A DNA stretch of 64,000 nucleotides from a virus. The position numbers and the translations under genes are program-made. The notes under the pieces were generated by a model. That model made no database searches, was not told where the DNA came from, and saw nothing but the letters and a program-made list of their open reading frames with translations. Position 1 is the first letter of the stretch; every line of letters starts with the position of its first letter. The stretch lies in the IMG/VR virus record IMGVR_UViG_3300042482_001138, positions 62,001 to 126,000 of that record; one strand, 5' to 3'. This document shows, piece after piece, positions 1 through 64,000 of the stretch.

Positions 1-383
1 AAATAGAAAATGAAAATTGGTTAATTAATGATTATTTAGATAGATGTCAATTTTCACCCGTTTCACACGGTAAGGGGTCTGCTGCGAACCCTGAAGAAGA
101 AAAATATAACGAATTATTAAGATTTTATAATAGAATGACTAGATCATCCAAAAAATTTCAAAAATCACAATTTATAAATCACGTAAATACTGGAAGTGAG
201 TCAATTGGTGGTGGATTGTTTAAATTTAAAAAACCTTCATTTGGTTTTTCAGATGATGATGAAAGAAATGTTAAATCAATTAAGAAAAGATTTTCAGATA
301 TAGGAAAAGATTTAAATATTTATTATACTAAAGGAGGAGAAAAACAACTATATGAAAACCGGTCTAGTAGAAGAATATTTTAA
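1..383 (+). CDS. C-terminal part of an unidentified protein (partial)
   Basis: The frame is open from the window edge (first full codon at base 3) to a TAA ending at 383, so the gene starts upstream; the internal ATG at 135 is probably not the start. The visible ~126 residues are polar, with a Glu-rich stretch and then a basic C-terminus ending in RSSRRIF. I recognise no family. It lies directly upstream of the tail tube gene, where T4 has the sheath gene, but the visible tail does not look like a sheath C-terminus that I know. A structural or tail-associated role is inferred only from position. Confidence 0.6.
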   Translation, partial: IENENWLINDYLDRCQFSPVSHGKGSAANPEEEKYNELLRFYNRMTRSSKKFQKSQFINHVNTGSESIGGGLFKFKKPSFGFSDDDERNVKSIKKRFSDIGKDLNIYYTKGGEKQLYENRSSRRIF

Positions 384-422
384 AAAAAGATGGAAGTAAA
401 TAGAAAAATTTTTTCATCGATA

Positions 423-429
423 TATTTAT
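423..429 (+). promoter_or_regulatory. TATTTAT element, candidate late promoter of the tail tube gene
   Basis: The heptamer TATTTAT, followed by an A-rich tract, lies 38 bases before the ATG at 468. It is the same word found at a tighter 13-15 base spacing before eight other genes. The longer leader makes this copy less certain. Confidence 0.35.
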
Positions 430-467
430 AATAAAATAAAAATAAACTAAAACAAAAAAATAATAAC

Positions 468-956
468 ATGGCTGATCTTTTAATGAAAATGCCGATACCG
501 TATGAACCAAAAAAACAGAATAGGTTTATTCTACGGTTTCCAACTGATTTAGGAATTAATGAATGGTTTGTACAAACCGCATCAAGACCTAAAATAACTA
601 TTACATCAAACACAATCAAATTTTTGAACACTGAAACATACGTAGCGGGTTCTTTTAACTGGGGTGATATAAGTGTAAAAATGTTAGACCCTATTGGACC
701 ATCAAATGCTCAGGCGGTTATGGAATGGGTACGATTAGTTGCCGAATCAGTTACAGGTCGTATGGGTTACGCCGCGGGTTATAAAAGAAACGTTGACTTG
801 GAAATGTTAGACCCAACAGGTGTTGTTATCGAAAGATGGATATTAGTTAATGCATTTCCAATAAGTGCTGACTTTGGTTCAGTCGGATACGGAACTGATA
901 GTCCTACTGAAATTACAATGAACCTAAAAATGGACAGAGCAATTTTAGTTTATTAA
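468..956 (+). CDS. Tail tube protein (T4 gp19-like)
   Basis: The 162 residues almost match T4 gp19 (163 aa). The family polymerises as hexameric rings that form the inner tube of a contractile tail, through which DNA passes. Recognisable parts are the N-terminal RFILRFPTDLG region, the central ISVKMLDPIGPSNAQAVMEW segment and the C-terminal NLKMDRAILVY strand. The ATG has no Shine-Dalgarno sequence, only A-rich upstream DNA. The gene stands alone between a TATTTAT element and a strong terminator, which fits a highly expressed structural monocistron. The assignment rests on overall resemblance to the T4 gp19 family. Confidence 0.9.
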   Translation: MADLLMKMPIPYEPKKQNRFILRFPTDLGINEWFVQTASRPKITITSNTIKFLNTETYVAGSFNWGDISVKMLDPIGPSNAQAVMEWVRLVAESVTGRMGYAAGYKRNVDLEMLDPTGVVIERWILVNAFPISADFGSVGYGTDSPTEITMNLKMDRAILVY

Positions 957-983
957 AATCTAAAATTTAATTTCCAAAATATC

Positions 984-1016
984 AAATCCATATTGTCAAG
1001 TACAGTATGGATTTTT
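984..1016 (+). terminator. Intrinsic terminator after the tail tube gene
   Basis: A 13-bp stem (984-996 with 1002-1014, one G-T wobble) closes a 5-base loop and runs into a T-rich tract. Confidence 0.85.
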
Positions 1017-1059
1017 ATTTACTATCAAACAATTAGAATTATTTTTATAGAAAAAAAAT

Positions 1060-1815
1060 ATGGAAAACGAAATACTTTACGGTCAAATGAATTTTACATT
1101 ACCACACGATGTGGTAGAATTACCATCTAAAGGTCTTTATTATAAAAGTAAAAAATCAAGTATTAAGGTAGGTTACTTAAATGCCGCAGATGAAGATATT
1201 TTATCATCAGGTATTAAAAACAATAATTTGTTAATTACCCTTTTAAGAAACAAAATTTATGAACCTGATTTGAAACCAGAAGAATTATTGGATGGTGATA
1301 TTGAAGCGATTTTAATTTTTTTAAGAAACACATCTTTTGGCCCTGAATATACTTTGAATTTGACGGACCCATTAACAGGTAATTTATTTCAACACACTTT
1401 TATTTTGGACGAAATAAATTTTAAAAGTCCAAAAAATAAACCAAATGATGATGGAACATTTACTGCCATTTTACCTAGAAGTAATGCTAACGTAAAATTA
1501 AAACTGTTAAACTTGGGTGATAAAAGTAAGATAACAAATCAAGAATCAAGTTACCCAAAAGGTAGAGTTGCTCCTACTACATTGTGGACTTTACAAGAAC
1601 AAATTGTTGAATTAAATGGGGATACCGACAAAGGTAAAATTATTGAATTTGTTCAGAATATGCCGATAATGGATTCCAAGTATATCAAAAAATTTATTTC
1701 AGAAAACGAACCTGGTTTAGACTTAAAAGTAAATGCAATAGCCCCGTCAGGAGAAAACGTGTCGACCTCGATAACGTTTGGGGTTGAATTTTTTCGCCCT
1801 TTCTTCGACATATAA
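1060..1815 (+). CDS. Baseplate hub/tail assembly protein, T4 gp26-like (PF12322 type)
   Basis: This 251-aa protein carries the family hallmarks: an N-terminal VVELPSKGLYY motif (about residues 19-29), then a KVGYLNAADEDIL segment, then DLKPEELLDGDIEAILIFLR. In T4, gp26 helps assemble the central baseplate hub. The C-terminus ends VEFFRPFFDI. The gene is followed, with overlap, by a short frame in the +1 register that lacks an ATG, and then by the tape-measure candidate. That is the layout of tail-assembly chaperone genes in many tailed phages. A share of ribosomes may therefore shift frame near residue 245 to make a longer product (see the frameshift entry). Confidence 0.75.
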   Translation: MENEILYGQMNFTLPHDVVELPSKGLYYKSKKSSIKVGYLNAADEDILSSGIKNNNLLITLLRNKIYEPDLKPEELLDGDIEAILIFLRNTSFGPEYTLNLTDPLTGNLFQHTFILDEINFKSPKNKPNDDGTFTAILPRSNANVKLKLLNLGDKSKITNQESSYPKGRVAPTTLWTLQEQIVELNGDTDKGKIIEFVQNMPIMDSKYIKKFISENEPGLDLKVNAIAPSGENVSTSITFGVEFFRPFFDI

Positions 1816-1951
1816 ACAATATATAATTGATCAATATATATTTCTTGCTAAATTTTTAAGAATACCATATTCGGATTTTTGGAAAATACCTACATACCAA
1901 AGAAACTACATAATCGATAAGGTCATTGAAATGAACAACCCAAAACAATAA
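1784..1951 (+). CDS. Overlapping +1-frame ORF, candidate frameshifted chaperone tail (gp51-like)
   Basis: This frame is open from 1775 to the TAA at 1949-1951 and fills what would otherwise be a gap before the tape measure. It has no ATG or GTG near its 5' end. The only conventional candidates are TTG codons at 1778 and 1784, both inside the gp26-like gene and without a visible ribosome-binding site; the internal ATG at 1931 leaves only six codons. The encoded stretch contains FLAKFLRIPYSDFWKIP and a following basic helix ending in VIEMN. That pattern (hydrophobic helix, W-x-[MI]-P, x3-R, helix) resembles small T4 gp51-type and other second tail-assembly chaperone frames. Expression as a +1 fusion with the upstream gene would give about 296 aa. 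Coding status is likely; the start mechanism is inferred. Confidence 0.55.
   Translation: MNFFALSSTYKQYIIDQYIFLAKFLRIPYSDFWKIPTYQRNYIIDKVIEMNNPKQ
1789..1797 (+). promoter_or_regulatory. Candidate +1 programmed ribosomal frameshift site
   Basis: In the gp26-like frame the codons read TTT TTT CGC. If the ribosome waits at CGC, a codon expected to be scarce in this AT-rich genome, the Phe tRNA on the second TTT can move forward one base to TTC, its cognate codon. Reading then continues GCC CTT TCT into the downstream frame. This is inferred from the overlap geometry and the lack of another good start. Confidence 0.4.
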
Positions 1952-1957
1952 AATAGG

Positions 1958-1964
1958 TATTTAT
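1958..1964 (+). promoter_or_regulatory. TATTTAT element, candidate late promoter of the tape measure gene
   Basis: TATTTAT lies 15 bases upstream of the ATG at 1980 and is followed by an A-rich run, matching copies before 4015, 15617, 26302 and the minus-strand start at 54871. Confidence 0.5.
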
Positions 1965-1979
1965 TATTAAAAAAGAATT

Positions 1980-3974
1980 ATGGTTGTATCAGGAACAACT
2001 TTTGGTACAGATACTCTTAAAAACGTATCTGAAGCTTTAAAAAAGAATATCACCGGTATTCAAGCAATGGTTGAAGACATAGACAAACAGTTTTCAACGC
2101 TAGCAAAAACTATAGGGGCAGGAAGGGAACAGGCGTTTTTACTAAAACAAACACTTACAGAAGGTCTTACAGAAATAACAAGATTAGGAGGTAGTGTTGC
2201 TGATATAGTAAAACAACAAGAAGCTCTTTTTGCTACATTTGGAACACAACTAGTTCTTAATAAGAATGCAACAGATGAATTGTTTGCGACAACACAGGCA
2301 ACTGGTATAGAATCAAAAGACTTATTTACAAGTTACGCTAATCTAGGAAAATCAATTTACGAAGCTAATTCTGAAATGGCATCAATAATGGAAAATGCTA
2401 ACCTAATTGGTGTTAACGCAAAAGAAGTTGCAAAGTCGGTTAATGCTAACATGTCGGCACTTTCTAAAATTAACTTTAAAGATGGTGTCATGGGATTAGC
2501 CGACATGGCAGCTAAATCCGCGATGTTACGTGTAGATATGTCTACAGCACTTAAATCTGCTGAAGATTTATACAAACCAGAAAAGGCACAGTCATTTGTC
2601 AATACTTTACAACGATTGGGGGCAACAGGATCTTCAGAATTAATGAACGTTGAAAGAGTCAGATTTTTAGCAAGAAATGAACCGGCAAAGTTACAAGAAG
2701 AAATTGCTAAGATGGCATCTAAATTTGTTGACGAAACGGGTAAAATGTCTGCAATTGGAATGGACTTCTTAAAGGAAATTGCTTCTGAGTCGGGTTACAG
2801 TGCGGATGAGTTATCAAAAATGGGTATATCAATGTCTCAGTTGAAAGACAAACAAGATCTTATCAATCAAACCGGACTACAATTAACCGATCCAAAAGAA
2901 ATGGAAAAACTTACCAATTTACTTACAAAAGGTAAAGATGGTAAATTTGAAGTAACTTATGAACAAGATGGTCAACAGGTAACAAAGGCTCTTGAAGATA
3001 TGAATTCTTACGAGAGAGATCAACTTCAGAAATTTCTTCAGTCACAAAATGATCAAATTAAAAATACATTCCAAGCAAAACCAGGTGAAGACAAAAATTT
3101 AGTAAAACTTATAGAGCAACAGATGGATGTAAATACAAAATTTACACAAGCCATAAAAGCTTTAGAAACTGTAATACCATCACAAATTGCAGGTTCAAAG
3201 ACCGGAGAAAAAATGATACAAAGTATCATCGACAACACAAATAAACTTTCAACCACTGCACTTACAAAATTAGATGAGTTAAGCGATGAAGCGGGAAAGG
3301 CCGTAGACATGAAAATCAAAATAATAGAAAGTGCGGTAGACGCTATGAAACCAACACTCCAAACAGTTGTTGATACTATGGAAACTTTAGCTACCAATAC
3401 CATGCCAAGTCTTACAAGCGCAGCAAACAGATTTACAACAGCTCTTGGTAACGTGGGGACCTTTTTGACCAATACTTTTAAATTAGATGACTTTGTGAGT
3501 TTACCAGGGAACGACAGATTAATCATGGGTCCTGAAGGTTCTATAGGTAGAATAAATAGTAATGATACAATAATATCATCAACTGATGGACCAAAAACTG
3601 AAGAAGAAGTTGCTAAAATGATGGAATTAATTAAATCACCACAAACACCATTAGTTTCTTCGCCAATAGAAACAAAACCAATCTTAACTTCAGAAAATTT
3701 GGGAACTAAATCTATGATGGAAATAGAAAGAGAAAAGGCCTTGACGGATATAATGATGTCTCAAACTCCCAAAACAAGTGAAACACCAACAGAAATTAAA
3801 ACCACAAATGATATCAATCATAAATTAGACATTGTTGTTGATCTAAAAAACGTACCAACTAACATCAATCAAAATGAATTGAAAGGGGTTATTGAAAACG
3901 TTGTGTTGAAACCTGAATTTGTTAATAACATCAAAATGGGATTAGAAAAAATTAAAGGTGTTAATTACTATTAA
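1980..3974 (+). CDS. Tape measure-type tail protein
   Basis: A 664-aa, mostly helical, Ala/Lys/Glu/Thr-rich protein with no cysteine. Long amphipathic stretches alternate with short hydrophobic ones such as LTSAANRFTTALGNVGTFL near residue 480. It directly follows the gp26-like gene and chaperone-like frame, the usual place for the tape measure, which in T4 is gp29 and also part of the hub. By the usual rule of about 1.5 angstrom per residue it would specify a tail near 100 nm. The ATG at 1980 is the first in frame after the preceding stop and sits 15 bases from a TATTTAT element. Function is inferred from position, length and helical character; I see no catalytic motif. Confidence 0.6.
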   Translation: MVVSGTTFGTDTLKNVSEALKKNITGIQAMVEDIDKQFSTLAKTIGAGREQAFLLKQTLTEGLTEITRLGGSVADIVKQQEALFATFGTQLVLNKNATDELFATTQATGIESKDLFTSYANLGKSIYEANSEMASIMENANLIGVNAKEVAKSVNANMSALSKINFKDGVMGLADMAAKSAMLRVDMSTALKSAEDLYKPEKAQSFVNTLQRLGATGSSELMNVERVRFLARNEPAKLQEEIAKMASKFVDETGKMSAIGMDFLKEIASESGYSADELSKMGISMSQLKDKQDLINQTGLQLTDPKEMEKLTNLLTKGKDGKFEVTYEQDGQQVTKALEDMNSYERDQLQKFLQSQNDQIKNTFQAKPGEDKNLVKLIEQQMDVNTKFTQAIKALETVIPSQIAGSKTGEKMIQSIIDNTNKLSTTALTKLDELSDEAGKAVDMKIKIIESAVDAMKPTLQTVVDTMETLATNTMPSLTSAANRFTTALGNVGTFLTNTFKLDDFVSLPGNDRLIMGPEGSIGRINSNDTIISSTDGPKTEEEVAKMMELIKSPQTPLVSSPIETKPILTSENLGTKSMMEIEREKALTDIMMSQTPKTSETPTEIKTTNDINHKLDIVVDLKNVPTNINQNELKGVIENVVLKPEFVNNIKMGLEKIKGVNYY

Positions 3975-3992
3975 AAAAACATTCCTAAAATC

Positions 3993-3999
3993 TATTTAT
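3993..3999 (+). promoter_or_regulatory. TATTTAT element, candidate late promoter
   Basis: TATTTAT lies 15 bases before the ATG at 4015, with an A-rich downstream tract. Confidence 0.5.
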
Positions 4000-4014
4000 T
4001 AATAAAATTGAATA

Positions 4015-7000
4015 ATGCCTGAAACAAGTTTAAGTTTTCAAAATAGTGCAACTTTTAGGGATAAGTTAATTGCAAAAACATTACCCCCATATAATGTGTC
4101 AGGTTTTTATAGTGCTCCTTTGGGTCCTGTTAATTATGAAAAAACCCTATCTGAAATCCCGAACATAAATTCACCTAATATTGGTTCCACTAATGAAGCT
4201 GATAATTTTTATGTTTTAAATAAGTACGGACCTAACGGTGGATTTGTAAATGTTATTGGTACACAACAAGATCCGATTATATCTTCATCAAATGATGGTG
4301 AATACAATCCATCAAGTACCAATCTTGACATTGTTAATGAATTTTTCATTGATAGTGCATATAACAAAAACAAGTACGGACCGGTTGGGGGATTCAACGA
4401 AATGTTTGATGTTACGGAATATACTGTGGCAAATCAAGTACACCAACCTTATTTTGACCCAATATTTTTTACACCATCAAACTACGATGCTTATTCTTTA
4501 TATACACAAAACAATCCTGTAGGAAGTGACGGTTCCTTATCAAGTGATTCATATTTAGCAAGACTTTCTGCCACTAAACTTTCTACTAATTTTGATGCAA
4601 GCTCTGCAGCAGAACAAGAAAGACAACTTTTTAGAGAAACTAATACAAATTTAACTTCACCTTCGGCTTTAGCCGGTAGTGGTTTTGGAGGAAGTAGAGA
4701 TTATCGAATTACAGTTACTGATAGTAATGTTAGTTTCTTAGATAGATTAAGAGGGGACTTTAGTCCTTCATCACCTTTAGAAGGACCTTTGTTTATCGAT
4801 GAAGATACAAATAGAAATCCTACAACAGGAAATCAAATCGCAAACGTTTTACAAAATACTGCCGCAGGTTCGTTTAATTTGTTAGCAGACGGCTCGAGTA
4901 GATTCTTACAACCATCAAAGGCTCTATTAAGTCAAACAGGGGCTGGACAAATTTCTACACTTTATGCATTGTTAAACAAAAACCAATTTAGACCATCTTA
5001 CCAAATAGGGGGATTAGGAAACGTTGCAATAGCAGGTGTTAACACTATTTTAAGAAGTGTTGGTGCAGAAATTACAGGGGGTTATTATTTAGGATCTGAC
5101 GCAAACAACCCTGAATTTATAACATCTCCTGTGAACGCTGTTCCTGTAAATTCACTTGGAAAACTTACAAATGCTATAGTTTTTGGACCGGATGAAATGG
5201 GTAACCAATATGAAGGTATTGGAATGGAACAGGCAAAATTTGGATTGAATGGATTTGCAACAGAAAACGGCGGAAAACCTGACGGTGGTTTTGTTTGGAC
5301 ATCACCAAGATTCAAAGACAACGCTGGATTCAAAGTAAAACAGGGAGGAGATGCGGTATCAGTTGACGATGACTTCAACCAAATCAGTACATCTTACCTA
5401 TTCAACGAATCAACTAATTTTGGACTTAAACAAGGTTCAATACTTGATAATACACAAAGATTAGTAAATTCTGCTGACAACCTATTCGGAAAAAGAAGAT
5501 TAAAACACGCCGGAAATGCTATCAATCAAGTCAGTAAAGTATTTCATGACGGTTACCGTGAAATAACCAAAGGTTCAAAAATAATGTCATACTTGGATAA
5601 TTCTACTGGTGAAGAAGCTGGTATTGAATACTGTAGAGTTTTTACAAAAGACACACCATACTACACATTTAATGACTTACAAAAGTCGGAAGGTATGACA
5701 ACTCAAAATAGAAGATTTTCATATTCTGTTTTAGATAGTACATACAATCTTAATATTGCACCTATCAAAGGAATTGGGTCGACAAATGTTACGTCTAAGG
5801 GTGCAAAAAAATACATGATATCAATTGAAAACTTGGCGTGGAGAACTTCTGATAGACCAGGATACACCGTAGATGAACTTCCCCTTTGTGAAAGGGGACC
5901 AAACGGTGGTAGAATAATGTGGTTTCCACCATATGATGTTGAATTCAGTGATGGAAGTACTGCAAATTTTGATGAAGTTCCTTTTTTAGGTCGACCTGAA
6001 CCTGTTTATTCTTATAAAAATACAACAAGAGCAGGAAAACTAGGTTTCAAAATTGTTGTTGACCACCCATCGATCATTAATTTAATTGCAAACAAACAAT
6101 TAGAAAAATTAGGAAAAGAAAAATTTGATCAAGTAGTTAAGTCCTTTATTGCGGGTTGTACTAAATACGACTTGTATGAATTAGCGGCTAAATTTAACAC
6201 ACTTCCATTAAGAGAATTGGAAATGTACCAAAACTTACTTAATGACCCAAGGTTAACACCGGAAGAACTAGCACAAATCCAAAATGAAATTCCTGCGGAA
6301 AATACTTCATCTGAAAACGCTTCGACTATTGGTAATACACCTGAAGAAGAAAATAATTTTATTACTAGGTATGAAGGTTTAGGATTCTTTTTTGGGCCAA
6401 ATACACAAGATTTTAATTTTCAATCTCAATACAACAGCTATGTTTCGAATGTTGCAACAATTACGGCTAACTGTCCGCCAGCTGTAGAAGTACAAGGAAA
6501 TACACAGTATGTTTATATTCCTGATGACACAACTTTGTTTATTAATAAAGTTGTTCAAAATAATTTTGATACAATAAATAATGATTTTGTTGAAGGTGTA
6601 AAAAGTATTGTATCAAACAAAAATATTGTTGATATAAAAATAGAAGGAAAAACACAAGAGTATGCCGATTCGGCAAAAAACTTTTTAACTGAAAAACTTA
6701 AATCTGAAATCGACAACAAAAAACTAACAATACAATCAAGCGGCACTTTAGGTAAAATTACAATAAAGGATTACTCCAATAAAACTAATCCCGTAAACGG
6801 TAGTGATTTTTTAACAACACAAACTATAGTAAGTCCTGCCAATCAACCAACAGTTCCGGCAACATCAATTCCTTATTCCTATCCTAGTTTAGCGGTTAAC
6901 GCGGCAATTATAAGTAAAATAACAATTGTTGATGATTTAAGTGCTCAAGACCCAACAGACGCAAACGATATCAATCAAAGTGCGCCCGATCAAGTTAATT

Positions 7001-8853
7001 CACAAGCGGTTAAACCACAACCACTTACTGACATTCAAGAAAGACTTAAACAAGCGATTGGTAAAAAAATAATAAGAAGATTGTTAACAGAATGTGATTA
7101 CTTCGAATTGTTGAAAGATAGTGATCCTATGGTGTTTGAAACACTTAAAGACAAATTGAAATTTTTTAATCCTGCTTTCCATTCAATAACACCTGAAGGA
7201 CTGAACGCAAGATTGACATTTTTAAATCAGTGTGTAAGACCTGGGCAAACTATACCTGTCATAGGAAGTGATGGTAGACCAAAATATGATGATGCGTTAA
7301 ACACGTCTTTTGGCGCTCCCCCTGTGTTAGTTATTAGGGTTGGGGATTTTTATCATACAAAGGCAATACCAGGAAACTTATCAATAACTTATGAAACACC
7401 ATTCTTTGATATAAACCCTGAAGGTATAGGTATTCAACCTATGATTGCTAAAGTAAGTTTAGATTTGAAATTTATAGGTGGTCATGGTTTATCAAGACCT
7501 GTAGAATCTTTACAAAATGCTTTGTCTTTTAATTTCTACGCAAATACTGAAATGTATGATGAAAGAGCTGAAGAAACTGAATTAAATTATGCCCTACTTG
7601 ATTTGGTAGATAAAGCAATTGAAAATGCAACACAAAATAATGAACAAACAAATGATGGTGGGGAAACAATTGGTACTGTGTTGACTACTGTTAAAAGTGG
7701 TGATACTGAAAGTGGTGATATTGATTATACTAAGATTTACACTCAACTATCTGATCAAACAAAAGAATATATTAATATAAGTACAAACCAATATAGTACT
7801 ATTGTTGATCAAACAAATTTCAGTATGTTACAACTTATTTCTTACGAAAGAAACTACAATTCTGGTTTTACAATTATAAATACCGCAAGCGCGATCGATA
7901 CTAAAATTTACGGTAAACCAAATGATTATGAAAAAAGAATTAATAAATTGAGTAGTAAAATTAAAGAAGATATAGACAATGAAACTAATCCTATAATTAA
8001 AATTTTTAGAAGTGTTCAGCAAGTAAAAGATCAAGAAAACATAATCAGGGATACTAAAAGAAAGTTAAAGGCGTATGTTGAAAGTGTTGAAAGGGAAATT
8101 ATAAGAGATATGGCACAACCCATAAATACTATTGTTGATAGTGAACAAAACTTGATTAAAGTTTTCAATAAATTGAATGTTGTAACAACCAAAAAATTAG
8201 GTAATGTCCAAACCATTACAGGTATTGACGGAAAAATATTACCTGACGGGAATGTAAAAGTTTATAATTTAACGGGTACCACTTCAGTTTTTGACAAAAT
8301 GATTACTGATTATTTGCAAATTGCAAAAAACCTAAATGATGTTGCAAAACAAAAAAGTGTAAATAAAATTGTCCCGTTACAAAACGAAAAGTTTTATGAT
8401 AATGAAAAATGTTTTCAAACTTGTGTACCCATGACAGAACTACCCGATGATGAAGATAAAAGATTTTATACTTTACTTTCTCAAACATTTACAAATAATG
8501 ATAAATATCAACTTTTATTTATTGAGTTTATTTCTACACCACAGGTAGAACAAATACCAGGGGCTAAGACCGAATTGACAAGTAGGTTTGACGAGTTGAA
8601 GAAAAATTTTGACGAAACATATGGAAGGGATAAAGAAAAAATAAAATCAGATTCTGAAGACCAAGAATTTATTAGATTAAAAGATTTTGTATTGGAGGAT
8701 AGTACCGATAGAAGATTATTATATAACACTATACCTTTAAATAACAACGATAGTCTGACCAAAGACAAAAAAACACAAATAAGTCAAATATACAGTCAAA
8801 CAAACTGGAATAACCAAAAAAATACCTTTGATGGTAAAGTAAAATTAAATTGA
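4015..8853 (+). CDS. Giant baseplate/tail protein with gp48/gp54-like region
   Basis: At 1612 aa this is far longer than T4 gp48 or gp54 (roughly 320-360 aa). Residues ~1100-1190 hold the most recognisable part: VLVIRVGDFYHTKAIPG, DINPEGIGIQPMIAKVSLDL and SLQNALSFNFYANTEMYDERAEE. These resemble tail-tube-initiating baseplate proteins of large T4-like phages. The N-terminal quarter has a repeated NKYGPxGGF motif (near residues 69 and 122) and is rich in Asn, Ser and Thr. The C-terminal third is charged and helical. It sits between the tape measure and a gp53-like gene, and the next ATG follows its stop by one base, implying co-translation. A structural role is well supported; the exact baseplate position is inferred. 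Confidence 0.65.
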   Translation: MPETSLSFQNSATFRDKLIAKTLPPYNVSGFYSAPLGPVNYEKTLSEIPNINSPNIGSTNEADNFYVLNKYGPNGGFVNVIGTQQDPIISSSNDGEYNPSSTNLDIVNEFFIDSAYNKNKYGPVGGFNEMFDVTEYTVANQVHQPYFDPIFFTPSNYDAYSLYTQNNPVGSDGSLSSDSYLARLSATKLSTNFDASSAAEQERQLFRETNTNLTSPSALAGSGFGGSRDYRITVTDSNVSFLDRLRGDFSPSSPLEGPLFIDEDTNRNPTTGNQIANVLQNTAAGSFNLLADGSSRFLQPSKALLSQTGAGQISTLYALLNKNQFRPSYQIGGLGNVAIAGVNTILRSVGAEITGGYYLGSDANNPEFITSPVNAVPVNSLGKLTNAIVFGPDEMGNQYEGIGMEQAKFGLNGFATENGGKPDGGFVWTSPRFKDNAGFKVKQGGDAVSVDDDFNQISTSYLFNESTNFGLKQGSILDNTQRLVNSADNLFGKRRLKHAGNAINQVSKVFHDGYREITKGSKIMSYLDNSTGEEAGIEYCRVFTKDTPYYTFNDLQKSEGMTTQNRRFSYSVLDSTYNLNIAPIKGIGSTNVTSKGAKKYMISIENLAWRTSDRPGYTVDELPLCERGPNGGRIMWFPPYDVEFSDGSTANFDEVPFLGRPEPVYSYKNTTRAGKLGFKIVVDHPSIINLIANKQLEKLGKEKFDQVVKSFIAGCTKYDLYELAAKFNTLPLRELEMYQNLLNDPRLTPEELAQIQNEIPAENTSSENASTIGNTPEEENNFITRYEGLGFFFGPNTQDFNFQSQYNSYVSNVATITANCPPAVEVQGNTQYVYIPDDTTLFINKVVQNNFDTINNDFVEGVKSIVSNKNIVDIKIEGKTQEYADSAKNFLTEKLKSEIDNKKLTIQSSGTLGKITIKDYSNKTNPVNGSDFLTTQTIVSPANQPTVPATSIPYSYPSLAVNAAIISKITIVDDLSAQDPTDANDINQSAPDQVNSQAVKPQPLTDIQERLKQAIGKKIIRRLLTECDYFELLKDSDPMVFETLKDKLKFFNPAFHSITPEGLNARLTFLNQCVRPGQTIPVIGSDGRPKYDDALNTSFGAPPVLVIRVGDFYHTKAIPGNLSITYETPFFDINPEGIGIQPMIAKVSLDLKFIGGHGLSRPVESLQNALSFNFYANTEMYDERAEETELNYALLDLVDKAIENATQNNEQTNDGGETIGTVLTTVKSGDTESGDIDYTKIYTQLSDQTKEYINISTNQYSTIVDQTNFSMLQLISYERNYNSGFTIINTASAIDTKIYGKPNDYEKRINKLSSKIKEDIDNETNPIIKIFRSVQQVKDQENIIRDTKRKLKAYVESVEREIIRDMAQPINTIVDSEQNLIKVFNKLNVVTTKKLGNVQTITGIDGKILPDGNVKVYNLTGTTSVFDKMITDYLQIAKNLNDVAKQKSVNKIVPLQNEKFYDNEKCFQTCVPMTELPDDEDKRFYTLLSQTFTNNDKYQLLFIEFISTPQVEQIPGAKTELTSRFDELKKNFDETYGRDKEKIKSDSEDQEFIRLKDFVLEDSTDRRLLYNTIPLNNNDSLTKDKKTQISQIYSQTNWNNQKNTFDGKVKLN

Positions 8854-8854
8854 T

Positions 8855-9178
8855 ATGGCTCTACAATACTTCAATAGATACAATCAGTTTTTGGTAAACG
8901 GTGAACAAATTATTGTTCCTTTTGTTAAATTGGATACAAAACCTTCAGATAAGAACTATATTTATAAAGTTGGTCAGTCAAGGTTGGACAAGATTTCCCA
9001 ACAATATTATGGAACTCCTTTTTTTGGCTGGTTAATATTGGCCGCAAATCCACAATTTGGTGGAGAAGAATGGAATATTCCTGATGGATCAATTTTAAAA
9101 GTACCATTTCCTTTGGTTGGTTCTTTACAAGATTATAAAAATGCAATAGAAAATTATTATTTTTATTATGGCGATTGA
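8855..9178 (+). CDS. Baseplate wedge protein, gp53/LysM-like
   Basis: This 107-aa protein contains YIYKVGQSRLDKISQQYYG followed by TPFFGWLILAANPQ, then IPDGSILKVP. It is the pattern of LysM-like small baseplate proteins (T4 gp53; tail protein X in P2-like phages): a V-x-x-G-x-x-L-x-x-I-x-x-x-Y-Y-G core, a W-x-I-x-x-A-N helix and a G-x-x-L-x-x-P end. In T4, gp53 joins wedges around the hub. The ATG follows the preceding stop by one base, and the stop overlaps the next gene by 11 bases, so the three giant-baseplate genes form one tightly coupled unit. Confidence 0.75.
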   Translation: MALQYFNRYNQFLVNGEQIIVPFVKLDTKPSDKNYIYKVGQSRLDKISQQYYGTPFFGWLILAANPQFGGEEWNIPDGSILKVPFPLVGSLQDYKNAIENYYFYYGD

Positions 9179-12100
9179 CAATGAAAATATTTTAGTAGAC
9201 TTTGATTACCAAAATATCATTATTATTGACCCTAATAAAATTATTGATAATGATGGAAATGTAAAAGAACGTGCAGTCAAACATGAAAACTTGGTAATGT
9301 ATGCCAATTTGGAATGTAAAGTTCTACCAAGGACCAAATTAATAATTGGTGCAACACCAAATAACACAGACCTACAAACACTATCAATTGCTTCTATCAA
9401 TTTCCTTAATCCTGGACAAAAAAAATTTTTAGATAATAGTTATACAGATCAACATACAGGAAAAGGAACTCTTAAAGGTGAAGGAGTTAATCAACCAAGT
9501 CAAACTGCGGTTGTGAACCCTAAAAACTCAAACGAATTTTATCTCAACCAAACTTTTTTAAGTGAAGGTAAAAATCAAGTTACTGACACAGGTTTAATGG
9601 GTATTAAAAGTATTCGAGTTTCTACAGAAATGAGTTTGAAAACAATGGTAGATATTTCGTTGGTTGATATTAGAGGTAGGGCATTATTTGAATTGGCCGA
9701 TGCTTCACCATATGGAGTGTTTTTTCAATTCCCATATCCACCATTTACGTTAACAATCAAAGGGTGGTATGGTAAGGCCGTTAGGTACAAACTTCAACTT
9801 TTGGATTTCAAAAGTAAGTTTGATGCCGAAACGGGAAATTTTAATATTGATTTAAAATTTCAACCATATCAATTTACAGTTATTAATGAAATAAAGTTAT
9901 CCGATACTCTTGCTTTACCACATATGTATGAGGCTAATACAACTTTAGTATCTACGCCGAATACAGTAACACAAAACAATGTTTCTACAAATGCAAAATT
10001 AACAAGGGGATATCAAAAAATAAGGGAAGTATATAAGGAATATAAAAAGAAAAAATTGATTGATGAAAATCTACCTGAGTATACTGTTTATGAATTTAAA
10101 GAAAAATTAAAAACGTTTATCACTGATATTCTTAACAATTATCAAAATCAAGAATCATTAAGCGCTTTAACAAATTGTGAAGTTTATTTAAACCAATTAA
10201 GTGAATTCAAAAACACAATATATTATAATAAAGATTCATGGTATAACACAAATTTATATGTACAAGCGCCTATAGTTTTAAGTTCATATACTTCAAATAA
10301 TACAGTAACATATGTTAAAAACTTCAGGTATAAAAAAGAAATAGAAGATGATACTGGATTAAAAAATGCTGCTTTTGCAAAATTGAATAGTATTATATCT
10401 GAAAATTTAGATAAATTAAGTAAAAACCCGACATTTGGTACTAGTCAAACCTGTAATTATACTATAAAAGGTGTACCAACTAATTCTAGTATCCCATTGA
10501 ACATAAGTATAAAGGATTTTTATTATGATAAAACTGATAATACTATATTAACAAGTGATCCTATTGATTATAAAATATCGTATCAGTACGCTTATAATAC
10601 TTCACCAAGTGGAAGTACTGACCCAAATTTTATAAAGTTTAAAACAGACTTACAAACTTCTTTACCAAGTCAAAGTTACTTTGTTTTTGATGGTATAACC
10701 GAAGGGGACAAATCTTTTATAGAAAAAATAAATGATTTAGAAAAAGAATTAAAAACCAAAAAAACCCAAATTGAAAATGATTTAACAAATGCGCTGAAGG
10801 ATACCCTTGAATTAAATTTAGGGTTCAAACCCACAATTAAAAACATGGCGGGTATTTTGATGGCCAGCGCCGAAGCCTTTTTAAGAATTTTGGATGAAGT
10901 ACATAAAAACGCATGGAACAAAAGGGATGATCCAACAAGAAGACGGGCAATACTAGATAGTGTATCAAATAGTGCTTCGGTTGACAGACCTAAAATTGCA
11001 AGAGCAAATTCTCCAGTATTTCCATGGCCACAATTTATAGTTGAAGACAATTCAAATCCTTCCAAAACAACATATCAAGTTAAATATCCTGGTGACTATC
11101 CCGCAGAAACTGGATCAAATGATTATACAATTTGGCCTGAAGTAGAATTTGTTGAAGAATATTTATACGGGTTTACTCAAAGAAATACCAATACAAACTT
11201 TATAACAACTCAAAACCAAAGAATTAATTTACCATACACTTCTTTGAATTCTGTTGAGTACCCACTTACGTTCGAATTGTTTTCAAGTACTGAAGATGTT
11301 AAATTTATATATGAAATATATGAAAGGGTTCTTACATACGCTTTTTATTCTAAACTAAACCGACAAGGTAGTGATGAAAATTCTGTGTATAATGTTATCA
11401 TGGACATGGAAACACAGAATATAAAAAACGCTTTGAGTACAGATAATCCTTTTCTAATACAACTTCTGAAAAGTTATAATTTTAACGCATTAAATTTTGA
11501 ATTGATATTAAAACATATTTCAAATGATGGTAACGGTGAAAGTTGGCAAAACTTCAGAAGGGGTATATATAACACACCATACTTGAAAAGTGTTACAGAA
11601 ACTCCATTTTATTTATCATCCTTCGAACCACCAACACAACCTGTTGTTGGGGATTCTTCTAAAATAACAAGTTTTTTGGCCACAACAAAAAATAATGATT
11701 TTGACAACACAGACATTTATCCATATGTAAATGTTGATTGGATTAATAAAAACTTGGCGAATTCCCTTAGTGTACAAAATGACGCAAAAAACGCTTTTAA
11801 CACTAACCAAACTATATTTTATAATACGGATATAGTACAGACTGCCAACTTTAAACAAAACAGTGATTCTGATTTTGTAAGACCATTCACGTATTTTTAT
11901 AAGACAGCACCTTCTGATCCATCTAACACTGTCACAAGTAGGGACACATTGTATGCTTTATATGAAGATAGAAGTAAAAACTATGATAAACAATATTTCA
12001 CTGAAGGTAATGTAAATTATATACAGTATGAAAATGAACTGTTATATAATCAAACAACTTCATTGTTGAACACACCTTATTTTGCTAATGCAATATCTGT

Positions 12101-15100
12101 AGGTGTACAGAATTTTAGAAATAAAAATTTGTACCCATACAAGGAGGCGGCATACCTATTTTTAAACTCGTTACCACTAACAACACTTAGGGAAAAATAC
12201 AAAACTCTTGATGGACCCGCAGTAAAAGAATTGGACTACATGTTTGCTGCGTTTAAAAAGTTTGGGTCGGTTCACAGGTTACCATACGCTTGGGTTTTAA
12301 AATATGGGTCTATTTGGCACAGATATAAAAATTGGATTGAAACAGGATTTGACTTTATGACAACTCCTTGGGACAATTTTAACGCAAACGAAAACTTTGA
12401 CCCAATAACACAAAATCCCGCAAAAATATATAACTTATCTGGTTTTACATCAATATCAAATCAACCTGTTGAAATATCATTACAAAGAGATATAACTTCA
12501 GGGTTTTTGACGGCAACCAAAATGGATTTAGGGTTTTATCCAAAATTGGCAAATGACTTCAATTTATTTTACAATGGATTAGAACTATATGACACATATA
12601 CAGATTTAGAAATACAAGAAACTATTGATAGTAAAAAATTATATCTGAACTTGTCGGACAATTCCTTACTTAACTATGATTTTGGATTTGATCCGGCAGA
12701 TCCAAATAGAGCTTTGAATATATCAACCTTGTCAACTTTAGTAAAGGACGATTTAAGTGGAGACTATTTTATTACACCTTCTTTTGGTTTGAGTTTTAAT
12801 CAGACAAAATACGAATGTTTTTCAGGGCCCGCAGGACAAGAAAAAATTAAGACGGAAGTTAAAAACAATCCCGCGGTGTTCAATGGATCGGTGAGAATGT
12901 TTTGGTCAATGCCTAATTATGGATATTTTGACAACAATAGATTAGGTATCAATTCACCTGATGAATATCTTAAAAGTATGATTCTTGACAAACCAAACCA
13001 AGAAAATTTTTCATTAAACGGTGACATAACAAAGTACACAAAAATCGATGAAGTATTTTCTATTTTTGAAAAAAGAGTTTTGGACCTTTTTGAAGAACAC
13101 TTTTTAAATTTTTCAAAATGTAAGTACGACTACGTAAATATAATTAAAAGACCTGAAGGTAGTCCAGCATCAGAAGATTCTATTTTGATAAAATATAGAA
13201 ATTTTCAGTTATTGGCAACGGAAATGTTTAGAATTAATAAAACAAACTTTTTGACAGAAAATGTAAGTGATGTTGCAATTGAACAGGTTAAGGCAAGCCA
13301 GTTAGTTTCAATACATGATTTAATAGAAAAATTTATTAACTATGATGTTTTATTTGATAATGGTAACCCATCATTTTATAACAAAAGAGTTTTTTACAGT
13401 TTAACCAACCTTCCATTAGTTGATAAAATTGTTCCCAAATCATACTTTGTTGATACACCATATTCACTACCATCATTAAATGGTACCACAACTTTAGCAC
13501 AATCACAAAATGCTTATCCTGATGAATGGAGAGCCTTAGAAACATATGTAGGGTTTTCAACCATACCTAATTTAGTTTATACCGATCAAGGTTCATTTAT
13601 AACAGATTTTTTTATTGATCTAGATATTGCTTTTTCAGTAGACAATATTCGTGATTTTGCACCAATTATAAAAATATTTGCAACACAAAAGTTAACTGAC
13701 AATACTTTTAATGAATTCAAACTAAGAAACTACTTAATAAATTACTTTGAAAAATGTAATTTGTTTAAGAATAATATTATTAATACTTTGATGCCTGAAG
13801 TACTAAAAAGTTTACCAAACCAAATTATTACACCACAACCTAACAAGGCAAACTACACAGGTAACATAGGTAGAATTGAAACATGGGAAAAAATAAAGGC
13901 ACTTAATGACAAGTGGATTGCTGGAAATGATTATAAAGAAAATTCATTATTTGAAGATTTTTTATTTTTAGATAGAGCGTCAAGAAATATTGGTGGTGAA
14001 GTTTATTGTGACGTTGTTCTTTGGAAAGATAAATTGGAAGAATCAATATTAAAAGTACCTGATCGTCCATTATGGTTGATATTAAGAGAATTAATTGAAG
14101 CGTCTGGATTTACTGTTTTGGATTACGCAGGATACGTAAACTATTATGATGTAAATGATGTTACGGTAAGACCTAATCCATCTAACCAAGGCTCAACTTC
14201 CATTGCTAATGACATATTTGGAACTTTTTTGAATGTTGATTTTAGAAATTCGAAAAGTAAAATAGTTTGTACATTCGCTAACGAAGCTAGTAAAAACTTA
14301 GATATCCCTAATAGTGATTTTAGAAACGACGTTTTCCAACTTAACAGACAATCTGAAAATCCACTTATTGAAAATCAAAGTAAAAAACAAGATTGGGGTC
14401 AGTCGAACAAGTTAGTTGCATTCAACTTGGACATCGGAAGACAAAACCAAGGGGTTTTTACAAGTTTTGATGTAAACATGAATTCGGGTCAAAAAACTGC
14501 CGAAGAAATACGGATGTTAGAATATACCGCAAATCAAGCAGGAGGTATAAATGTAACACCTCAAAGTCAATCTATGTACAATTTTTACAAATATAGAGTT
14601 TATACTTGTGACGTTTCTATGTTTGGAAACGCACTTATTCAACCAAAAATGTACTTCAATTTGAGAAATGTACCAATGTTTTCGGGACCATATCAAATAT
14701 TAAATGTTTCTCACACAATTGGAGTTGGAAGTTTCACAACAACATTTTCAGGAACAAGACAACCCGTATATGAAATTTCGGCTCAAGATTCTTATTTACA
14801 AACTATATATAAAAACTTTGTTACTCCACTATTAAACAAGGCGAAAACTAGTACAAGTTCAAACATAACAACAAATATTATTGGACAACAGACATCTAAA
14901 ATGGCTACTGTAACAGGACCAAATACACCATCATCATCTCAGTGTGGTCAAAGTTTGGTGTCACCGTTTGATACTTTTGTTTATAGTGCATCAACACAAA
15001 CAAGTATTGCAACAAGTACAGTTGTAAGTAATATTAAAAGTGTTGTTAATTTAATACCTAATAATAATTTACTTACTACAAATCAAAAAATAGCTTTAAG

Positions 15101-15575
15101 ATACATGACATTCATTATTGGATATATTTCTAACTATGATGGTACCACATTTAAGATAGATTCTAATAACTTTGGTAATGTCCCACTTAACCAATCACTA
15201 TTAGGTGACAACGATACTTATGTAAAAAGTAAAACAAACAACTATTTCTGTCAGACTAATTCAAGTAATCAAGTTATTCCTGTTGGATATTTTAATAACG
15301 TACAAGACCCAATTTACGTTATTGCTAACAAATTTATCAATTTATCTAAATCAGGTGGGGACCCATTCTTGTCTAATCTACAAACAACACAAATATTGGC
15401 AAGTAATATACCACAAACAACACTTCAAGAGTTTTCCAAGTTGTACATCACACAGTGGCCAAATATTGTTGACCAAAATGTTTACAATCAACTACAACCA
15501 TCTGATAAAGCAACATTGGAATCGAAAATTAAAGCAGCAATATTATTGGCGAACGCAAATGGTTTGAGTTCTTAA
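9168..15575 (+). CDS. Giant baseplate hub-type structural protein
   Basis: At 2135 aa this is the longest gene in the window. Residues ~150-250 (RVSTEMSLKTMVDISLVDIRG, then YPPFTLTIKGWYGK) look like a first beta-barrel of a hub protein. Residues ~1800-1880 (YRVYTCDVSMFGNALIQPKM, FNLRNVPMFSGPYQI, SHTIGVGSFTTTFSG) look like the second barrel, as in gp27/gpD-type hubs. Between them lies more than 1500 residues of Asn/Tyr-rich sequence that I cannot assign. The C-terminal ~250 residues are a separate Ser/Thr-rich domain ending LANANGLSS. It overlaps the gp53-like gene by 11 bases. The hub role is inferred from the split-barrel pattern and neighbours; it could be another baseplate component. Confidence 0.5.
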   Translation: MAIDNENILVDFDYQNIIIIDPNKIIDNDGNVKERAVKHENLVMYANLECKVLPRTKLIIGATPNNTDLQTLSIASINFLNPGQKKFLDNSYTDQHTGKGTLKGEGVNQPSQTAVVNPKNSNEFYLNQTFLSEGKNQVTDTGLMGIKSIRVSTEMSLKTMVDISLVDIRGRALFELADASPYGVFFQFPYPPFTLTIKGWYGKAVRYKLQLLDFKSKFDAETGNFNIDLKFQPYQFTVINEIKLSDTLALPHMYEANTTLVSTPNTVTQNNVSTNAKLTRGYQKIREVYKEYKKKKLIDENLPEYTVYEFKEKLKTFITDILNNYQNQESLSALTNCEVYLNQLSEFKNTIYYNKDSWYNTNLYVQAPIVLSSYTSNNTVTYVKNFRYKKEIEDDTGLKNAAFAKLNSIISENLDKLSKNPTFGTSQTCNYTIKGVPTNSSIPLNISIKDFYYDKTDNTILTSDPIDYKISYQYAYNTSPSGSTDPNFIKFKTDLQTSLPSQSYFVFDGITEGDKSFIEKINDLEKELKTKKTQIENDLTNALKDTLELNLGFKPTIKNMAGILMASAEAFLRILDEVHKNAWNKRDDPTRRRAILDSVSNSASVDRPKIARANSPVFPWPQFIVEDNSNPSKTTYQVKYPGDYPAETGSNDYTIWPEVEFVEEYLYGFTQRNTNTNFITTQNQRINLPYTSLNSVEYPLTFELFSSTEDVKFIYEIYERVLTYAFYSKLNRQGSDENSVYNVIMDMETQNIKNALSTDNPFLIQLLKSYNFNALNFELILKHISNDGNGESWQNFRRGIYNTPYLKSVTETPFYLSSFEPPTQPVVGDSSKITSFLATTKNNDFDNTDIYPYVNVDWINKNLANSLSVQNDAKNAFNTNQTIFYNTDIVQTANFKQNSDSDFVRPFTYFYKTAPSDPSNTVTSRDTLYALYEDRSKNYDKQYFTEGNVNYIQYENELLYNQTTSLLNTPYFANAISVGVQNFRNKNLYPYKEAAYLFLNSLPLTTLREKYKTLDGPAVKELDYMFAAFKKFGSVHRLPYAWVLKYGSIWHRYKNWIETGFDFMTTPWDNFNANENFDPITQNPAKIYNLSGFTSISNQPVEISLQRDITSGFLTATKMDLGFYPKLANDFNLFYNGLELYDTYTDLEIQETIDSKKLYLNLSDNSLLNYDFGFDPADPNRALNISTLSTLVKDDLSGDYFITPSFGLSFNQTKYECFSGPAGQEKIKTEVKNNPAVFNGSVRMFWSMPNYGYFDNNRLGINSPDEYLKSMILDKPNQENFSLNGDITKYTKIDEVFSIFEKRVLDLFEEHFLNFSKCKYDYVNIIKRPEGSPASEDSILIKYRNFQLLATEMFRINKTNFLTENVSDVAIEQVKASQLVSIHDLIEKFINYDVLFDNGNPSFYNKRVFYSLTNLPLVDKIVPKSYFVDTPYSLPSLNGTTTLAQSQNAYPDEWRALETYVGFSTIPNLVYTDQGSFITDFFIDLDIAFSVDNIRDFAPIIKIFATQKLTDNTFNEFKLRNYLINYFEKCNLFKNNIINTLMPEVLKSLPNQIITPQPNKANYTGNIGRIETWEKIKALNDKWIAGNDYKENSLFEDFLFLDRASRNIGGEVYCDVVLWKDKLEESILKVPDRPLWLILRELIEASGFTVLDYAGYVNYYDVNDVTVRPNPSNQGSTSIANDIFGTFLNVDFRNSKSKIVCTFANEASKNLDIPNSDFRNDVFQLNRQSENPLIENQSKKQDWGQSNKLVAFNLDIGRQNQGVFTSFDVNMNSGQKTAEEIRMLEYTANQAGGINVTPQSQSMYNFYKYRVYTCDVSMFGNALIQPKMYFNLRNVPMFSGPYQILNVSHTIGVGSFTTTFSGTRQPVYEISAQDSYLQTIYKNFVTPLLNKAKTSTSSNITTNIIGQQTSKMATVTGPNTPSSSQCGQSLVSPFDTFVYSASTQTSIATSTVVSNIKSVVNLIPNNNLLTTNQKIALRYMTFIIGYISNYDGTTFKIDSNNFGNVPLNQSLLGDNDTYVKSKTNNYFCQTNSSNQVIPVGYFNNVQDPIYVIANKFINLSKSGGDPFLSNLQTTQILASNIPQTTLQEFSKLYITQWPNIVDQNVYNQLQPSDKATLESKIKAAILLANANGLSS

Positions 15576-15594
15576 ACATTTTACTAAATTGATA

Positions 15595-15601
15595 TATTTA
15601 T
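15595..15601 (+). promoter_or_regulatory. TATTTAT element, candidate late promoter
   Basis: TATTTAT lies 15 bases before the ATG at 15617. Here it is extended to TATTTATAAATA, which also contains the T4 late-promoter word TATAAATA on the same strand. Confidence 0.5.
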
Positions 15602-15616
15602 AAATAAACAATTACT

Positions 15617-15844
15617 ATGAGTAACACAAAATTAATTTTAGACAACTATTTAGGTAAAAATACTAGAATTTCTGAAAAAGACATGGGAGATGGAACTAAA
15701 CAAGTTTGTGACTTGGATACAAACGAATGTTACGTTTTAAGAATGAAAGATGGTCTTATAGAAAGAGTAGATAATACTATGAATAAATTTAAAAAAATCC
15801 AGGTTGAAACAAAATCAGGAATAAAAACATTATTAAACGGTTAA
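15617..15844 (+). CDS. Small hypothetical protein
   Basis: A 75-aa charged protein with no signal peptide, membrane segment or metal-binding cluster (two cysteines, in VCDLDTNEC). I recognise no family. The ATG is 15 bases from a TATTTAT element and the stop is three bases before the next ATG, so it is co-transcribed with the Pro/Ala-repeat protein and probably late-expressed. Confidence 0.7.
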   Translation: MSNTKLILDNYLGKNTRISEKDMGDGTKQVCDLDTNECYVLRMKDGLIERVDNTMNKFKKIQVETKSGIKTLLNG

Positions 15845-15847
15845 GAA

Positions 15848-16570
15848 ATGGGATTAGACAAAAAAATCTTGGAAGAAATTAGAAGGGTAAATTATATTAC
15901 AAATTATATAACCGAACAAGGGGCTCCTGAAGATCCTTTGGCTGATTTAGCAGGAGCGCCAGAAGATCCAGCAGCAGGTGGAGTACCAACAGATCCGGCA
16001 GCAGGTGGAGCACCAACAGATCCGGCAGCAGGCGGAGCACCAACAGATCCGGCAGCAGGTGGAGCACCAACAGATCCGGCAGCAGGTGGAGCACCAGCGG
16101 CAGGTGGAGCACCAACTCCTGTTGATACGGCAACAGATCCTGATGTTGAAGAAGTTGGTAAAGAAGGTGAAGAAGAAGACGAAGAATTGGATATCACCGA
16201 TTTAGTAACGGCACAAAAAAATATTGAAGACAAACAAGAAGAATATTTCCAAAACTTGTTCAAACAATTAGAGGCTATGGATGCTAAACTAAAGGAAATG
16301 GATGGACTAACAAGTAAAATATCTTCAATAGAAGATAAAATTGAAAGGTACAAACCAAAAACACCACAAGAAAAATTAGAACTTAGAAGTTTGGATTCAG
16401 GACCCTTCAAACAAAAACTTTCTGATTTCTTTGTAGACAAACAACAAGAAATGGAAAAATCAGGAAAAAATGAATATGTTTTGACAACTGATGAGGTAAA
16501 ACAATTTTCACCTGGTCAAATCGAAGATTCATTTAATGAATACGGACAAGACGACGACGATATGATGTAA
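15848..16570 (+). CDS. Pro/Ala/Gly-repeat protein with acidic helical C-terminus
   Basis: The 240 residues divide into three parts. A short N-terminal helix (ILEEIRRVNYITNYITEQ) comes first. Then a low-complexity linker (about residues 25-95) is built from PTDPAAGGA units. A Glu/Lys-rich coiled-coil-like C-terminal half follows, ending in an acidic EYGQDDDDMM tail. The linker is encoded by near-perfect 27-bp DNA repeats. The shape suggests a virion or scaffold component with two domains on a flexible tether, but I know no homologue. It closes the first tail gene block and is followed by a terminator. Confidence 0.65.
   Translation: MGLDKKILEEIRRVNYITNYITEQGAPEDPLADLAGAPEDPAAGGVPTDPAAGGAPTDPAAGGAPTDPAAGGAPTDPAAGGAPAAGGAPTPVDTATDPDVEEVGKEGEEEDEELDITDLVTAQKNIEDKQEEYFQNLFKQLEAMDAKLKEMDGLTSKISSIEDKIERYKPKTPQEKLELRSLDSGPFKQKLSDFFVDKQQEMEKSGKNEYVLTTDEVKQFSPGQIEDSFNEYGQDDDDMM
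15971..16113 (+). repeat. 27-bp coding tandem repeats
   Basis: Four consecutive 27-bp units (starting 15971, 15998, 16025 and 16052) differ at only a few positions, and a partial fifth continues to about 16113. Each encodes a nine-residue AAGG[AV]PTDP unit. Units are a whole number of codons, so copy-number change by slippage would keep the frame. Confidence 0.9.
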
Positions 16571-16606
16571 TTTGAAAGGGACATTCGTGTCCCTCTCAAA
16601 ATTTTT
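16571..16606 (+). terminator. Intrinsic terminator closing the first tail block
   Basis: An inverted repeat (16571-16582 with 16589-16600, one mismatch, core AGGGAC/GTCCCT) has a 6-base loop and is followed by ATTTTT. Confidence 0.8.
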
Positions 16607-16615
16607 AAATGATTA

Positions 16616-16644
16616 TTGACTGCGACACAAATTTTAATTATACT
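16616..16644 (+). promoter_or_regulatory. Host-type promoter of the SSB gene
   Basis: TTGACT (16616-16621) is separated by 17 bases from TATACT (16639-16644), continuing as TATACTTT. In Bacteroidota terms this is TTG-N20-TAnn with a near TTT. It lies between the preceding terminator and the SSB ATG at 16676, leaving a leader of about 25 bases. Confidence 0.6.
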
Positions 16645-16675
16645 TTCTATTGTAAACTTTTAATAAATAATATAT

Positions 16676-17539
16676 ATGGCGACAAACAATGTTTTAGATG
16701 CGGTTTTGGCTCAGTATGAGAACTCAAAACAAAGTGGTTCTTCTTCCACTTCAAAAATGTCACAAGAAGAAAGAATGAAAAAGTATTTTGCGGCTTTACT
16801 TAAAGATAATGAAAAACAAGCCCAAAAAAGAATCAGAATTTTACCTACAACCGATGGATCGTCACCCTTCAAAGAAGTGTGGTTCCATGAAATCTTAGTT
16901 GATGGTAAATGGCAAAAGTTTTACGATCCAGGAAAAAATGACAACGAAAGATCACCACTAAATGAAGTGTATGATGAATTGATGTCAACAGGGAAAGAAT
17001 CGGACAAAGAACTTGCAAAACAATACAAACCAAGAAAGTTTTATATTGTTAAAGTTATTGACCGTGATAATGAACAAGATGGACCAAAGTTTTGGAGATT
17101 CAAACACAACTACAAACAAGAAGGGATATTTGATAAAATTATACCAATCTATAAAGCTAAAGGTGACGTTGCCGACGCTAGTAACGGAAGGGACTTAATT
17201 CTTGAACTTACAAAGGCAAAAACCCCAAAAGGTGCGTTCTATACAGTAATACAAACTGTTATGTACGATGATCCGTCTCCTGTTCATTCAGAACAAGAAA
17301 CTATGGATGAATGGATTAATGATGAGTTGACTTGGGAAGACGTTTATTCAAAAAAACCTACTGAGTATCTTGAAGCAATTGCAAGAGGTGAAACACCAAG
17401 ATGGGATTCAGAAGCGGGTAAGTATGTTTATTCAAATGATGAAGAATCAAGTGTATCTATTGGTGGAAATAAAACAAGTGTTAATGATGTACAAGATCCA
17501 CAAGTGAATGATGAAGTGGATGAAGAATTACCATTTTAA
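16676..17539 (+). CDS. Single-stranded DNA-binding protein (T4 gp32-like)
   Basis: A 287-aa protein, close to T4 gp32 (301 aa), which coats ssDNA during replication, recombination and repair. It shows an N-terminal Ser-rich segment, a basic-aromatic core (KRIRILPTTDGSSPFKEVWF, KPRKFYIVKVIDR, KFWRFKHNYK) for ssDNA contact and an acidic tail (VNDEVDEELPF) of the kind that recruits partners. It contains no cysteine, so the zinc site of T4 gp32 is absent. It is the first gene of the DNA-metabolism block, with its own promoter and a strong terminator, which suits an abundant protein made separately from its partners. Confidence 0.85.
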   Translation: MATNNVLDAVLAQYENSKQSGSSSTSKMSQEERMKKYFAALLKDNEKQAQKRIRILPTTDGSSPFKEVWFHEILVDGKWQKFYDPGKNDNERSPLNEVYDELMSTGKESDKELAKQYKPRKFYIVKVIDRDNEQDGPKFWRFKHNYKQEGIFDKIIPIYKAKGDVADASNGRDLILELTKAKTPKGAFYTVIQTVMYDDPSPVHSEQETMDEWINDELTWEDVYSKKPTEYLEAIARGETPRWDSEAGKYVYSNDEESSVSIGGNKTSVNDVQDPQVNDEVDEELPF

Positions 17540-17555
17540 TTTCGTAAAAAAATGT

Positions 17556-17586
17556 AACGGGAGCAGTTTATTGTTCCCGTTTTTTT
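17556..17586 (+). terminator. Intrinsic terminator after the SSB gene
   Basis: A 10-bp stem (17556-17565 with 17572-17581, one wobble pair) has a six-base loop and is followed by a run of T. Confidence 0.85.
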
Positions 17587-17611
17587 ATCTATATTTTTTA
17601 AAAAAAATAAT

Positions 17612-17830
17612 ATGAATCCATTTATTGCAGAAAAACTTAAAGAAGCCCTTGTAAAAAAATACGAAGCAGAAATTGCCGATGCTGAAGCAAGATTGTATGT
17701 TTATTTTACTAATTCAGTTGGTATTGGAGAACATCCACAACATACTGAAGAAATGGACAAACTTGTTGAACAACTTACAAATTCAAATGACAAATTGAAA
17801 ACCATTACAAAATTTAAAATTTACGAATAA
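17612..17830 (+). CDS. Small hypothetical protein upstream of uvsX
   Basis: A 72-aa, largely helical protein with no cysteine, signal peptide or membrane segment. Its stop is two bases before the uvsX ATG, so the two are translated together. I do not recognise it. The close coupling suggests a recombination or replication accessory function, but that is only context. Confidence 0.65.
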   Translation: MNPFIAEKLKEALVKKYEAEIADAEARLYVYFTNSVGIGEHPQHTEEMDKLVEQLTNSNDKLKTITKFKIYE

Positions 17831-17832
17831 AA

Positions 17833-18840
17833 ATGGCACTTAAAAAAAACGACTTTAGTTCGATAAAGAAAAAGTTTTCATCGGACGCAAAATACAAACC
17901 ACAAAGATTTTTTGACTTAGGATCTGAATTTCTAGATGCGGTTGGATTGCCAGGTCCGGCAATTGGTCACTTAAATATGTTACTTGGTCACTCGGACACA
18001 GGAAAAACAACCGCACTTATCAAAACCGCAGTAGACGCACAAAAGAAAGGTATTCTTCCTGTCTTTATTATCACTGAACAGAAATGGTCTTTTGAACACT
18101 CAAAACTTATGGGATTTGAATGTGAGGAAGTTGTGGATGAAGAAACAGGTGAATTGACATGGGATGGATTTTTCCTTTTCAACAATAACTTTGATTATAT
18201 TGAACAAATCACGGAATACATTAATGATTTATTAGACGCCCAAGAAAAGGGTGAATTAGATTATTCCCTTTGTATCATGTGGGATTCAGTAGGATCGGTT
18301 CCTTGTAAAATGACTTACGAGGGTAAAGGAGGTAAACAACACAATGCAAGTGTTTTAGCTGACAAAATTGGTATGGGTATCAACCAACGTATTTCAGGAT
18401 CTCGTAAGGCGGATTCTAAATACGAAAATACCTTAATCATTGTTAACCAACCTTGGGTAGAATTACCTGATAATCCATTTGGTCAACCTAAGATCAAAGC
18501 AAAAGGTGGTGAAGCAATTTGGTTAAACTCTTCTTTGGTATTCTTATTTGGTAATCAAAAAGGTGCGGGAACAACAAAGATCACGGCAACAAAAGATAAG
18601 AGAACTGTGAAGTTCGCTTCAAGAACAAAAGTGTCGGTTATGAAAAACCACATTAATGGTCTTGGTTTTGAAGACGGAAGAATTATTGTAACTCCACACG
18701 GATTTTTACCGGGTAAAGATACAACAGAAGAAAAGGCATCAATAGAAAAGTATAAAAAAGAATACGCTGACTATTGGAAGGATATTATCGGAGTAGATGG
18801 TGACTTTGATCTGAAAACAGAAAAAGAAGAAACTGAGTAA
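17833..18840 (+). CDS. uvsX: UvsX-like RecA-family recombinase
   Basis: The 335 residues contain a Walker A motif GHSDTGKT (52-59) in the RecA core. A Walker B-like strand ends CIMWDSVGSV, and NTLIIVNQPWVE is a following core strand. UvsX forms filaments on ssDNA displaced from gp32 and drives strand exchange and recombination-dependent replication. Length is close to T4 UvsX (391 aa), with a shorter C-terminus ending in an acidic KTEKEETE tail. It lies between a small coupled gene and the RNase H-like nuclease. Confidence 0.9.
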   Translation: MALKKNDFSSIKKKFSSDAKYKPQRFFDLGSEFLDAVGLPGPAIGHLNMLLGHSDTGKTTALIKTAVDAQKKGILPVFIITEQKWSFEHSKLMGFECEEVVDEETGELTWDGFFLFNNNFDYIEQITEYINDLLDAQEKGELDYSLCIMWDSVGSVPCKMTYEGKGGKQHNASVLADKIGMGINQRISGSRKADSKYENTLIIVNQPWVELPDNPFGQPKIKAKGGEAIWLNSSLVFLFGNQKGAGTTKITATKDKRTVKFASRTKVSVMKNHINGLGFEDGRIIVTPHGFLPGKDTTEEKASIEKYKKEYADYWKDIIGVDGDFDLKTEKEETE

Positions 18841-18862
18841 CAACAATTTAAGTTATTTTTAA

Positions 18863-19879
18863 ATGACAAAAACACTTTTGGTGGATGGGAATAACCTATT
18901 GAAAATAGGATTCCACGGAGTAAAAGATTTTTTTAACGGGACACAACACGTTGGTGGTATTTGGCATTTTTTGAATACACTTAGGAAGTTCTTGGAAGAA
19001 ACAAACTTTAACAAGGTAGTTGTTTTTTGGGATAGTGAAACATCTTCATCAGAAAGAAGAATTATTTATCCCAAATATAAACTCAATAGAAAAGAAAAAA
19101 ACGAGCAAGACTTCAAAGAACAGTCATTTGGGGTACAAAAGTTAAGAGTAAAACAGTATCTTGAAGAAATGTTTGTTAGACAGTTAGAAATAGATAGATC
19201 TGAAGCTGACGATCTTATCGCTTATTACTGTCAAATATCTAATGACGAAGAAAAAACAATATTTTCAAGTGACCGTGACTTGACTCAACTTATTTCTGAA
19301 CACGTTACAATTTATTCCCCATCTACAAAACAATACTATAAAAATGGTGACAAAATAAAACTTTATGATGCTGAAATACCACACTTTAATATTAAAACAT
19401 ACAAGATACTTACAGGTGATATTTCAGATAATATTGATGGTATTTTTTACTTGGGTGAAAAAACATTCATAAAGTTATTTCCAGAAATACTTGAAAGTAA
19501 AGTTGAATATACCGATATTTTAACTAAAGCTGAAAAGTTGTTATCAGAGGAAAAAGGGAATGTTGCAATACAAAATCTACTTAGTGGTAAAACAAAAGAA
19601 GGAATATTTGGTGAAGAATTTTTTACAGTAAATGAAAAAATTGTAGATTTGTCAAATCCTCTTATTACTGATGAAGGTAAAGAACTTGTTAAATTATACT
19701 ATTCAGAGTCGATGGATCCCGACGGTAGAGGGTATAGAAATTTAATAAGGATGATGATGGAAGATGGGTTTTTTAAGTACCTCCCCAAAAATGATGACGC
19801 TTGGGTAAATTTTTTAAAACCATTTTTAAAGTTAACAAGAAAAGAAAAAACAAAATTTAGAAACAGAACAAAAAAGTAA
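18863..19879 (+). CDS. FEN-family 5'-3' exonuclease / RNase H (T4 Rnh-like)
   Basis: This 338-aa protein has the PIN/FEN signature: LLVDGNNLL at the N-terminus (Asp8), VVFWDSE, EADDLIAYYC, FSSDRDLTQL and the helix-hairpin region KILTGDISDNIDGI. T4 RNase H (305 aa) removes RNA primers from Okazaki fragments with help from gp32. The Asp residues in these motifs are the expected metal ligands. It follows uvsX by 22 bases and precedes the next gene by two bases, consistent with one replication operon. Confidence 0.85.
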   Translation: MTKTLLVDGNNLLKIGFHGVKDFFNGTQHVGGIWHFLNTLRKFLEETNFNKVVVFWDSETSSSERRIIYPKYKLNRKEKNEQDFKEQSFGVQKLRVKQYLEEMFVRQLEIDRSEADDLIAYYCQISNDEEKTIFSSDRDLTQLISEHVTIYSPSTKQYYKNGDKIKLYDAEIPHFNIKTYKILTGDISDNIDGIFYLGEKTFIKLFPEILESKVEYTDILTKAEKLLSEEKGNVAIQNLLSGKTKEGIFGEEFFTVNEKIVDLSNPLITDEGKELVKLYYSESMDPDGRGYRNLIRMMMEDGFFKYLPKNDDAWVNFLKPFLKLTRKEKTKFRNRTKK

Positions 19880-19881
19880 AA

Positions 19882-20331
19882 ATGAAAGAACAAGAAGTAA
19901 CAAAAGTAGAATTTTTGTTGATGTGTAATGATAACATAGTCGTACAAAGATTTTTTAATGTGAAAGGGTTTAATAAAAATGCCCACAAATCAGAAGAATT
20001 TTTCAACTACATAAGAACATTTTGTAATGAACTTAAGTATGATTTGAAAATGAGATCCGTTGTCTACATGTTGGAAAATCAATATGAAATAACGGAAAAT
20101 CCAGAAGTTCTAAACACATCAATAACCGATGGTGAAGAAAACTTTAACCTTTATATTAAGGTAGAAAACATGACAATTTGTCAGAGAACCTTTGACGCTA
20201 AAGTATACCCTCCAAAGGTAAGATATACTGTAGATTTACGCCCAAGGTTAAAACAGGTACTAAGTGACCTTACTGACATTTTTTCAGGTAAAAAATTTAA
20301 TTATTTTTATCCTCAATTTATTCAAAATTAG
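19882..20331 (+). CDS. Hypothetical protein in the replication operon
   Basis: A 149-aa soluble protein starting two bases after the RNase H stop. It has alternating strands and helices (VEFLLMCNDNIVVQRFF, FNLYIKVENMTICQRTF), four cysteines that are not clustered, and ends FNYFYPQFIQN. It does not resemble T4 gp59 or another helicase loader closely enough for me to name it. Its location between the RNase H and helicase genes suggests a replication accessory protein. Confidence 0.65.
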   Translation: MKEQEVTKVEFLLMCNDNIVVQRFFNVKGFNKNAHKSEEFFNYIRTFCNELKYDLKMRSVVYMLENQYEITENPEVLNTSITDGEENFNLYIKVENMTICQRTFDAKVYPPKVRYTVDLRPRLKQVLSDLTDIFSGKKFNYFYPQFIQN

Positions 20332-20334
20332 TAG

Positions 20335-20341
20335 TATTTAT
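20335..20341 (+). promoter_or_regulatory. TATTTAT element upstream of the helicase gene
   Basis: TATTTAT lies in the short gap after the preceding stop, 24 bases before the helicase ATG. This is the only copy inside the replication block, and the spacing is off the 13-15 base mode, so it may be chance. Confidence 0.3.
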
Positions 20342-20365
20342 CATTACTAACAGAAAGAAAAAAAT

Positions 20366-21754
20366 ATGGCGACAAACAAAAATTTTGAATATCTCGGTAA
20401 TAATTTTCAGATTCAATTACTAAATCAAATCATTTTAGACAAAGACTTTTCTCATTCAATTATTGACGTTATTGAAAATAGTTATTTTGAAAATAAGTAC
20501 TTTAAAATAATCATTCAAATGGTGAAGGAGTATTATAAAAAATATGATCACACACCATCGTTTGATACATTAGAACAAGTTGCCAAATCCGAATTACAAC
20601 AAGAAACTGCGGTCAAAATCGTTTTGGACACGATTAAAAAAATTAAGGATGCACCTATCGACGGGGTCGATTTTGTACAAGAAAAAGCTTTGAAGTTCTG
20701 TAAACAACAAGAGTTACAGAAAGTCATGAAAAAGGCTCAAAAAATTATAGATGGTGGTGAGTTTGAAAACTATGACACACTTGAAGAACTAGTAAGGGAC
20801 GCACTTTTAGTCGGTACAAAAGATACAAGTATGATGGATGTGTTTTCAAACTTGGACCAAGTCTTAGAAGAAGATTATAGACACCCAATCCCTATGGGAA
20901 TACCTGGTATCGATAGACTTCTGAAAGGTGGTTTGGCAAAAGGTGAAATTGGTGTTATATTAGCACCTACAGGTGTTGGTAAATCAACAGTACTGACCAA
21001 AATTTCGAACCACGCATTTAATTTAGGTTTTAATGTCTTACAAGTGTTTTTTGAAGACAACCCAAAAGTTATTCAAAGAAAACATTTTACACTATGGACA
21101 AAGATTCATCCTGACGAATTGTCAGAAAAAAAAGACCAAGTAATGCAAAAAGTTAAGGAAATTAAAGAAACTATGCCAAACGAATTAATTTTGAAAAAGT
21201 TACCGTCTGATACTAAAACAATGTTACAAATCAAAAACGAAATCAGAAAAATGATCGCTGATGGTGTTAAAATTGATATGGTTGTTTTAGATTATATTGA
21301 CTGTATTGTCCCTGATAAAAACTTGGGTGATGAATGGAAAAGTGAAGGTTCTGTAATGCGAGGATTTGAAGCAATGTGTCACGAATTGAACATCGTTGGG
21401 TGGACTGCAACACAAGGTAATAGATCTTCTATATCGTCAGAAGTTGTAACTACCGATCAAATGGGTGGATCAATTAAAAAGGCACAAGTAGGACACGTAA
21501 TTATATCAGTAGCCAAAACATTACAACAAAAAGAAATGAAGTTAGCCACAATTGCAATTACCAAGTCCCGTATAGGGGATGATGGTGTGGTTTTTGAAAA
21601 TTGTAAATTTGATAATGCAATGATTGATATAGATACAGAATCAACAACAACCTTTCTCGGTTTGGAAGAACAAAAAGAAGAAAGACAACGACAAAGAGTA
21701 AAAGAATTACTTGAAAAAAGAAAAGAACGAGAACAAAAACAAAAATCTGAATAA
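20366..21754 (+). CDS. Replicative DNA helicase (gp41/DnaB-like)
   Basis: The 462 aa match T4 gp41 (475 aa) in size. An N-terminal helical domain (residues 1-150) precedes a RecF/DnaB core with Walker A APTGVGKST (200-208) and Walker B-like VVLDYIDCI near residue 310. GWTATQGNR and the GSIKKAQVGHVIISVAKT region follow, and then a very basic Gln/Glu/Arg/Lys tail. The family forms hexamers that unwind DNA at the fork and pairs with a primase, here probably the one at 54955. It precedes the ribonucleotide reductase by 26 bases. Confidence 0.9.
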   Translation: MATNKNFEYLGNNFQIQLLNQIILDKDFSHSIIDVIENSYFENKYFKIIIQMVKEYYKKYDHTPSFDTLEQVAKSELQQETAVKIVLDTIKKIKDAPIDGVDFVQEKALKFCKQQELQKVMKKAQKIIDGGEFENYDTLEELVRDALLVGTKDTSMMDVFSNLDQVLEEDYRHPIPMGIPGIDRLLKGGLAKGEIGVILAPTGVGKSTVLTKISNHAFNLGFNVLQVFFEDNPKVIQRKHFTLWTKIHPDELSEKKDQVMQKVKEIKETMPNELILKKLPSDTKTMLQIKNEIRKMIADGVKIDMVVLDYIDCIVPDKNLGDEWKSEGSVMRGFEAMCHELNIVGWTATQGNRSSISSEVVTTDQMGGSIKKAQVGHVIISVAKTLQQKEMKLATIAITKSRIGDDGVVFENCKFDNAMIDIDTESTTTFLGLEEQKEERQRQRVKELLEKRKEREQKQKSE

Positions 21755-21780
21755 AATAAAATAATTAAATTTTTTTAAAA

Positions 21781-23640
21781 ATGGATATATCACAAAGAAT
21801 ATTAAGTGACATTACAGTGTACATGAAATACGCTAAGTTTCTCCCTGAAAAAAACAGACGAGAAACGTGGGAAGAATTGGTGACAAGAAACAAAGAAATG
21901 CACCAAAAAAAATACCCACAAATCAAAGACGAAATTGAAGAAGTTTATCAAATGGTATACGATAAAAAAATCCTTCCTTCAATGAGGTCTTTACAATTCG
22001 GTGGAAAACCAATTGAAATTTCACCAAACCGAGTTTATAACTGTGCTTACATGCCAATTGACCACCCTGACGCTTTTTCAGAAACAATGTTTCTATTGTT
22101 AGGTGGTACTGGTGTAGGATTTTCAGTTCAAAAACACCACGTAGAAAAACTTCCTGAAATCAAAAGACCAAACCCAAGTAGAACAAGAAGATACTTGATT
22201 GGTGATAGTATTGAAGGATGGGCTGACGCAATCAAAGTATTGATCGAATCATACTTAGGTGTTAAATCATCAACTCCTGTATTTGATTTTTCTGATATTC
22301 GTCAGAAAGGAGCGTTGTTGGTTACTTCAGGCGGAAAAGCACCAGGACCTCAACCATTAAAAGATTGTATTCATAACATTACTAAAGTATTTGAAAACAA
22401 AGTTGACGGTGAAAAACTTTCACCTATTGAAACCCACGACATCGTTTGTCATATCGCAGATGCGGTATTGGCAGGTGGTATTCGTAGAGCGGCTTTGATT
22501 TCATTATTTTCTGCTGATGATGATGAAATGATTTCTTGTAAATCAGGAAGTTGGTGGGAATCAAATCCACAAAGAGGTAGGGCGAATAACTCAGCGGTTT
22601 TACTTCGTCACAAAGTTACCAAAGAATACTTTATGGATCTTTGGAAAAGAATTGAATTGTCAGGGGCAGGGGAACCTGGTATCTATTTGTCAAATGACAA
22701 AGATTGGGGAACAAACCCATGTTGTGAGATCGGTCTTCGCCCATATCAATTCTGTAACTTGTGTGAGGTAAATGCTTCTGATATTGAGTCTCAAGAAGAT
22801 TTTGAAAAAAGAGTTAAAGGAGCTGCGTTTATCGGAACACTTCAAGCGGGATACACTGACTTCCATTATCTTCGTGATGTTTGGAAAAGAACCACTGAAA
22901 AAGACGCTCTTATTGGGGTTGGTATGACAGGTATCGGTTCAGGTGTTGTATTGGGTTATGATATGAAAGCGGCGGCAGTTGCGGTTAAAGAAGAAAACGA
23001 ACGTGTTGCAAATCTCATCGGAATTAATAAAGCAGCAAGAACAACTACAGTTAAACCATCAGGAACATCATCTTTGGTTTTAGGTACATCTTCAGGTATT
23101 CACGCATGGCATAACGACTACTACTTGCGAAGAATTCGTGTGGGTAAAAATGAGGCGATTTACTCTTACTTGGCAATTAACCACCCTGAGTTAGTTGAAG
23201 ATGAATTTTTCAGACCACATGATACCGCAGTAATTACAATTCCACAGAAAGCACCTGAAGGGTCAATTCTTCGTCACGAGTCTGTATTCCAAATGTTAGA
23301 ACGTGTAAAGAAAGTATCACAAGAATGGATTAAGTTTGGACATAGAGGTGGTCAAAATTCACATAATGTATCTGCAACAGTTTCAATTAAAGAAGATGAA
23401 TGGGAATTAGTTGGTGATTGGATGTGGAGTAACAGAAAATTCTACAATGGACTTTCAGTTCTTCCTTACAACGGTGGAACATATACTCAAGCACCATTTG
23501 AAGATTGTACACAAGAAGACTTTGAACGATTAATCAAAACTTTATCAGATGTTGATTTAACTAAAGTTATCGAGTTACAAGATAATACTAATTTAAGTGG
23601 TGAAGCCGCATGTGCCGGTGGAGCTTGTGAAATAGTATAA
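21781..23640 (+). CDS. nrdJ: Adenosylcobalamin-dependent (class II) ribonucleoside-triphosphate reductase
   Basis: A 619-aa monomeric class II enzyme of the Lactobacillus leichmannii RTPR type, which makes dNTPs with a B12-generated thiyl radical. Residues follow RTPR: NPCCE at 312-316 gives the radical Cys314 and Glu316; Cys325 lies 11 residues on, like RTPR C408-C419; Cys88 is the likely disulphide partner. TVKPSGTSSLVLG is the phosphate-binding loop. The C-terminal Cys611-x4-Cys616, three residues from the end, matches RTPR C731/C736. It is about 120 aa shorter than RTPR (739 aa). No small-subunit gene is needed or present. Oxygen-independent dNTP synthesis would depend on cobalamin in the host. 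Confidence 0.88.
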   Translation: MDISQRILSDITVYMKYAKFLPEKNRRETWEELVTRNKEMHQKKYPQIKDEIEEVYQMVYDKKILPSMRSLQFGGKPIEISPNRVYNCAYMPIDHPDAFSETMFLLLGGTGVGFSVQKHHVEKLPEIKRPNPSRTRRYLIGDSIEGWADAIKVLIESYLGVKSSTPVFDFSDIRQKGALLVTSGGKAPGPQPLKDCIHNITKVFENKVDGEKLSPIETHDIVCHIADAVLAGGIRRAALISLFSADDDEMISCKSGSWWESNPQRGRANNSAVLLRHKVTKEYFMDLWKRIELSGAGEPGIYLSNDKDWGTNPCCEIGLRPYQFCNLCEVNASDIESQEDFEKRVKGAAFIGTLQAGYTDFHYLRDVWKRTTEKDALIGVGMTGIGSGVVLGYDMKAAAVAVKEENERVANLIGINKAARTTTVKPSGTSSLVLGTSSGIHAWHNDYYLRRIRVGKNEAIYSYLAINHPELVEDEFFRPHDTAVITIPQKAPEGSILRHESVFQMLERVKKVSQEWIKFGHRGGQNSHNVSATVSIKEDEWELVGDWMWSNRKFYNGLSVLPYNGGTYTQAPFEDCTQEDFERLIKTLSDVDLTKVIELQDNTNLSGEAACAGGACEIV

Positions 23641-23643
23641 GTT

Positions 23644-23868
23644 ATGAATGTTGGGGCATCTAAAGATTGGGTACAAGAACTGTTTGTAAAAGAATTTATA
23701 ACACCTAAACTTCTTCCTACAGATTTTTATTATGATAATCAAGGTAGGATGGTAATGACAGAATCTTATCATAAAAGAAGAGGTAGTTGTTGTGGTTCAG
23801 GTTGTTTACATTGTCCTTATGACCCAAGAAATAAAAAAGGTACAAAGACCTTACAAGAAAATCACTGA
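23644..23868 (+). CDS. DUF5522-like cysteine-rich small protein
   Basis: A 74-aa protein whose C-terminal half reads FYYDNQGRMVMTESYHKRRG, then SCCGSGCLHCPYDP. The CCGxGCxHCPY motif with the preceding Y-H-x-[KR]-R-G matches my memory of DUF5522, a small family of unknown function common in Bacteroidota. Four cysteines and a histidine could bind a metal. It starts three bases after the reductase stop and ends inside the terminator hairpin, so it is the last gene of this operon. Capture from a host is plausible; function unknown. Confidence 0.7.
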   Translation: MNVGASKDWVQELFVKEFITPKLLPTDFYYDNQGRMVMTESYHKRRGSCCGSGCLHCPYDPRNKKGTKTLQENH

Positions 23869-23887
23869 GAAATCAGTGATTTTTTTA
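23859..23887 (+). terminator. Intrinsic terminator ending the DNA-metabolism block
   Basis: A perfect 10-bp stem (23859-23868 with 23873-23882) with a GAAA tetraloop and a T run. The 5' arm overlaps the last codons of the DUF5522-like gene. Confidence 0.9.
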
Positions 23888-23911
23888 TTTATATAAAAAA
23901 CCCAAATAGTA

Positions 23912-23918
23912 TATTTAT
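23912..23918 (+). promoter_or_regulatory. TATTTAT element near the gp25-like start
   Basis: TATTTAT lies just downstream of the terminator and only five bases before the ATG at 23924. As a promoter it would put the transcript start at or inside the first codon, so either the mRNA is leaderless or translation begins elsewhere. Confidence 0.35.
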
Positions 23919-23923
23919 TGAAT

Positions 23924-24382
23924 ATGGCAAACGGTATAACTTATGGTATAACCTTCCCCTTTAGAGATTCTTTTGATGGGAAGTATTTAGACTTGACTGA
24001 CTATGCGTCCGAAGAAGTTAGAACGGACCTTATTCATTTATTATTGACCAGAAAAGGGAGTAGGTATTATTTACCTGATTTCGGAACAAGGTTGTATGAA
24101 TATATTTTCGAACCACTTGATGGACCAACTTTTGCTGAAATAGAAGCTGAAATTAGAGACTCTGTTGAAGAATTTATGCCGGGGGTACTTATTACAAACA
24201 TAACAATTACAGACGCATCCATGGATGAAGAAAATAAAGGTACGTTTATAAATGGTGATGATCAAAGAGAATTTACAGTACCTAACATATCACAAAAAGA
24301 ACATACGGCAAGAGTTAAAATTGATTACAAAATAACTTCAGATTCGTTCAATAGTTCTGATTTCATTATTTTGAATATTTAA
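23924..24382 (+). CDS. Baseplate wedge protein gp25-like
   Basis: A 152-aa gp25-like protein: ITFPFRDSFDGKYLDLT, then VRTDLIHLLLTRKGSRYYLPDFGTRL with the family R-x-Y-x-P-x-F-G-x-x-L motif, then EPLDGPTFAEIEAEI. Gp25 connects the wedge to the first sheath ring in contractile tails and related secretion machines. I chose the ATG at 23924, giving MANG, rather than the in-frame TTG at 23918, which lies in the TATTTAT element. It opens the second baseplate block and is followed after five bases by the gp6-like gene, the usual pairing. Confidence 0.85.
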   Translation: MANGITYGITFPFRDSFDGKYLDLTDYASEEVRTDLIHLLLTRKGSRYYLPDFGTRLYEYIFEPLDGPTFAEIEAEIRDSVEEFMPGVLITNITITDASMDEENKGTFINGDDQREFTVPNISQKEHTARVKIDYKITSDSFNSSDFIILNI

Positions 24383-24387
24383 TATAT

Positions 24388-26229
24388 ATGGCAGAAAAGA
24401 AAATTTCATACACGGTAAGGGACTTCCAAGGAGTAAGGACTGAATTAGTCAACTACGTCAAAACTTACTATCCTGAATTAATTCAAAACTTTAATGATGC
24501 ATCTGTTTTTTCAGTTTTGATGGACTTGAATGCTGCGGTCGCGGATAACCTTAATTTTCAAATTGATAGGAGTATCCAAGAAACAGTTTTACAGTACGCT
24601 CAACAAAAAACATCACTTTTTAATATCGCTAGAACCTACGGATTAAAAATACCGGGACAAAGACCTTCGATATCTTTGGTTGATTTTTCAATCACTGTTC
24701 CTGCCTTTGGTGACAAAGAAGATATAAGATATTGTGGTATTTTAAGACGTGGAACACAAGTCAACGGTGCTGGACAGTCTTTCGAAACGGTATATGATAT
24801 TGATTTTTCTTCGCAATATAATGGCGAAGGACAACCTAATTCCCGAATTGTTAGACCTAACGTTGATGCAAATGGTACGATAATTAATTATACAGTAACT
24901 AAACGTGAAGTTGTGTTAAATGGTTTAACCAAAGTTTTCAAAAGAGTAATTACCCCTAATGATGTAAGACCATTTTTTGAACTTTTCTTACCCGAAAGAA
25001 ATGTTTTAGGTGTTACAAGTGTTATTGTTAAAGATGGTTCACAATATAGTAACGTTCCTTCGGATCAAGAGTTTTTATCACCAAATGGTAGATGGTATGA
25101 AGTAAGAGCTCTTGTTGACGACAGAGTTTTTGTTGAAGACCCAACAAAACCTTCTGACGCGCCAGGAATAAAAATTGGTAGATATATAAGTACAAGTGAC
25201 AAGTTTATAACAGAATATACACCCCAAGGGTTTTTAAAACTTACATTTGGTGGTGGTAATAATTCCGCAGAAGATCAATTGCGTGAATTTGCAAGGAACG
25301 GACAATCAATAAACATAAATAAGTATGTTAATAATTTAGGGTTAGGAAACACTTTAAAATCCAATTCAACCTTGTTTATACAATATCGAGTTGGGGGTGG
25401 TGTTGCAAGTAATGTTGGAATTGGTGTTATAACACAAGTTCAGAGAAGCAACTTTTTTGTAAACGGTCCATCTGAAAACATAAATACAAGTGTGGTTAAT
25501 TCCCTAAGTTGTACAAACCCAATAGCCGCGGTTGGTGGGGCGGGAGCACCAACATTGGAAGAAATCAGAAACTTTGTTTCATTCAACTTTTCAGCTCAAA
25601 ACAGAGCGGTTACAGTTAATGACTATGATTCAATATTAAGAAACATGCCTTCCCAATTTGGAGCACCATCTAAAGTATCGATAGTTGAAGAAAATAATAA
25701 AATAAAAATCAAACTTCTATCTTACGATTCTAACGGAACGTTAACATCTATTGTACCTAACGCACTTAAAACTAACATCGCTAATTACCTGTCAAATTAT
25801 AGAATGATAAATGATTATGTTTCTGTAGAAAGTGCTAATGTTATTGATTTAGGGTTTGACATATCTGTGGTTTTAGATTCATCACAAAGTCAAGGATCAA
25901 TTATTGCAAAAATAGTTGACATAGTATCAACATATATGTCACCGACATCAAGACAACTAGGTCAAAACGTTAATGTATCTGAACTAAGAAGACAAATTCA
26001 AACAGAAAACGGGGTGTTGTCTATATCTGATATTCAAGTTTTTAATAAAGTTGGTGGACAATATTCATCATCACAAACCTCACAACCATATTCAAATCAA
26101 GCGACAAAACAGATCGAACTTATTTCAGATACTATCTTTGCGGAACCAACTCAGATCTATCAAGTAAGATTCCCGAATAAAGATATTAGAGTAAGTGTGG
26201 TCAATTTATCTACAGTTACATTCTCTTGA
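24388..26229 (+). CDS. Baseplate wedge protein gp6-like (baseplate J family)
   Basis: The 613 aa compare with 660 in T4 gp6. The N-terminal segment YTVRDFQGVRTELVNYVKTY, then FNDASVFSVLMDLNAAVADNL, and the central PTLEEIRNFVSFNFSAQNRAVTVNDYDSIL are typical of gp6/J-like proteins that form the dimeric ring of the baseplate and drive its opening. A C-terminal segment (residues ~490-560) includes a beta-rich unit with VSELRRQIQTENGVLSI. Adjacent gp25-like gene supports the call. Confidence 0.85.
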   Translation: MAEKKISYTVRDFQGVRTELVNYVKTYYPELIQNFNDASVFSVLMDLNAAVADNLNFQIDRSIQETVLQYAQQKTSLFNIARTYGLKIPGQRPSISLVDFSITVPAFGDKEDIRYCGILRRGTQVNGAGQSFETVYDIDFSSQYNGEGQPNSRIVRPNVDANGTIINYTVTKREVVLNGLTKVFKRVITPNDVRPFFELFLPERNVLGVTSVIVKDGSQYSNVPSDQEFLSPNGRWYEVRALVDDRVFVEDPTKPSDAPGIKIGRYISTSDKFITEYTPQGFLKLTFGGGNNSAEDQLREFARNGQSININKYVNNLGLGNTLKSNSTLFIQYRVGGGVASNVGIGVITQVQRSNFFVNGPSENINTSVVNSLSCTNPIAAVGGAGAPTLEEIRNFVSFNFSAQNRAVTVNDYDSILRNMPSQFGAPSKVSIVEENNKIKIKLLSYDSNGTLTSIVPNALKTNIANYLSNYRMINDYVSVESANVIDLGFDISVVLDSSQSQGSIIAKIVDIVSTYMSPTSRQLGQNVNVSELRRQIQTENGVLSISDIQVFNKVGGQYSSSQTSQPYSNQATKQIELISDTIFAEPTQIYQVRFPNKDIRVSVVNLSTVTFS

Positions 26230-26279
26230 TAATTTCCTTTTCTCATAAAACGATTATTTTTCTAAAATAGGAAATAAAC

Positions 26280-26286
26280 TATTTAT
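26280..26286 (+). promoter_or_regulatory. TATTTAT element, candidate late promoter of the 1819-aa protein
   Basis: TATTTAT lies 15 bases before the ATG at 26302, followed by an A-rich tract. Confidence 0.5.
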
Positions 26287-26301
26287 CAAGAAAAGAAATT
26301 A

Positions 26302-29300
26302 ATGCCACATTCATATAGAATTAGAACCAATATAGGTGTTGATAAAGCTGTAAATTTGAAGTTCGAACAAGATTTTGATTTTATAGAAATTTTATCGTTA
26401 AAGTTAACACAAGCCGAAGTTTATGAAAGAAGATGTTCAGACTACGGGGTAATTGCTGGAAGGGTTTCTGTGAATGGTGGTTTCGGTTTAGCAAATGCTA
26501 AATTATCTGTCTTCATACCGTTAACTAATGAAGATGAATTAAATCCTATAATTAGTGAATTATATCCCTATAAAACATTAAATAGTAGAAATGAAGACGG
26601 GTATAAATACAATCTACTACCTAAATCACCAGAGTATCCTGGCCACGTACCTACAGGTAGTTTTTTCGATAGGGATGAGGTAATTTTAGAAAAATCTATA
26701 ATAGAAGTTTACGATAAGTATTATAAATATACTGTAACTACAAACGAAAGTGGTGACTTCATGATTTTTGGAGTACCAACAGGGCAACAAACATTGGTTT
26801 TAAATCTTGACTTGTCCAATATCGGTTGTTTTTCTTTGACACCCCAAGACTTGATAGATAGTGGTTTTGCAGTTGAAAGCCAATTTAATGGATCACAATT
26901 TAAATCTTCAAACAATTTAAATGAATTACCACAAATTATTACTTTAGTTAAGCAAGTCAATGTTGAACCCCTTTGGGGTGAACCTGATATTTGTTTTATT
27001 GGTATCACAAGACAAGATTTTGATCTTTCACAAGAAATCAATTTAACAATCAAACCAAGTGCTGTATTCATGGGGTCAATAGCGTCAACCCAAGATGATC
27101 AGGCACTTAAAACTACCTGTAGAGTACCAAGTGCTGCCGGTAGTTTTTGTTCATTAAAGGCAGGACAAGGAAGAATATCCGCAGTCAGACAAACTATTGC
27201 TGTTGATGGTAATGGTTATCCTATTTTGGAAGAATATCAAATTGAACAAGGGGGTAAAGTTATAGACGGGGACGGAACTTATCTTTTAAAAGTACCTATG
27301 AATTTGGATTACATAACTACTGATGAATTTGGTAATCAAGTTATATCATTAGACCCAACAGTTGGTATACCTACTAAAGGAAAATATAGATTTAAAATTA
27401 GTTGGCAAAATGATGGAGGAGCTCAAAGCGATGTCTTAAGAGCTAATTTTTTAGTTCCGAACATCAAAGAATATGGTTGGGCATCAACAACACCTAATGC
27501 AGACCCAACTTTGGGTGTACCTTTGAATTACTCTGTATCAATACCGGGTACAACGACAAGTCAACCATCCGCATTAGTTTTACCAGCACAAACAGGGGGA
27601 CTTATTCTTCAATCTTTTGTTAATACAGGTGACGTATCGGTAACAATAAACGGTGTTCCTTACACAGGTAGTTTAACATCAATTCCTATAAACTCACCAG
27701 GTTCAGTGATAGGGATAAATTCTACTGCGGTTGACACAACCCAAACACAAGATTTCCAATTCACGTTTTATGATCAGGCAACTTATGACTCTTTAAGGTC
27801 TTATGCTTTTAGTTTGGATTGGGACGATTATGGTGATTCGTCTATGATTCAAGAAGCAATTAATTGTGAAGACAGATTTTATGAATTTAACTATAATAAA
27901 GTTTACACAACGGCCATGTTCTTGGATAGATACAAAAATGGTATTTGGAAAGCAAGACATTTAGGTATTAAAGAAATTGACGACAGAGAATGTATATCAA
28001 CAAGCAATCCATTTCCAGTCAATGATGCAGTACAAAAGTTTGATTTTATTTATTTTTTGGGGATGTTGTTGTTAAACATACTCACATTTCCAATACTTGT
28101 TCTACTTTTTGTCGCTCACTTTGTAGCTTGGATATGGCCTGTTATTAAGTGGGTTTTAGTTATTCTGTGTATATATTTTCTCTATATCCAAGTTCGTGAA
28201 ACTATAGACGCAATAAATTCAGCACTTGAAACTGCCGCTGCGGCAATTCCTGGTGGACCAATAGTGAATATAGGTGCAATTCTTAGAGCTGCTTGGCAAA
28301 TATTACAGGCCGTTTTTAAGTTAGCGTTGTATTTGGTTTTCTTTGCGTTTGTAATAGTATTCATAATAAGATTGAAAGGATTTCCAAGAATCGGATTACC
28401 AATGATATCTTATCCAGAATGTAACGCTTGTGATTGTGCGTGTAATAACGCCGAACTTGATGATGATTTTGATATCAGTTCCGTCACTCAACAAATAAAT
28501 AATGAATACAACAATCAACAAACACAAGCCGGTAGTCCCGCTCAAACAACAACAGATAATACTTTTTTAGCCCCGTTGAGTTCACCAGCAACCTATTCCT
28601 TGGCTGAACACCCAAACTACCTTCAGAACGACCCTAACGATGATATTGATCAAAATAATAAAGGTAAATTTTATTGTGGTGGTAGTTTACAATATAAGTC
28701 TTTAATCAACAGAGTCACAGCTCAAGAAATAACATCTGATGTTTTGTCACAAGCTCTTTTAGATTATCAAAGAATATTTTCAGGTTATGACCTAATAGAT
28801 TCAACAAACAAATATAAATTACATGCACCACAACCATTCTTGTTTGCTGCCGATAAAACCGCTGGACCTGATGAAAGATGGTTTGCTTATCCAACACAAG
28901 AAACGTATCCACAAAAATTGAATGAATTTAATACAAGGGACAAGTATTTTTATAGCAACACTTCTAATACACCAAATAGTGGTGTTAACAAAATAAAAAC
29001 AACAGTAAACCCTTCTTTACCCTTACCAAGCCAACCATTTGAAGATCAAGTTCTTGTTGTTGTTGCTAAAGCCGGCATGATTCAACAACTTGGAATAGGT
29101 GAAATAATATCGTTCCAAGACCCAACATTATCCAACGGATGGATCAATTTGACAGGGGCAACACAAAACCAATTTAATAATACGGCAATTACAGGTACTA
29201 CTTCGACAGGAAATACAACAACACCTATTGTAAAAACAATTTCATATGCGGACCCGTCACAAAACGGATCGGTTTCATTATCGAGTACAATTTACCTATT

Positions 29301-31761
29301 GAATACGGGCCAAACAGAATCTTATCTTCAATATCCTAATGATATAGAATACTTCCAAGTTATAACAGGATTTACTTATAATAGTTTTACGTCAAATCCT
29401 AATTTTAGTATTGCTGACTTACAAAAATTTCCTAAAAAATACTTATTTCATGAAATAGGATATGTGTATGAAGACGAATGTAATCCAAATACAAATAATT
29501 TCCCAATAATCAAAAATTCAGGTAGAGCGATTGATAACATCGCAACATCATCACGAAATTCATATGAAATTATAATCCTAACAAGGGGTGTTGATCCTCA
29601 TACCCCAAAACAAGAAATTGAGTATGATTTATCGATTATATTCGGTAATGCATCTTATGGTGTAGGACCAATAGTTACGGGACAATATTATTTGAACTAC
29701 CCAATTCAAGCGGTCCCAACACAAGTTAAACCTGTATCACATGATACATTAGATAATACAACTGTTAATTTATACTTCCCGTCATTTACATTTAATTTAA
29801 CACCTGGACAGTATACACCATTCACATCTACGTTACCATACTATTATTTATCAACTGATGACAATTCAGGATCATACACTCCTGACCCCGTCTTTCAAAC
29901 TGTTTCTGTCATATCTTCCGTACCATATAACTTATTCACTACAGCACCATACAATTATGTAATACCTAAATATGTACAAGACTATTTTGTTGGTGGTACT
30001 TTTATTGGATCCCAAAGTACCTCAGGACCATCATCACCAATTTATATATTCAAAACTACAGTGGGACAAAATAGTGATTATGGTACTTCACCAAGTGGAT
30101 ACAACGGATTATACTCAAGAGCATATTATAGATACTTGGCGGGTTCTGTAAACTTTTTAGATGAAACTAATTTGGTGATGAGAAGCGATAGATTACCAAC
30201 ATCTTCTAGAACTGAAGAAGGTAACTCAAGTGAAACATCATATGCACTTCACCAAAATAGTAACTTCTACTTTTACAAAGGTGGTGGAGTACAAAATAAC
30301 CCAAGTGTTTCGGCACCAGGAACACCTCCAACAGGAATTTATGCAGATTCAACACCATTAGTTACAGGATTGACTCAAACACTAACATGTGAAGGTATGG
30401 TTGCTCTAAAATGTTATTCAGGAACCGGTACAGGTATAACTGTAAACACCAATTGTGACATACCGGCCAACCGCGTTGTTAATGGATGTTATTGTCTACT
30501 TAATAAAAAATACATAAGCCAATATGATGAAGATGTTAAGTTATTTTTAGAATGGAAAGTTAGATATCTAATTATGTTAGCGGCATGTAGAGGGGTTTTT
30601 GGAAGAGTATTTCAAAACAATTGGATTAATGGTTTTCTATATATGCCTTCATTTAGTAAAACATCTACCTACGGACCTGGTACAATAACAAACCCAACTT
30701 ACAATTATTGTAAAGACACGATTGTTTATGAAGATGCTCAAAATAGTTTTTATTATAGATCATCACCATGGGATAGATTTATAAACCAATTTATAGGTAA
30801 ACCGGCACCAACACCTCCAAACAACATATTATCTGCTTTTGTTAGTAATCCAGGATATAACACAAAACAACTTCAAAGTCCTACTACAATTGTCGACTTA
30901 GGACCAAGAGATGAATTTATAAATCAAGTATGTAATAACGAAAATTTAGAAGGTTATTATGCTAATCAACTAAAATCAACTTCATATAGTGACGATTCTG
31001 ATATTATGCAAATGGGATTCATTTCTAGATTACTCAATCAAACTATAATACAACAAATGTTCCCTATTGCAACAAACGGAAATCAAGGAGAAGGTATTGG
31101 AATAATTCAGTTTTTCAATAGTAATCGTGGTGGGGGAAGAATTGATGGAGATTTTGCACAAGCACTATCAACAAACAGTGAATTCAAAGTTACGCCTTAT
31201 TTGAATGAAAATTACCCGAACAATTATCTTTTCATAGGTGATGACGCACAGTCACCATCGAAACCTTTGTTTGGTATTTTCTTTCAGGCAAATAATAATG
31301 AAACAATATATAGAAAACAGCTATCACCTGGTGTACAAACTTACAACTTGTCACCATTTGTTGGTTATACATATGGATACCCAACAACACAAGAAGTACC
31401 TTTTTACAAGTGGCAAATAACAAACCCAACTACTTTTATTTTTGGAACTGAAAATAACAATTGGTATACGGCACCTTTTACAACTACAGGTGGTTTTTAT
31501 AAAAACAAATATCAATCTTTAGACTTCCAAACATCAGATTATTTTAAAACAACAACGACACAAGAAGGTCATATTACCAACTTTACCCCAGGACCTAACC
31601 CAACAATCGCTAACGTCACATATGGTGCACCAAACACACCTGGTGTTGACCCTGTTTTAGTTGGGGCACCCTTCCATTTTTATTTCGGGTTAAGTAATGG
31701 TTACACGGCACTTGACAGATTTATTAAACTTTATGTAAACAACAAAAATACTAATGGGTAA
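26302..31761 (+). CDS. Giant tail protein with internal membrane-spanning bundle
   Basis: 1819 aa. The N-terminal ~180 residues hold a carboxypeptidase-regulatory-like beta fold (NESGDFMIFGVPTGQQTLVL). Residues ~580-692 are strikingly hydrophobic: segments beginning FIYFLGMLLLNILTFPILVL, FVAWIWPVIKWVLVILCIYF and LALYLVFFAFVIVFIIRL would form three or four transmembrane helices. A Cys-rich ECNACDCACNN cluster (residues ~706-716) follows. The remaining ~1100 residues are Asn/Thr/Tyr-rich, virion-like. It lies between the gp6-like gene and further baseplate genes and overlaps the next gene by eight bases. A structural protein that inserts into the host envelope during DNA delivery is one reading; the function is unproven. 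Confidence 0.6.
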   Translation: MPHSYRIRTNIGVDKAVNLKFEQDFDFIEILSLKLTQAEVYERRCSDYGVIAGRVSVNGGFGLANAKLSVFIPLTNEDELNPIISELYPYKTLNSRNEDGYKYNLLPKSPEYPGHVPTGSFFDRDEVILEKSIIEVYDKYYKYTVTTNESGDFMIFGVPTGQQTLVLNLDLSNIGCFSLTPQDLIDSGFAVESQFNGSQFKSSNNLNELPQIITLVKQVNVEPLWGEPDICFIGITRQDFDLSQEINLTIKPSAVFMGSIASTQDDQALKTTCRVPSAAGSFCSLKAGQGRISAVRQTIAVDGNGYPILEEYQIEQGGKVIDGDGTYLLKVPMNLDYITTDEFGNQVISLDPTVGIPTKGKYRFKISWQNDGGAQSDVLRANFLVPNIKEYGWASTTPNADPTLGVPLNYSVSIPGTTTSQPSALVLPAQTGGLILQSFVNTGDVSVTINGVPYTGSLTSIPINSPGSVIGINSTAVDTTQTQDFQFTFYDQATYDSLRSYAFSLDWDDYGDSSMIQEAINCEDRFYEFNYNKVYTTAMFLDRYKNGIWKARHLGIKEIDDRECISTSNPFPVNDAVQKFDFIYFLGMLLLNILTFPILVLLFVAHFVAWIWPVIKWVLVILCIYFLYIQVRETIDAINSALETAAAAIPGGPIVNIGAILRAAWQILQAVFKLALYLVFFAFVIVFIIRLKGFPRIGLPMISYPECNACDCACNNAELDDDFDISSVTQQINNEYNNQQTQAGSPAQTTTDNTFLAPLSSPATYSLAEHPNYLQNDPNDDIDQNNKGKFYCGGSLQYKSLINRVTAQEITSDVLSQALLDYQRIFSGYDLIDSTNKYKLHAPQPFLFAADKTAGPDERWFAYPTQETYPQKLNEFNTRDKYFYSNTSNTPNSGVNKIKTTVNPSLPLPSQPFEDQVLVVVAKAGMIQQLGIGEIISFQDPTLSNGWINLTGATQNQFNNTAITGTTSTGNTTTPIVKTISYADPSQNGSVSLSSTIYLLNTGQTESYLQYPNDIEYFQVITGFTYNSFTSNPNFSIADLQKFPKKYLFHEIGYVYEDECNPNTNNFPIIKNSGRAIDNIATSSRNSYEIIILTRGVDPHTPKQEIEYDLSIIFGNASYGVGPIVTGQYYLNYPIQAVPTQVKPVSHDTLDNTTVNLYFPSFTFNLTPGQYTPFTSTLPYYYLSTDDNSGSYTPDPVFQTVSVISSVPYNLFTTAPYNYVIPKYVQDYFVGGTFIGSQSTSGPSSPIYIFKTTVGQNSDYGTSPSGYNGLYSRAYYRYLAGSVNFLDETNLVMRSDRLPTSSRTEEGNSSETSYALHQNSNFYFYKGGGVQNNPSVSAPGTPPTGIYADSTPLVTGLTQTLTCEGMVALKCYSGTGTGITVNTNCDIPANRVVNGCYCLLNKKYISQYDEDVKLFLEWKVRYLIMLAACRGVFGRVFQNNWINGFLYMPSFSKTSTYGPGTITNPTYNYCKDTIVYEDAQNSFYYRSSPWDRFINQFIGKPAPTPPNNILSAFVSNPGYNTKQLQSPTTIVDLGPRDEFINQVCNNENLEGYYANQLKSTSYSDDSDIMQMGFISRLLNQTIIQQMFPIATNGNQGEGIGIIQFFNSNRGGGRIDGDFAQALSTNSEFKVTPYLNENYPNNYLFIGDDAQSPSKPLFGIFFQANNNETIYRKQLSPGVQTYNLSPFVGYTYGYPTTQEVPFYKWQITNPTTFIFGTENNNWYTAPFTTTGGFYKNKYQSLDFQTSDYFKTTTTQEGHITNFTPGPNPTIANVTYGAPNTPGVDPVLVGAPFHFYFGLSNGYTALDRFIKLYVNNKNTNG

Positions 31762-33502
31762 TAATGAAAACATACAAATATTGTTAGGTTCTAAAAAAAA
31801 CAAAGTATCATCTGATGTTGATATGGCGATAAGGGTTCCTTTGAATCAAACATTTAAACAACAAGTTGAGTACGATAGAACGGAAGAAATTGACTTGGCA
31901 CAGTTATATCAAAAAGAAAGACAAGAATCAACAATTTTTAGACCAACCACTAAAATTGTTTTTCTTTTCAATAACAGTTATAGTGGTAGTACTTCATATG
32001 TACCTTTCAGGGATAATTTATATTACACTAATTCAGTTGCAAACGCGATCACATCAAGTGGTAACCCAAACGCACCTTGGGATGGATTTCCACAGTATAC
32101 AGAATTTGACTTCATAAGAACAGACAACAATATTAATGGTTATACTACAGGACCAAATAGTCATATTAGTTTCATAAATAAAAGTGCCACTTCATATAAT
32201 TGGATGTATTATTTAACTTATCCACATTTAAATGTTGATAGACAATTATATGCCGACGATCAAAACACATCCAACACTTGGACATGGCAAGCATTTGATG
32301 GTATACCATTTATAATTGAAAACAATTCACTTTATGGAAATGATGTAATTTCTTTCAGATGTCCTATGAAACATGGGTTATCTGTTGGTGAATATGTAAA
32401 ACTCAATTTCAACTATAACGGTGTTGATACTTTTCAAGTAACATCACTTGGTAATCAGAACTTTGGGTCTGGTGAATTTATTTTTAACATTCAAAATATA
32501 GGTTATTTACCACCAACATTTAACAACGGTACAACAGGTACTTTTAAAAGAGTTATAAATAATACAAACGAAATTGACACAACTTCGAATTATTATGTTA
32601 GAGTACATAAAATATTAACATCAATTAATGATTCTGTATTAGTCAACGCTGGCTTCGAAAAAAATGTTTTTGGTAAAGTTACAAAATATGAAAAGGCAGT
32701 ATTAACCCCAAATAATTTGAATAGATCTTCAATCAAACAAGGTAATGATACTTACAATTTATTATTCAATAATGACATCAATATAGAAGGATTAAGAGAT
32801 AATCTTAATAGACCAATTAGCGAATTGTTTTTTAGTTTTATTTGGAAAGGTTATTTTGGTTGGACTTTAGGACCAAACACTAACCTGAAAGAAGGTTATG
32901 AGTTTAATCTACCTTTGGAAAATAACCAACCAAGTGTTTGGTGGGATCAAACAAATACGTTATCTAATACTAATTTACCAATAAACACTTACGTTTCTAA
33001 TGGTAACACGTTTTACTATGTTGAAAATTTGAACTTAGGTGATAACATTAATGGGGATTTTTGTGAATTCAACCCATATGATCAAACAGAAAGAGTAATT
33101 TCTGATGTATACCAAAAACTAATATTCAATAACAACTATTTCAGTGCACCAACACTTTTAGCGCCAAATAACCCATTAGGATATTACTATAAAGTACATC
33201 ACCCAATGACAATAAAGGTATTTTCAACATCGATAAATGATGAAGGATATCAAAATATTAATTTAGTTCCTGATTACGCATACTTTTCAACCACAAGTCA
33301 AACTTTCAGATGGAGAGATATTTACCCATATGGGTATAAAGACAGTGAAGGTTTCGGTGTTGACTATCCTTTTTTGAATGGAAGTCACTACCCCTACGAC
33401 CAAATTATATTTAGGTTAGTTGGGGATGGAAGTAACGTTGACGGAACTCTATTAAATAATCAAAATGTAATTGCAGAACCTACTATAGATGATTGTGAAT
33501 AA
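31754..33502 (+). CDS. Baseplate/tail structural protein, unidentified
   Basis: 582 aa, beta-rich, Asn/Tyr/Phe-rich, with no cysteine cluster, signal peptide or catalytic motif that I can see. It begins with a polar segment (GSKKNKVSSDVDMAIRVPLN) typical of proteins that dock on a baseplate. It overlaps both neighbours (8 and 14 bases), so it is made together with the 1819-aa protein. Function is inferred from location only. Confidence 0.6.
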   Translation: MGNNENIQILLGSKKNKVSSDVDMAIRVPLNQTFKQQVEYDRTEEIDLAQLYQKERQESTIFRPTTKIVFLFNNSYSGSTSYVPFRDNLYYTNSVANAITSSGNPNAPWDGFPQYTEFDFIRTDNNINGYTTGPNSHISFINKSATSYNWMYYLTYPHLNVDRQLYADDQNTSNTWTWQAFDGIPFIIENNSLYGNDVISFRCPMKHGLSVGEYVKLNFNYNGVDTFQVTSLGNQNFGSGEFIFNIQNIGYLPPTFNNGTTGTFKRVINNTNEIDTTSNYYVRVHKILTSINDSVLVNAGFEKNVFGKVTKYEKAVLTPNNLNRSSIKQGNDTYNLLFNNDINIEGLRDNLNRPISELFFSFIWKGYFGWTLGPNTNLKEGYEFNLPLENNQPSVWWDQTNTLSNTNLPINTYVSNGNTFYYVENLNLGDNINGDFCEFNPYDQTERVISDVYQKLIFNNNYFSAPTLLAPNNPLGYYYKVHHPMTIKVFSTSINDEGYQNINLVPDYAYFSTTSQTFRWRDIYPYGYKDSEGFGVDYPFLNGSHYPYDQIIFRLVGDGSNVDGTLLNNQNVIAEPTIDDCE

Positions 33503-34271
33503 TTATAAAATATTGAATAAACCTACTGATAAGTTCATTAACATTCCTGTTGAAGTAAAATGGGATTTACAGGGTAGTGATGATGCAATTGATGAATTTG
33601 TAGCCGAAACAATTGATGAAGTGATTGGAAAGGAAAATGATTTTGAAGTTGCAAGATTTTCACATAAAAAACATGATAGTAGTGATAGAACCGACATAAA
33701 TTATGATTTTGGATTTTTTGACCAAAACTTAAATATTTGGAATTCGTCTTATCTTACTGAAGGTTTTACTGTGAATGAAGTTTATTATTATACAAAACCT
33801 TTTACCAAAAGCTTCTTTAAGTTGGACTTGTATGATACAAAGGATTCTGCGACACAAAAAAATTATCTAACAATAATACTTCCTGTGCAACAGGGAAAAT
33901 TAGAAACAAATGTGGTTTTGAGTCCATCAATACCTAATGTAGATATCAAGAAACCTGAATACCTTTTGGACTTTATAGGTGATAAAGAAGGTTTTTTTAT
34001 TTATTGGCTCAGAAGTAGGGATTTTATAAACATAGACACCTTTTATATGAGTGCTAAATTCTTCAATGGAAGAACAGGTAGTTATGTTGTAATGACAAAT
34101 ACTCAACAGAACAATATTTTACCAAACCAATTCAATTTTGATCCTGCGGAATATTTGTATTATGAGGTAAAATTGGACTATAATGATTTTACATATGTAA
34201 TTAATGATAACAACGGTAATAGGGTTGGTACAACTACACCGATAAACTGGTTTGAATATATTAACCCATAA
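33489..34271 (+). CDS. Tail structural protein, unidentified
   Basis: 260 aa, soluble, beta-rich (FFKLDLYDTKDSATQKNYLT, YLYYEVKLDYNDFTYVI). The ATG at 33489 lies inside the preceding gene; a GTG at 33495 is an alternative start. Its stop TAA shares its final A with the next ATG. No family recognised; part of the baseplate operon. Confidence 0.6.
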   Translation: MIVNNYKILNKPTDKFINIPVEVKWDLQGSDDAIDEFVAETIDEVIGKENDFEVARFSHKKHDSSDRTDINYDFGFFDQNLNIWNSSYLTEGFTVNEVYYYTKPFTKSFFKLDLYDTKDSATQKNYLTIILPVQQGKLETNVVLSPSIPNVDIKKPEYLLDFIGDKEGFFIYWLRSRDFINIDTFYMSAKFFNGRTGSYVVMTNTQQNNILPNQFNFDPAEYLYYEVKLDYNDFTYVINDNNGNRVGTTTPINWFEYINP

Positions 34272-35416
34272 TGGAAGAACAAAGATATTACATACAAATT
34301 GGTTTAGAAGATATTAAAAATAAAATATTTCCTGTTAATTGGACGGGTGATTGTGAAGAAATTATTGTCGAAGATCCTTGTTGCCCAATATCAGGAATAA
34401 CTTATGTAAATTGTGAAACTGGAACAACTTACGTTTATTCATCTATGACTCAACTATTGTCGGGTGGAACTAACGGTGATTCACTATTGACAGGTTTAAC
34501 TATACCAATTATGTTAACACAAAGTACCTACGATATGGGTTGGTACTCAGTTTTTGATGGTATGGTTTACCAAAAAGAAACTCTCAATAATTTTATTTTT
34601 TCTTCTGACACTATAAATCCATATACATTTTATGTGTACAACACTTCTAACAATGTCTTACAATCAACATTTGAAGTAGATTGGGGGGATGGATCTCCTA
34701 TAGTACCTATAAATATTTTTGCTCCATCATCCTTAAATCATACTTATCCGGCATCAAACGGTACATATACAATTACAATAAAAGGGACTACACCGTGGGG
34801 AATAACCGAAGTTTCTAAAACTATTAATGTACCATACCAAAATATTGTCCCACTTAACCCAAATGGTACAGTAGTTTTTTACCAACAAGGCGGGAATTGG
34901 GCAAACATACCAATAAGTTATGATTTTTTATTTAGTGGTGATTCGAATACTAATATCAATGCCTACATAAGCTCAAGTTATGTTGGGGTTCCTTTTTTGG
35001 TCACAGGGACTACAAACTCTACATTAAACGATTTGGAACAGTATGGGCCAATACCTTATCCTGTTGGTGTGCAAGTTACTGGCGACACTGGTGTTGTGGG
35101 TACATATTGGGGATCAATACCAAATGGATCTTATTCTGCGTACACAATTAATGGTGTTGACTATTGGGACTTGAGTGGTGGAACTACATTATATTTTGTT
35201 CAGTCTTCAGGTTTGACACAAAACGACTTAGTTTTATCAGGATTGACTAAAGAAGAAGCATTGATTGGAGTTGCGTATGAACCAGAAATAAGATCAGATC
35301 TATTTGTTGAACGAGGTAAAAATTCTGCATTGGAATCAATAGAAAGATTAGGTGAAGTTGATAATATGGGTGATCTTGAAAAATATGGTTATGGATTTTT
35401 TAATGTAGAAACTTAA
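34271..35416 (+). CDS. Tail protein with PKD-like domain
   Basis: 381 aa. Residues ~130-185 form a PKD-type Ig-like domain: FEVDWGDGSPIVPI, then LNHTYPASNGTYTITIKG, with the diagnostic W-G-D-G-S and H-x-Y-x-x-x-G-x-Y-x-[IV] spacing. PKD folds are common in cell-surface adhesins and in phage fibres. A second possible beta domain follows. The C-terminal 60 residues (ERGKNSALESIERLGEVDNM, then EKYGYGFFNV) look like a docking tail. The start overlaps the preceding stop by one base. Confidence 0.65.
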   Translation: MEEQRYYIQIGLEDIKNKIFPVNWTGDCEEIIVEDPCCPISGITYVNCETGTTYVYSSMTQLLSGGTNGDSLLTGLTIPIMLTQSTYDMGWYSVFDGMVYQKETLNNFIFSSDTINPYTFYVYNTSNNVLQSTFEVDWGDGSPIVPINIFAPSSLNHTYPASNGTYTITIKGTTPWGITEVSKTINVPYQNIVPLNPNGTVVFYQQGGNWANIPISYDFLFSGDSNTNINAYISSSYVGVPFLVTGTTNSTLNDLEQYGPIPYPVGVQVTGDTGVVGTYWGSIPNGSYSAYTINGVDYWDLSGGTTLYFVQSSGLTQNDLVLSGLTKEEALIGVAYEPEIRSDLFVERGKNSALESIERLGEVDNMGDLEKYGYGFFNVET

Positions 35417-35423
35417 ATAATAA

Positions 35424-35430
35424 TATTTAT
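35424..35430 (+). promoter_or_regulatory. TATTTAT element, candidate late promoter
   Basis: TATTTAT lies in the 35-base gap before the ATG at 35452, at a spacing of 21 bases. Confidence 0.4.
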
Positions 35431-35451
35431 AAAATAACAAACTAAAATTAT

Positions 35452-36360
35452 ATGGCAACAGGTACATATGGAACTATAAGACCGGCGGATGTAAGTCCTA
35501 CTGATGTAGACATAATATTGAATTATACACCATCACGAGATGTTACAAATGATTTCCAATTAACTAAACTTAATTCATCTGCGGTTTTAACACCATACTT
35601 TAACAATGCGAATACTGGTGGAAATGCTGGTATAGAAATATTAGGTGGTTTATATAATTTAAGACTACCGGCAAATGTTTTCAATCAACTTGGAATTTAC
35701 ACTTTATATATTAGACCGGCCGAAATTAGAACTAAAATAACTGATTGTGGTATTTTAGCCGCACTTCCAAACATAAAAGGTCTTGTTATAGACATAAGTA
35801 ATGTACCTGTTGCTTTCAGGGACAAATTTGTCAATCAAGGATTAATTGGATATAGGGTCGAATATCTTCAATCTAATGGTGCTAAAATTCCTAATTTTTT
35901 TAGAATTATAACTTCATCATTTTATTGTGAACCTGTTGTACAAAATACAACAAATACATCAACAAGTACTGTAAGATATCAATATGTCAATGGTGTTACA
36001 AATTTAATTTTTTGTACCTTGTCACCATCATCGTCCCCATCAAATAAACCAAACGCAACACCATTTATTGGGCAACCCGATCAAGACATTATTATAAGTA
36101 ATACTTTTTTCAATCCTATTACTATGGAAATTGAAATGGTTGAACATGATATTTCTACTTTAGCAATTGCATTGTTTGGTAATCAGACTAAGTCTCTTAA
36201 TGACGGTATCTACACACTTTACGATTCACAAAATAACATTTACAAACAGTACAATTTATTTGAAATTAGAGATCAATACAATGAGTTGTTATATGAAGTT
36301 AGACAAGATAGAAATAATAACATTGATTTTAGTAAAAACTTTGCAAACATAACACAATAA
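35452..36360 (+). CDS. Tail structural protein, unidentified
   Basis: 302 aa, starting MATGTYGTIRPADVSPTDVD. It is beta-rich, with a central block (LPNIKGLVIDISNVP, NQGLIGYRVEYLQSNGAKIP) that looks like a conserved virion protein of large T4-like phages, but I cannot name the T4 counterpart. A poly-Ser/Pro turn (SPSSSPSNKP) interrupts the middle. It ends by overlapping the next ATG by one base. Confidence 0.6.
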   Translation: MATGTYGTIRPADVSPTDVDIILNYTPSRDVTNDFQLTKLNSSAVLTPYFNNANTGGNAGIEILGGLYNLRLPANVFNQLGIYTLYIRPAEIRTKITDCGILAALPNIKGLVIDISNVPVAFRDKFVNQGLIGYRVEYLQSNGAKIPNFFRIITSSFYCEPVVQNTTNTSTSTVRYQYVNGVTNLIFCTLSPSSSPSNKPNATPFIGQPDQDIIISNTFFNPITMEIEMVEHDISTLAIALFGNQTKSLNDGIYTLYDSQNNIYKQYNLFEIRDQYNELLYEVRQDRNNNIDFSKNFANITQ

Positions 36361-39300
36361 TGGCGGTAATAAAATATAAATGGCCACCTCAAACCGACAC
36401 AGGAGCGAGTACTTTTTCCGACGACTTGGTTGGTGTACAACTTGTTGCCGGTGGAGGTTTAACTAACGCTAATTTTGAATTCACAACGGGATTAACGGAA
36501 AAACAAAATAGGAAATTTAACATAGGTGCCTTTTCTAGTCCAATTAGTTTAGATGATTTGGACCTAAAAAGTGTTGAAGAATCAAAAGTTTTAATTGCAA
36601 AAAATTTACAGGTATACCCTAATTTTGATTTAAGTCAAATAACTAATTTTACTTTGTTCGGCTCGTTGACCAAAAGGATATCAACTTCAATAAGTAGAAT
36701 TATAAATTACTTTCCGGCGGGTATAGAAAGTTTGTCGCAAAATTTGAATTTCCAAACAGGACTTACCGCGGTAAATATGTATTACGATAAAGTTCTTGAT
36801 GAAACTTATTTAGAATTACCATTAAACAGAATCAGAAATCCTTTTGATATTGATTTTACTACTACAGCTACACGAAATTTTGAACTTAGCGAAATTGAAG
36901 TTTCACCCTTAAGAAATCTTACAGTGGAATATCTAAACTATTCAATATTTGTTAATAGTTCAGAATATAATGTAATATTCTTAGATCCTGTTGATGATAC
37001 TGATACTGTGTTAAAACTTTATGTCACTGGTAACCCATTCAGTGGATTATCAGCTACGACCTCTGACATAGTGTTAAGACCTAATACTTTTTATACGGAA
37101 AAATCTTTCAATGACTTTTTTGATGAGGTTGAAAAGTTTCTTCTTAATAGATTGATTCTACCTATTTACACTGCGACTTTTCAAGTACCACAAGAAAATG
37201 ATGATGGAACTTATTCTACAGTTAACCAAACAATAAGTTGGCCGTTGGACGGTTCATGGAACCTTGATATTAGAACAAATGATTTCGATAAGTATTTGAC
37301 AACATTGAATACAATTTGTGAAAATTTAGATTCGTACAACACAAATTTAATTTCAAGATTTTTGACCACAGGTGCATTAAAAGAATTTGATACAAGTGAT
37401 AGAAAAATAGAAAAAGTCTTACAAATTTACGGTAGAAGTTTTGATGAAGTTAGAAAATTTGTTATGTCCTTGGCAAATATGACATCAGTAAATTATAATA
37501 CTGGCAACGATATTCCATCACAACTTTTGAAAAACTTAGCAGAAACATTAGGATGGAAAACAAATATTTCTCCAATAAGTAATGAAGGTTTGTTGGATTC
37601 AATATTTGGTACTAATCAAGAAAGTAATTTTCCTGGATATTCAAGAGCACTTACACCTGATGAAATTAATTATCAATTCTATAAGAATTTAATACTAAAT
37701 GCGGCATATCTTTTTAAATCTAAAGGTACTAGAAGATCCATTGAAATTCTTTTGAGACTTGTTGGTGCGCCAGAAGCCCTAATAGATTTTAACGAATACA
37801 TATATATTGCTGATGAAAAAATAAACTTATCACAATTTGATAAACAATATTTAAACATTTCAAGTGGACTTTATGTTCAACAGACCCCTGTATTGGATCC
37901 AACGGATATCTTTTCTATCATGGGAGTTCAGTATACTGGGTTTACCTTACAAACGACTGTAAGTGGTGTATCTACAACTAGATTGGACTATCCTATGGAC
38001 AATCAAGGGTACCCAACGGCACCACAAGAAAATGATGGATACTTCTTTCAAATTGGTGGTGGATGGTTTGAATCAACACCTGATCATCACATGCCAGAAC
38101 AAGTAGTACCTACTAACCAAGTTTTTGTTGGGCAGAATCCTAATTATCAGACAGTTTTATTACCGTTTAATTACGGGCAAATATATTTGGATAGATACCG
38201 TAAGTTTCCATTTATGAGTGTTGGTTACGGATTAAACAAAACTATAGATAATAAAAAAAGTTGGACTATTGATAATGTTGGATTAAGAAAAAGTTCTGAC
38301 GGAGGGTTCAATGCTTATTATAGGGTTTATGATGAAAGATATGTTGTAAACGTAAAAAACGTAGATGTATTTCTCAATCCAGCCCAAGGGTTAGCTTACG
38401 ACGTTTGGTCTATGTCAAGAAGATACAATTACCCAATACCTAATGAAGGATTAGATTATGTAGAACCAACTTATTGTAATCCAAATCCAAATGGACCATA
38501 TCCAAATAGGGGTGGTATAGATTGGACAGAAATAAATCCTAAGCCAAAACAAAAAACATTTTTTGAGTTTGCCCAAACTTTTTGGAAGAACATGATTAAT
38601 GTAAGGAATAGACAATTTATTACCGATGGTAAAACCGGTGGTTACCCAACTTTACAATCAATTTATTGGAAATATTTAGAGTCTAATCAAACAATCAATA
38701 TACCTAATGATAATTTCACATATAGAACAATGATCGACTATGTGAATGGTTTAGGGGATTATTGGATTAAACTTGTGGGACAAATGATACCAGCAACAAC
38801 TTTATTAACATCTGGTGTGAGGTTAGAAAATTCCATATTTCATAGACAAAAATTTGTTTGGAGAAGGCAAATGGGATGTCAAATTATACCAGTACCTTGC
38901 AAACCTTGTTCTTTAATTGGTCAACTGTTTGCGGTAGATTGTCCAATACAATCGGCAACATGTCCTGTTTATCCTTGGGGATCTAACCCTTTAATTACAT
39001 CTTTTGCGGTTGTACTGAATCAACTTCTACAAAATAAAGGATTAGTACAACCTAATTGTGACCCAAATACATTGGAAAGTACTTGGTATGTAGACTTAGT
39101 TTTAAACGGGGATTTACTATCACACTATGAATTTTTCACGGGTTACGGAAATACAAGTCCTACAGCTAGTTATCCGTCAAACACGGTTTGGTTGTCGGCT
39201 TTACAGTCTGCTTTAAGTAATTTACAATCAGAAGGATTAGATTATGTTATCAACAGTGATGACACTGTCACAATATATAATAGTAACTGTATACCCCTAA

Positions 39301-39362
39301 GTGTTACCCAAAATTTTGAAATAAATGTTGGGATAAACTTTAATTTACTTTGTATTCAATGA
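36360..39362 (+). CDS. Large baseplate/tail protein with C-terminal fibre module
   Basis: 1000 aa. The first ~850 residues are a virion-type protein (VGVQLVAGGGLTNANFEF; LKEFDTSDRKIEKVLQIYGR; LFKSKGTRRSIEILLRLVGA), the latter two resembling wedge or tail proteins that encircle the hub. A Cys/Pro-rich hinge (IIPVPCKPCSLIGQLFAVDC) near residue 845 leads to a ~100-residue C-terminal domain. That domain (WLSALQSALSNLQSEGLDYV, TVTIYNSNC) recurs in the next gene. The stop TGA overlaps the next ATG (ATGA), so the fibre gene is translationally coupled to it, as expected for an attachment protein. Confidence 0.6.
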   Translation: MAVIKYKWPPQTDTGASTFSDDLVGVQLVAGGGLTNANFEFTTGLTEKQNRKFNIGAFSSPISLDDLDLKSVEESKVLIAKNLQVYPNFDLSQITNFTLFGSLTKRISTSISRIINYFPAGIESLSQNLNFQTGLTAVNMYYDKVLDETYLELPLNRIRNPFDIDFTTTATRNFELSEIEVSPLRNLTVEYLNYSIFVNSSEYNVIFLDPVDDTDTVLKLYVTGNPFSGLSATTSDIVLRPNTFYTEKSFNDFFDEVEKFLLNRLILPIYTATFQVPQENDDGTYSTVNQTISWPLDGSWNLDIRTNDFDKYLTTLNTICENLDSYNTNLISRFLTTGALKEFDTSDRKIEKVLQIYGRSFDEVRKFVMSLANMTSVNYNTGNDIPSQLLKNLAETLGWKTNISPISNEGLLDSIFGTNQESNFPGYSRALTPDEINYQFYKNLILNAAYLFKSKGTRRSIEILLRLVGAPEALIDFNEYIYIADEKINLSQFDKQYLNISSGLYVQQTPVLDPTDIFSIMGVQYTGFTLQTTVSGVSTTRLDYPMDNQGYPTAPQENDGYFFQIGGGWFESTPDHHMPEQVVPTNQVFVGQNPNYQTVLLPFNYGQIYLDRYRKFPFMSVGYGLNKTIDNKKSWTIDNVGLRKSSDGGFNAYYRVYDERYVVNVKNVDVFLNPAQGLAYDVWSMSRRYNYPIPNEGLDYVEPTYCNPNPNGPYPNRGGIDWTEINPKPKQKTFFEFAQTFWKNMINVRNRQFITDGKTGGYPTLQSIYWKYLESNQTINIPNDNFTYRTMIDYVNGLGDYWIKLVGQMIPATTLLTSGVRLENSIFHRQKFVWRRQMGCQIIPVPCKPCSLIGQLFAVDCPIQSATCPVYPWGSNPLITSFAVVLNQLLQNKGLVQPNCDPNTLESTWYVDLVLNGDLLSHYEFFTGYGNTSPTASYPSNTVWLSALQSALSNLQSEGLDYVINSDDTVTIYNSNCIPLSVTQNFEINVGINFNLLCIQ

Positions 39363-42121
39363 GTTGTGGTTCAATAAATATATTCAATTATTCAATTACG
39401 GGAGACTGTGAAAACACAGGATCTGGAGGTGTATCCTTTTCAATAAATGGGGGATCTCCAAACTATACAGTAACTGAATATTCATCAACAGGATTATTAC
39501 CTACATCGGCAGATACCACATCATATTTTTTTGTAGGTCTTACCGCAGGAACGTATGTTATTGAAATAGTTGACAGTTGTTTAGAAGAACCACTTATTTC
39601 ACAATTTGTAGAATTCACTATTTCTTCGGGAAGTTGTATTTCTATCCAAAGTCAGGGAACAACGTGTGGACTAAACAATGGTTCTATAACGGCATCGACA
39701 ACTAATATATATGGAACAGGATATTATTATTTATATGAAATTAATGATGGATACATAACAAGTGGTACCAACTTTAGTAATATTTTTAATAACCTGACAC
39801 CTGGTTTTTATTATGTTATTGGAGATGATGGTGGTGGATGTACCGGTCGTAGTGAAACTTGTCTAATAAAAGAAACAAACTCGTTGGACTTTGGTTTATA
39901 TATCGTAAATGATGCTAGTTGTGTGCCAATAGATGGAACCGGAAAAATATTTGTAACAGGTACAACAGGAACTCCACCTTATACATACAATTGGACACCG
40001 AATGTTGGACCCCAAACAGGTCCAATTGTTACTGGTCTTACCGCAGGAACCTATTCTGTAACAGTAACCGATAATTTGGGATGCTCAAAAACACAAAGTG
40101 TTTTGTTGACAGATGTGCCAAATTTAGGTATTGCCGCTATGTTAACAACAAGTCAACCATCTTGTTTTTCAAATGACGGAGTGGTTGATGTTATTGTTTC
40201 TGGTGGAACAGCACCTTATTATTTTTCAGGATCAAACGGAGAAGTTGTTATACAATATAGTAATACATATACCTTTACGGGACTATCAAATGGTGTCTTC
40301 ACAATTTCAGTCACAGACGCGGGTCTTTGTAATGTAACATCATCAGTTTCCTTGATTACACCAAATGGTTTCATTGTAACATCTATGGTTGTTACAAATT
40401 CGAATTGTAATCAAACCGATGGCTCAGTTCATATTGAACTCAATAATGGTCTGGCTCCAGGTAACTATCAGTACACACTCTATGATTATAATAGTAATCA
40501 AACAGTTATAACCACAACTTCTATTTGTGATTTTACCGGATTAGAAAGTGGAAGCTATACAATAACAATACAAGATGTACCCAACAATTCAGGATGTATT
40601 TATACAGGTTATTTTTCTGTTGTAAATCAAAATAAGTTCGAAATAAGTGTAAGTAATACTGACACAACTTGTGGATTGAATAATGGTGTTGCAATTATTA
40701 CCGCAACCACAGGAGGAACATTACCTCTAAACTATACATTGTCGGGTGGTACACCTGTTACGACTACAACACAATTAACGAACGTATTTAACAATCTAAG
40801 TCCTGGTTTTTATCAAATAACAGTAACAGATTCTGCGGTACCATCATGTTCACAAACTGAATTATTTTATGTTGCTCCGTCACAGAACGTTAATATAAAT
40901 TTAATTGGTGTCCCACCAGTAATAGGTAATGATGGTGAAATATTCCTTAATATTACAAGTGGTAATCCTCCATTTACAATTACGTGGAGTCCAAATGTTG
41001 GATCACAAACAGGACTACATTTAACAGGTTTGTCAAATGGTAGTTATAGTGTTTTGGTTACAGATAGTGACGGATGTATTTCATCGGACATAATATCATT
41101 ACAAGGCACTGAATTAGTTACAACTTACGCGTCTTTTAATTTGTGTACCGATGATTTCATAGACACAAAAACATATGGAAAAAGAGGAGTTCTTCAAATG
41201 ATGAACGAAGGATTTTTCGATCTTACAACAGGTGATACTGGTTGTGAAATAGTAGAAGCCTACTTTACAACCCAAGTCGAAATTGATGGTGTTGTAAAAG
41301 AAGATTTATTTTTAACTTACACGGGAACACCTTTTCCACAATACGCAGACATTTTATGGATAGAAAGTCTTAGAACCACACTTAAAGAATTTGACGAAGT
41401 AGGAGATGTGATTATTGATTTGGCAACAAATAAAATAACTATAACAAACAAATGTAACACAAAAATAAAGGACTGTGATATTGTAACTTTTAACGACTTT
41501 AGTGATACTAATGTCAAAATAAATTTGTTGGTTGAATATCTAATAAATTGTCAAACTTGTGGTAAAGCGCCTGATTGTATAGGATTCTATGCTGATATGT
41601 CAATTGTAAGTGGTGATTGTAGTGGTTTCAGTGCAAATATGAATTTAGTGGGACCAACACCAACACCGTCAGTAACACCAACACCAACAATTACTCCTAC
41701 ACCTACAATCACACCTACAGTAACTCCGACAATTACACCAACACCTACTATACCAGCAACTGGTTGTACCTGTTTCATATTAGAATCAAACGCCGATCTG
41801 GCGATTTTTGAATATACTAAATGTGGGGAGTCTACACCAAGTACAATTCCTATTTTGTTTGGTACGGGATACACTTGTTCATCAACTACCCCTATTTTAA
41901 TTAGTGGTATGGGATCGGTATTGGGTTCATCGGGTTCATGTATAGTTTATGAATGGGAAATCACCTTTAGCGGTGGTGGATCATACACTACATATAATTG
42001 TGGTTCATCAAATGAAACTTCCGTTTTAAGTGGAGGTACTTTCACGGTTTGTTCGACTATAACACCAACAAGTTCATCACCAAATTTTGTGTCAGCAGTA
42101 AATATTGGAATATGTCCTTAA
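39359..42121 (+). CDS. Tail fibre/adhesin with SprB-like repeats
   Basis: 920 aa from the ATG at 39359; an upstream TTG at 39350 is unlikely because ATGA coupling to the previous stop is standard. Several units match the SprB-like repeat of Bacteroidota surface adhesins: TPPYTYNWTPNVGPQTG then AGTYSVTVTDNLGC (residues ~200-250), APYYFSGS then NGVFTISVTDAGLC (~280-330), and PPFTITWSPNVGSQTG then NGSYSVLVTDSDGC (~535-585), with diverged copies between. A ~100-residue module shared with the preceding gene follows, then a Pro-Thr linker and a Cys-containing C-terminal domain. It probably binds the host surface. Confidence 0.7.
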   Translation: MSCGSINIFNYSITGDCENTGSGGVSFSINGGSPNYTVTEYSSTGLLPTSADTTSYFFVGLTAGTYVIEIVDSCLEEPLISQFVEFTISSGSCISIQSQGTTCGLNNGSITASTTNIYGTGYYYLYEINDGYITSGTNFSNIFNNLTPGFYYVIGDDGGGCTGRSETCLIKETNSLDFGLYIVNDASCVPIDGTGKIFVTGTTGTPPYTYNWTPNVGPQTGPIVTGLTAGTYSVTVTDNLGCSKTQSVLLTDVPNLGIAAMLTTSQPSCFSNDGVVDVIVSGGTAPYYFSGSNGEVVIQYSNTYTFTGLSNGVFTISVTDAGLCNVTSSVSLITPNGFIVTSMVVTNSNCNQTDGSVHIELNNGLAPGNYQYTLYDYNSNQTVITTTSICDFTGLESGSYTITIQDVPNNSGCIYTGYFSVVNQNKFEISVSNTDTTCGLNNGVAIITATTGGTLPLNYTLSGGTPVTTTTQLTNVFNNLSPGFYQITVTDSAVPSCSQTELFYVAPSQNVNINLIGVPPVIGNDGEIFLNITSGNPPFTITWSPNVGSQTGLHLTGLSNGSYSVLVTDSDGCISSDIISLQGTELVTTYASFNLCTDDFIDTKTYGKRGVLQMMNEGFFDLTTGDTGCEIVEAYFTTQVEIDGVVKEDLFLTYTGTPFPQYADILWIESLRTTLKEFDEVGDVIIDLATNKITITNKCNTKIKDCDIVTFNDFSDTNVKINLLVEYLINCQTCGKAPDCIGFYADMSIVSGDCSGFSANMNLVGPTPTPSVTPTPTITPTPTITPTVTPTITPTPTIPATGCTCFILESNADLAIFEYTKCGESTPSTIPILFGTGYTCSSTTPILISGMGSVLGSSGSCIVYEWEITFSGGGSYTTYNCGSSNETSVLSGGTFTVCSTITPTSSSPNFVSAVNIGICP
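41652..41757 (+). repeat. Pro-Thr linker repeat in fibre gene
   Basis: Repeated ACACC/ACTCC triplet pairs encode a TPTPTxTPT linker of about 33 residues joining the shared module to the C-terminal domain. Confidence 0.85.
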
Positions 42122-42150
42122 ATAAAATAAAAATATAATATATATAGAAT

Positions 42151-44331
42151 ATGGCACTTCAAGTAACAATTACAAATATAAATTCAGTAACATACCCTGT
42201 TGATGTATATGTTTGTACAGATTGTCCAGATACAAGTTGTACTTTAGTTGACACAATTTTTTCTGTACCATCAACAATAAACATACCCGCACCCTATAGC
42301 GGTTCATCTTCTTTTTCTGTTAGAATTGTAGATAGTGCCAATTGTGAATATTGTCAAACTTTTGGAAATACAACAACAACTACAACAACCATAAATCCAT
42401 TGTGTTTAAGTTGTGATATTGGTTTTGATTTTTACGATACTAACCCAATATCCGAAATTTCAGTTGGAGAAGTTACAGGAAGTTGTGATACAAATATTAC
42501 TGATTACGTTATAAATTGGTATGGACCGGGTATTGGAAGTAGTACAGTTGCGTTTACTTCGGGTATAGGTAATTCATATAGTGGTGACTATACATATACA
42601 CATCCGCTTACAGGATCATCGTCAGTTCCTGTTGTTGCAGGAGTCTACACACCAATAATACAAAAAATCAAATTGAATGGTATTGAGTACACGGACTTAA
42701 ATTGTTTCCAATCAACTACAGTTGATGTTGATGCATTAACATGTATTAATGGACCTGGAACTAATTTGCCACAATATTCCCATTTGTTAAGTTTTAGTGC
42801 TGTTACAAATTTGAATCCACCACCGGTAAATGTGACTTACGCATTGGATCCTTTGAAACCATATTTTGCAATTAGATTCGATACTGAATTAGTTTATGAC
42901 AGTTTGAAAATTACATTGAATGCTGCGGCATATACAGACCCAATTATTTTAGAATATTTTACCGCGGGTCAGTCTTTAGGTGGATCAGATCTTAATTTAA
43001 ATACAACACCAAAAAAATTCCAACATTCCTTTAGTCTACCATTTGTGGCGAAAGTACTTACACTAACAGGGTTTACAATAAATACTGGTGATTATATTGA
43101 TATAGAAGTTACCCCCAACCCAACAAACAATAACACAAATTGGAAACTTTATTGTGAATGTTTAGAAAATTTTGATTGTTCTTTGTGTGACGACACAAAT
43201 AACACAACACCATTTAAAATAATTGAATCTTCTATAACCCAAGGTGCTGCCAGCCCATGTGACATTATAAGTATGACTTTCCAAGTAAGTGCTTGTACAT
43301 CAAGTGATTTTTTAAGATATATGTTAAATACTGGTGGTACTTTTTCTAATATTAATTATATTGATAATTTTTACCAAGGTATAGTGACCCAATATTTCAC
43401 AAATATGAGCTCCACACCTCAGATTCAGTGTGTAAATGGTGGGTACTACTTAACGCCACAATGTGATACACCAAGCAATTCTACAATTACTTATAGCAAA
43501 AATGTACCAGGAGCCGAAGGACAGATAACCATGACCTTCACTGATTTTACAGATTTTCAAGTATATAATAATGGATGGAATAACTTACTTTTTAGTTATT
43601 CGGGGAATCCTACAGATTGTACCGATATTGAATACTACAGATATTTTTGGTTAACAATCCCACTAGCAAGTGGAAATGATAATTGTGGTGACACTACAGG
43701 TTACGAAACTTATTTTATTCACCCATCATCAACATTCACAACTGGTGGAACAGGTCCATGGACAATAACAATTGATATGGCTACCATAACTGACTGTATT
43801 ACATTTACTAGTTGTGATCTAAATTGTAATACTGAAGTTTTGACAACTTTAAGTAATGTAAATAATTCATCAACAGGAACAACTAATAATATTTCAATAA
43901 CTTCAAACACAGGATCAAGATTAGTAACTCCGTGGCATTCCGTAACACTTATAGATTCAGGGTCAACCACTTTTTCATCAAGTACAGTTACAAACCAAAT
44001 GTGGATACCAAAATATATTAATGAAACAGTACCTTACTCTGGAAATCCTCTCACCATAATTCCTAATCTTTCAGGGAAGACATGCGATTTCAATAATTGG
44101 ACATATAATTCTGCAAATCCATCAATTAACAACGGTTTTTATGTGCAATTCGGGTTTTGGTACGAAGTTAGAAGGACAAACCCATTGAATGTTGCGGATT
44201 TCGAAATATGGACAACAAATTTAACAAATGGAACATATACTGGTTATCCTGGTCAACCTACCGCATTATTTAAAATATATGAATTTGTAGGTGGGGTTCC
44301 TAATGTGATTGATCCAAACTTTTTTGTTTAA
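42151..44331 (+). CDS. Fibre/adhesin with N-terminal VCTDC module and poly-Thr linker
   Basis: 726 aa. Residues 1-72 form a small Cys-containing beta module (VTITNINSVTYPVDVYVCTD, TLVDTIFSVPSTINIPAPYS, VRIVDSANC) that recurs in the next gene and on the minus strand at 54656-54871. A poly-Thr linker (about residues 74-80) separates it from a large Ser/Thr/Asn-rich beta region containing more Cys pairs (CLSCD, CECLENFDCSLCDD). The C-terminus ends IYEFVGGVPNVIDPNFFV. No catalytic motif seen. Role as a receptor-binding protein is inferred from composition and location. Confidence 0.6.
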   Translation: MALQVTITNINSVTYPVDVYVCTDCPDTSCTLVDTIFSVPSTINIPAPYSGSSSFSVRIVDSANCEYCQTFGNTTTTTTTINPLCLSCDIGFDFYDTNPISEISVGEVTGSCDTNITDYVINWYGPGIGSSTVAFTSGIGNSYSGDYTYTHPLTGSSSVPVVAGVYTPIIQKIKLNGIEYTDLNCFQSTTVDVDALTCINGPGTNLPQYSHLLSFSAVTNLNPPPVNVTYALDPLKPYFAIRFDTELVYDSLKITLNAAAYTDPIILEYFTAGQSLGGSDLNLNTTPKKFQHSFSLPFVAKVLTLTGFTINTGDYIDIEVTPNPTNNNTNWKLYCECLENFDCSLCDDTNNTTPFKIIESSITQGAASPCDIISMTFQVSACTSSDFLRYMLNTGGTFSNINYIDNFYQGIVTQYFTNMSSTPQIQCVNGGYYLTPQCDTPSNSTITYSKNVPGAEGQITMTFTDFTDFQVYNNGWNNLLFSYSGNPTDCTDIEYYRYFWLTIPLASGNDNCGDTTGYETYFIHPSSTFTTGGTGPWTITIDMATITDCITFTSCDLNCNTEVLTTLSNVNNSSTGTTNNISITSNTGSRLVTPWHSVTLIDSGSTTFSSSTVTNQMWIPKYINETVPYSGNPLTIIPNLSGKTCDFNNWTYNSANPSINNGFYVQFGFWYEVRRTNPLNVADFEIWTTNLTNGTYTGYPGQPTALFKIYEFVGGVPNVIDPNFFV

Positions 44332-44332
44332 T

Positions 44333-44641
44333 ATGGGACAAATTCAAATTACTAGCACAAGTTTTACATCATTACCATATAATGTTTATGTTTGTGATGT
44401 TTATGGAAATCAATGTGTTTTAGTTGCAAATATTGTTACATCACAACCACCAACAATAGTAATTAATGTTCCTATACAATTTAACAACGCACCCGCAATT
44501 GGAATAAAGATAATTGATTCTTTGGGATGTGAAATTTTTAAAATTTTAGATTGTTCACCTGATGGCTTTAATCAAAAACAATTTCAGGATGGGTATTTCT
44601 TTTATTTTATGGATAATGATTCTTACGATTTCCAAAACTAA
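44333..44641 (+). CDS. Single-module fibre accessory protein
   Basis: 102 aa, essentially a free copy of the module seen at the N-terminus of the preceding gene (QITSTSFTSLPYNVYVCDVY, then QCVLVANIV, then IGIKIIDSLGCEIF), with a ~30-residue Asn/Phe/Tyr tail. I use the ATG at 44333, one base after the preceding stop; the in-frame TTG at 44309 lies inside the upstream gene. It could be an adaptor or a competitor for the same docking site. Confidence 0.6.
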   Translation: MGQIQITSTSFTSLPYNVYVCDVYGNQCVLVANIVTSQPPTIVINVPIQFNNAPAIGIKIIDSLGCEIFKILDCSPDGFNQKQFQDGYFFYFMDNDSYDFQN

Positions 44642-44643
44642 AA

Positions 44644-44650
44644 TATTTAT
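44644..44650 (+). promoter_or_regulatory. TATTTAT element, candidate late promoter
   Basis: TATTTAT lies 14 bases before the ATG at 44665, with an A-rich tract after it. Confidence 0.5.
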
Positions 44651-44664
44651 AAGAAAAAAAATTA

Positions 44665-46131
44665 ATGTCATTTTTAACAGATAGAAATTTTGCTTCAGGT
44701 GTTTCGGTTAATGATTTAATTCACATTGTTATAACAGGTGATACATCACAAAATCCTGCCGGATCATCATATAAAACTACTTTGGGTGATGTAATTTCTT
44801 TAGTGACAGGAATTACAGGAAATTATTTACCAATAAGTGGTGGTACAGTTACGGGCACAACTTTCTTTATCAGTGGTTTATCGGCCAACACTTTTTCGGC
44901 ATCAACTATTGGTTCATCAGGTAGTTGTGTAGACGATTTGTATGTTTCGAATATACATTCATGTTCGCCTTTGAATATAAATCCATTTGACGAAGGTGAA
45001 GTTCTGTTTGGGTCCAATAAACAAATTTTTGTTGACTTAGTTGGTAAAAAAGTTGGATTCAATATGACCCCAACATATAATATTGATGCGATGGGAACTA
45101 CTAATGGTAGATTTTTCTTTAGAGGTGCGTCCCTTCCAAGTATAAACATTTCTGGTACAAGTAACTCCTACGTATCCACAAACACTGTGGCAGGAAATGT
45201 TGGGTTATTGTCTGTTGCTTTTGGGGAATCATACCCATCTAACCTTTATGGTGTTGTATCGGGAAATACTTTACTAACAAACACAAATGAATCAAATGAT
45301 ATGGTTATTTTAACCAATCAAAGTTCAACTAATGATAAAAATATAAAGTTTTTTGCTGGAAAATCTGCGGATACAAAACCTGATATTATTATTTTGGGTT
45401 CAGGATCAGGATTAAAAAGAGGGTATGTTGGTGTTGGATTAAATAATCCCCAGGAACACTTACATGTTGATGGAAATTCTATAATCAACCAAGGATTAAC
45501 CGCGGCAACATTTAATATTTCAACAGCACCTAATATAGATACAAATGTACCTACAGAATATCTAACAAGAGATGCTTCGACCGGTGAAGTTAAAATCAAA
45601 CAAATTCCAGGACCAACCGTTTTCGGTTTATTTGCACAAACAGGAAACAGTGTGGTTATCAGCGGTACCACAGTTGAATCTACTTTAATTGATGGAGGTG
45701 TTGGAACTTTATCTGTTCCGGCAAATGGTTTTTCTATTGGGGATAGTTTTAGAGCGGACTTTGGTGGTTTAATGAGTGTAAAACCTGGTGGTGATACTTT
45801 AAGAATTAGAATAAAAACTGGTAGTGTTATTTTAGGTGATACTGGAGTTTTAAGTATACCGGCAGTAACAAACGATGTTTGGCTTTTAAATATAAATTTT
45901 ACGGTAAGAAAACTTGGGGGACCAACGTTTGCTTCAATTGTAAGTTTAGGAAATCTACATGTAATAAAAGCCGCAAGTACAACACCAACAAGTTTTGCCT
46001 TTAACACTGTTAACTCATCAACTTTTGATACAACAATATCAAATACACTTGACGTTACCGCCGAATGGGGAAGCAATAGTACTAATAACAAAATATATTC
46101 TGATATTTTTGTTCTAAATAAAATATATTAA
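44665..46131 (+). CDS. Tail fibre protein
   Basis: 488 aa. The N-terminal ~60 residues include YLPISGGTVTGTTFFISG, the L-P-x-S-G-G-T-[VM]-T-G motif common in phage fibre shafts. A shaft of short Gly/Ser/Thr-rich strands follows, with a Cys-containing turn (GSSGSCVDDLYV). NPQEHLHVDGNSIINQG marks a repeat seen in trimeric fibres. The last ~170 residues (GTVFG-like start, then SIGDSFRADFGGLMSVKPGG, LRIRIKTGSVILGDTG) look like a globular tip that would contact the receptor. It is transcribed from its own TATTTAT element. Confidence 0.75.
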   Translation: MSFLTDRNFASGVSVNDLIHIVITGDTSQNPAGSSYKTTLGDVISLVTGITGNYLPISGGTVTGTTFFISGLSANTFSASTIGSSGSCVDDLYVSNIHSCSPLNINPFDEGEVLFGSNKQIFVDLVGKKVGFNMTPTYNIDAMGTTNGRFFFRGASLPSINISGTSNSYVSTNTVAGNVGLLSVAFGESYPSNLYGVVSGNTLLTNTNESNDMVILTNQSSTNDKNIKFFAGKSADTKPDIIILGSGSGLKRGYVGVGLNNPQEHLHVDGNSIINQGLTAATFNISTAPNIDTNVPTEYLTRDASTGEVKIKQIPGPTVFGLFAQTGNSVVISGTTVESTLIDGGVGTLSVPANGFSIGDSFRADFGGLMSVKPGGDTLRIRIKTGSVILGDTGVLSIPAVTNDVWLLNINFTVRKLGGPTFASIVSLGNLHVIKAASTTPTSFAFNTVNSSTFDTTISNTLDVTAEWGSNSTNNKIYSDIFVLNKIY

Positions 46132-46166
46132 ATTCACTTTGTCTATTTTGACAATATATTTTCAAT

Positions 46167-47144
46167 ATGAAAGATATTGTATTTGTTACGGCACAACCAG
46201 ACGTTCCTTATTTCCATTGGCAAGTTAAATTATATACCCACAATTTTATAAAAAAAGGCATCAATCCAAATAACATACATGTAATATTTGCAATGGTTCA
46301 TGGTGCAAAAAAACCAACTGATGAAGCTTTAAAAATAAAAGATTATGGTGTTAATGTTCATTTTTATGAAGATAATAGAGATATTAAAACATATATACCA
46401 AGCATAAAACCTTATATGATCACACAGTGGTTAAAAGAGTTTCCCGAACATGGTAAATTGTTTTTTTTACATGATGCGGATATAATATTTAACTACCTAC
46501 CAAATTTCGAAGAACTTTTAAAAGACGAACTTACTTATGTATCTGACACAATTGGGTATATAGGTTATAACTATATTATGGATTGTTGTAATAGATATGA
46601 AACAAAACATCCAAATTCACAAAAAGGACAGTTACTACAAGAAATGGTTAATATTGTAGGTGTAACAGTAGATTGTGTAAAATGTAATCAAGAAAATTCT
46701 GGTGGTGGTCAATATCTAATTAAAAACACTGATCATAATTTATGGCAAAAAATATATGACGATTGTTCTCCATTATATTATCAGATGTTAGATTATCAAA
46801 AAAGATTTCCCATAAGTCCAGGTGAAATTCAATTTTGGACGGCAGAAATGTGGTCATTACTTTGGAATCTATGGTTAAACGGTAACGAAACCAAAATAAC
46901 TAAAGAGCTTAATTTTTCATGGGCAACTGACACCATAGGAGTTTTCGAAAAAAATCCAATACTACATATGGCAGGTGTAACCGAAAATCTAAAAGGTACT
47001 AAGTTTTACAAAGGAGAATACATTAATATTGACCCAATCCAAAAATTAAAATCTAACCCAAACCATTTTGATTACATAGATAAAAACAGCTCAACAATCA
47101 AGTATGTTGAAGTAATGAAATCTTTCATTCAAAATGACTTATAA
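46167..47144 (+). CDS. Glycosyltransferase-like protein (GT-A type)
   Basis: 325 aa, starting MKDIVFVTAQPDVPYFHWQV. A strand ending KLFFLHDADIIF contains the D-x-D motif (Asp103-Ala-Asp105) that binds metal and nucleotide sugar in GT-A transferases; GGGQYLIKN and FWTAEMWSLLWNLW follow. It is the only enzyme-like gene within the fibre cluster and so may glycosylate a fibre or adhesin, or alter the host surface. No membrane anchor is seen. The family is suggested by fold-level features, not by a close match. Confidence 0.6.
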   Translation: MKDIVFVTAQPDVPYFHWQVKLYTHNFIKKGINPNNIHVIFAMVHGAKKPTDEALKIKDYGVNVHFYEDNRDIKTYIPSIKPYMITQWLKEFPEHGKLFFLHDADIIFNYLPNFEELLKDELTYVSDTIGYIGYNYIMDCCNRYETKHPNSQKGQLLQEMVNIVGVTVDCVKCNQENSGGGQYLIKNTDHNLWQKIYDDCSPLYYQMLDYQKRFPISPGEIQFWTAEMWSLLWNLWLNGNETKITKELNFSWATDTIGVFEKNPILHMAGVTENLKGTKFYKGEYINIDPIQKLKSNPNHFDYIDKNSSTIKYVEVMKSFIQNDL

Positions 47145-47147
47145 ATG

Positions 47148-47154
47148 TATTTAT
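47148..47154 (+). promoter_or_regulatory. TATTTAT element, candidate late promoter
   Basis: TATTTAT lies 14 bases before the GTG start at 47169. Confidence 0.45.
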
Positions 47155-47168
47155 AATTAAAATATACA

Positions 47169-48221
47169 GTGGGACAAACAGATAGACCTAAACCAGTACT
47201 TGCACCCAGGAATGAATGTGATGTTATTACAATTTTTCCTATGGGGGCAAAATGTTTTACAAAAGAACCAACTAATGTAACAACATTTGATGGTGCGGTT
47301 TCGGTTGGTATTACAGGGGGAACACCACCATATACTATAGCTTGGGAAAATGGTAATGTTGCGCCGGCAATAACAAATTTAGGTGTCGGTGAATATAACG
47401 TAACAATTACAGATTCCTACGGTGATTTTGTTATAAACCAAAAATGTGTTCTCAACGCCACACCACTTCCAACTCCAACTCCAACTCCAACACCGACCAT
47501 AACTCCAACACCGACCATAACTCCAACACCTTCTGTAACACCAACATCAACTCCTATACCAACATTGACACCATCGGCAACACCAGAACCTTTAATTTGT
47601 TTTACCACTGAATATGAATTTTTAGGTCCGATTTATACATCAATGTCATCAACAGGACAATATAATGGAAGACCATACTACGAACTAATAGGTCTTGGTG
47701 GAAGTGCTTTTGTTTGGTGGAATTCCGGATTGTCAAGATGGGAAATGACATTATTCTTAGGTGGTGGTCTACTTTTGGCATATTTACCAAGTACTAATTC
47801 TTTTCCTGTTGACCAAACAGTTGATTGGGTAAATGTAAGAACTGTTTATATGTTAACATCATATGGGCTTTGTAGTTATCCACCAACAGAAATGTGTTTT
47901 GAAGTTTTAAAGAATGACCCACCAACAACACTGATATGTAATGGATATATTGTTGGTACTTATAATAATAAGTTTTATTTTGCAATATACAGTCCTGTAA
48001 CGTCACCACCAACATTAATTGGGTATGTATTTTGGGATGATGTTGACAACAGATGGGAATGTTGGCAAACTTTTAACCCATCTACAGGCCCCACAGGAAG
48101 TTTTTATGCTTATTTATCAAATAACGCTAATTACCCAAATAGTACAATTTCTCAAAACTGGGTTTCAAACCCACTTGTGACATATGGAATAAACAGTTCT
48201 TCACTAGGGACTTGTCAGTAA
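47169..48221 (+). CDS. Adhesin with SprB-like repeat, Pro-Thr linker and two receptor-type modules
   Basis: 350 aa from a GTG start. Residues ~36-90 form one SprB-like repeat (GGTPPYTIAWENG, GVGEYNVTITDSYGDF). A Pro-Thr linker (residues ~98-141) follows. Two related ~90-residue modules complete the protein: GQYNGRPYYELIG then WNSGLSRWEMTLF, and VGTYNNKFYFAIY then WDDVDNRWECWQTF. A third copy occurs in the minus-strand gene at 53038. The stalk-linker-duplicated tip layout fits a host-binding adhesin. GTG is supported by the TATTTAT element 14 bases upstream. Confidence 0.65.
   Translation: MGQTDRPKPVLAPRNECDVITIFPMGAKCFTKEPTNVTTFDGAVSVGITGGTPPYTIAWENGNVAPAITNLGVGEYNVTITDSYGDFVINQKCVLNATPLPTPTPTPTPTITPTPTITPTPSVTPTSTPIPTLTPSATPEPLICFTTEYEFLGPIYTSMSSTGQYNGRPYYELIGLGGSAFVWWNSGLSRWEMTLFLGGGLLLAYLPSTNSFPVDQTVDWVNVRTVYMLTSYGLCSYPPTEMCFEVLKNDPPTTLICNGYIVGTYNNKFYFAIYSPVTSPPTLIGYVFWDDVDNRWECWQTFNPSTGPTGSFYAYLSNNANYPNSTISQNWVSNPLVTYGINSSSLGTCQ
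47461..47590 (+). repeat. Pro-Thr linker repeat
   Basis: ACTCCAACACC-type repeats encode about 43 residues of TPTP/TPTIT sequence between the SprB-like unit and the receptor-type modules. Confidence 0.85.
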
Positions 48222-48234
48222 AATACTAATTTAA

Positions 48235-49230
48235 ATGAATTTGTGTGTAGTTACAGAAGTTTTAGAAAATAGGGAAAGAAAAATAGAAACCTATAATTTT
48301 ATTGAATCCGAAATGTTGAACGGTAAAAGTTCTTGGGTTTTTGAAGAACAATATTTTTTATATTGGTCTACTGGTACAACAAATCAGTGGATTTTAAGTG
48401 GGTTTCCAAATACTTTTATTTATACATTTTCGAATACAGAAATACCTTTCACTAATTGGCAAATTTTAGGATCAAGACCCCCAAAACAAATAACAAACTT
48501 AAGAATAACAACTGGTGAGTGTGAAAATAATGTCGTGGTAGATTATAATGTTAATATTAAAAACAGTTCTTGTAAATGTGATGGTATTATATCAATAGAT
48601 CCATTTAGCGGAACAGAACCATTTACATATTATCTAAACGGTCAAATACAGACAGGAAACATAATTCAAAATTTATGTAGTGGTAGATATGTTATTACGG
48701 TTGAAGACGTAAACGGAAACACAACAATTAAAGAAGTAGTAATACCACAAAATGATGTTACCCAATATTTTGTCACGTTGAATTTTGATAAAACAACGGG
48801 ATATTTTAATATTTTTTGTAACCCAAGTTTAAACAATAACATTCAGTTAAGTTTAGATTTAGTGTATCAAAACACACTCAAATATAAACCTAATTTTGGT
48901 GATGTAAGTCAAAATACAAATGAACAAATTATTTTAAATGGAAATGACATAGGACAGTATACTACCAAAATTGATAATACACAGTCTACGCCACTTTTGA
49001 GACCCTGTGTTGGTAATAATTACAATAACGTTACAACTAAAGAATGGAAAAATTTAATTATTGGTAATGGTGATACTTTGGAAGGTTACATTAGTAGTGA
49101 TTTAATCTATAATGTAGATTTGAAAACACCTTGTTTAAGTGCATCACAGGATCTTGTACTTAATTTGAATAATCTTAGATTAATAAATTGTGAATGTTGT
49201 AATGTTACAAAAGTTATTATTAACAAATAA
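48235..49230 (+). CDS. Fibre-associated protein with SprB-like unit
   Basis: 331 aa. Residues ~10-75 start like an adaptor (FIESEMLNGKSSWVFEEQYF). A SprB-like unit follows (CKCDGIISIDPFSGTEPFTY, then LCSGRYVITVEDVNGN). The C-terminal ~150 residues (IQLSLDLVYQNTLKYKPNF, DTLEGYISSDLIYNVDL, INCECCNV) form a separate beta domain with a terminal Cys cluster. It starts 13 bases after the preceding adhesin stop. Probably part of the same attachment complex. Confidence 0.6.
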   Translation: MNLCVVTEVLENRERKIETYNFIESEMLNGKSSWVFEEQYFLYWSTGTTNQWILSGFPNTFIYTFSNTEIPFTNWQILGSRPPKQITNLRITTGECENNVVVDYNVNIKNSSCKCDGIISIDPFSGTEPFTYYLNGQIQTGNIIQNLCSGRYVITVEDVNGNTTIKEVVIPQNDVTQYFVTLNFDKTTGYFNIFCNPSLNNNIQLSLDLVYQNTLKYKPNFGDVSQNTNEQIILNGNDIGQYTTKIDNTQSTPLLRPCVGNNYNNVTTKEWKNLIIGNGDTLEGYISSDLIYNVDLKTPCLSASQDLVLNLNNLRLINCECCNVTKVIINK

Positions 49231-49244
49231 AAAAAGTTATTTAA

Positions 49245-49251
49245 TATTTAT
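49245..49251 (+). promoter_or_regulatory. TATTTAT element near the start at 49259
   Basis: TATTTAT lies seven bases before the ATG, closer than the 13-15 base mode. A transcript from it would have almost no leader. Confidence 0.35.
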
Positions 49252-49258
49252 TATTTAA

Positions 49259-51847
49259 ATGGCATATATAATTAAAAATACATCGGGATTGGTTAACACA
49301 AGAGTTACCGATACAGGTAGACAAAAGTTATCACAAGGTAACTTCAAAGTTGCCTATTTCCAAATTGGGGATAGTGAAATATCATACGATAAATTACCTT
49401 CTAATTATAACTTTACAAATTCCTTTGTTTTAGAACCAGCATTTAATACTCAAAATTCTGCAGGTGTTCCAGAGTCAAATAGACAAAGCATTAAATATCC
49501 ATACTATGTTGATGGAACTAGTGGATCTACTTATGGAATACCTTACATGGATTCTACGATAGATCCTGTTTATAATAGGGCACCACTAAGAGGGTTTTTT
49601 ACAGGAAACACAACCGCAAGTACAGTCGTTTGGAGTGCATTAACTAACAATCAATACGTGGTTTCTTCAAACTATATTATTGATATGTCAACTCTAAATG
49701 GTACTAATAAAGTTGATTTAATTTATTCTGGATGTAATTATACAAATACAAACAAACCATCTATTGGGGATTTAATTACAATATATTATGATGGTTTTGG
49801 TGAGTATGACTGTAATTGTGTTAATTTACCAACACCGACTCCTACACCTACACCGTCAATCACACCAACCGAAACTATCACACCAACTCCAACACCAAGT
49901 ATCACACCTAATTATAACCCTTGTGCATCGCCAACCCCAACACCAACTCCAACAAGGACACCGTGTTTAACACCTACTCCGAGTAGACTTTGTCCTCCAC
50001 CACCGCCACCAAGTTGTGTTATGTCTATGAATTCATGTTATCAAATTCTGACATATAGAATAATTGATATATGTGAAAATACTATAACACTTGATAGAAA
50101 CACACCCGATTTTTGTGGTACAGTAATAACACATTGTTACGCACGTACATTGATCTATCCGCCAAATATGACTTCTATTTATGATAGTATAACTCCAAGT
50201 CCACATTGGGGCGAACAAGTAATCGATTTTGAATCTATTTGTGATACAGATCAATTTGATGTGAAAATATGGAACATGAATATTCCATGGACCGAAAATC
50301 CCGCTGGTATGATACCTACAAAATATGAAGGATATCAATATTTTGGTTCAGTTGATTATATAGGATCAAAAGAATACTTTGGATACAATTCAAATTCAGG
50401 ACAAACATTTTTTATCAATAATACTTTGAGTGCTGAGACTACAGATACTTTTTATTACAATTCTTTAGGTGAAATCGTCAAAGTACAACCCGAAGAACAA
50501 AAGGCAATTGCCATCATACATTATACTAATCAAACAATTGATTTCTTTTATGGTGAAAAATTTGCACTGGAACCGTATGATCCAAGCAACTTAGACGATA
50601 CAACAGGACAGGCTAGAAATTTTAGACTTCATATACCTTGGTTGATGTGGCATAAGAATCCTGAATGTTGTTTTGGTCAAACTTTTTGGGTTGATCCTCC
50701 AGGATTTGAAGGTAAAAATCTTTTTGATGTTAGATATGTTCAGACAACTAGAAATGATGATATGAATAATCCCGGTATTAGATATTATCATTTGTGGGAT
50801 ACTAATAAAAACAAAAACGGTTTACCTAATCGAATTGGTAAAGTTTTCCCTGATAGTAAATTAATTATTATTGACGATGAAGAAATAATTGCCGCGATGT
50901 CTTATAAGGCAAATAGAAATTGGACTTTGCCGGCACCTCAATTATCGCTTATAACCCCAAATACTTGTGGATTAGCGTCTTTAACTGCTGATGGGGTTTT
51001 GACAGGTCATGGTGAAACTATGTATGTCACTTATAGGTTTACAAATAAAACTTGTAGTACAAATTCACTTCATTGCAATTACTATGTAAAACTTGTTGGG
51101 AATAATAATGATTGTACGCCTAATGTTTCACAAAATGTTGCCATTAGATTTGGTCGCGAATTTAATTGTTTGGATTATATGATACCAACAACAACGACGA
51201 CAACGATACCAATATTTACTACTACAACTACAATTCCATTCACAACTACAACAACAACAGATCCTTTTCCATTAACAACGACTACAACTTTTTGGCCGTA
51301 CACCACAAGTACAACAACAATATGCCCACCTTCTTGTAATATAAATAAAGGTTTCTTTGCTGAATCATTCCAAGTTTTATGTCAGAAAGTGAAAACAGGA
51401 CAAAGACCGGATCCATCAAGTTGGAAAATAATTGATTACACACAAGACTTAGGTAATTTAGTAACACAAGATACTTTGACAAACAATACTTTTGTTATAA
51501 CGAAAGATCTTTACGATAAGGCTCCATATTACGACTTGGGTAGTTATATAAACTTGACTAAATTAGGAAATGACAAACCTGATTTAAATTTTGGTGACGA
51601 ATATTATTTTTACGGTTCCTTTGAATCAGATATAATGGCAACCATATATCAGATGAAATATAAGATAAATTTAAATTTTACAGAATTTCAAAATTCAACT
51701 AACCCAACATGGAAACAAGGAACAAAATCATTCGTAACCGAAATTGCATTATTGGATGAGGATAAAGACATTCTTGTAATGTCAAAGTTACAATCACCTG
51801 TGTTAAGACAAGGAATACAACAGTATTTAGTCAAACTTGACTTTTAA
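49259..51847 (+). CDS. Large attachment protein with Pro-Thr and poly-Thr linkers
   Basis: 862 aa. The N-terminal ~190 residues ([35 protein letters not shown]) look like a conserved virion-docking domain. A Pro-Thr linker (residues ~191-242) ends in [11 protein letters not shown] ~380-residue Cys/Trp/Tyr-rich domain follows ([40 protein letters not shown]). Then comes a poly-Thr linker (residues ~643-688), and finally a C-terminal domain ending QYLVKLDF that resembles a second virion contact. Domains at both ends that look virion-type suggest a looped or bridging fibre. Function inferred. Confidence 0.65.
49828..49984 (+). repeat. Pro-Thr linker repeat
   Basis: ACACCGACTCC-type repeats encode about 52 residues rich in TPTPTP and TPTETIT. 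Confidence 0.85.
51184..51321 (+). repeat. Poly-Thr linker repeat
   Basis: ACAACAACT-type repeats encode four runs of Thr separated by short hydrophobic turns (IPIF, IPF, DPFPL, FWPY). Confidence 0.85.
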
Positions 51848-51895
51848 CCTTTAATTTTTTTTCATTTAAATTATTTTATAACTAAAACCAACTTT

Positions 51896-52495
51896 ATGGC
51901 TAAAATCAAAAATTCACCAAAAGTCTTAGGATTAGATATATCTACTAAAACAATTGGTTGGGCTTTGTTCGATATACAAAGTCAACAACTTTTAGAACTA
52001 ACACACGTTTCCCCAAGACCAAAAATGAAAGAAGATGAAAAATTAAAAGAGTTACTTTTAAAATGTGAAATCTTTAGAGAAAAATTGATACAATACAAAA
52101 ATTTAGGAATTGTCAGTGTGGTAATTGAAGAACCACTTCTTAATTCGAATAATATCTATACAATCCAAACCCTGTTAAGATTTAATAGTTTTATTTTCAA
52201 AGAAATATATGAAATATTAAATGTTGTACCTGAATTTATATCAACATATAATTCCCGTAAATTTGCTTTTCCTGAATTAGTCCAAGAAAATGAAAAGAAA
52301 AAATTTGTTTTGTTTGGAGGTCTACCAAAAGATATTGATAAGAAAATGATTATATGGGAAAAAGTTGCTAAAAGAGAACCACAAATAAAATGGTTATACA
52401 CAAGAAATAATACACTTAAAAAAGAAAATTTTGACCAAACAGATGCATATACCTGTGTTTTAGGATATATGAGATCTAAAGAAATTTGGAAATGA
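51896..52495 (+). CDS. RuvC-like nuclease / Holliday junction resolvase candidate
   Basis: 199 aa with the RuvC/RNase H-fold order of acidic residues: VLGLDISTKTIGWALFD (Asp14), VVIEEPLL (Glu78/Glu79) and FDQTDAYTCVLGY (Asp180/Asp183). Such enzymes cut Holliday junctions symmetrically. T4 resolves junctions with the unrelated endonuclease VII (gp49), so this could be the functional replacement needed before packaging. A role in another nuclease step cannot be excluded. It stands after the fibre cluster and is followed by a terminator. Confidence 0.7.
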   Translation: MAKIKNSPKVLGLDISTKTIGWALFDIQSQQLLELTHVSPRPKMKEDEKLKELLLKCEIFREKLIQYKNLGIVSVVIEEPLLNSNNIYTIQTLLRFNSFIFKEIYEILNVVPEFISTYNSRKFAFPELVQENEKKKFVLFGGLPKDIDKKMIIWEKVAKREPQIKWLYTRNNTLKKENFDQTDAYTCVLGYMRSKEIWK

Positions 52496-52524
52496 TATCG
52501 TTCAAAATACCGATAATTTGAAAT

Positions 52525-52550
52525 ATCGTCTTTTTAGACGATTTTTTTTT
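52525..52550 (+). terminator. Intrinsic terminator after the RuvC-like gene
   Basis: A perfect 7-bp stem ATCGTCT/AGACGAT with a TTTT loop, followed by eight more T. Confidence 0.85.
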
Positions 52551-52566
52551 ATTCAAAAAAAATTAT

Positions 52567-52574
52567 TATATTTG
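52567..52574 (+). promoter_or_regulatory. Bacteroidota-type -7 box TATATTTG
   Basis: TATATTTG matches TAnnTTTG exactly and lies 24 bases before the ATG at 52599, directly after a terminator. No clear -33 TTG is present at the expected distance. Confidence 0.5.
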
Positions 52575-52598
52575 TAAAATAAACAAATAAAAATAACT

Positions 52599-53015
52599 AT
52601 GAAAATCTTATCTTTGGTTTTTTCACTATTATTAACTTTTAATTTTTTTTCTCAACAAGTCGTAATTCAAGTAGATGAAGTTCAGTCATACTTTGGTGAT
52701 ACTACATCAACCATGACAGAAATATTTGAAAAAAAATATAACTTGGAACCACAACATAAAAATTGTAGGTATATAATCGATTTTACAAATAATAAAGCAA
52801 GTTTTTTTAGAGATGGGGAACTTATTGATCACGGATCTATAAAAGTAGGGCATGAAAACGAATATACAGTTGTTGAGTTTCTTAACGACGGATTTAATTA
52901 TGGACTAATTTTAAATTTAGATATCCATAATGAATTGGTAGTTCTTTATCAAATAGATAATGATAAGGTTGAGTATATGAATTTCACTAGATTTCAGATT
53001 CTTAAACCAATGTAG
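52599..53015 (+). CDS. Small secreted protein (moron candidate)
   Basis: 138 aa. Residues 1-19 ([19 protein letters not shown]) form a typical Sec signal peptide ending F-S-Q, common in Flavobacteriia; cleavage would leave QVVIQVDEVQ. The mature part is a small beta-rich domain (CRYIIDFTNNKASFFRDGEL; NLDIHNELVVLYQIDN) with one cysteine. It has its own host-type promoter after a terminator and is unrelated to its neighbours, the usual features of a moron. It may alter the infected cell envelope, for example superinfection exclusion, but no function is recognisable. Confidence 0.65.
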   Translation: MKILSLVFSLLLTFNFFSQQVVIQVDEVQSYFGDTTSTMTEIFEKKYNLEPQHKNCRYIIDFTNNKASFFRDGELIDHGSIKVGHENEYTVVEFLNDGFNYGLILNLDIHNELVVLYQIDNDKVEYMNFTRFQILKPM

Positions 53016-53037
53016 AAATATTTTTTTTTATAATACT

Positions 53038-54654
53038 TTAGTGAATTGAATCTGAACAAAGATCTATAATAGTTCCACCGGCCATAGAAGCCCCATTACC
53101 CGAAATTGTTATTGTGGTATATGGTACATCGTTTGAAAAGGTGAATATTCCCGATCCAATATCACCGTATGGTGCATTTTGTGGACAAGGTATTGCGGAA
53201 ATTACGTTCCCATTAATTTTTGCACAACAACTACTACAAGTACTTATCACTGGATTACCTGTATTTGTTGTGATTATAAATTCTTCGTAAACAGTTGATG
53301 AAATGTAATTGTAATTTATGAATCTAAGCGTTACATTATTAACAGGACTATCAAAAGTTAGAGTGTAAGTAAATGGGTTGTTTCCTGGTAAAATATCATT
53401 ACCCAAATATAAAAAGTTGTCTTCTACATTTGGACCCGAAATACACCAACCTAAAAATCCACCAAAAGTTCCCGCTTCTATTTTTCCAGTACCACTACCT
53501 GTAATATTAACACCGTTAACAACTATTGAATTACCAACTTGAGGTAATGTTACAACTTGTGAACATTCAAAACAACCAGGTGGTGTTGTAGGTGTGGGAG
53601 TTGGTGTTGCTGTAGGCGTTGGTGTAGGTGTTTGGGAAGGACTTGGGATACAATCTAAACATTTACCTTCATTTTCAGGACCTAATTCTGAAATTAATTC
53701 TATTTGATCTACACCACTTATGTTATCAACCAAACCTATGAAGGTTGCACAAATTGATTCGTTGTTTATTATAGTTTTATAAACATATCCTTCTAAAGGA
53801 ATTTCACCATTTATTAACAATAATTCGGTTGAGTAATATTCTATACCTGTGAAACAATCTCTGAATTTCTTACTACTTGAACATCTAATGTAATCATCAA
53901 TCACATTAAATGTTACTTGACCAGAAACCAAACAATTTATTGTAGGTGTTGGTGTTGGACTTGGAGTTTCACTTGGAGTTGGAGTTGGTGTTGGTGTGAA
54001 TGTTATTCCTGTTGCTTGAAAACTCAAACTATTACAAACATTTGATGGTGTCGGTGTAGGTGTCGGTGTAGGTGTCGGTGTTTTTGTCGGGGTGACAGTA
54101 GGTGTTGGTGTAATGTCACAATTAAAATATGCTTCAAAATCTATTAGCTCACAACTTGGAAAAGTTGTTGATGTAGTTATGACACAGTATCCTTCAGAAA
54201 AAAATGAATCACATAAATCAGGACAATCACTTGTACATGGACTTTTACCAAATAGTAAACACGGCTCATCAAGGTCGTTAGCCAAACACCAACAATTCTC
54301 ATCAGAACTATAGTATATTACAAAATCACCAGTCCCACCTGTGTAATAAGGAAGTCCATTATATGTTCCATTCGAAGTGTAGTTACCATCGTACAACGAT
54401 GTCCCTGAAATACAATACTGATTTGAACACGGACAATCATCAATGGAATCAATCCCCGATATTTGTTTATATTCTAAAACTATTGACCCATTTGAATAGT
54501 ACCCGTTTGTTGCTTCTGAAGTACAGATTGAATCGAAATATAAAATTGTACCAAGATTCAAATCATTCCCATACAATGGTATAATCAAAGGTTCTGAACA
54601 TAATTCAGGGTCAATAGTTGAGTTTGAAAAATATCCTAAAAAAATACAAGCCAT
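53038..54654 (-). CDS. Minus-strand adhesin with multiple Pro-Thr linkers
   Basis: 538 aa, Cys-rich and secreted-looking but without a signal peptide. It has a receptor-type module near residues 85-135 ([29 protein letters not shown]) shared with the gene at 47169. Pro-Thr linkers lie at about residues 181-204, 219-238 and 339-358, separating Cys-containing domains. The C-terminal ~180 residues ([40 protein letters not shown]) form a beta-rich tip. It is transcribed with the 71-aa module gene from a TATTTAT element, opposite to all nearby genes. An alternative or additional receptor-binding protein is the likely role. Confidence 0.65.
53581..53640 (-). repeat. Pro-Thr linker repeat, minus-strand gene
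   Basis: GGTGTTGGT-type repeats on the plus strand encode about 20 residues of TPTP in the minus-strand adhesin. Confidence 0.8.
53941..54112 (-). repeat. Two Pro-Thr linker repeats, minus-strand gene
   Basis: Two linkers (53941-54000 and 54043-54112) flank a short SLSFQATG-type segment. On the plus strand they are the inverse of the Pro-Thr linkers in the upstream fibre genes. Confidence 0.8.
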
Positions 54655-54655
54655 T

Positions 54656-54871
54656 TTATACTTCTATTATGTTTGTTTTTATACATTCATTGTCATCGAT
54701 TACTTTTACTACAAACTGTGAAAAACTTGAATATATTGAAGGTATTTCAAATGTATACGGGGCGGTTGTAATTGTGTCGACATATATACATGTAGTTAAT
54801 CCCGTATTACATACCCAAACATCAAAAGGTGATGAACCGGCAAGATTTGTTATTGTTACTGTTGTAGGCAT
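54656..54871 (-). CDS. Minus-strand free copy of the VCTDC fibre module
   Basis: 71 aa ([20 protein letters not shown], then [31 protein letters not shown]). It is clearly related to residues 1-72 of the gene at 42151 and to the protein at 44333. It ends one base before the minus-strand adhesin and so is co-expressed with it, possibly as the module that docks that adhesin on the tail. Confidence 0.65.
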
Positions 54872-54886
54872 AATTTTCTGTCTTAA

Positions 54887-54893
54887 ATAAATA
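54887..54893 (-). promoter_or_regulatory. TATTTAT element on the minus strand
   Basis: Read on the minus strand, TATTTAT lies exactly 15 bases before the ATG at 54871. The same word and spacing on the opposite strand support it as a real promoter signal. Confidence 0.55.
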
Positions 54894-54918
54894 TAGAAAA
54901 ATAGAAAAACATGTGAAG

Positions 54919-54947
54919 TTGATAAATTTAAATAATGTACCTATCTT
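54919..54947 (+). promoter_or_regulatory. Host-type promoter of the primase gene
   Basis: TTGATA (54919-54924), 17 bases, then TATCTT (54942-54947) continuing TATCTTTT. The predicted transcript start is at or within a base or two of the primase ATG at 54955, so the mRNA would be leaderless or nearly so. Confidence 0.55.
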
Positions 54948-54956
54948 TTAAAAGAT
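54943..54956 (+). promoter_or_regulatory. 14-bp palindrome across the primase promoter and start codon
   Basis: ATCTTTTAAAAGAT is a perfect palindrome spanning the -10 region and the first two bases of the ATG. It could be a repressor site or an RNA hairpin masking the start; chance is possible in AT-rich DNA. Confidence 0.35.
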
Positions 54957-55857
54957 GGAAGAACAAGAAGCTTTAGTTGAGTTATTAGAAGAAGTTTTAG
55001 GTAGTCACGGACTTCACTATCCCAATAGGGGTCAAATATCTTTTAATTGCCCTGTTTGTGACGAAGAAAGAAACAAACATAATTTGGAAGTGAACTACTT
55101 CAACGGAGTTTACAAATGTTGGGCTTGTGGTGATAGTGAAAACACACACGGTTCTTTAGGAAAATTATTTGACAAATACGGAACTAGAAAACAAAAAAAA
55201 TTGTACAAAATTCTAAGACCCGAAGAAGAACAAAAAGTGGTAAGAAAAAAAAAACCAAAAGTTGTTTTACCTGAAAATTTTATATTATTTAAAGAATCAA
55301 ACCCAATCTATCCTGTAAGAAGACAGGCATATAATTACTTAAAAAGTAGGGGAATAACTGAAGATATCATAGAAAAGTTTGGAATCGGATTTTGCGATAA
55401 AGGTAGTCACCAAGGAAGAATAATTATTCCATCATATGATAACAAGGGTAATTTGAATTATTATGTTGGTAGAAGTTGGGACCCACACAGTAGGGCGAAA
55501 TATCGAAATCCTGAGGCAGAAAAAGAAAAAATTATTTTTTGGGAAAATTTAATAGATTGGAATAAAGATATTTACTTAGTGGAAGGTGCTTTTGATGGGA
55601 TGTTTTTGGATAACCCAGTTGTAATGTTAGGTAAACACATGTCTGAATTATTGTTCGAAACAATTTATAACAAGGCTAAGGCTAATGTAATTATTTGTTT
55701 AGACGGTGATGCATGGGAAAACGCTGTGAACCTTTATCACGAATTAAATGGTGGTGAACTTTGGGGTAAAATTAAAATTGTCAAACTTCCAAAAGACAGG
55801 GACGTTTGTGATCTGAAGGGTGAAATAAATGAATATTATTATGAAATTAAAGATTGA
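54955..55857 (+). CDS. DNA primase (zinc ribbon plus TOPRIM)
   Basis: 300 aa. A zinc ribbon is formed by Cys32-x2-Cys35 (NCPVCDE) and Cys55-x2-Cys58 (YKCWACGD). A linker with basic KKKPK follows. Then come a primase core (YLKSRGITEDIIEKFGIGFC, GRIIIPSYDNKGNLNYYVGR) and a TOPRIM domain with Glu210 in IYLVEGAFDGM and Asp250/Asp252 in ICLDGDAW. It is close in plan to T4 gp61 and bacterial DnaG and should synthesise primers for the gp41-like helicase. It starts an operon that continues with the RecB-like nuclease. Confidence 0.88.
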   Translation: MEEQEALVELLEEVLGSHGLHYPNRGQISFNCPVCDEERNKHNLEVNYFNGVYKCWACGDSENTHGSLGKLFDKYGTRKQKKLYKILRPEEEQKVVRKKKPKVVLPENFILFKESNPIYPVRRQAYNYLKSRGITEDIIEKFGIGFCDKGSHQGRIIIPSYDNKGNLNYYVGRSWDPHSRAKYRNPEAEKEKIIFWENLIDWNKDIYLVEGAFDGMFLDNPVVMLGKHMSELLFETIYNKAKANVIICLDGDAWENAVNLYHELNGGELWGKIKIVKLPKDRDVCDLKGEINEYYYEIKD

Positions 55858-56720
55858 TGGATTTATATAAAGTTGCAGAAGAAATAAGAAATATCTTATC
55901 TGAAAGACAAAAAGAGTTCAAATTAACTTTTGAAGAAGATACTCACAAATATACAATGTTGAGTTTAGATGGGGAATTAAGGTCGGACTACCCATCAGTT
56001 TCAAAAGTTATGAAGCTTTTTTATGATGAATTTCCTTCCGAACAAAAAGCATTTGATATGGCCGGTGGAAATCCTGATGAAGCCGAACGAATCTTAGCTG
56101 AGTGGGCGGAAAAAGGTAAAAAGTCAACCAACATGGGATCAAGAGTTCACTATTTTTTAGAAGAACATGTGTTAAAAGTTTTTAATCAAAACAAACAAGT
56201 CAGAGAACCAATTTTTGAATGTGATGCACAACAAATAGTAGTTAGTGATACTATGATTGTTGCAGGTAAAAACTATATTGATCTATTGAAACAAAGAGGT
56301 TGTGTTTTGTTAGATACAGAAATAGTTTTAGGTCACCCTGAGTTAGGTTATACGGGTCAACCAGATAAAGTTTGGATAGTGTTAAGTACAAAAAATGAGA
56401 TAGGTTTATTAATTACCGATTGGAAAACTAATCAGGAAAAGAATTTTTTAGTTCAAAGATATACTAAACCAATGAGAAAGCCATTTGAGTACTTACCAAA
56501 TAATGCATTAGGTCATTATAAAACACAATTACCGTTATATGGTAAGTTGCTTATTAAAATGTTGGAAGGCACAAAATATGAAAAAATACCCTTACTTGGA
56601 TGTATAATTGTAAGACTAACAGAAGATCGTGAATACGTGGAATATAGGGTTGATAAATCAACAATTACAACTATACTTGAGATGGACATTAAATCAAAAT
56701 TGAATAAATTAAAAAAATAA
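55857..56720 (+). CDS. PD-(D/E)XK nuclease, RecB/Cas4-like
   Basis: 287 aa from the ATG at 55857 (overlapping the primase stop by one base); an in-frame TTG at 55854 is less likely. It shows the RecB-family order: GSRVHYFLEEHV (His98), DTEIVLGHPE (Glu155), GQPDKVW (Asp170), then LLITDWKTN (Asp188, Lys190) and LGHYKTQLPLYG, the Q-x-x-x-Y-like motif. Such enzymes process DNA ends during recombination or degrade host DNA. No helicase is fused to it. Confidence 0.8.
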   Translation: MDLYKVAEEIRNILSERQKEFKLTFEEDTHKYTMLSLDGELRSDYPSVSKVMKLFYDEFPSEQKAFDMAGGNPDEAERILAEWAEKGKKSTNMGSRVHYFLEEHVLKVFNQNKQVREPIFECDAQQIVVSDTMIVAGKNYIDLLKQRGCVLLDTEIVLGHPELGYTGQPDKVWIVLSTKNEIGLLITDWKTNQEKNFLVQRYTKPMRKPFEYLPNNALGHYKTQLPLYGKLLIKMLEGTKYEKIPLLGCIIVRLTEDREYVEYRVDKSTITTILEMDIKSKLNKLKK

Positions 56721-56726
56721 TATAAA

Positions 56727-56942
56727 ATGGATGAAATTATAAAACCAAGGATTGACCTCAAGTCACAAGAAACGGTAAAGTGTGAAAAGTGTGAATCAAA
56801 ATTCTTCAAAGAAGTCACAATGATTAAGAAAGTTCCAAAACTTTTAACAGGTAGTTCTGAAGACACTTTAGTACCATTCCCAACATACATGTGCAATGAG
56901 TGTGGACATGTAAATAAAGACTTTGAACTTTTTATTGACTAA
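56727..56942 (+). CDS. Small zinc-ribbon protein
   Basis: 71 aa with CEKCES and CNECGH, a Cys4 zinc ribbon separated by ~37 residues. No other motif. It lies in the primase operon and shares its last base with the next ATG. It may be a small transcription or replication factor, but no family is certain. Confidence 0.7.
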   Translation: MDEIIKPRIDLKSQETVKCEKCESKFFKEVTMIKKVPKLLTGSSEDTLVPFPTYMCNECGHVNKDFELFID

Positions 56943-57088
56943 TGGAAATAGGTAAAATGACCATAAGCGAAGCGTATCCACACCTGAAAACTGTGGCATT
57001 AGCTTATGGATTAAAACTAAACAGAGCTAAGGAATTTAAGTTCGCAAGAATTGTTTTAGCAAACCTTTATTGTAGAGAATTAGTATGA
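56942..57088 (+). CDS. 48-aa hypothetical protein
   Basis: Too short for most gene finders. The ATG overlaps the preceding TAA (TAATG) and its TGA overlaps the next ATG (ATGA at 57085-57088), so it fills the gap exactly. It reads MEIGKMTISEAYPHLKTVAL, then a basic helix and NLYCRELV. The perfect coupling on both sides supports translation. No family recognised. Confidence 0.7.
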   Translation: MEIGKMTISEAYPHLKTVALAYGLKLNRAKEFKFARIVLANLYCRELV

Positions 57089-57309
57089 CACACAAAGAAT
57101 TTTATATTTGGTTAGAAGGATACCTTCACGGTAAACTTGAAAACAAACAGATAGATATTGCACCTATTGTGGAAAAGATGAGTCAAGTTAAGGATGAACC
57201 TAAAATTGGTATTGCTGAACCATACCGAGTCCCTATACCCGTAAATCCTTTTCCTGTGAAAGACGATCCATATAAACCTCCTTACGAAGTTTTGTGTAAT
57301 CAAAAATAA
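57085..57309 (+). CDS. Small hypothetical protein
   Basis: 74 aa. An N-terminal helix (FYIWLEGYLHGKLENKQI) precedes a Pro-rich C-terminus (PYRVPIPVNPFPVKDDPY). Coupled to the 48-aa gene by ATGA. No family recognised. Last gene of the primase operon. Confidence 0.65.
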   Translation: MTHKEFYIWLEGYLHGKLENKQIDIAPIVEKMSQVKDEPKIGIAEPYRVPIPVNPFPVKDDPYKPPYEVLCNQK

Positions 57310-57327
57310 TTTTTTTAATTATAGGTA

Positions 57328-57334
57328 TATTTAT
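57328..57334 (+). promoter_or_regulatory. TATTTAT element, candidate late promoter
   Basis: TATTTAT lies 13 bases before the ATG at 57348. It would make this small gene a separate late unit between two DNA-metabolism operons. Confidence 0.5.
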
Positions 57335-57347
57335 CAATAAAAAAAAT

Positions 57348-57701
57348 ATGAAAAATATACTATCAAGTCTAACCACATCAGAAAAAAATAGAATTCTTGA
57401 AATGCACAGAAGAGCAACATCAAAATTTTATTTATTTGAATCAGATATAGATGGTGAAATTTATTGGCAATCTTGTGATCAAGAAATGAATTTATTATCA
57501 GATGAATCAAAATCTGGTTTAAAACCTGCGGGGAATGAAAATGGAAAAGATTTATTTTATTTTGAAATTTTACCCGAAGATAAGGCAAAAAATCCGCAAT
57601 ATGACATACAAGGTTGTGTCGGGATTGAAGGTAAAGATAGTAAAGTCTATATTGAAGAATATGATGGTAAAAAAGTTTTAAGACTTTATGAAGGTTTTTA
57701 A
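57348..57701 (+). CDS. Small hypothetical protein, probably late
   Basis: 117 aa. The N-terminal helix (LTTSEKNRILEMHRRATSKF) is followed by an acidic beta-rich domain with two cysteines (CDQE, GCVG) and ends VLRLYEGF. It stands alone between a TATTTAT element and a terminator. The N-terminal helix resembles in type that of the Pro/Ala-repeat protein at 15848 (short helix, then tether or domain), but the two are not clearly homologous. Function unknown. Confidence 0.65.
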   Translation: MKNILSSLTTSEKNRILEMHRRATSKFYLFESDIDGEIYWQSCDQEMNLLSDESKSGLKPAGNENGKDLFYFEILPEDKAKNPQYDIQGCVGIEGKDSKVYIEEYDGKKVLRLYEGF

Positions 57702-57720
57702 AATTAAAAAATAAATAAGT

Positions 57721-57745
57721 AACCCACCCAAAAGGTGGGTTTTTT
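57721..57745 (+). terminator. Intrinsic terminator
   Basis: A perfect 8-bp stem AACCCACC/GGTGGGTT with a CAAAA loop and a T run. Confidence 0.9.
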
Positions 57746-57750
57746 GTTAA

Positions 57751-57779
57751 TTGACAATCTAATCAAATATGACTATATT
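57751..57779 (+). promoter_or_regulatory. Host-type promoter of the gp47-like gene
   Basis: TTGACA (57751-57756), 17 bases, then TATATT (57774-57779) continuing TATATTTAG. It starts five bases after the terminator. Seven bases downstream of the -10 box is the A of the ATG at 57786, so a leaderless mRNA is predicted. Confidence 0.65.
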
Positions 57780-57785
57780 TAGTAT

Positions 57786-58565
57786 ATGATTAAAAAACTT
57801 ATACACTTTTCTGATTTACATATAAGATTATTCAAAGACCATGAGATTTACAGATTAATTCTTGAAAATGCATTTAACGAATGGAAAAATTTAAATCCTG
57901 ATAGAATTGTGTTTACTGGTGATTTAGTCCATTCAAAAAATCAAATGACTCCCGAACTTATTGAAATGGTAAGTTGGGTATTGAAAGAATGTTCTTCGAT
58001 TGCAAAAACAATAATTATACCTGGTAACCACGACTTTTTAGTGAATAACACAGAAAGATTAGACGCTCTTTCACCAATAATAAATTCTTTGAACAACCAA
58101 AATATTGTATATTACAAAGATCGCGGTGTTTATGAAGACGAAAATGTTAGTTGGTGTGTTTATTCTCAGTATCAACATAATATACCGCCAGATATCAACG
58201 TAGCAACAGGAATAAAAATTGGATTGTTCCATGGACCTATATCTGGTCTTAAAACGGATTTAGGGTTTGAATTTGGTGAAGAAGCTTATGATGTTGAAAA
58301 ATTTGATGGTTTAGATGTTGTTTTGTGTGGGGACATTCACAAAAGATCTGAATTTAAATTCAAAACAGGAAAAGGATATATGATTGGGTCTACAATCCAA
58401 AATAATATTGGTGAAAGTGTTAACAATCACGGATATGGTGTTTACGACATACCAAATAAAGATTATGTTTATGTTGATCTATTTAATCCTAAACCATTTC
58501 TTAAGTTTTCAATTAGTTCATTCACAGATTTAGAACATGGAACCGAAAAAATCCAAAATATTTAG
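57786..58565 (+). CDS. Recombination endonuclease subunit gp47-like (Mre11/SbcD family)
   Basis: 259 aa. The calcineurin-type metallophosphoesterase motifs are in order: HFSDLHIR (Asp10, His12), FTGDLVHS (Asp46), IPGNHDFL (Asn81, His82), LFHGPI and CGDIHKR. With the gp46-like ATPase it forms the complex that resects DNA ends for UvsX-dependent recombination and contributes to host DNA breakdown in T4. It is shorter than T4 gp47 (339 aa) mainly at the C-terminus. It overlaps the next gene by 29 bases. Confidence 0.88.
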   Translation: MIKKLIHFSDLHIRLFKDHEIYRLILENAFNEWKNLNPDRIVFTGDLVHSKNQMTPELIEMVSWVLKECSSIAKTIIIPGNHDFLVNNTERLDALSPIINSLNNQNIVYYKDRGVYEDENVSWCVYSQYQHNIPPDINVATGIKIGLFHGPISGLKTDLGFEFGEEAYDVEKFDGLDVVLCGDIHKRSEFKFKTGKGYMIGSTIQNNIGESVNNHGYGVYDIPNKDYVYVDLFNPKPFLKFSISSFTDLEHGTEKIQNI

Positions 58566-59247
58566 TAAAGAAACAATGCAGGCAGTGTCTGCATATTGTG
58601 AGTCCGAAGATATTAAAGACGTTGATAAGTTTATGTACCTTTGTTTTAAACAAGGATTTGATATCAAAAGATATGGATTTTTGGGGGAAACACTTAATGA
58701 AGGTGAAAAAGACTTAAAAATGAACGAAGTCCAAGAAAAATGGGTGGAAAAGGAGGTAATTGTTGAAAAACGAGTGGAAATTCCTGTTGAAGTCATCAAA
58801 GAAGTTGAAAAAATTGTTGAAGTCATAAAAGAAGTTATTGTAGAAAAGGAAATAATAAAAGAAGTTCCAGTTGAGATTGTAAAAGAGGTTGAAAAGATTG
58901 TAACAATAACCAATAATGAAGAGCTTGAGGAAAAAATTTTCCAATTAAACAAAGATTTGGAGTCAGAACGGAAAATTTTTTCCACTAAAATGGAAGAAAT
59001 GGAAAATAATTTCCAAAATGAAATGTCTAAAAAGATTAAAGAATTAGATGAACTTAGACATAATTTAGACATTATAAAAGAAAATGACAAAACAAAACTC
59101 CTTCAGGATACTTTACAAAAATTAAGAAAAGAAATTTCAGATAAAAATAAAAAAATTGAAGAATTAGAAAAAATAAACAATAGACCAAATAGTGATGTAA
59201 TAAATGCAATTTTCATGAAAGGGTCAAATTTAAAAGATATATTATGA
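58537..59247 (+). CDS. Coiled-coil protein between gp47 and gp46
   Basis: 236 aa. Residues ~1-65 are a small helical domain. About residues 70-122 consist of a Val/Ile-Glu-Lys repeat (VIVEKRVEIPVEVIKEVEKI and on), followed by ordinary heptad coiled coil to residue ~215. The 29-base overlap with the gp47-like gene and four-base overlap with the next ATG place it firmly in the operon. I know no T4 equivalent. An accessory or scaffold for the gp46/gp47 complex, or an envelope linker with the following membrane protein, is possible. Confidence 0.65.
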   Translation: MEPKKSKIFSKETMQAVSAYCESEDIKDVDKFMYLCFKQGFDIKRYGFLGETLNEGEKDLKMNEVQEKWVEKEVIVEKRVEIPVEVIKEVEKIVEVIKEVIVEKEIIKEVPVEIVKEVEKIVTITNNEELEEKIFQLNKDLESERKIFSTKMEEMENNFQNEMSKKIKELDELRHNLDIIKENDKTKLLQDTLQKLRKEISDKNKKIEELEKINNRPNSDVINAIFMKGSNLKDIL

Positions 59248-59651
59248 TACAATTATTAATTTGGGTGATGGTTGCCTACGGAATGACAAACATTTTGGTT
59301 TACGGATCAATTTTTAATGGAATAAGGGATGGAATACGTAATTGGGGTAACAATGAGTTAGCTCCTTTTAACTATATGGGATCTTTTATATCGGCATTAA
59401 TATCGTGTGTTTTATGTACATCAACATGGGTTGGGTTTTTCTTATCATTAACATATTTTTCACCAAGTTATAATATCATTGGAACTAATAAAATTTTATC
59501 CGTATTTTTTGACGGGATGTTATCTGCTGGTTTTGTTTGGGCAATAAACTCTATAATCGAATGGTTCGAAGAAAATAGATTGTCAAATCAAAAACAAGAA
59601 GTTACATATGTGATACCTGAAGATGAAGAAGAACAAATATTAAACGATTAA
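59244..59651 (+). CDS. Small integral membrane protein
   Basis: 135 aa with hydrophobic segments at about residues 1-20 (IQLLIWVMVAYGMTNILVYG), 46-70 (FISALISCVLCTSTWVGFFL) and 84-105, then a charged cytoplasmic-type tail ending EDEEEQILND. ATG overlaps the preceding stop. It lies between coiled-coil and gp46-like genes, an unexpected place for a membrane protein. A holin is one possibility from size, but the context does not support lysis. Confidence 0.65.
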   Translation: MIQLLIWVMVAYGMTNILVYGSIFNGIRDGIRNWGNNELAPFNYMGSFISALISCVLCTSTWVGFFLSLTYFSPSYNIIGTNKILSVFFDGMLSAGFVWAINSIIEWFEENRLSNQKQEVTYVIPEDEEEQILND

Positions 59652-59661
59652 TAAAAATAAA

Positions 59662-59946
59662 ATGGGAAAAAAAGCAAAAGAACACAGAAAAAAAGTTGAA
59701 AAAAGAAATGCAAAAATAAAATCACAAAAAAGTGCAATGCAAAAAGCTTTTGACATTCTAATGAAACAACAAATAGAAAAATTGAAAGAAAATAATAATT
59801 TGAATGTAAGTTTATCAGGACAACCATTATCATTCAATGTTATGGATGAGAATGAAGAATTAATTGATGAAATTAATATTGAATCTGTAAAACCAACTGA
59901 ATTTATTGAACTGAAAACACAAGAAAATAAGGAAGAAGAAGAATAA
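59662..59946 (+). CDS. Small basic-then-acidic protein
   Basis: 94 aa. The first ~45 residues are strongly basic and helical (KKAKEHRKKVEKRNAKIKSQ); the rest is acidic and ends NKEEEE. The stop is immediately followed by the gp46-like ATG with no gap. No family recognised; nucleic-acid binding by the basic half is an inference. Confidence 0.65.
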   Translation: MGKKAKEHRKKVEKRNAKIKSQKSAMQKAFDILMKQQIEKLKENNNLNVSLSGQPLSFNVMDENEELIDEINIESVKPTEFIELKTQENKEEEE

Positions 59947-62322
59947 ATGGATCTATTTAATCCACCGAAGTTATTTAATTATGAATTTATGATAAAAGAA
60001 TTAGACTTTTCTAAGTTTGAAAATCCAACAATACAGGTAGTTTGGGAAGATAATCAAGAAAACTTTACGCAAGATAAAATTAAAAGTGTAAAATATTACT
60101 TTCAAAAAAAGTACAACACAACTAATGTTAATGTGTTAACAAAAGTTAAAACAAAAAATGAAGATACACAACAAACTATTGATGTTTCTTTGAACGTTAC
60201 TGATAGTAATTACCAAATAGATTTGTTAAAAGGTTTTTTAGAATCTAAAGGATATGACAAAAGTTTGAAAGAAGTTTTGGATCTCAACAAAACTGTGGAA
60301 TATAAAATGGAAGAAAGTGATGTTGATATCACACAATTCAAAAAATGGTATATTAAAAATATTGAGTTTTCTAATTTTTTATCCTATGGTGAAAATCAAA
60401 AATTAGATTTTGACAGGTTAAATGGTTTGATTGTTGTCGAGTCTAATCCACCAAACTTTGGTGGTAAAACTGTTTTATCTGTTGACCTTCTGATGTTTTT
60501 ATTTTTTAATGAAACAACAAAAACAACAAAGGCTGAAGAAATATTTAATCGATTTACCGATAAAAACTCGGTAGTTGTTAAAGGTGAAATAACAATAGAC
60601 GGTGAAGACTACATTATCATAAGAAAAATTGAAAGGAAGTTATCCAAAAAGGGAGAATGGAACGTAAAAACAGAATTAGATTTTTTTAAAAAACTATCTG
60701 ATGGTAGTCTACAAAATTTCACTGGTGAACAAAGACGTGAAACTGAAACTTTCATCAAAAATTCTATAGGGACTAAAGAAGATTTTTTGATGACAATTTT
60801 AACTACTGCCACAAATTTAGAAGAACTTTTGGAATCTAAACCAACTGCAAGAGGACAAGTATTATCAAGGTTTATGGGACTTGAATTTTTAAAAAAGAAA
60901 GAAGAAGTCGCTAAAGAAATATATTCAGATTTTTCAAAACAAAAACTTTCTAACATATATTCATCCGAACAACTTAAAACTGATATATCTGATTATGAAA
61001 ACACAATTAAATCACTTAATAATCAAATTGAAGATAGTAATAAAGAATTGACAAATGTGGAAGAAGCGATCACAAAAGGTAAGTCCTACCGTGATGATAT
61101 GTTGAAGAAAAAACATTCCAACATCGATCAAGAAATTAGTAGATTAAATCCGACTAAAGTTCAAGAAGAAATTAACACGATTGATTTTGAAAAGAAAGGT
61201 TATATTTCCAAGATTAATGAACTAAAAGTTGTTGAACCAAGTGAATATTATCATGAAGATAAACACGATGAGGTTAAAGAACAATATAACGATGTTTATA
61301 AAGAAGTGGTCCAGATTGATACTGAAATTTCATCAATTAACAAATTGAAATCTGAAGTTGAGGGTGGTATTAAATGTGAACACTGTGGAATTGAGTTAAT
61401 GAACGCGGCAATAACAAATGCCAAAATTGCAGAACTTGATGGACTTATCATGCATAAAACCACAAAAACGACACTTATGCAGGATTTATCCCGCAAAGAA
61501 CAAAGTTTTGTACAATTAAAGAAGGAGTTTGATGAATACGAAAAAAACAAACTTGTTAAAGAAAAGTATGAGATTTCTGTTGAAAGTTGTGATTTGAAAA
61601 TAAGCGCGTTAAAAGACAAACTCAAAAGGTGGGGAGAAATTCAAGACAAAATTCAAGAAAATCAAAAGATCGACGGACAATTAATAAAGGCCGATATGCG
61701 ATTAGAAGAACTTGAAAGAGAAAAAACAAGAATTAATTCAATCCTTTCGACAAACAAGGTTTCTATAGTTTCTTATCAGGAAAAGATTGAAAAAAATAAA
61801 ACAATGATTGAAAAAATTCAAAAAGAAGAAGATAAAGAAAAAATATATAAAACTTATCTTGAAGCTTATGGAAAAAATGGTGTTTCTAAAACAATTATGA
61901 AAACTATGATGCCAATCATAAATTCTGAACTTCAAAGACTTATGGAAGATTCTTGTTACTTTAAATTAGAAATTAGAATCAATGATAAGAATGAAGTTGA
62001 ATTTATTATGATTGATAATGGAACGGGTATAGAAAAGTTAATGACATCTGGAAGTGGTTACGAAAAAACTATCGCATCATTGGCACTTAGATCAGTACTA
62101 AGTAAGATATGTTCACTTTCTAAACCCAACGTAATCGTTTTCGATGAAGTATTTGGGAAAATAAGTAATGATAATTTGGAGTTAGTATCTGAATTTTTTA
62201 TGAAAATTAAAGATTACTTCGAAAAAATATTCATAATCAGTCACAACCCAATGGTTAGTCAATGGGCTGAGTCAACCGTAAAAATTTCTAAAGAAAACAA
62301 TATATCTAAAATTGTCAATTGA
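59947..62322 (+). CDS. Recombination endonuclease subunit gp46-like (Rad50/SbcC family)
   Basis: 791 aa against 560 in T4 gp46. A ~135-residue N-terminal extension precedes the ATPase head (WYIKNIEFSNFLSYGENQKL). The P-loop SNPPNFGGKT (166-175) keeps Gly-Gly-Lys-Thr but has Pro168 where the first Gly of G-x4-GK[ST] belongs. Long coiled coils flank a zinc hook (CEHC, Cys477/Cys480). The C-terminal head has the signature LMTSGSGYEKTIASLALR and Walker B VIVFDEVFGK, then IISHNP. It is the ATPase partner of the gp47-like nuclease. Confidence 0.85.
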   Translation: MDLFNPPKLFNYEFMIKELDFSKFENPTIQVVWEDNQENFTQDKIKSVKYYFQKKYNTTNVNVLTKVKTKNEDTQQTIDVSLNVTDSNYQIDLLKGFLESKGYDKSLKEVLDLNKTVEYKMEESDVDITQFKKWYIKNIEFSNFLSYGENQKLDFDRLNGLIVVESNPPNFGGKTVLSVDLLMFLFFNETTKTTKAEEIFNRFTDKNSVVVKGEITIDGEDYIIIRKIERKLSKKGEWNVKTELDFFKKLSDGSLQNFTGEQRRETETFIKNSIGTKEDFLMTILTTATNLEELLESKPTARGQVLSRFMGLEFLKKKEEVAKEIYSDFSKQKLSNIYSSEQLKTDISDYENTIKSLNNQIEDSNKELTNVEEAITKGKSYRDDMLKKKHSNIDQEISRLNPTKVQEEINTIDFEKKGYISKINELKVVEPSEYYHEDKHDEVKEQYNDVYKEVVQIDTEISSINKLKSEVEGGIKCEHCGIELMNAAITNAKIAELDGLIMHKTTKTTLMQDLSRKEQSFVQLKKEFDEYEKNKLVKEKYEISVESCDLKISALKDKLKRWGEIQDKIQENQKIDGQLIKADMRLEELEREKTRINSILSTNKVSIVSYQEKIEKNKTMIEKIQKEEDKEKIYKTYLEAYGKNGVSKTIMKTMMPIINSELQRLMEDSCYFKLEIRINDKNEVEFIMIDNGTGIEKLMTSGSGYEKTIASLALRSVLSKICSLSKPNVIVFDEVFGKISNDNLELVSEFFMKIKDYFEKIFIISHNPMVSQWAESTVKISKENNISKIVN

Positions 62323-62347
62323 TTTAGTACTGTTTAAAATCTATATT
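62319..62347 (+). promoter_or_regulatory. Host-type promoter of the methylase gene
   Basis: TTGATT (62319-62324), 17 bases, then TATATT (62342-62347) continuing TATATTTT. The -35 overlaps the preceding stop codon; the predicted start leaves a leader of only about three bases before the ATG at 62357. Confidence 0.6.
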
Positions 62348-62356
62348 TTATAAGAA

Positions 62357-63034
62357 ATGTTTTATTACTACGGAAGAAAAGAAAAAATATTCAAGTACTA
62401 CCCAAAACCCAAGTACGATACTATTGTGGAACCATTCGCGGGATCTGCGGCATATTCAATGAACTATCATGACAGAAATGTAATTTTAATTGAAAAAGAC
62501 GTTAGAATTGCAAAACTATGGGAATATCTTATAAATGTCAGTTCTGAAGAAATTTTATCGTTACCTATTTTATCAAAAGGACAATCATTGAATAATGATA
62601 ATTTCAATTATTTAAATGAAAACCAAAAGTCTATCATAGGTTTATTTTTAAATCCTGGTTCTGCACAACCAAAAAAGTCCCCAGGTAAGTTTTGTGCTTG
62701 GAATGAAAAAAATAGATTAAAACTTTCACAAGATGTGAATAAAGTTAAACATTGGCAAATAATAAATAATGATTATACGTCAATTGAAAACATAGAAGCA
62801 ACTTGGTTTATTGACCCACCATATCAAGGAAATGGTGGTAAGTATTATAAACATGGTAATAAAGGTTTTGACTATGAATTTTTATCCGAATGGTCACTCA
62901 ATCGTAATGGTGAAATTATAGTATGCGAAAATTCTGAAGCTGATTGGATGGACTTCAAACCTTTAGTTGAAATACAAGGACAAAAACACAAAACAAAAGA
63001 AGTTATTTTTTATCAAAATAACGCCTTAGTTTAA
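62357..63034 (+). CDS. Dam-like DNA adenine-N6 methyltransferase
   Basis: 225 aa. Motif I is IVEPFAGSAAYS (FAG at 27-29), followed by ILIEKD; motif IV is WFIDPPYQG (DPPY 153-156), the catalytic loop of adenine-N6 methylases with the motif order of the Dam (alpha) class. The target recognition region between them is short. The product could protect phage DNA from host restriction or mark its own DNA. It is followed 36 bases later by a nuclease-like gene with a separate promoter. Confidence 0.85.
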   Translation: MFYYYGRKEKIFKYYPKPKYDTIVEPFAGSAAYSMNYHDRNVILIEKDVRIAKLWEYLINVSSEEILSLPILSKGQSLNNDNFNYLNENQKSIIGLFLNPGSAQPKKSPGKFCAWNEKNRLKLSQDVNKVKHWQIINNDYTSIENIEATWFIDPPYQGNGGKYYKHGNKGFDYEFLSEWSLNRNGEIIVCENSEADWMDFKPLVEIQGQKHKTKEVIFYQNNALV

Positions 63035-63044
63035 AAAAAAACAC

Positions 63045-63052
63045 TATCTTTG
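63045..63052 (+). promoter_or_regulatory. Bacteroidota-type -7 box TATCTTTG
   Basis: TATCTTTG matches TAnnTTTG exactly, 18 bases before the ATG at 63071. No TTG lies at the usual -33 distance. Confidence 0.5.
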
Positions 63053-63070
63053 TACTATCAATAATAAAAA

Positions 63071-63946
63071 ATGGGTATTTCATCATCGACAAAAACAATT
63101 CCTGAATTTGTACTAAACTATATAAAGTTTCAAAACTCTATCGGTAACATAATAACTCGTACCGATATTAAAAATGCTTTAAGACAAGCTTTAAATCAAA
63201 TGCCTTGGATGTTTGGTACATCAAACAATGGTTCTGATGTTGCATCTTGGGAAAGTAGTATATACCCCACTTTTAGATCGATGTATTCAAGGGCTAAAAA
63301 TGGCTCAGGTGGGTCAAAAGGATTAGAAGATATTAAAATCATCACAAAAGATGGTATAGATTATGTTTTTCATATTGACACATTTTTGATGTCGAGCATT
63401 GGTTTCAACCTTGGTGAAATATATGGGGGAGGTCAGGAAAAAATTTCAAAAGATCCACACACAACACTACAATTCATGTTATGTAGTATCGGTAGGAAGG
63501 CGGGATATAAATTATTTGTACCAAATAACAATAGAACATCTTTCAAGGCCGATAATGGACTTACAATCGGGGGTGAATTTTCTAACGATTTAGTTGATGA
63601 TTTTATAGGATATAATGATATAACAAGACAAATTGATGTTATTTTTTTAGAAAAAACTGAAAACGGGTATCTACCAATTAGATCTTTCGAAGTTGAAAAT
63701 TCTACAAGTGTTGTTACTGGTTTAACAAGAATCAAATCATTGGGTGTAAATGGTTGTATTATATCAACTCAAAAATCTTACAAAAATATTTTTGATAAAC
63801 AATTGGAACACACCTTTACAGAATTACAAGGGAAAGTTAAGTACATAGAAGGGTCAAGAATATTCAAAATGTCAGAAGACTTTGAAGAATATGAAAAATC
63901 ATTCAGTGAAGAAGAAATCAGAGAACATATTAATACAAAACTATAA
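63071..63946 (+). CDS. Restriction-endonuclease-like protein next to the methylase
   Basis: 291 aa. The N-terminal ~60 residues (FVLNYIKFQNSIGNIITRTD, IKNALRQALNQMPWMF) look like a winged-helix DNA-binding domain. In the second half, RQIDVIFLEKTENGYLPIRS is followed by FEVENSTSVVTGLTRIKSLG. Asp in I-D-V-I and E-x-E in the next strand fit a PD-(D/E)XK nuclease core, with Glu replacing the usual Lys region or Lys supplied elsewhere. It could be the cognate nuclease of the adjacent methylase or a defence-type effector. The cleavage role is inferred. Confidence 0.55.
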   Translation: MGISSSTKTIPEFVLNYIKFQNSIGNIITRTDIKNALRQALNQMPWMFGTSNNGSDVASWESSIYPTFRSMYSRAKNGSGGSKGLEDIKIITKDGIDYVFHIDTFLMSSIGFNLGEIYGGGQEKISKDPHTTLQFMLCSIGRKAGYKLFVPNNNRTSFKADNGLTIGGEFSNDLVDDFIGYNDITRQIDVIFLEKTENGYLPIRSFEVENSTSVVTGLTRIKSLGVNGCIISTQKSYKNIFDKQLEHTFTELQGKVKYIEGSRIFKMSEDFEEYEKSFSEEEIREHINTKL

Positions 63947-63949
63947 AAA

Positions 63950-64000
63950 ATGAAATACATTTTATTTACGTATCGTTGTGACGATAAAAAAAATGAAACG
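63950..64000 (+). CDS. Start of an unidentified gene (partial)
   Basis: An ATG three bases after the preceding stop opens a frame through the window end (17 codons: MKYILFTYRCDDKKNET). Too little is visible for a function. Confidence 0.5.
   Translation, partial: MKYILFTYRCDDKKNET

Follow-up and report, generated by a model that had tools for sequence, protein, structure and literature searches.

A giant tail-cluster protein of uncultured phages carries a conserved apolar module that may engage membranes

The window analyzed here, a stretch of 64,000 nucleotides, comprises bases 62001-126000 of a viral record that totals 274,138 bases, and its surroundings are those of a T4-like tail cluster (Table 1). 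Among its genes is a giant open reading frame (ORF) that starts 72 bases past the end of the gp6/Baseplate_J-like gene, confirming the adjacency that an earlier, sequence-only reading of this DNA had noted. Two groups of tail genes are separated, at window positions 20366-23640, by a DnaB-like helicase (20366) and a ribonucleotide reductase (21781), and the same record holds, upstream of the window, an ORF of 3394 aa (L246:3825-14009). The ORF at 1980-3974 is a candidate tape measure gene from its expected position and its look. It has no significant family match, its relatives occur at 8 loci in viral contigs, and a tape measure gene search with PF10145 gave two weak matches in 12 records, neither over the cut-off.

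Table 1. Genes of the tail cluster and features of the giant protein. Positions refer to the window unless another contig is named.
Feature	Position	Strand	Basis or remark
Tube gene	at 468		
T4_baseplate (PF12322) gene	at 1060		
Candidate tape measure protein, 664 aa, hydrophilic	1980..3974	+	position and look only; top hydropathy 0.73
gp53-like gene	at 8855		
gp25-like baseplate wedge gene	23918..24382	+	PF04965 1.4e-11; phrog_261 6.3e-15
gp6/Baseplate_J-like wedge gene	24388..26229	+	phrog_219 4.8e-19; PF04865 0.001, below cut-off
Giant tail-cluster protein, 1819 aa, with membrane-like module	26302..31761	+	ORF and relatives
aa 1-390, most widely conserved part, beta-rich	26302..27471	+	homology, folds
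aa 404-494, beta domain	27511..27783	+	structural match 9f4b_F2
Predicted helix 582-645, apolar about 583-634	28045..28236	+	AlphaFold2, hydropathy, conservation
Predicted helix 657-690, stays hydrophobic as its residues change	28270..28371	+	AlphaFold2, alignment
CNACDCACNN, aa 707-716	28420..28449	+	Cys 707/710/712/714 in 24/24 window-clade representatives
NNWING, aa 1439-1444	30616..30633	+	motif shared with relatives
582-aa gene	31754..33502	+	8-base overlap with the end of the giant ORF
Probable gp7/P2 gpI (Tail_P2_I)-like wedge protein, 1000 aa, tentative	36360..39362	+	weak Tail_P2_I scores in relatives
Sheath-like ORF upstream of the window	L247:16088-19411		named by look only

The giant protein has three separate 19-residue Kyte-Doolittle peaks, of 2.58 (586-604), 2.21 (611-629) and 2.85 (671-689), and its longest run containing no more than two residues from the set D, E, K, R, N, Q and H extends over 37 residues (593-629). 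The strongly hydrophobic stretch reported earlier at residues ~580-692 of the 1819-aa ORF is therefore present, with its three peaks within aa 586-689; the span quoted for it, 28040-28452, correctly marks the feature but starts one base out of frame, as residue 580 begins at 28039. Taken by itself, the height of these peaks is only moderately unusual: when the protein was shuffled (n=2000) the 95th percentile of hydropathy was 2.33 and the maximum 2.98, above the observed 2.85, so that peak height and composition alone are weak evidence. The apolar module is more than chance, and the real evidence for this is its conservation in relatives, which rules out a chance origin. In the window, none of 14 other tail-region ORFs compared has a peak above 1.34. 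Among the ORFs from 39350 onward, which fall outside this set and were held to a threshold of 1.6, the sole one above it is ORF 59244-59651 (135 aa), and the listed ORFs of at least 150 aa in the 40 kb upstream contain no segment above 1.6.

To follow the module through the family, we searched with the window protein and obtained 379 relatives; the best 80 were taken and, with the window, gave 58 distinct sequences of at least 1750 aa. More distant relatives came from four MAG contigs and two more scans (the best 80 of 161 and the best 80 of 226), in which 164 profile-matching ORFs reduced to 104 distinct complete ones once repeated sequences and ORFs truncated at a contig end (L085 included) had been dropped. 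The combined 162 full-length proteins (58 near, 104 distant) formed 38 clusters at less than 70% identity over the N-terminal part. For residue-level comparison, the window clade was reduced to 24 representatives sharing less than 85% identity, and the clade of the short relative L126 to 49 of its 54 sequences with the end motif. The highest hydropathy peak of the protein (1.82-3.26) lies within -40 to +170 residues of the equivalent of P572 in 36 of the 38 clusters; apolar segments of bilayer length, as an integral membrane module would require, are thus kept in relatives. Another segment above 1.6 occurs outside the module in 5/38 clusters, and the module itself is missing in two, L082 (747 aa) and L084 (728 aa), both on MAG contigs. 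As a control, we applied the threshold of 1.6 to other genes of the same loci, where it was passed by 1/67 clusters of the gp6-like gene, 0/66 of the gp25-like gene, 0/85 of the next gene and 0/13 of the gp7-like gene, against 88/90 clusters of the giant under the same crude clustering (a shared-word cut, which differs from the 38 clusters; some control ORFs are partial). The earlier proposal of a membrane-active or shielded component thus stands as a fair reading, given that the module is so widely kept and distinct among baseplate genes; actual entry into a membrane is presumptive.

The gene order around the giant is similarly conserved. Among distant loci with at least 3 kb of upstream flank, a gp6-like ORF ends no more than 600 bp upstream in 81/90 (the loci without one in place being L084, L087, L090, L092, L093, L097, L102, L104 and L212); a gp25-like ORF lies within 4 kb in 80/90 and the same next gene follows directly downstream in 88/96, as judged by three rounds of iterated profile search at 1e-5 with no checking by hand. 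In T4, gene 7 comes right after gene 6, and its GenBank entry carries the note 'C-terminus is predicted integral membrane domain'. From this gene order and note we first favored the giant as the gp7 protein, an identification that was dropped when Tail_P2_I pointed to another ORF. This family scored weakly in 3 of 12 records (E 2e-4, 0.0019 and 0.068, none over the cut-off), each time in an ORF located roughly 7 to 11 kb past the giant's end; in a control on 14 well-known genomes it scored in 6 and was over the cut-off in 2. A profile made from the three scoring ORFs reached the fifth ORF downstream of the giant (36360-39362) at 2.6e-40 in the first round. Three of 18 members of the resulting family touch Tail_P2_I by hmmscan (best 0.024), and both the direct comparison of this family with T4 gp7 and a PDB sequence search with it were negative. 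On these sequence comparisons the fifth ORF is probably, and still tentatively, a gp7/gpI-like wedge protein. Since a probable gp7-like gene thus lies elsewhere in the window, we do not call the giant a gp7 homologue, and since gp25, gp6 and probably gp7 are complete without it, the giant is tentatively an additional component.

By hhalign, the window-clade alignment (24 members) matched T4 gp7 with a probability of 0.1%, in a test that is insensitive because it fails for the gp7-like ORF too, and the giant gave no match with T4 gp8 or gp10. T4 gp7 resembles the giant in the place of its gene and in its predicted integral membrane domain, with one apolar segment at 2.07 (886-904), but this segment lies near the C-terminus and the two proteins have no profile match. 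T4 gp29 has one peak of 2.20 and T4 gp11 reaches 1.66. The view that the module has no T4 counterpart has to be qualified, in that gp7 and gp29 each carry one such segment.

The window protein belongs to no family in PHROGs, Pfam (up to E 0.5) or NCBIfam, and NCBIfam has no family for L126 or L083 either; the 24 window-clade members, compared with PHROGs, reached four families, the best at E 0.11. By sequence, the PDB offered nothing better than E 0.054, and tblastn with the window protein, L079, L083 and L166 found no match among 50,697 phage records, a set from which near records may have been left out. The best viral fold match, A0A8S5LA66 of Myoviridae sp. ctPuP5 in BFVD (E 2.4e-43, 40% identity over 435 columns), is a homologue of the giant, uncharacterised and with no named function. 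We know of no cultured member of this protein group. The giant seems to be an additional, uncharacterised member of the tail cluster in phages that are uncultured and often huge. No description of it was found in the literature, including the sections consulted of PMC12363816, PMC10457771, PMC6300606, PMC8894136 and PMC10996793, which is no proof that it is unpublished.

The core shared by these proteins opens with the N-terminal ~390 aa; a linker bearing Y-T and G-I-K motifs leads to the apolar module, after which come a variable stretch that contains Cys, a W-x-N-G motif and an F-Y-F-G-L-like end, the last found in 20/38 clusters by the pattern used. The W-x-N-G motif, in the form (N/Q/D)(D/N/S)W(I/L/V/M)NG, occurs in 33/38 clusters and falls at aa 584-693 in those of the L083/L126 type; some 725 residues separate it from the Cys cluster in the window protein and ~65 in, for example, L089. 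Fold searches mainly matched single beta domains. Residues ~47-242 have a weak likeness to carboxypeptidase-regulatory/transthyretin-like domains (Z 5.5-7.0), which may reflect only a common arrangement, and the best match of aa 404-494 is a Klebsiella phage baseplate cup (Z 8.9, rmsd 2.4, 86 residues), barely above the usual background. The fold matches listed include no entry named T4 gp7, gp8 or gp10. Over aa 579-704, a match to Vip3 (Z 6.9, rmsd 7.9) was set aside as a helical coincidence. The module is barely tested by these searches, so we make no claim of a new fold for it.

An AlphaFold2 model of aa 1-800 (mean pLDDT 74, pTM 0.61) predicts helices 582-645 and 657-690 as a hairpin, with block pLDDT values of 72-82 over 581-640 and 661-690, 54-55 over 641-660, and 33-36 over 701-720, the stretch that holds the Cys segment. 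Where three or four helices had been proposed, the hydrophobicity is thus real but the number is uncertain, the model having two. L126, modeled over aa 1-949 (mean pLDDT 69.5, pTM 0.76), has a single helix of 30 residues (459-488) at the module, unlike its hydropathy profile, which shows two segments there. These moderate-confidence predictions, a hairpin in one protein and one helix in the other, suggest that the number of helices may not be constant between clades.

F580, D581, F585, H606, W612, P613 and K616 are invariant in the 24 window-clade representatives, and Asn occurs in 21/24 at position 592 and in 21/24 at 588, where the window protein itself has Met; at 100 degrees per residue, by hand arithmetic, positions 588, 592 and 606 share one face of helix 1. 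Hydropathy moments exceed those of shuffles over 582-608 (p 0.02) and 660-690 (p 0.004). All 49 sequences of the L126 clade keep C465 and N479, Lys is the commonest residue at 469 (28/49), and the helix is amphipathic (p 0.0002), with a Cys/Lys/Asn stripe along one face. Such a polar stripe, narrow on an otherwise wide apolar helix, would suit helices packed round a polar line in a membrane, and would also suit a helix buried in a protein core. Conservation separates the two predicted helices: the entropy of hydrophobic positions is 1.64 in helix 2, 0.85 in helix 582-608 and 0.70 in the N-terminal domain. The hydrophobic positions of helix 2 thus vary in identity yet remain apolar, which favors contact with lipid, a pattern not seen in 582-608. 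K/R690 and R696 follow the last helix in 24/24 representatives, but the flanking charges amount to at most a weak positive-inside signal, too weak a bias to fix topology.

These data lead us to hypothesize, tentatively and as a good possibility that falls somewhat short of probable, that the giant is a tail protein of the virion with a membrane-engaging module used at infection. It would be an accessory protein of the contractile tail or baseplate, made beside gp25 and gp6, in which the apolar helical module sits between the beta-rich N-terminal part and a C-terminal part. In the free virion the module may be buried by neighboring subunits, and rearrangement of the baseplate at infection could bring several copies of it into engagement with the host lipid bilayer, where the engaged module would hold or open the envelope at the tail. 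We infer the virion location, the entry of the helices into a membrane, and action at infection rather than during assembly. That a phage-tail-like particle can contain a protein with a membrane helix has a precedent in Cis13 of the Anabaena tCIS (PMC8894136).

The alternative that weighs most heavily is that the hydrophobic bundle is permanently buried, between subunits or with partners, as the packed core of an oligomer that never meets a membrane, a serious if rather doubtful possibility. The amphipathic helix of the L126 clade with its Cys/Lys/Asn stripe, the raised moments in both predicted helices and the difference in predicted helix count between clades all suit such a core, and the clade differences, together with the lack of the module in L082 and L084, count against a membrane role. 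T4 gp11 is a soluble protein of known structure, and its peak, together with that of gp7, a wedge protein that likewise carries a predicted membrane segment, means that a single apolar segment proves no membrane insertion. Moreover, wedge proteins form helix-turn-helix core bundles, as described in PMC10457771. However, a run of 37 residues with at most two polar ones and peaks of up to 3.26 count against a packed core, as does a second helix that stays apolar while its residues vary, and the wedge core bundle already has candidates in the gp6-like and, tentatively, the gp7-like proteins.

The comparison with Cis13 raises the question of when a membrane would be contacted. With Cis12, Cis13 belongs to the thylakoid-anchored CIS of Anabaena, and like the giant it combines a putative membrane helix (aa 122-154) with soluble domains and is encoded with baseplate genes; unlike the giant, it is tail-fibre-like and anchors the particle in the producer's own thylakoid membrane (PMC8894136). 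The giant is phage-encoded and its membrane contact is presumed, and the likeness is one of description rather than of compared sequences. By analogy, the helices could hold the growing baseplate at the producer's inner membrane until lysis releases the particle, a reading that we regard as decidedly unlikely. Removal of the membrane domain of Cis13 left 9/14 CIS free-floating (PMC8894136), apolar helices made in the cytoplasm would presumably be natural substrates for membrane insertion, and there is the weak positive charge after the last helix. Against this, none of the titles and abstract openings surveyed mentions a tailed phage anchored in this way, the charges form a weak pattern, and the helix count predicted depends on the clade. 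The presumptive character of the virion location also leaves room for a membrane protein outside the virion that is merely encoded in the tail cluster, acting for example in exclusion or egress. Its synteny with gp25, gp6 and the next gene across distant phages, its size, its beta-rich character and the baseplate-cup match of aa 404-494 make this most unlikely.

The segment CNACDCACNN, reported to follow the hydrophobic stretch, is present at aa 707-716. Four Cys within eight residues appeared in 0/2000 shuffles, and the CxxCxCxC pattern is invariant in 24/24 representatives of the window clade. The clusters of L222, L230 and L242 keep C-x2-C-x-C but carry Ser or Ile where the fourth Cys would be, a YPxC-type motif occurs in 19/38 clusters with a variable number of Cys, and other clusters show other Cys patterns. 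From these alignments, the Cys cluster is best read as a possible clade-specific metal site or local brace, rather than a shared lock, and the suggestion that it acts as a lock finds no support in a pattern that is not shared across clades. Outside the cluster, fifteen more Cys are invariant in 24/24 window-clade representatives, at 45, 176, 231, 273, 283, 522, 564, 1363, 1371, 1385, 1396, 1398, 1429, 1470 and 1544.

The sequence-only reading had gone further and proposed that the module inserts into the inner membrane and opens a channel for DNA, with the Cys cluster as a possible lock, taken here to be a redox lock. This would be a special case of the membrane-engaging reading that we prefer, and we consider it very unlikely. 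The conserved apolar module and a candidate tape measure protein with no membrane segment speak for it, since in some phages such a channel has been attributed to the tape measure protein (PMC10996793); in T4 and T5, however, this protein has little to no predicted membrane region by the same account, although T4 gp29 shows its peak of 2.20 by the measure used here, so the absence of such a region in the candidate is not telling. Nothing puts the giant at the tail tip, and the Cys pattern differs across clades. With contractile tails in general, a protein at the level of the wedges would meet the outer membrane first in a host with two membranes; should the host be of that kind, this too would argue against a channel in the inner membrane. 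We therefore find no support for such a channel, as nothing shows one and the predicted helix number varies between clades.

The tape measure proteins of diffocin (CD1366) and TP901-1, which have predicted transmembrane regions, resemble the giant in their apolar helices, for which a membrane pore has been proposed (PMC10996793). The giant differs in being mainly beta outside the module (in the models of window aa 1-800 and L126 aa 1-949) and in having its gene within the wedge cluster, after gp6; as far as these models go, it is not a long helical or coiled protein encoded between the tube and hub genes, as a tape measure protein would be. A bolder form of the membrane-engaging reading, which we hold to be unlikely, is that the giant is a dedicated membrane-inserting protein beside gp6 whose polar-striped helices come together as an oligomeric pore or collar within the host envelope at the opening of the baseplate. 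If true, it would take on a job that other phages either leave to the tape measure protein or lack altogether.

It is not settled how contractile phages get through the inner membrane, and discussion of membrane helices has centered mainly on tape measure proteins. As a kind, membrane helices in proteins of tail-like machines are already known; here they would belong to a different tail-cluster gene, common to distant uncultured phages (in records of up to 412 kb) and carrying its apolar module at a fixed place. Should the module enter membranes, the family offers a new and testable way into the problem of how the envelope is crossed; should it prove to be a packed core, it cautions against inferring a membrane role from the hydropathy of giant structural proteins. 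In both cases, a family is defined that the searched libraries leave unnamed. A scan with L084 as query gave no relative in viral contigs. The two module-free short homologues, L082:2870-5113 and L084:9965-12151, lie on Candidatus Wolfebacteria and Bacteroidota MAG contigs and provide natural controls.
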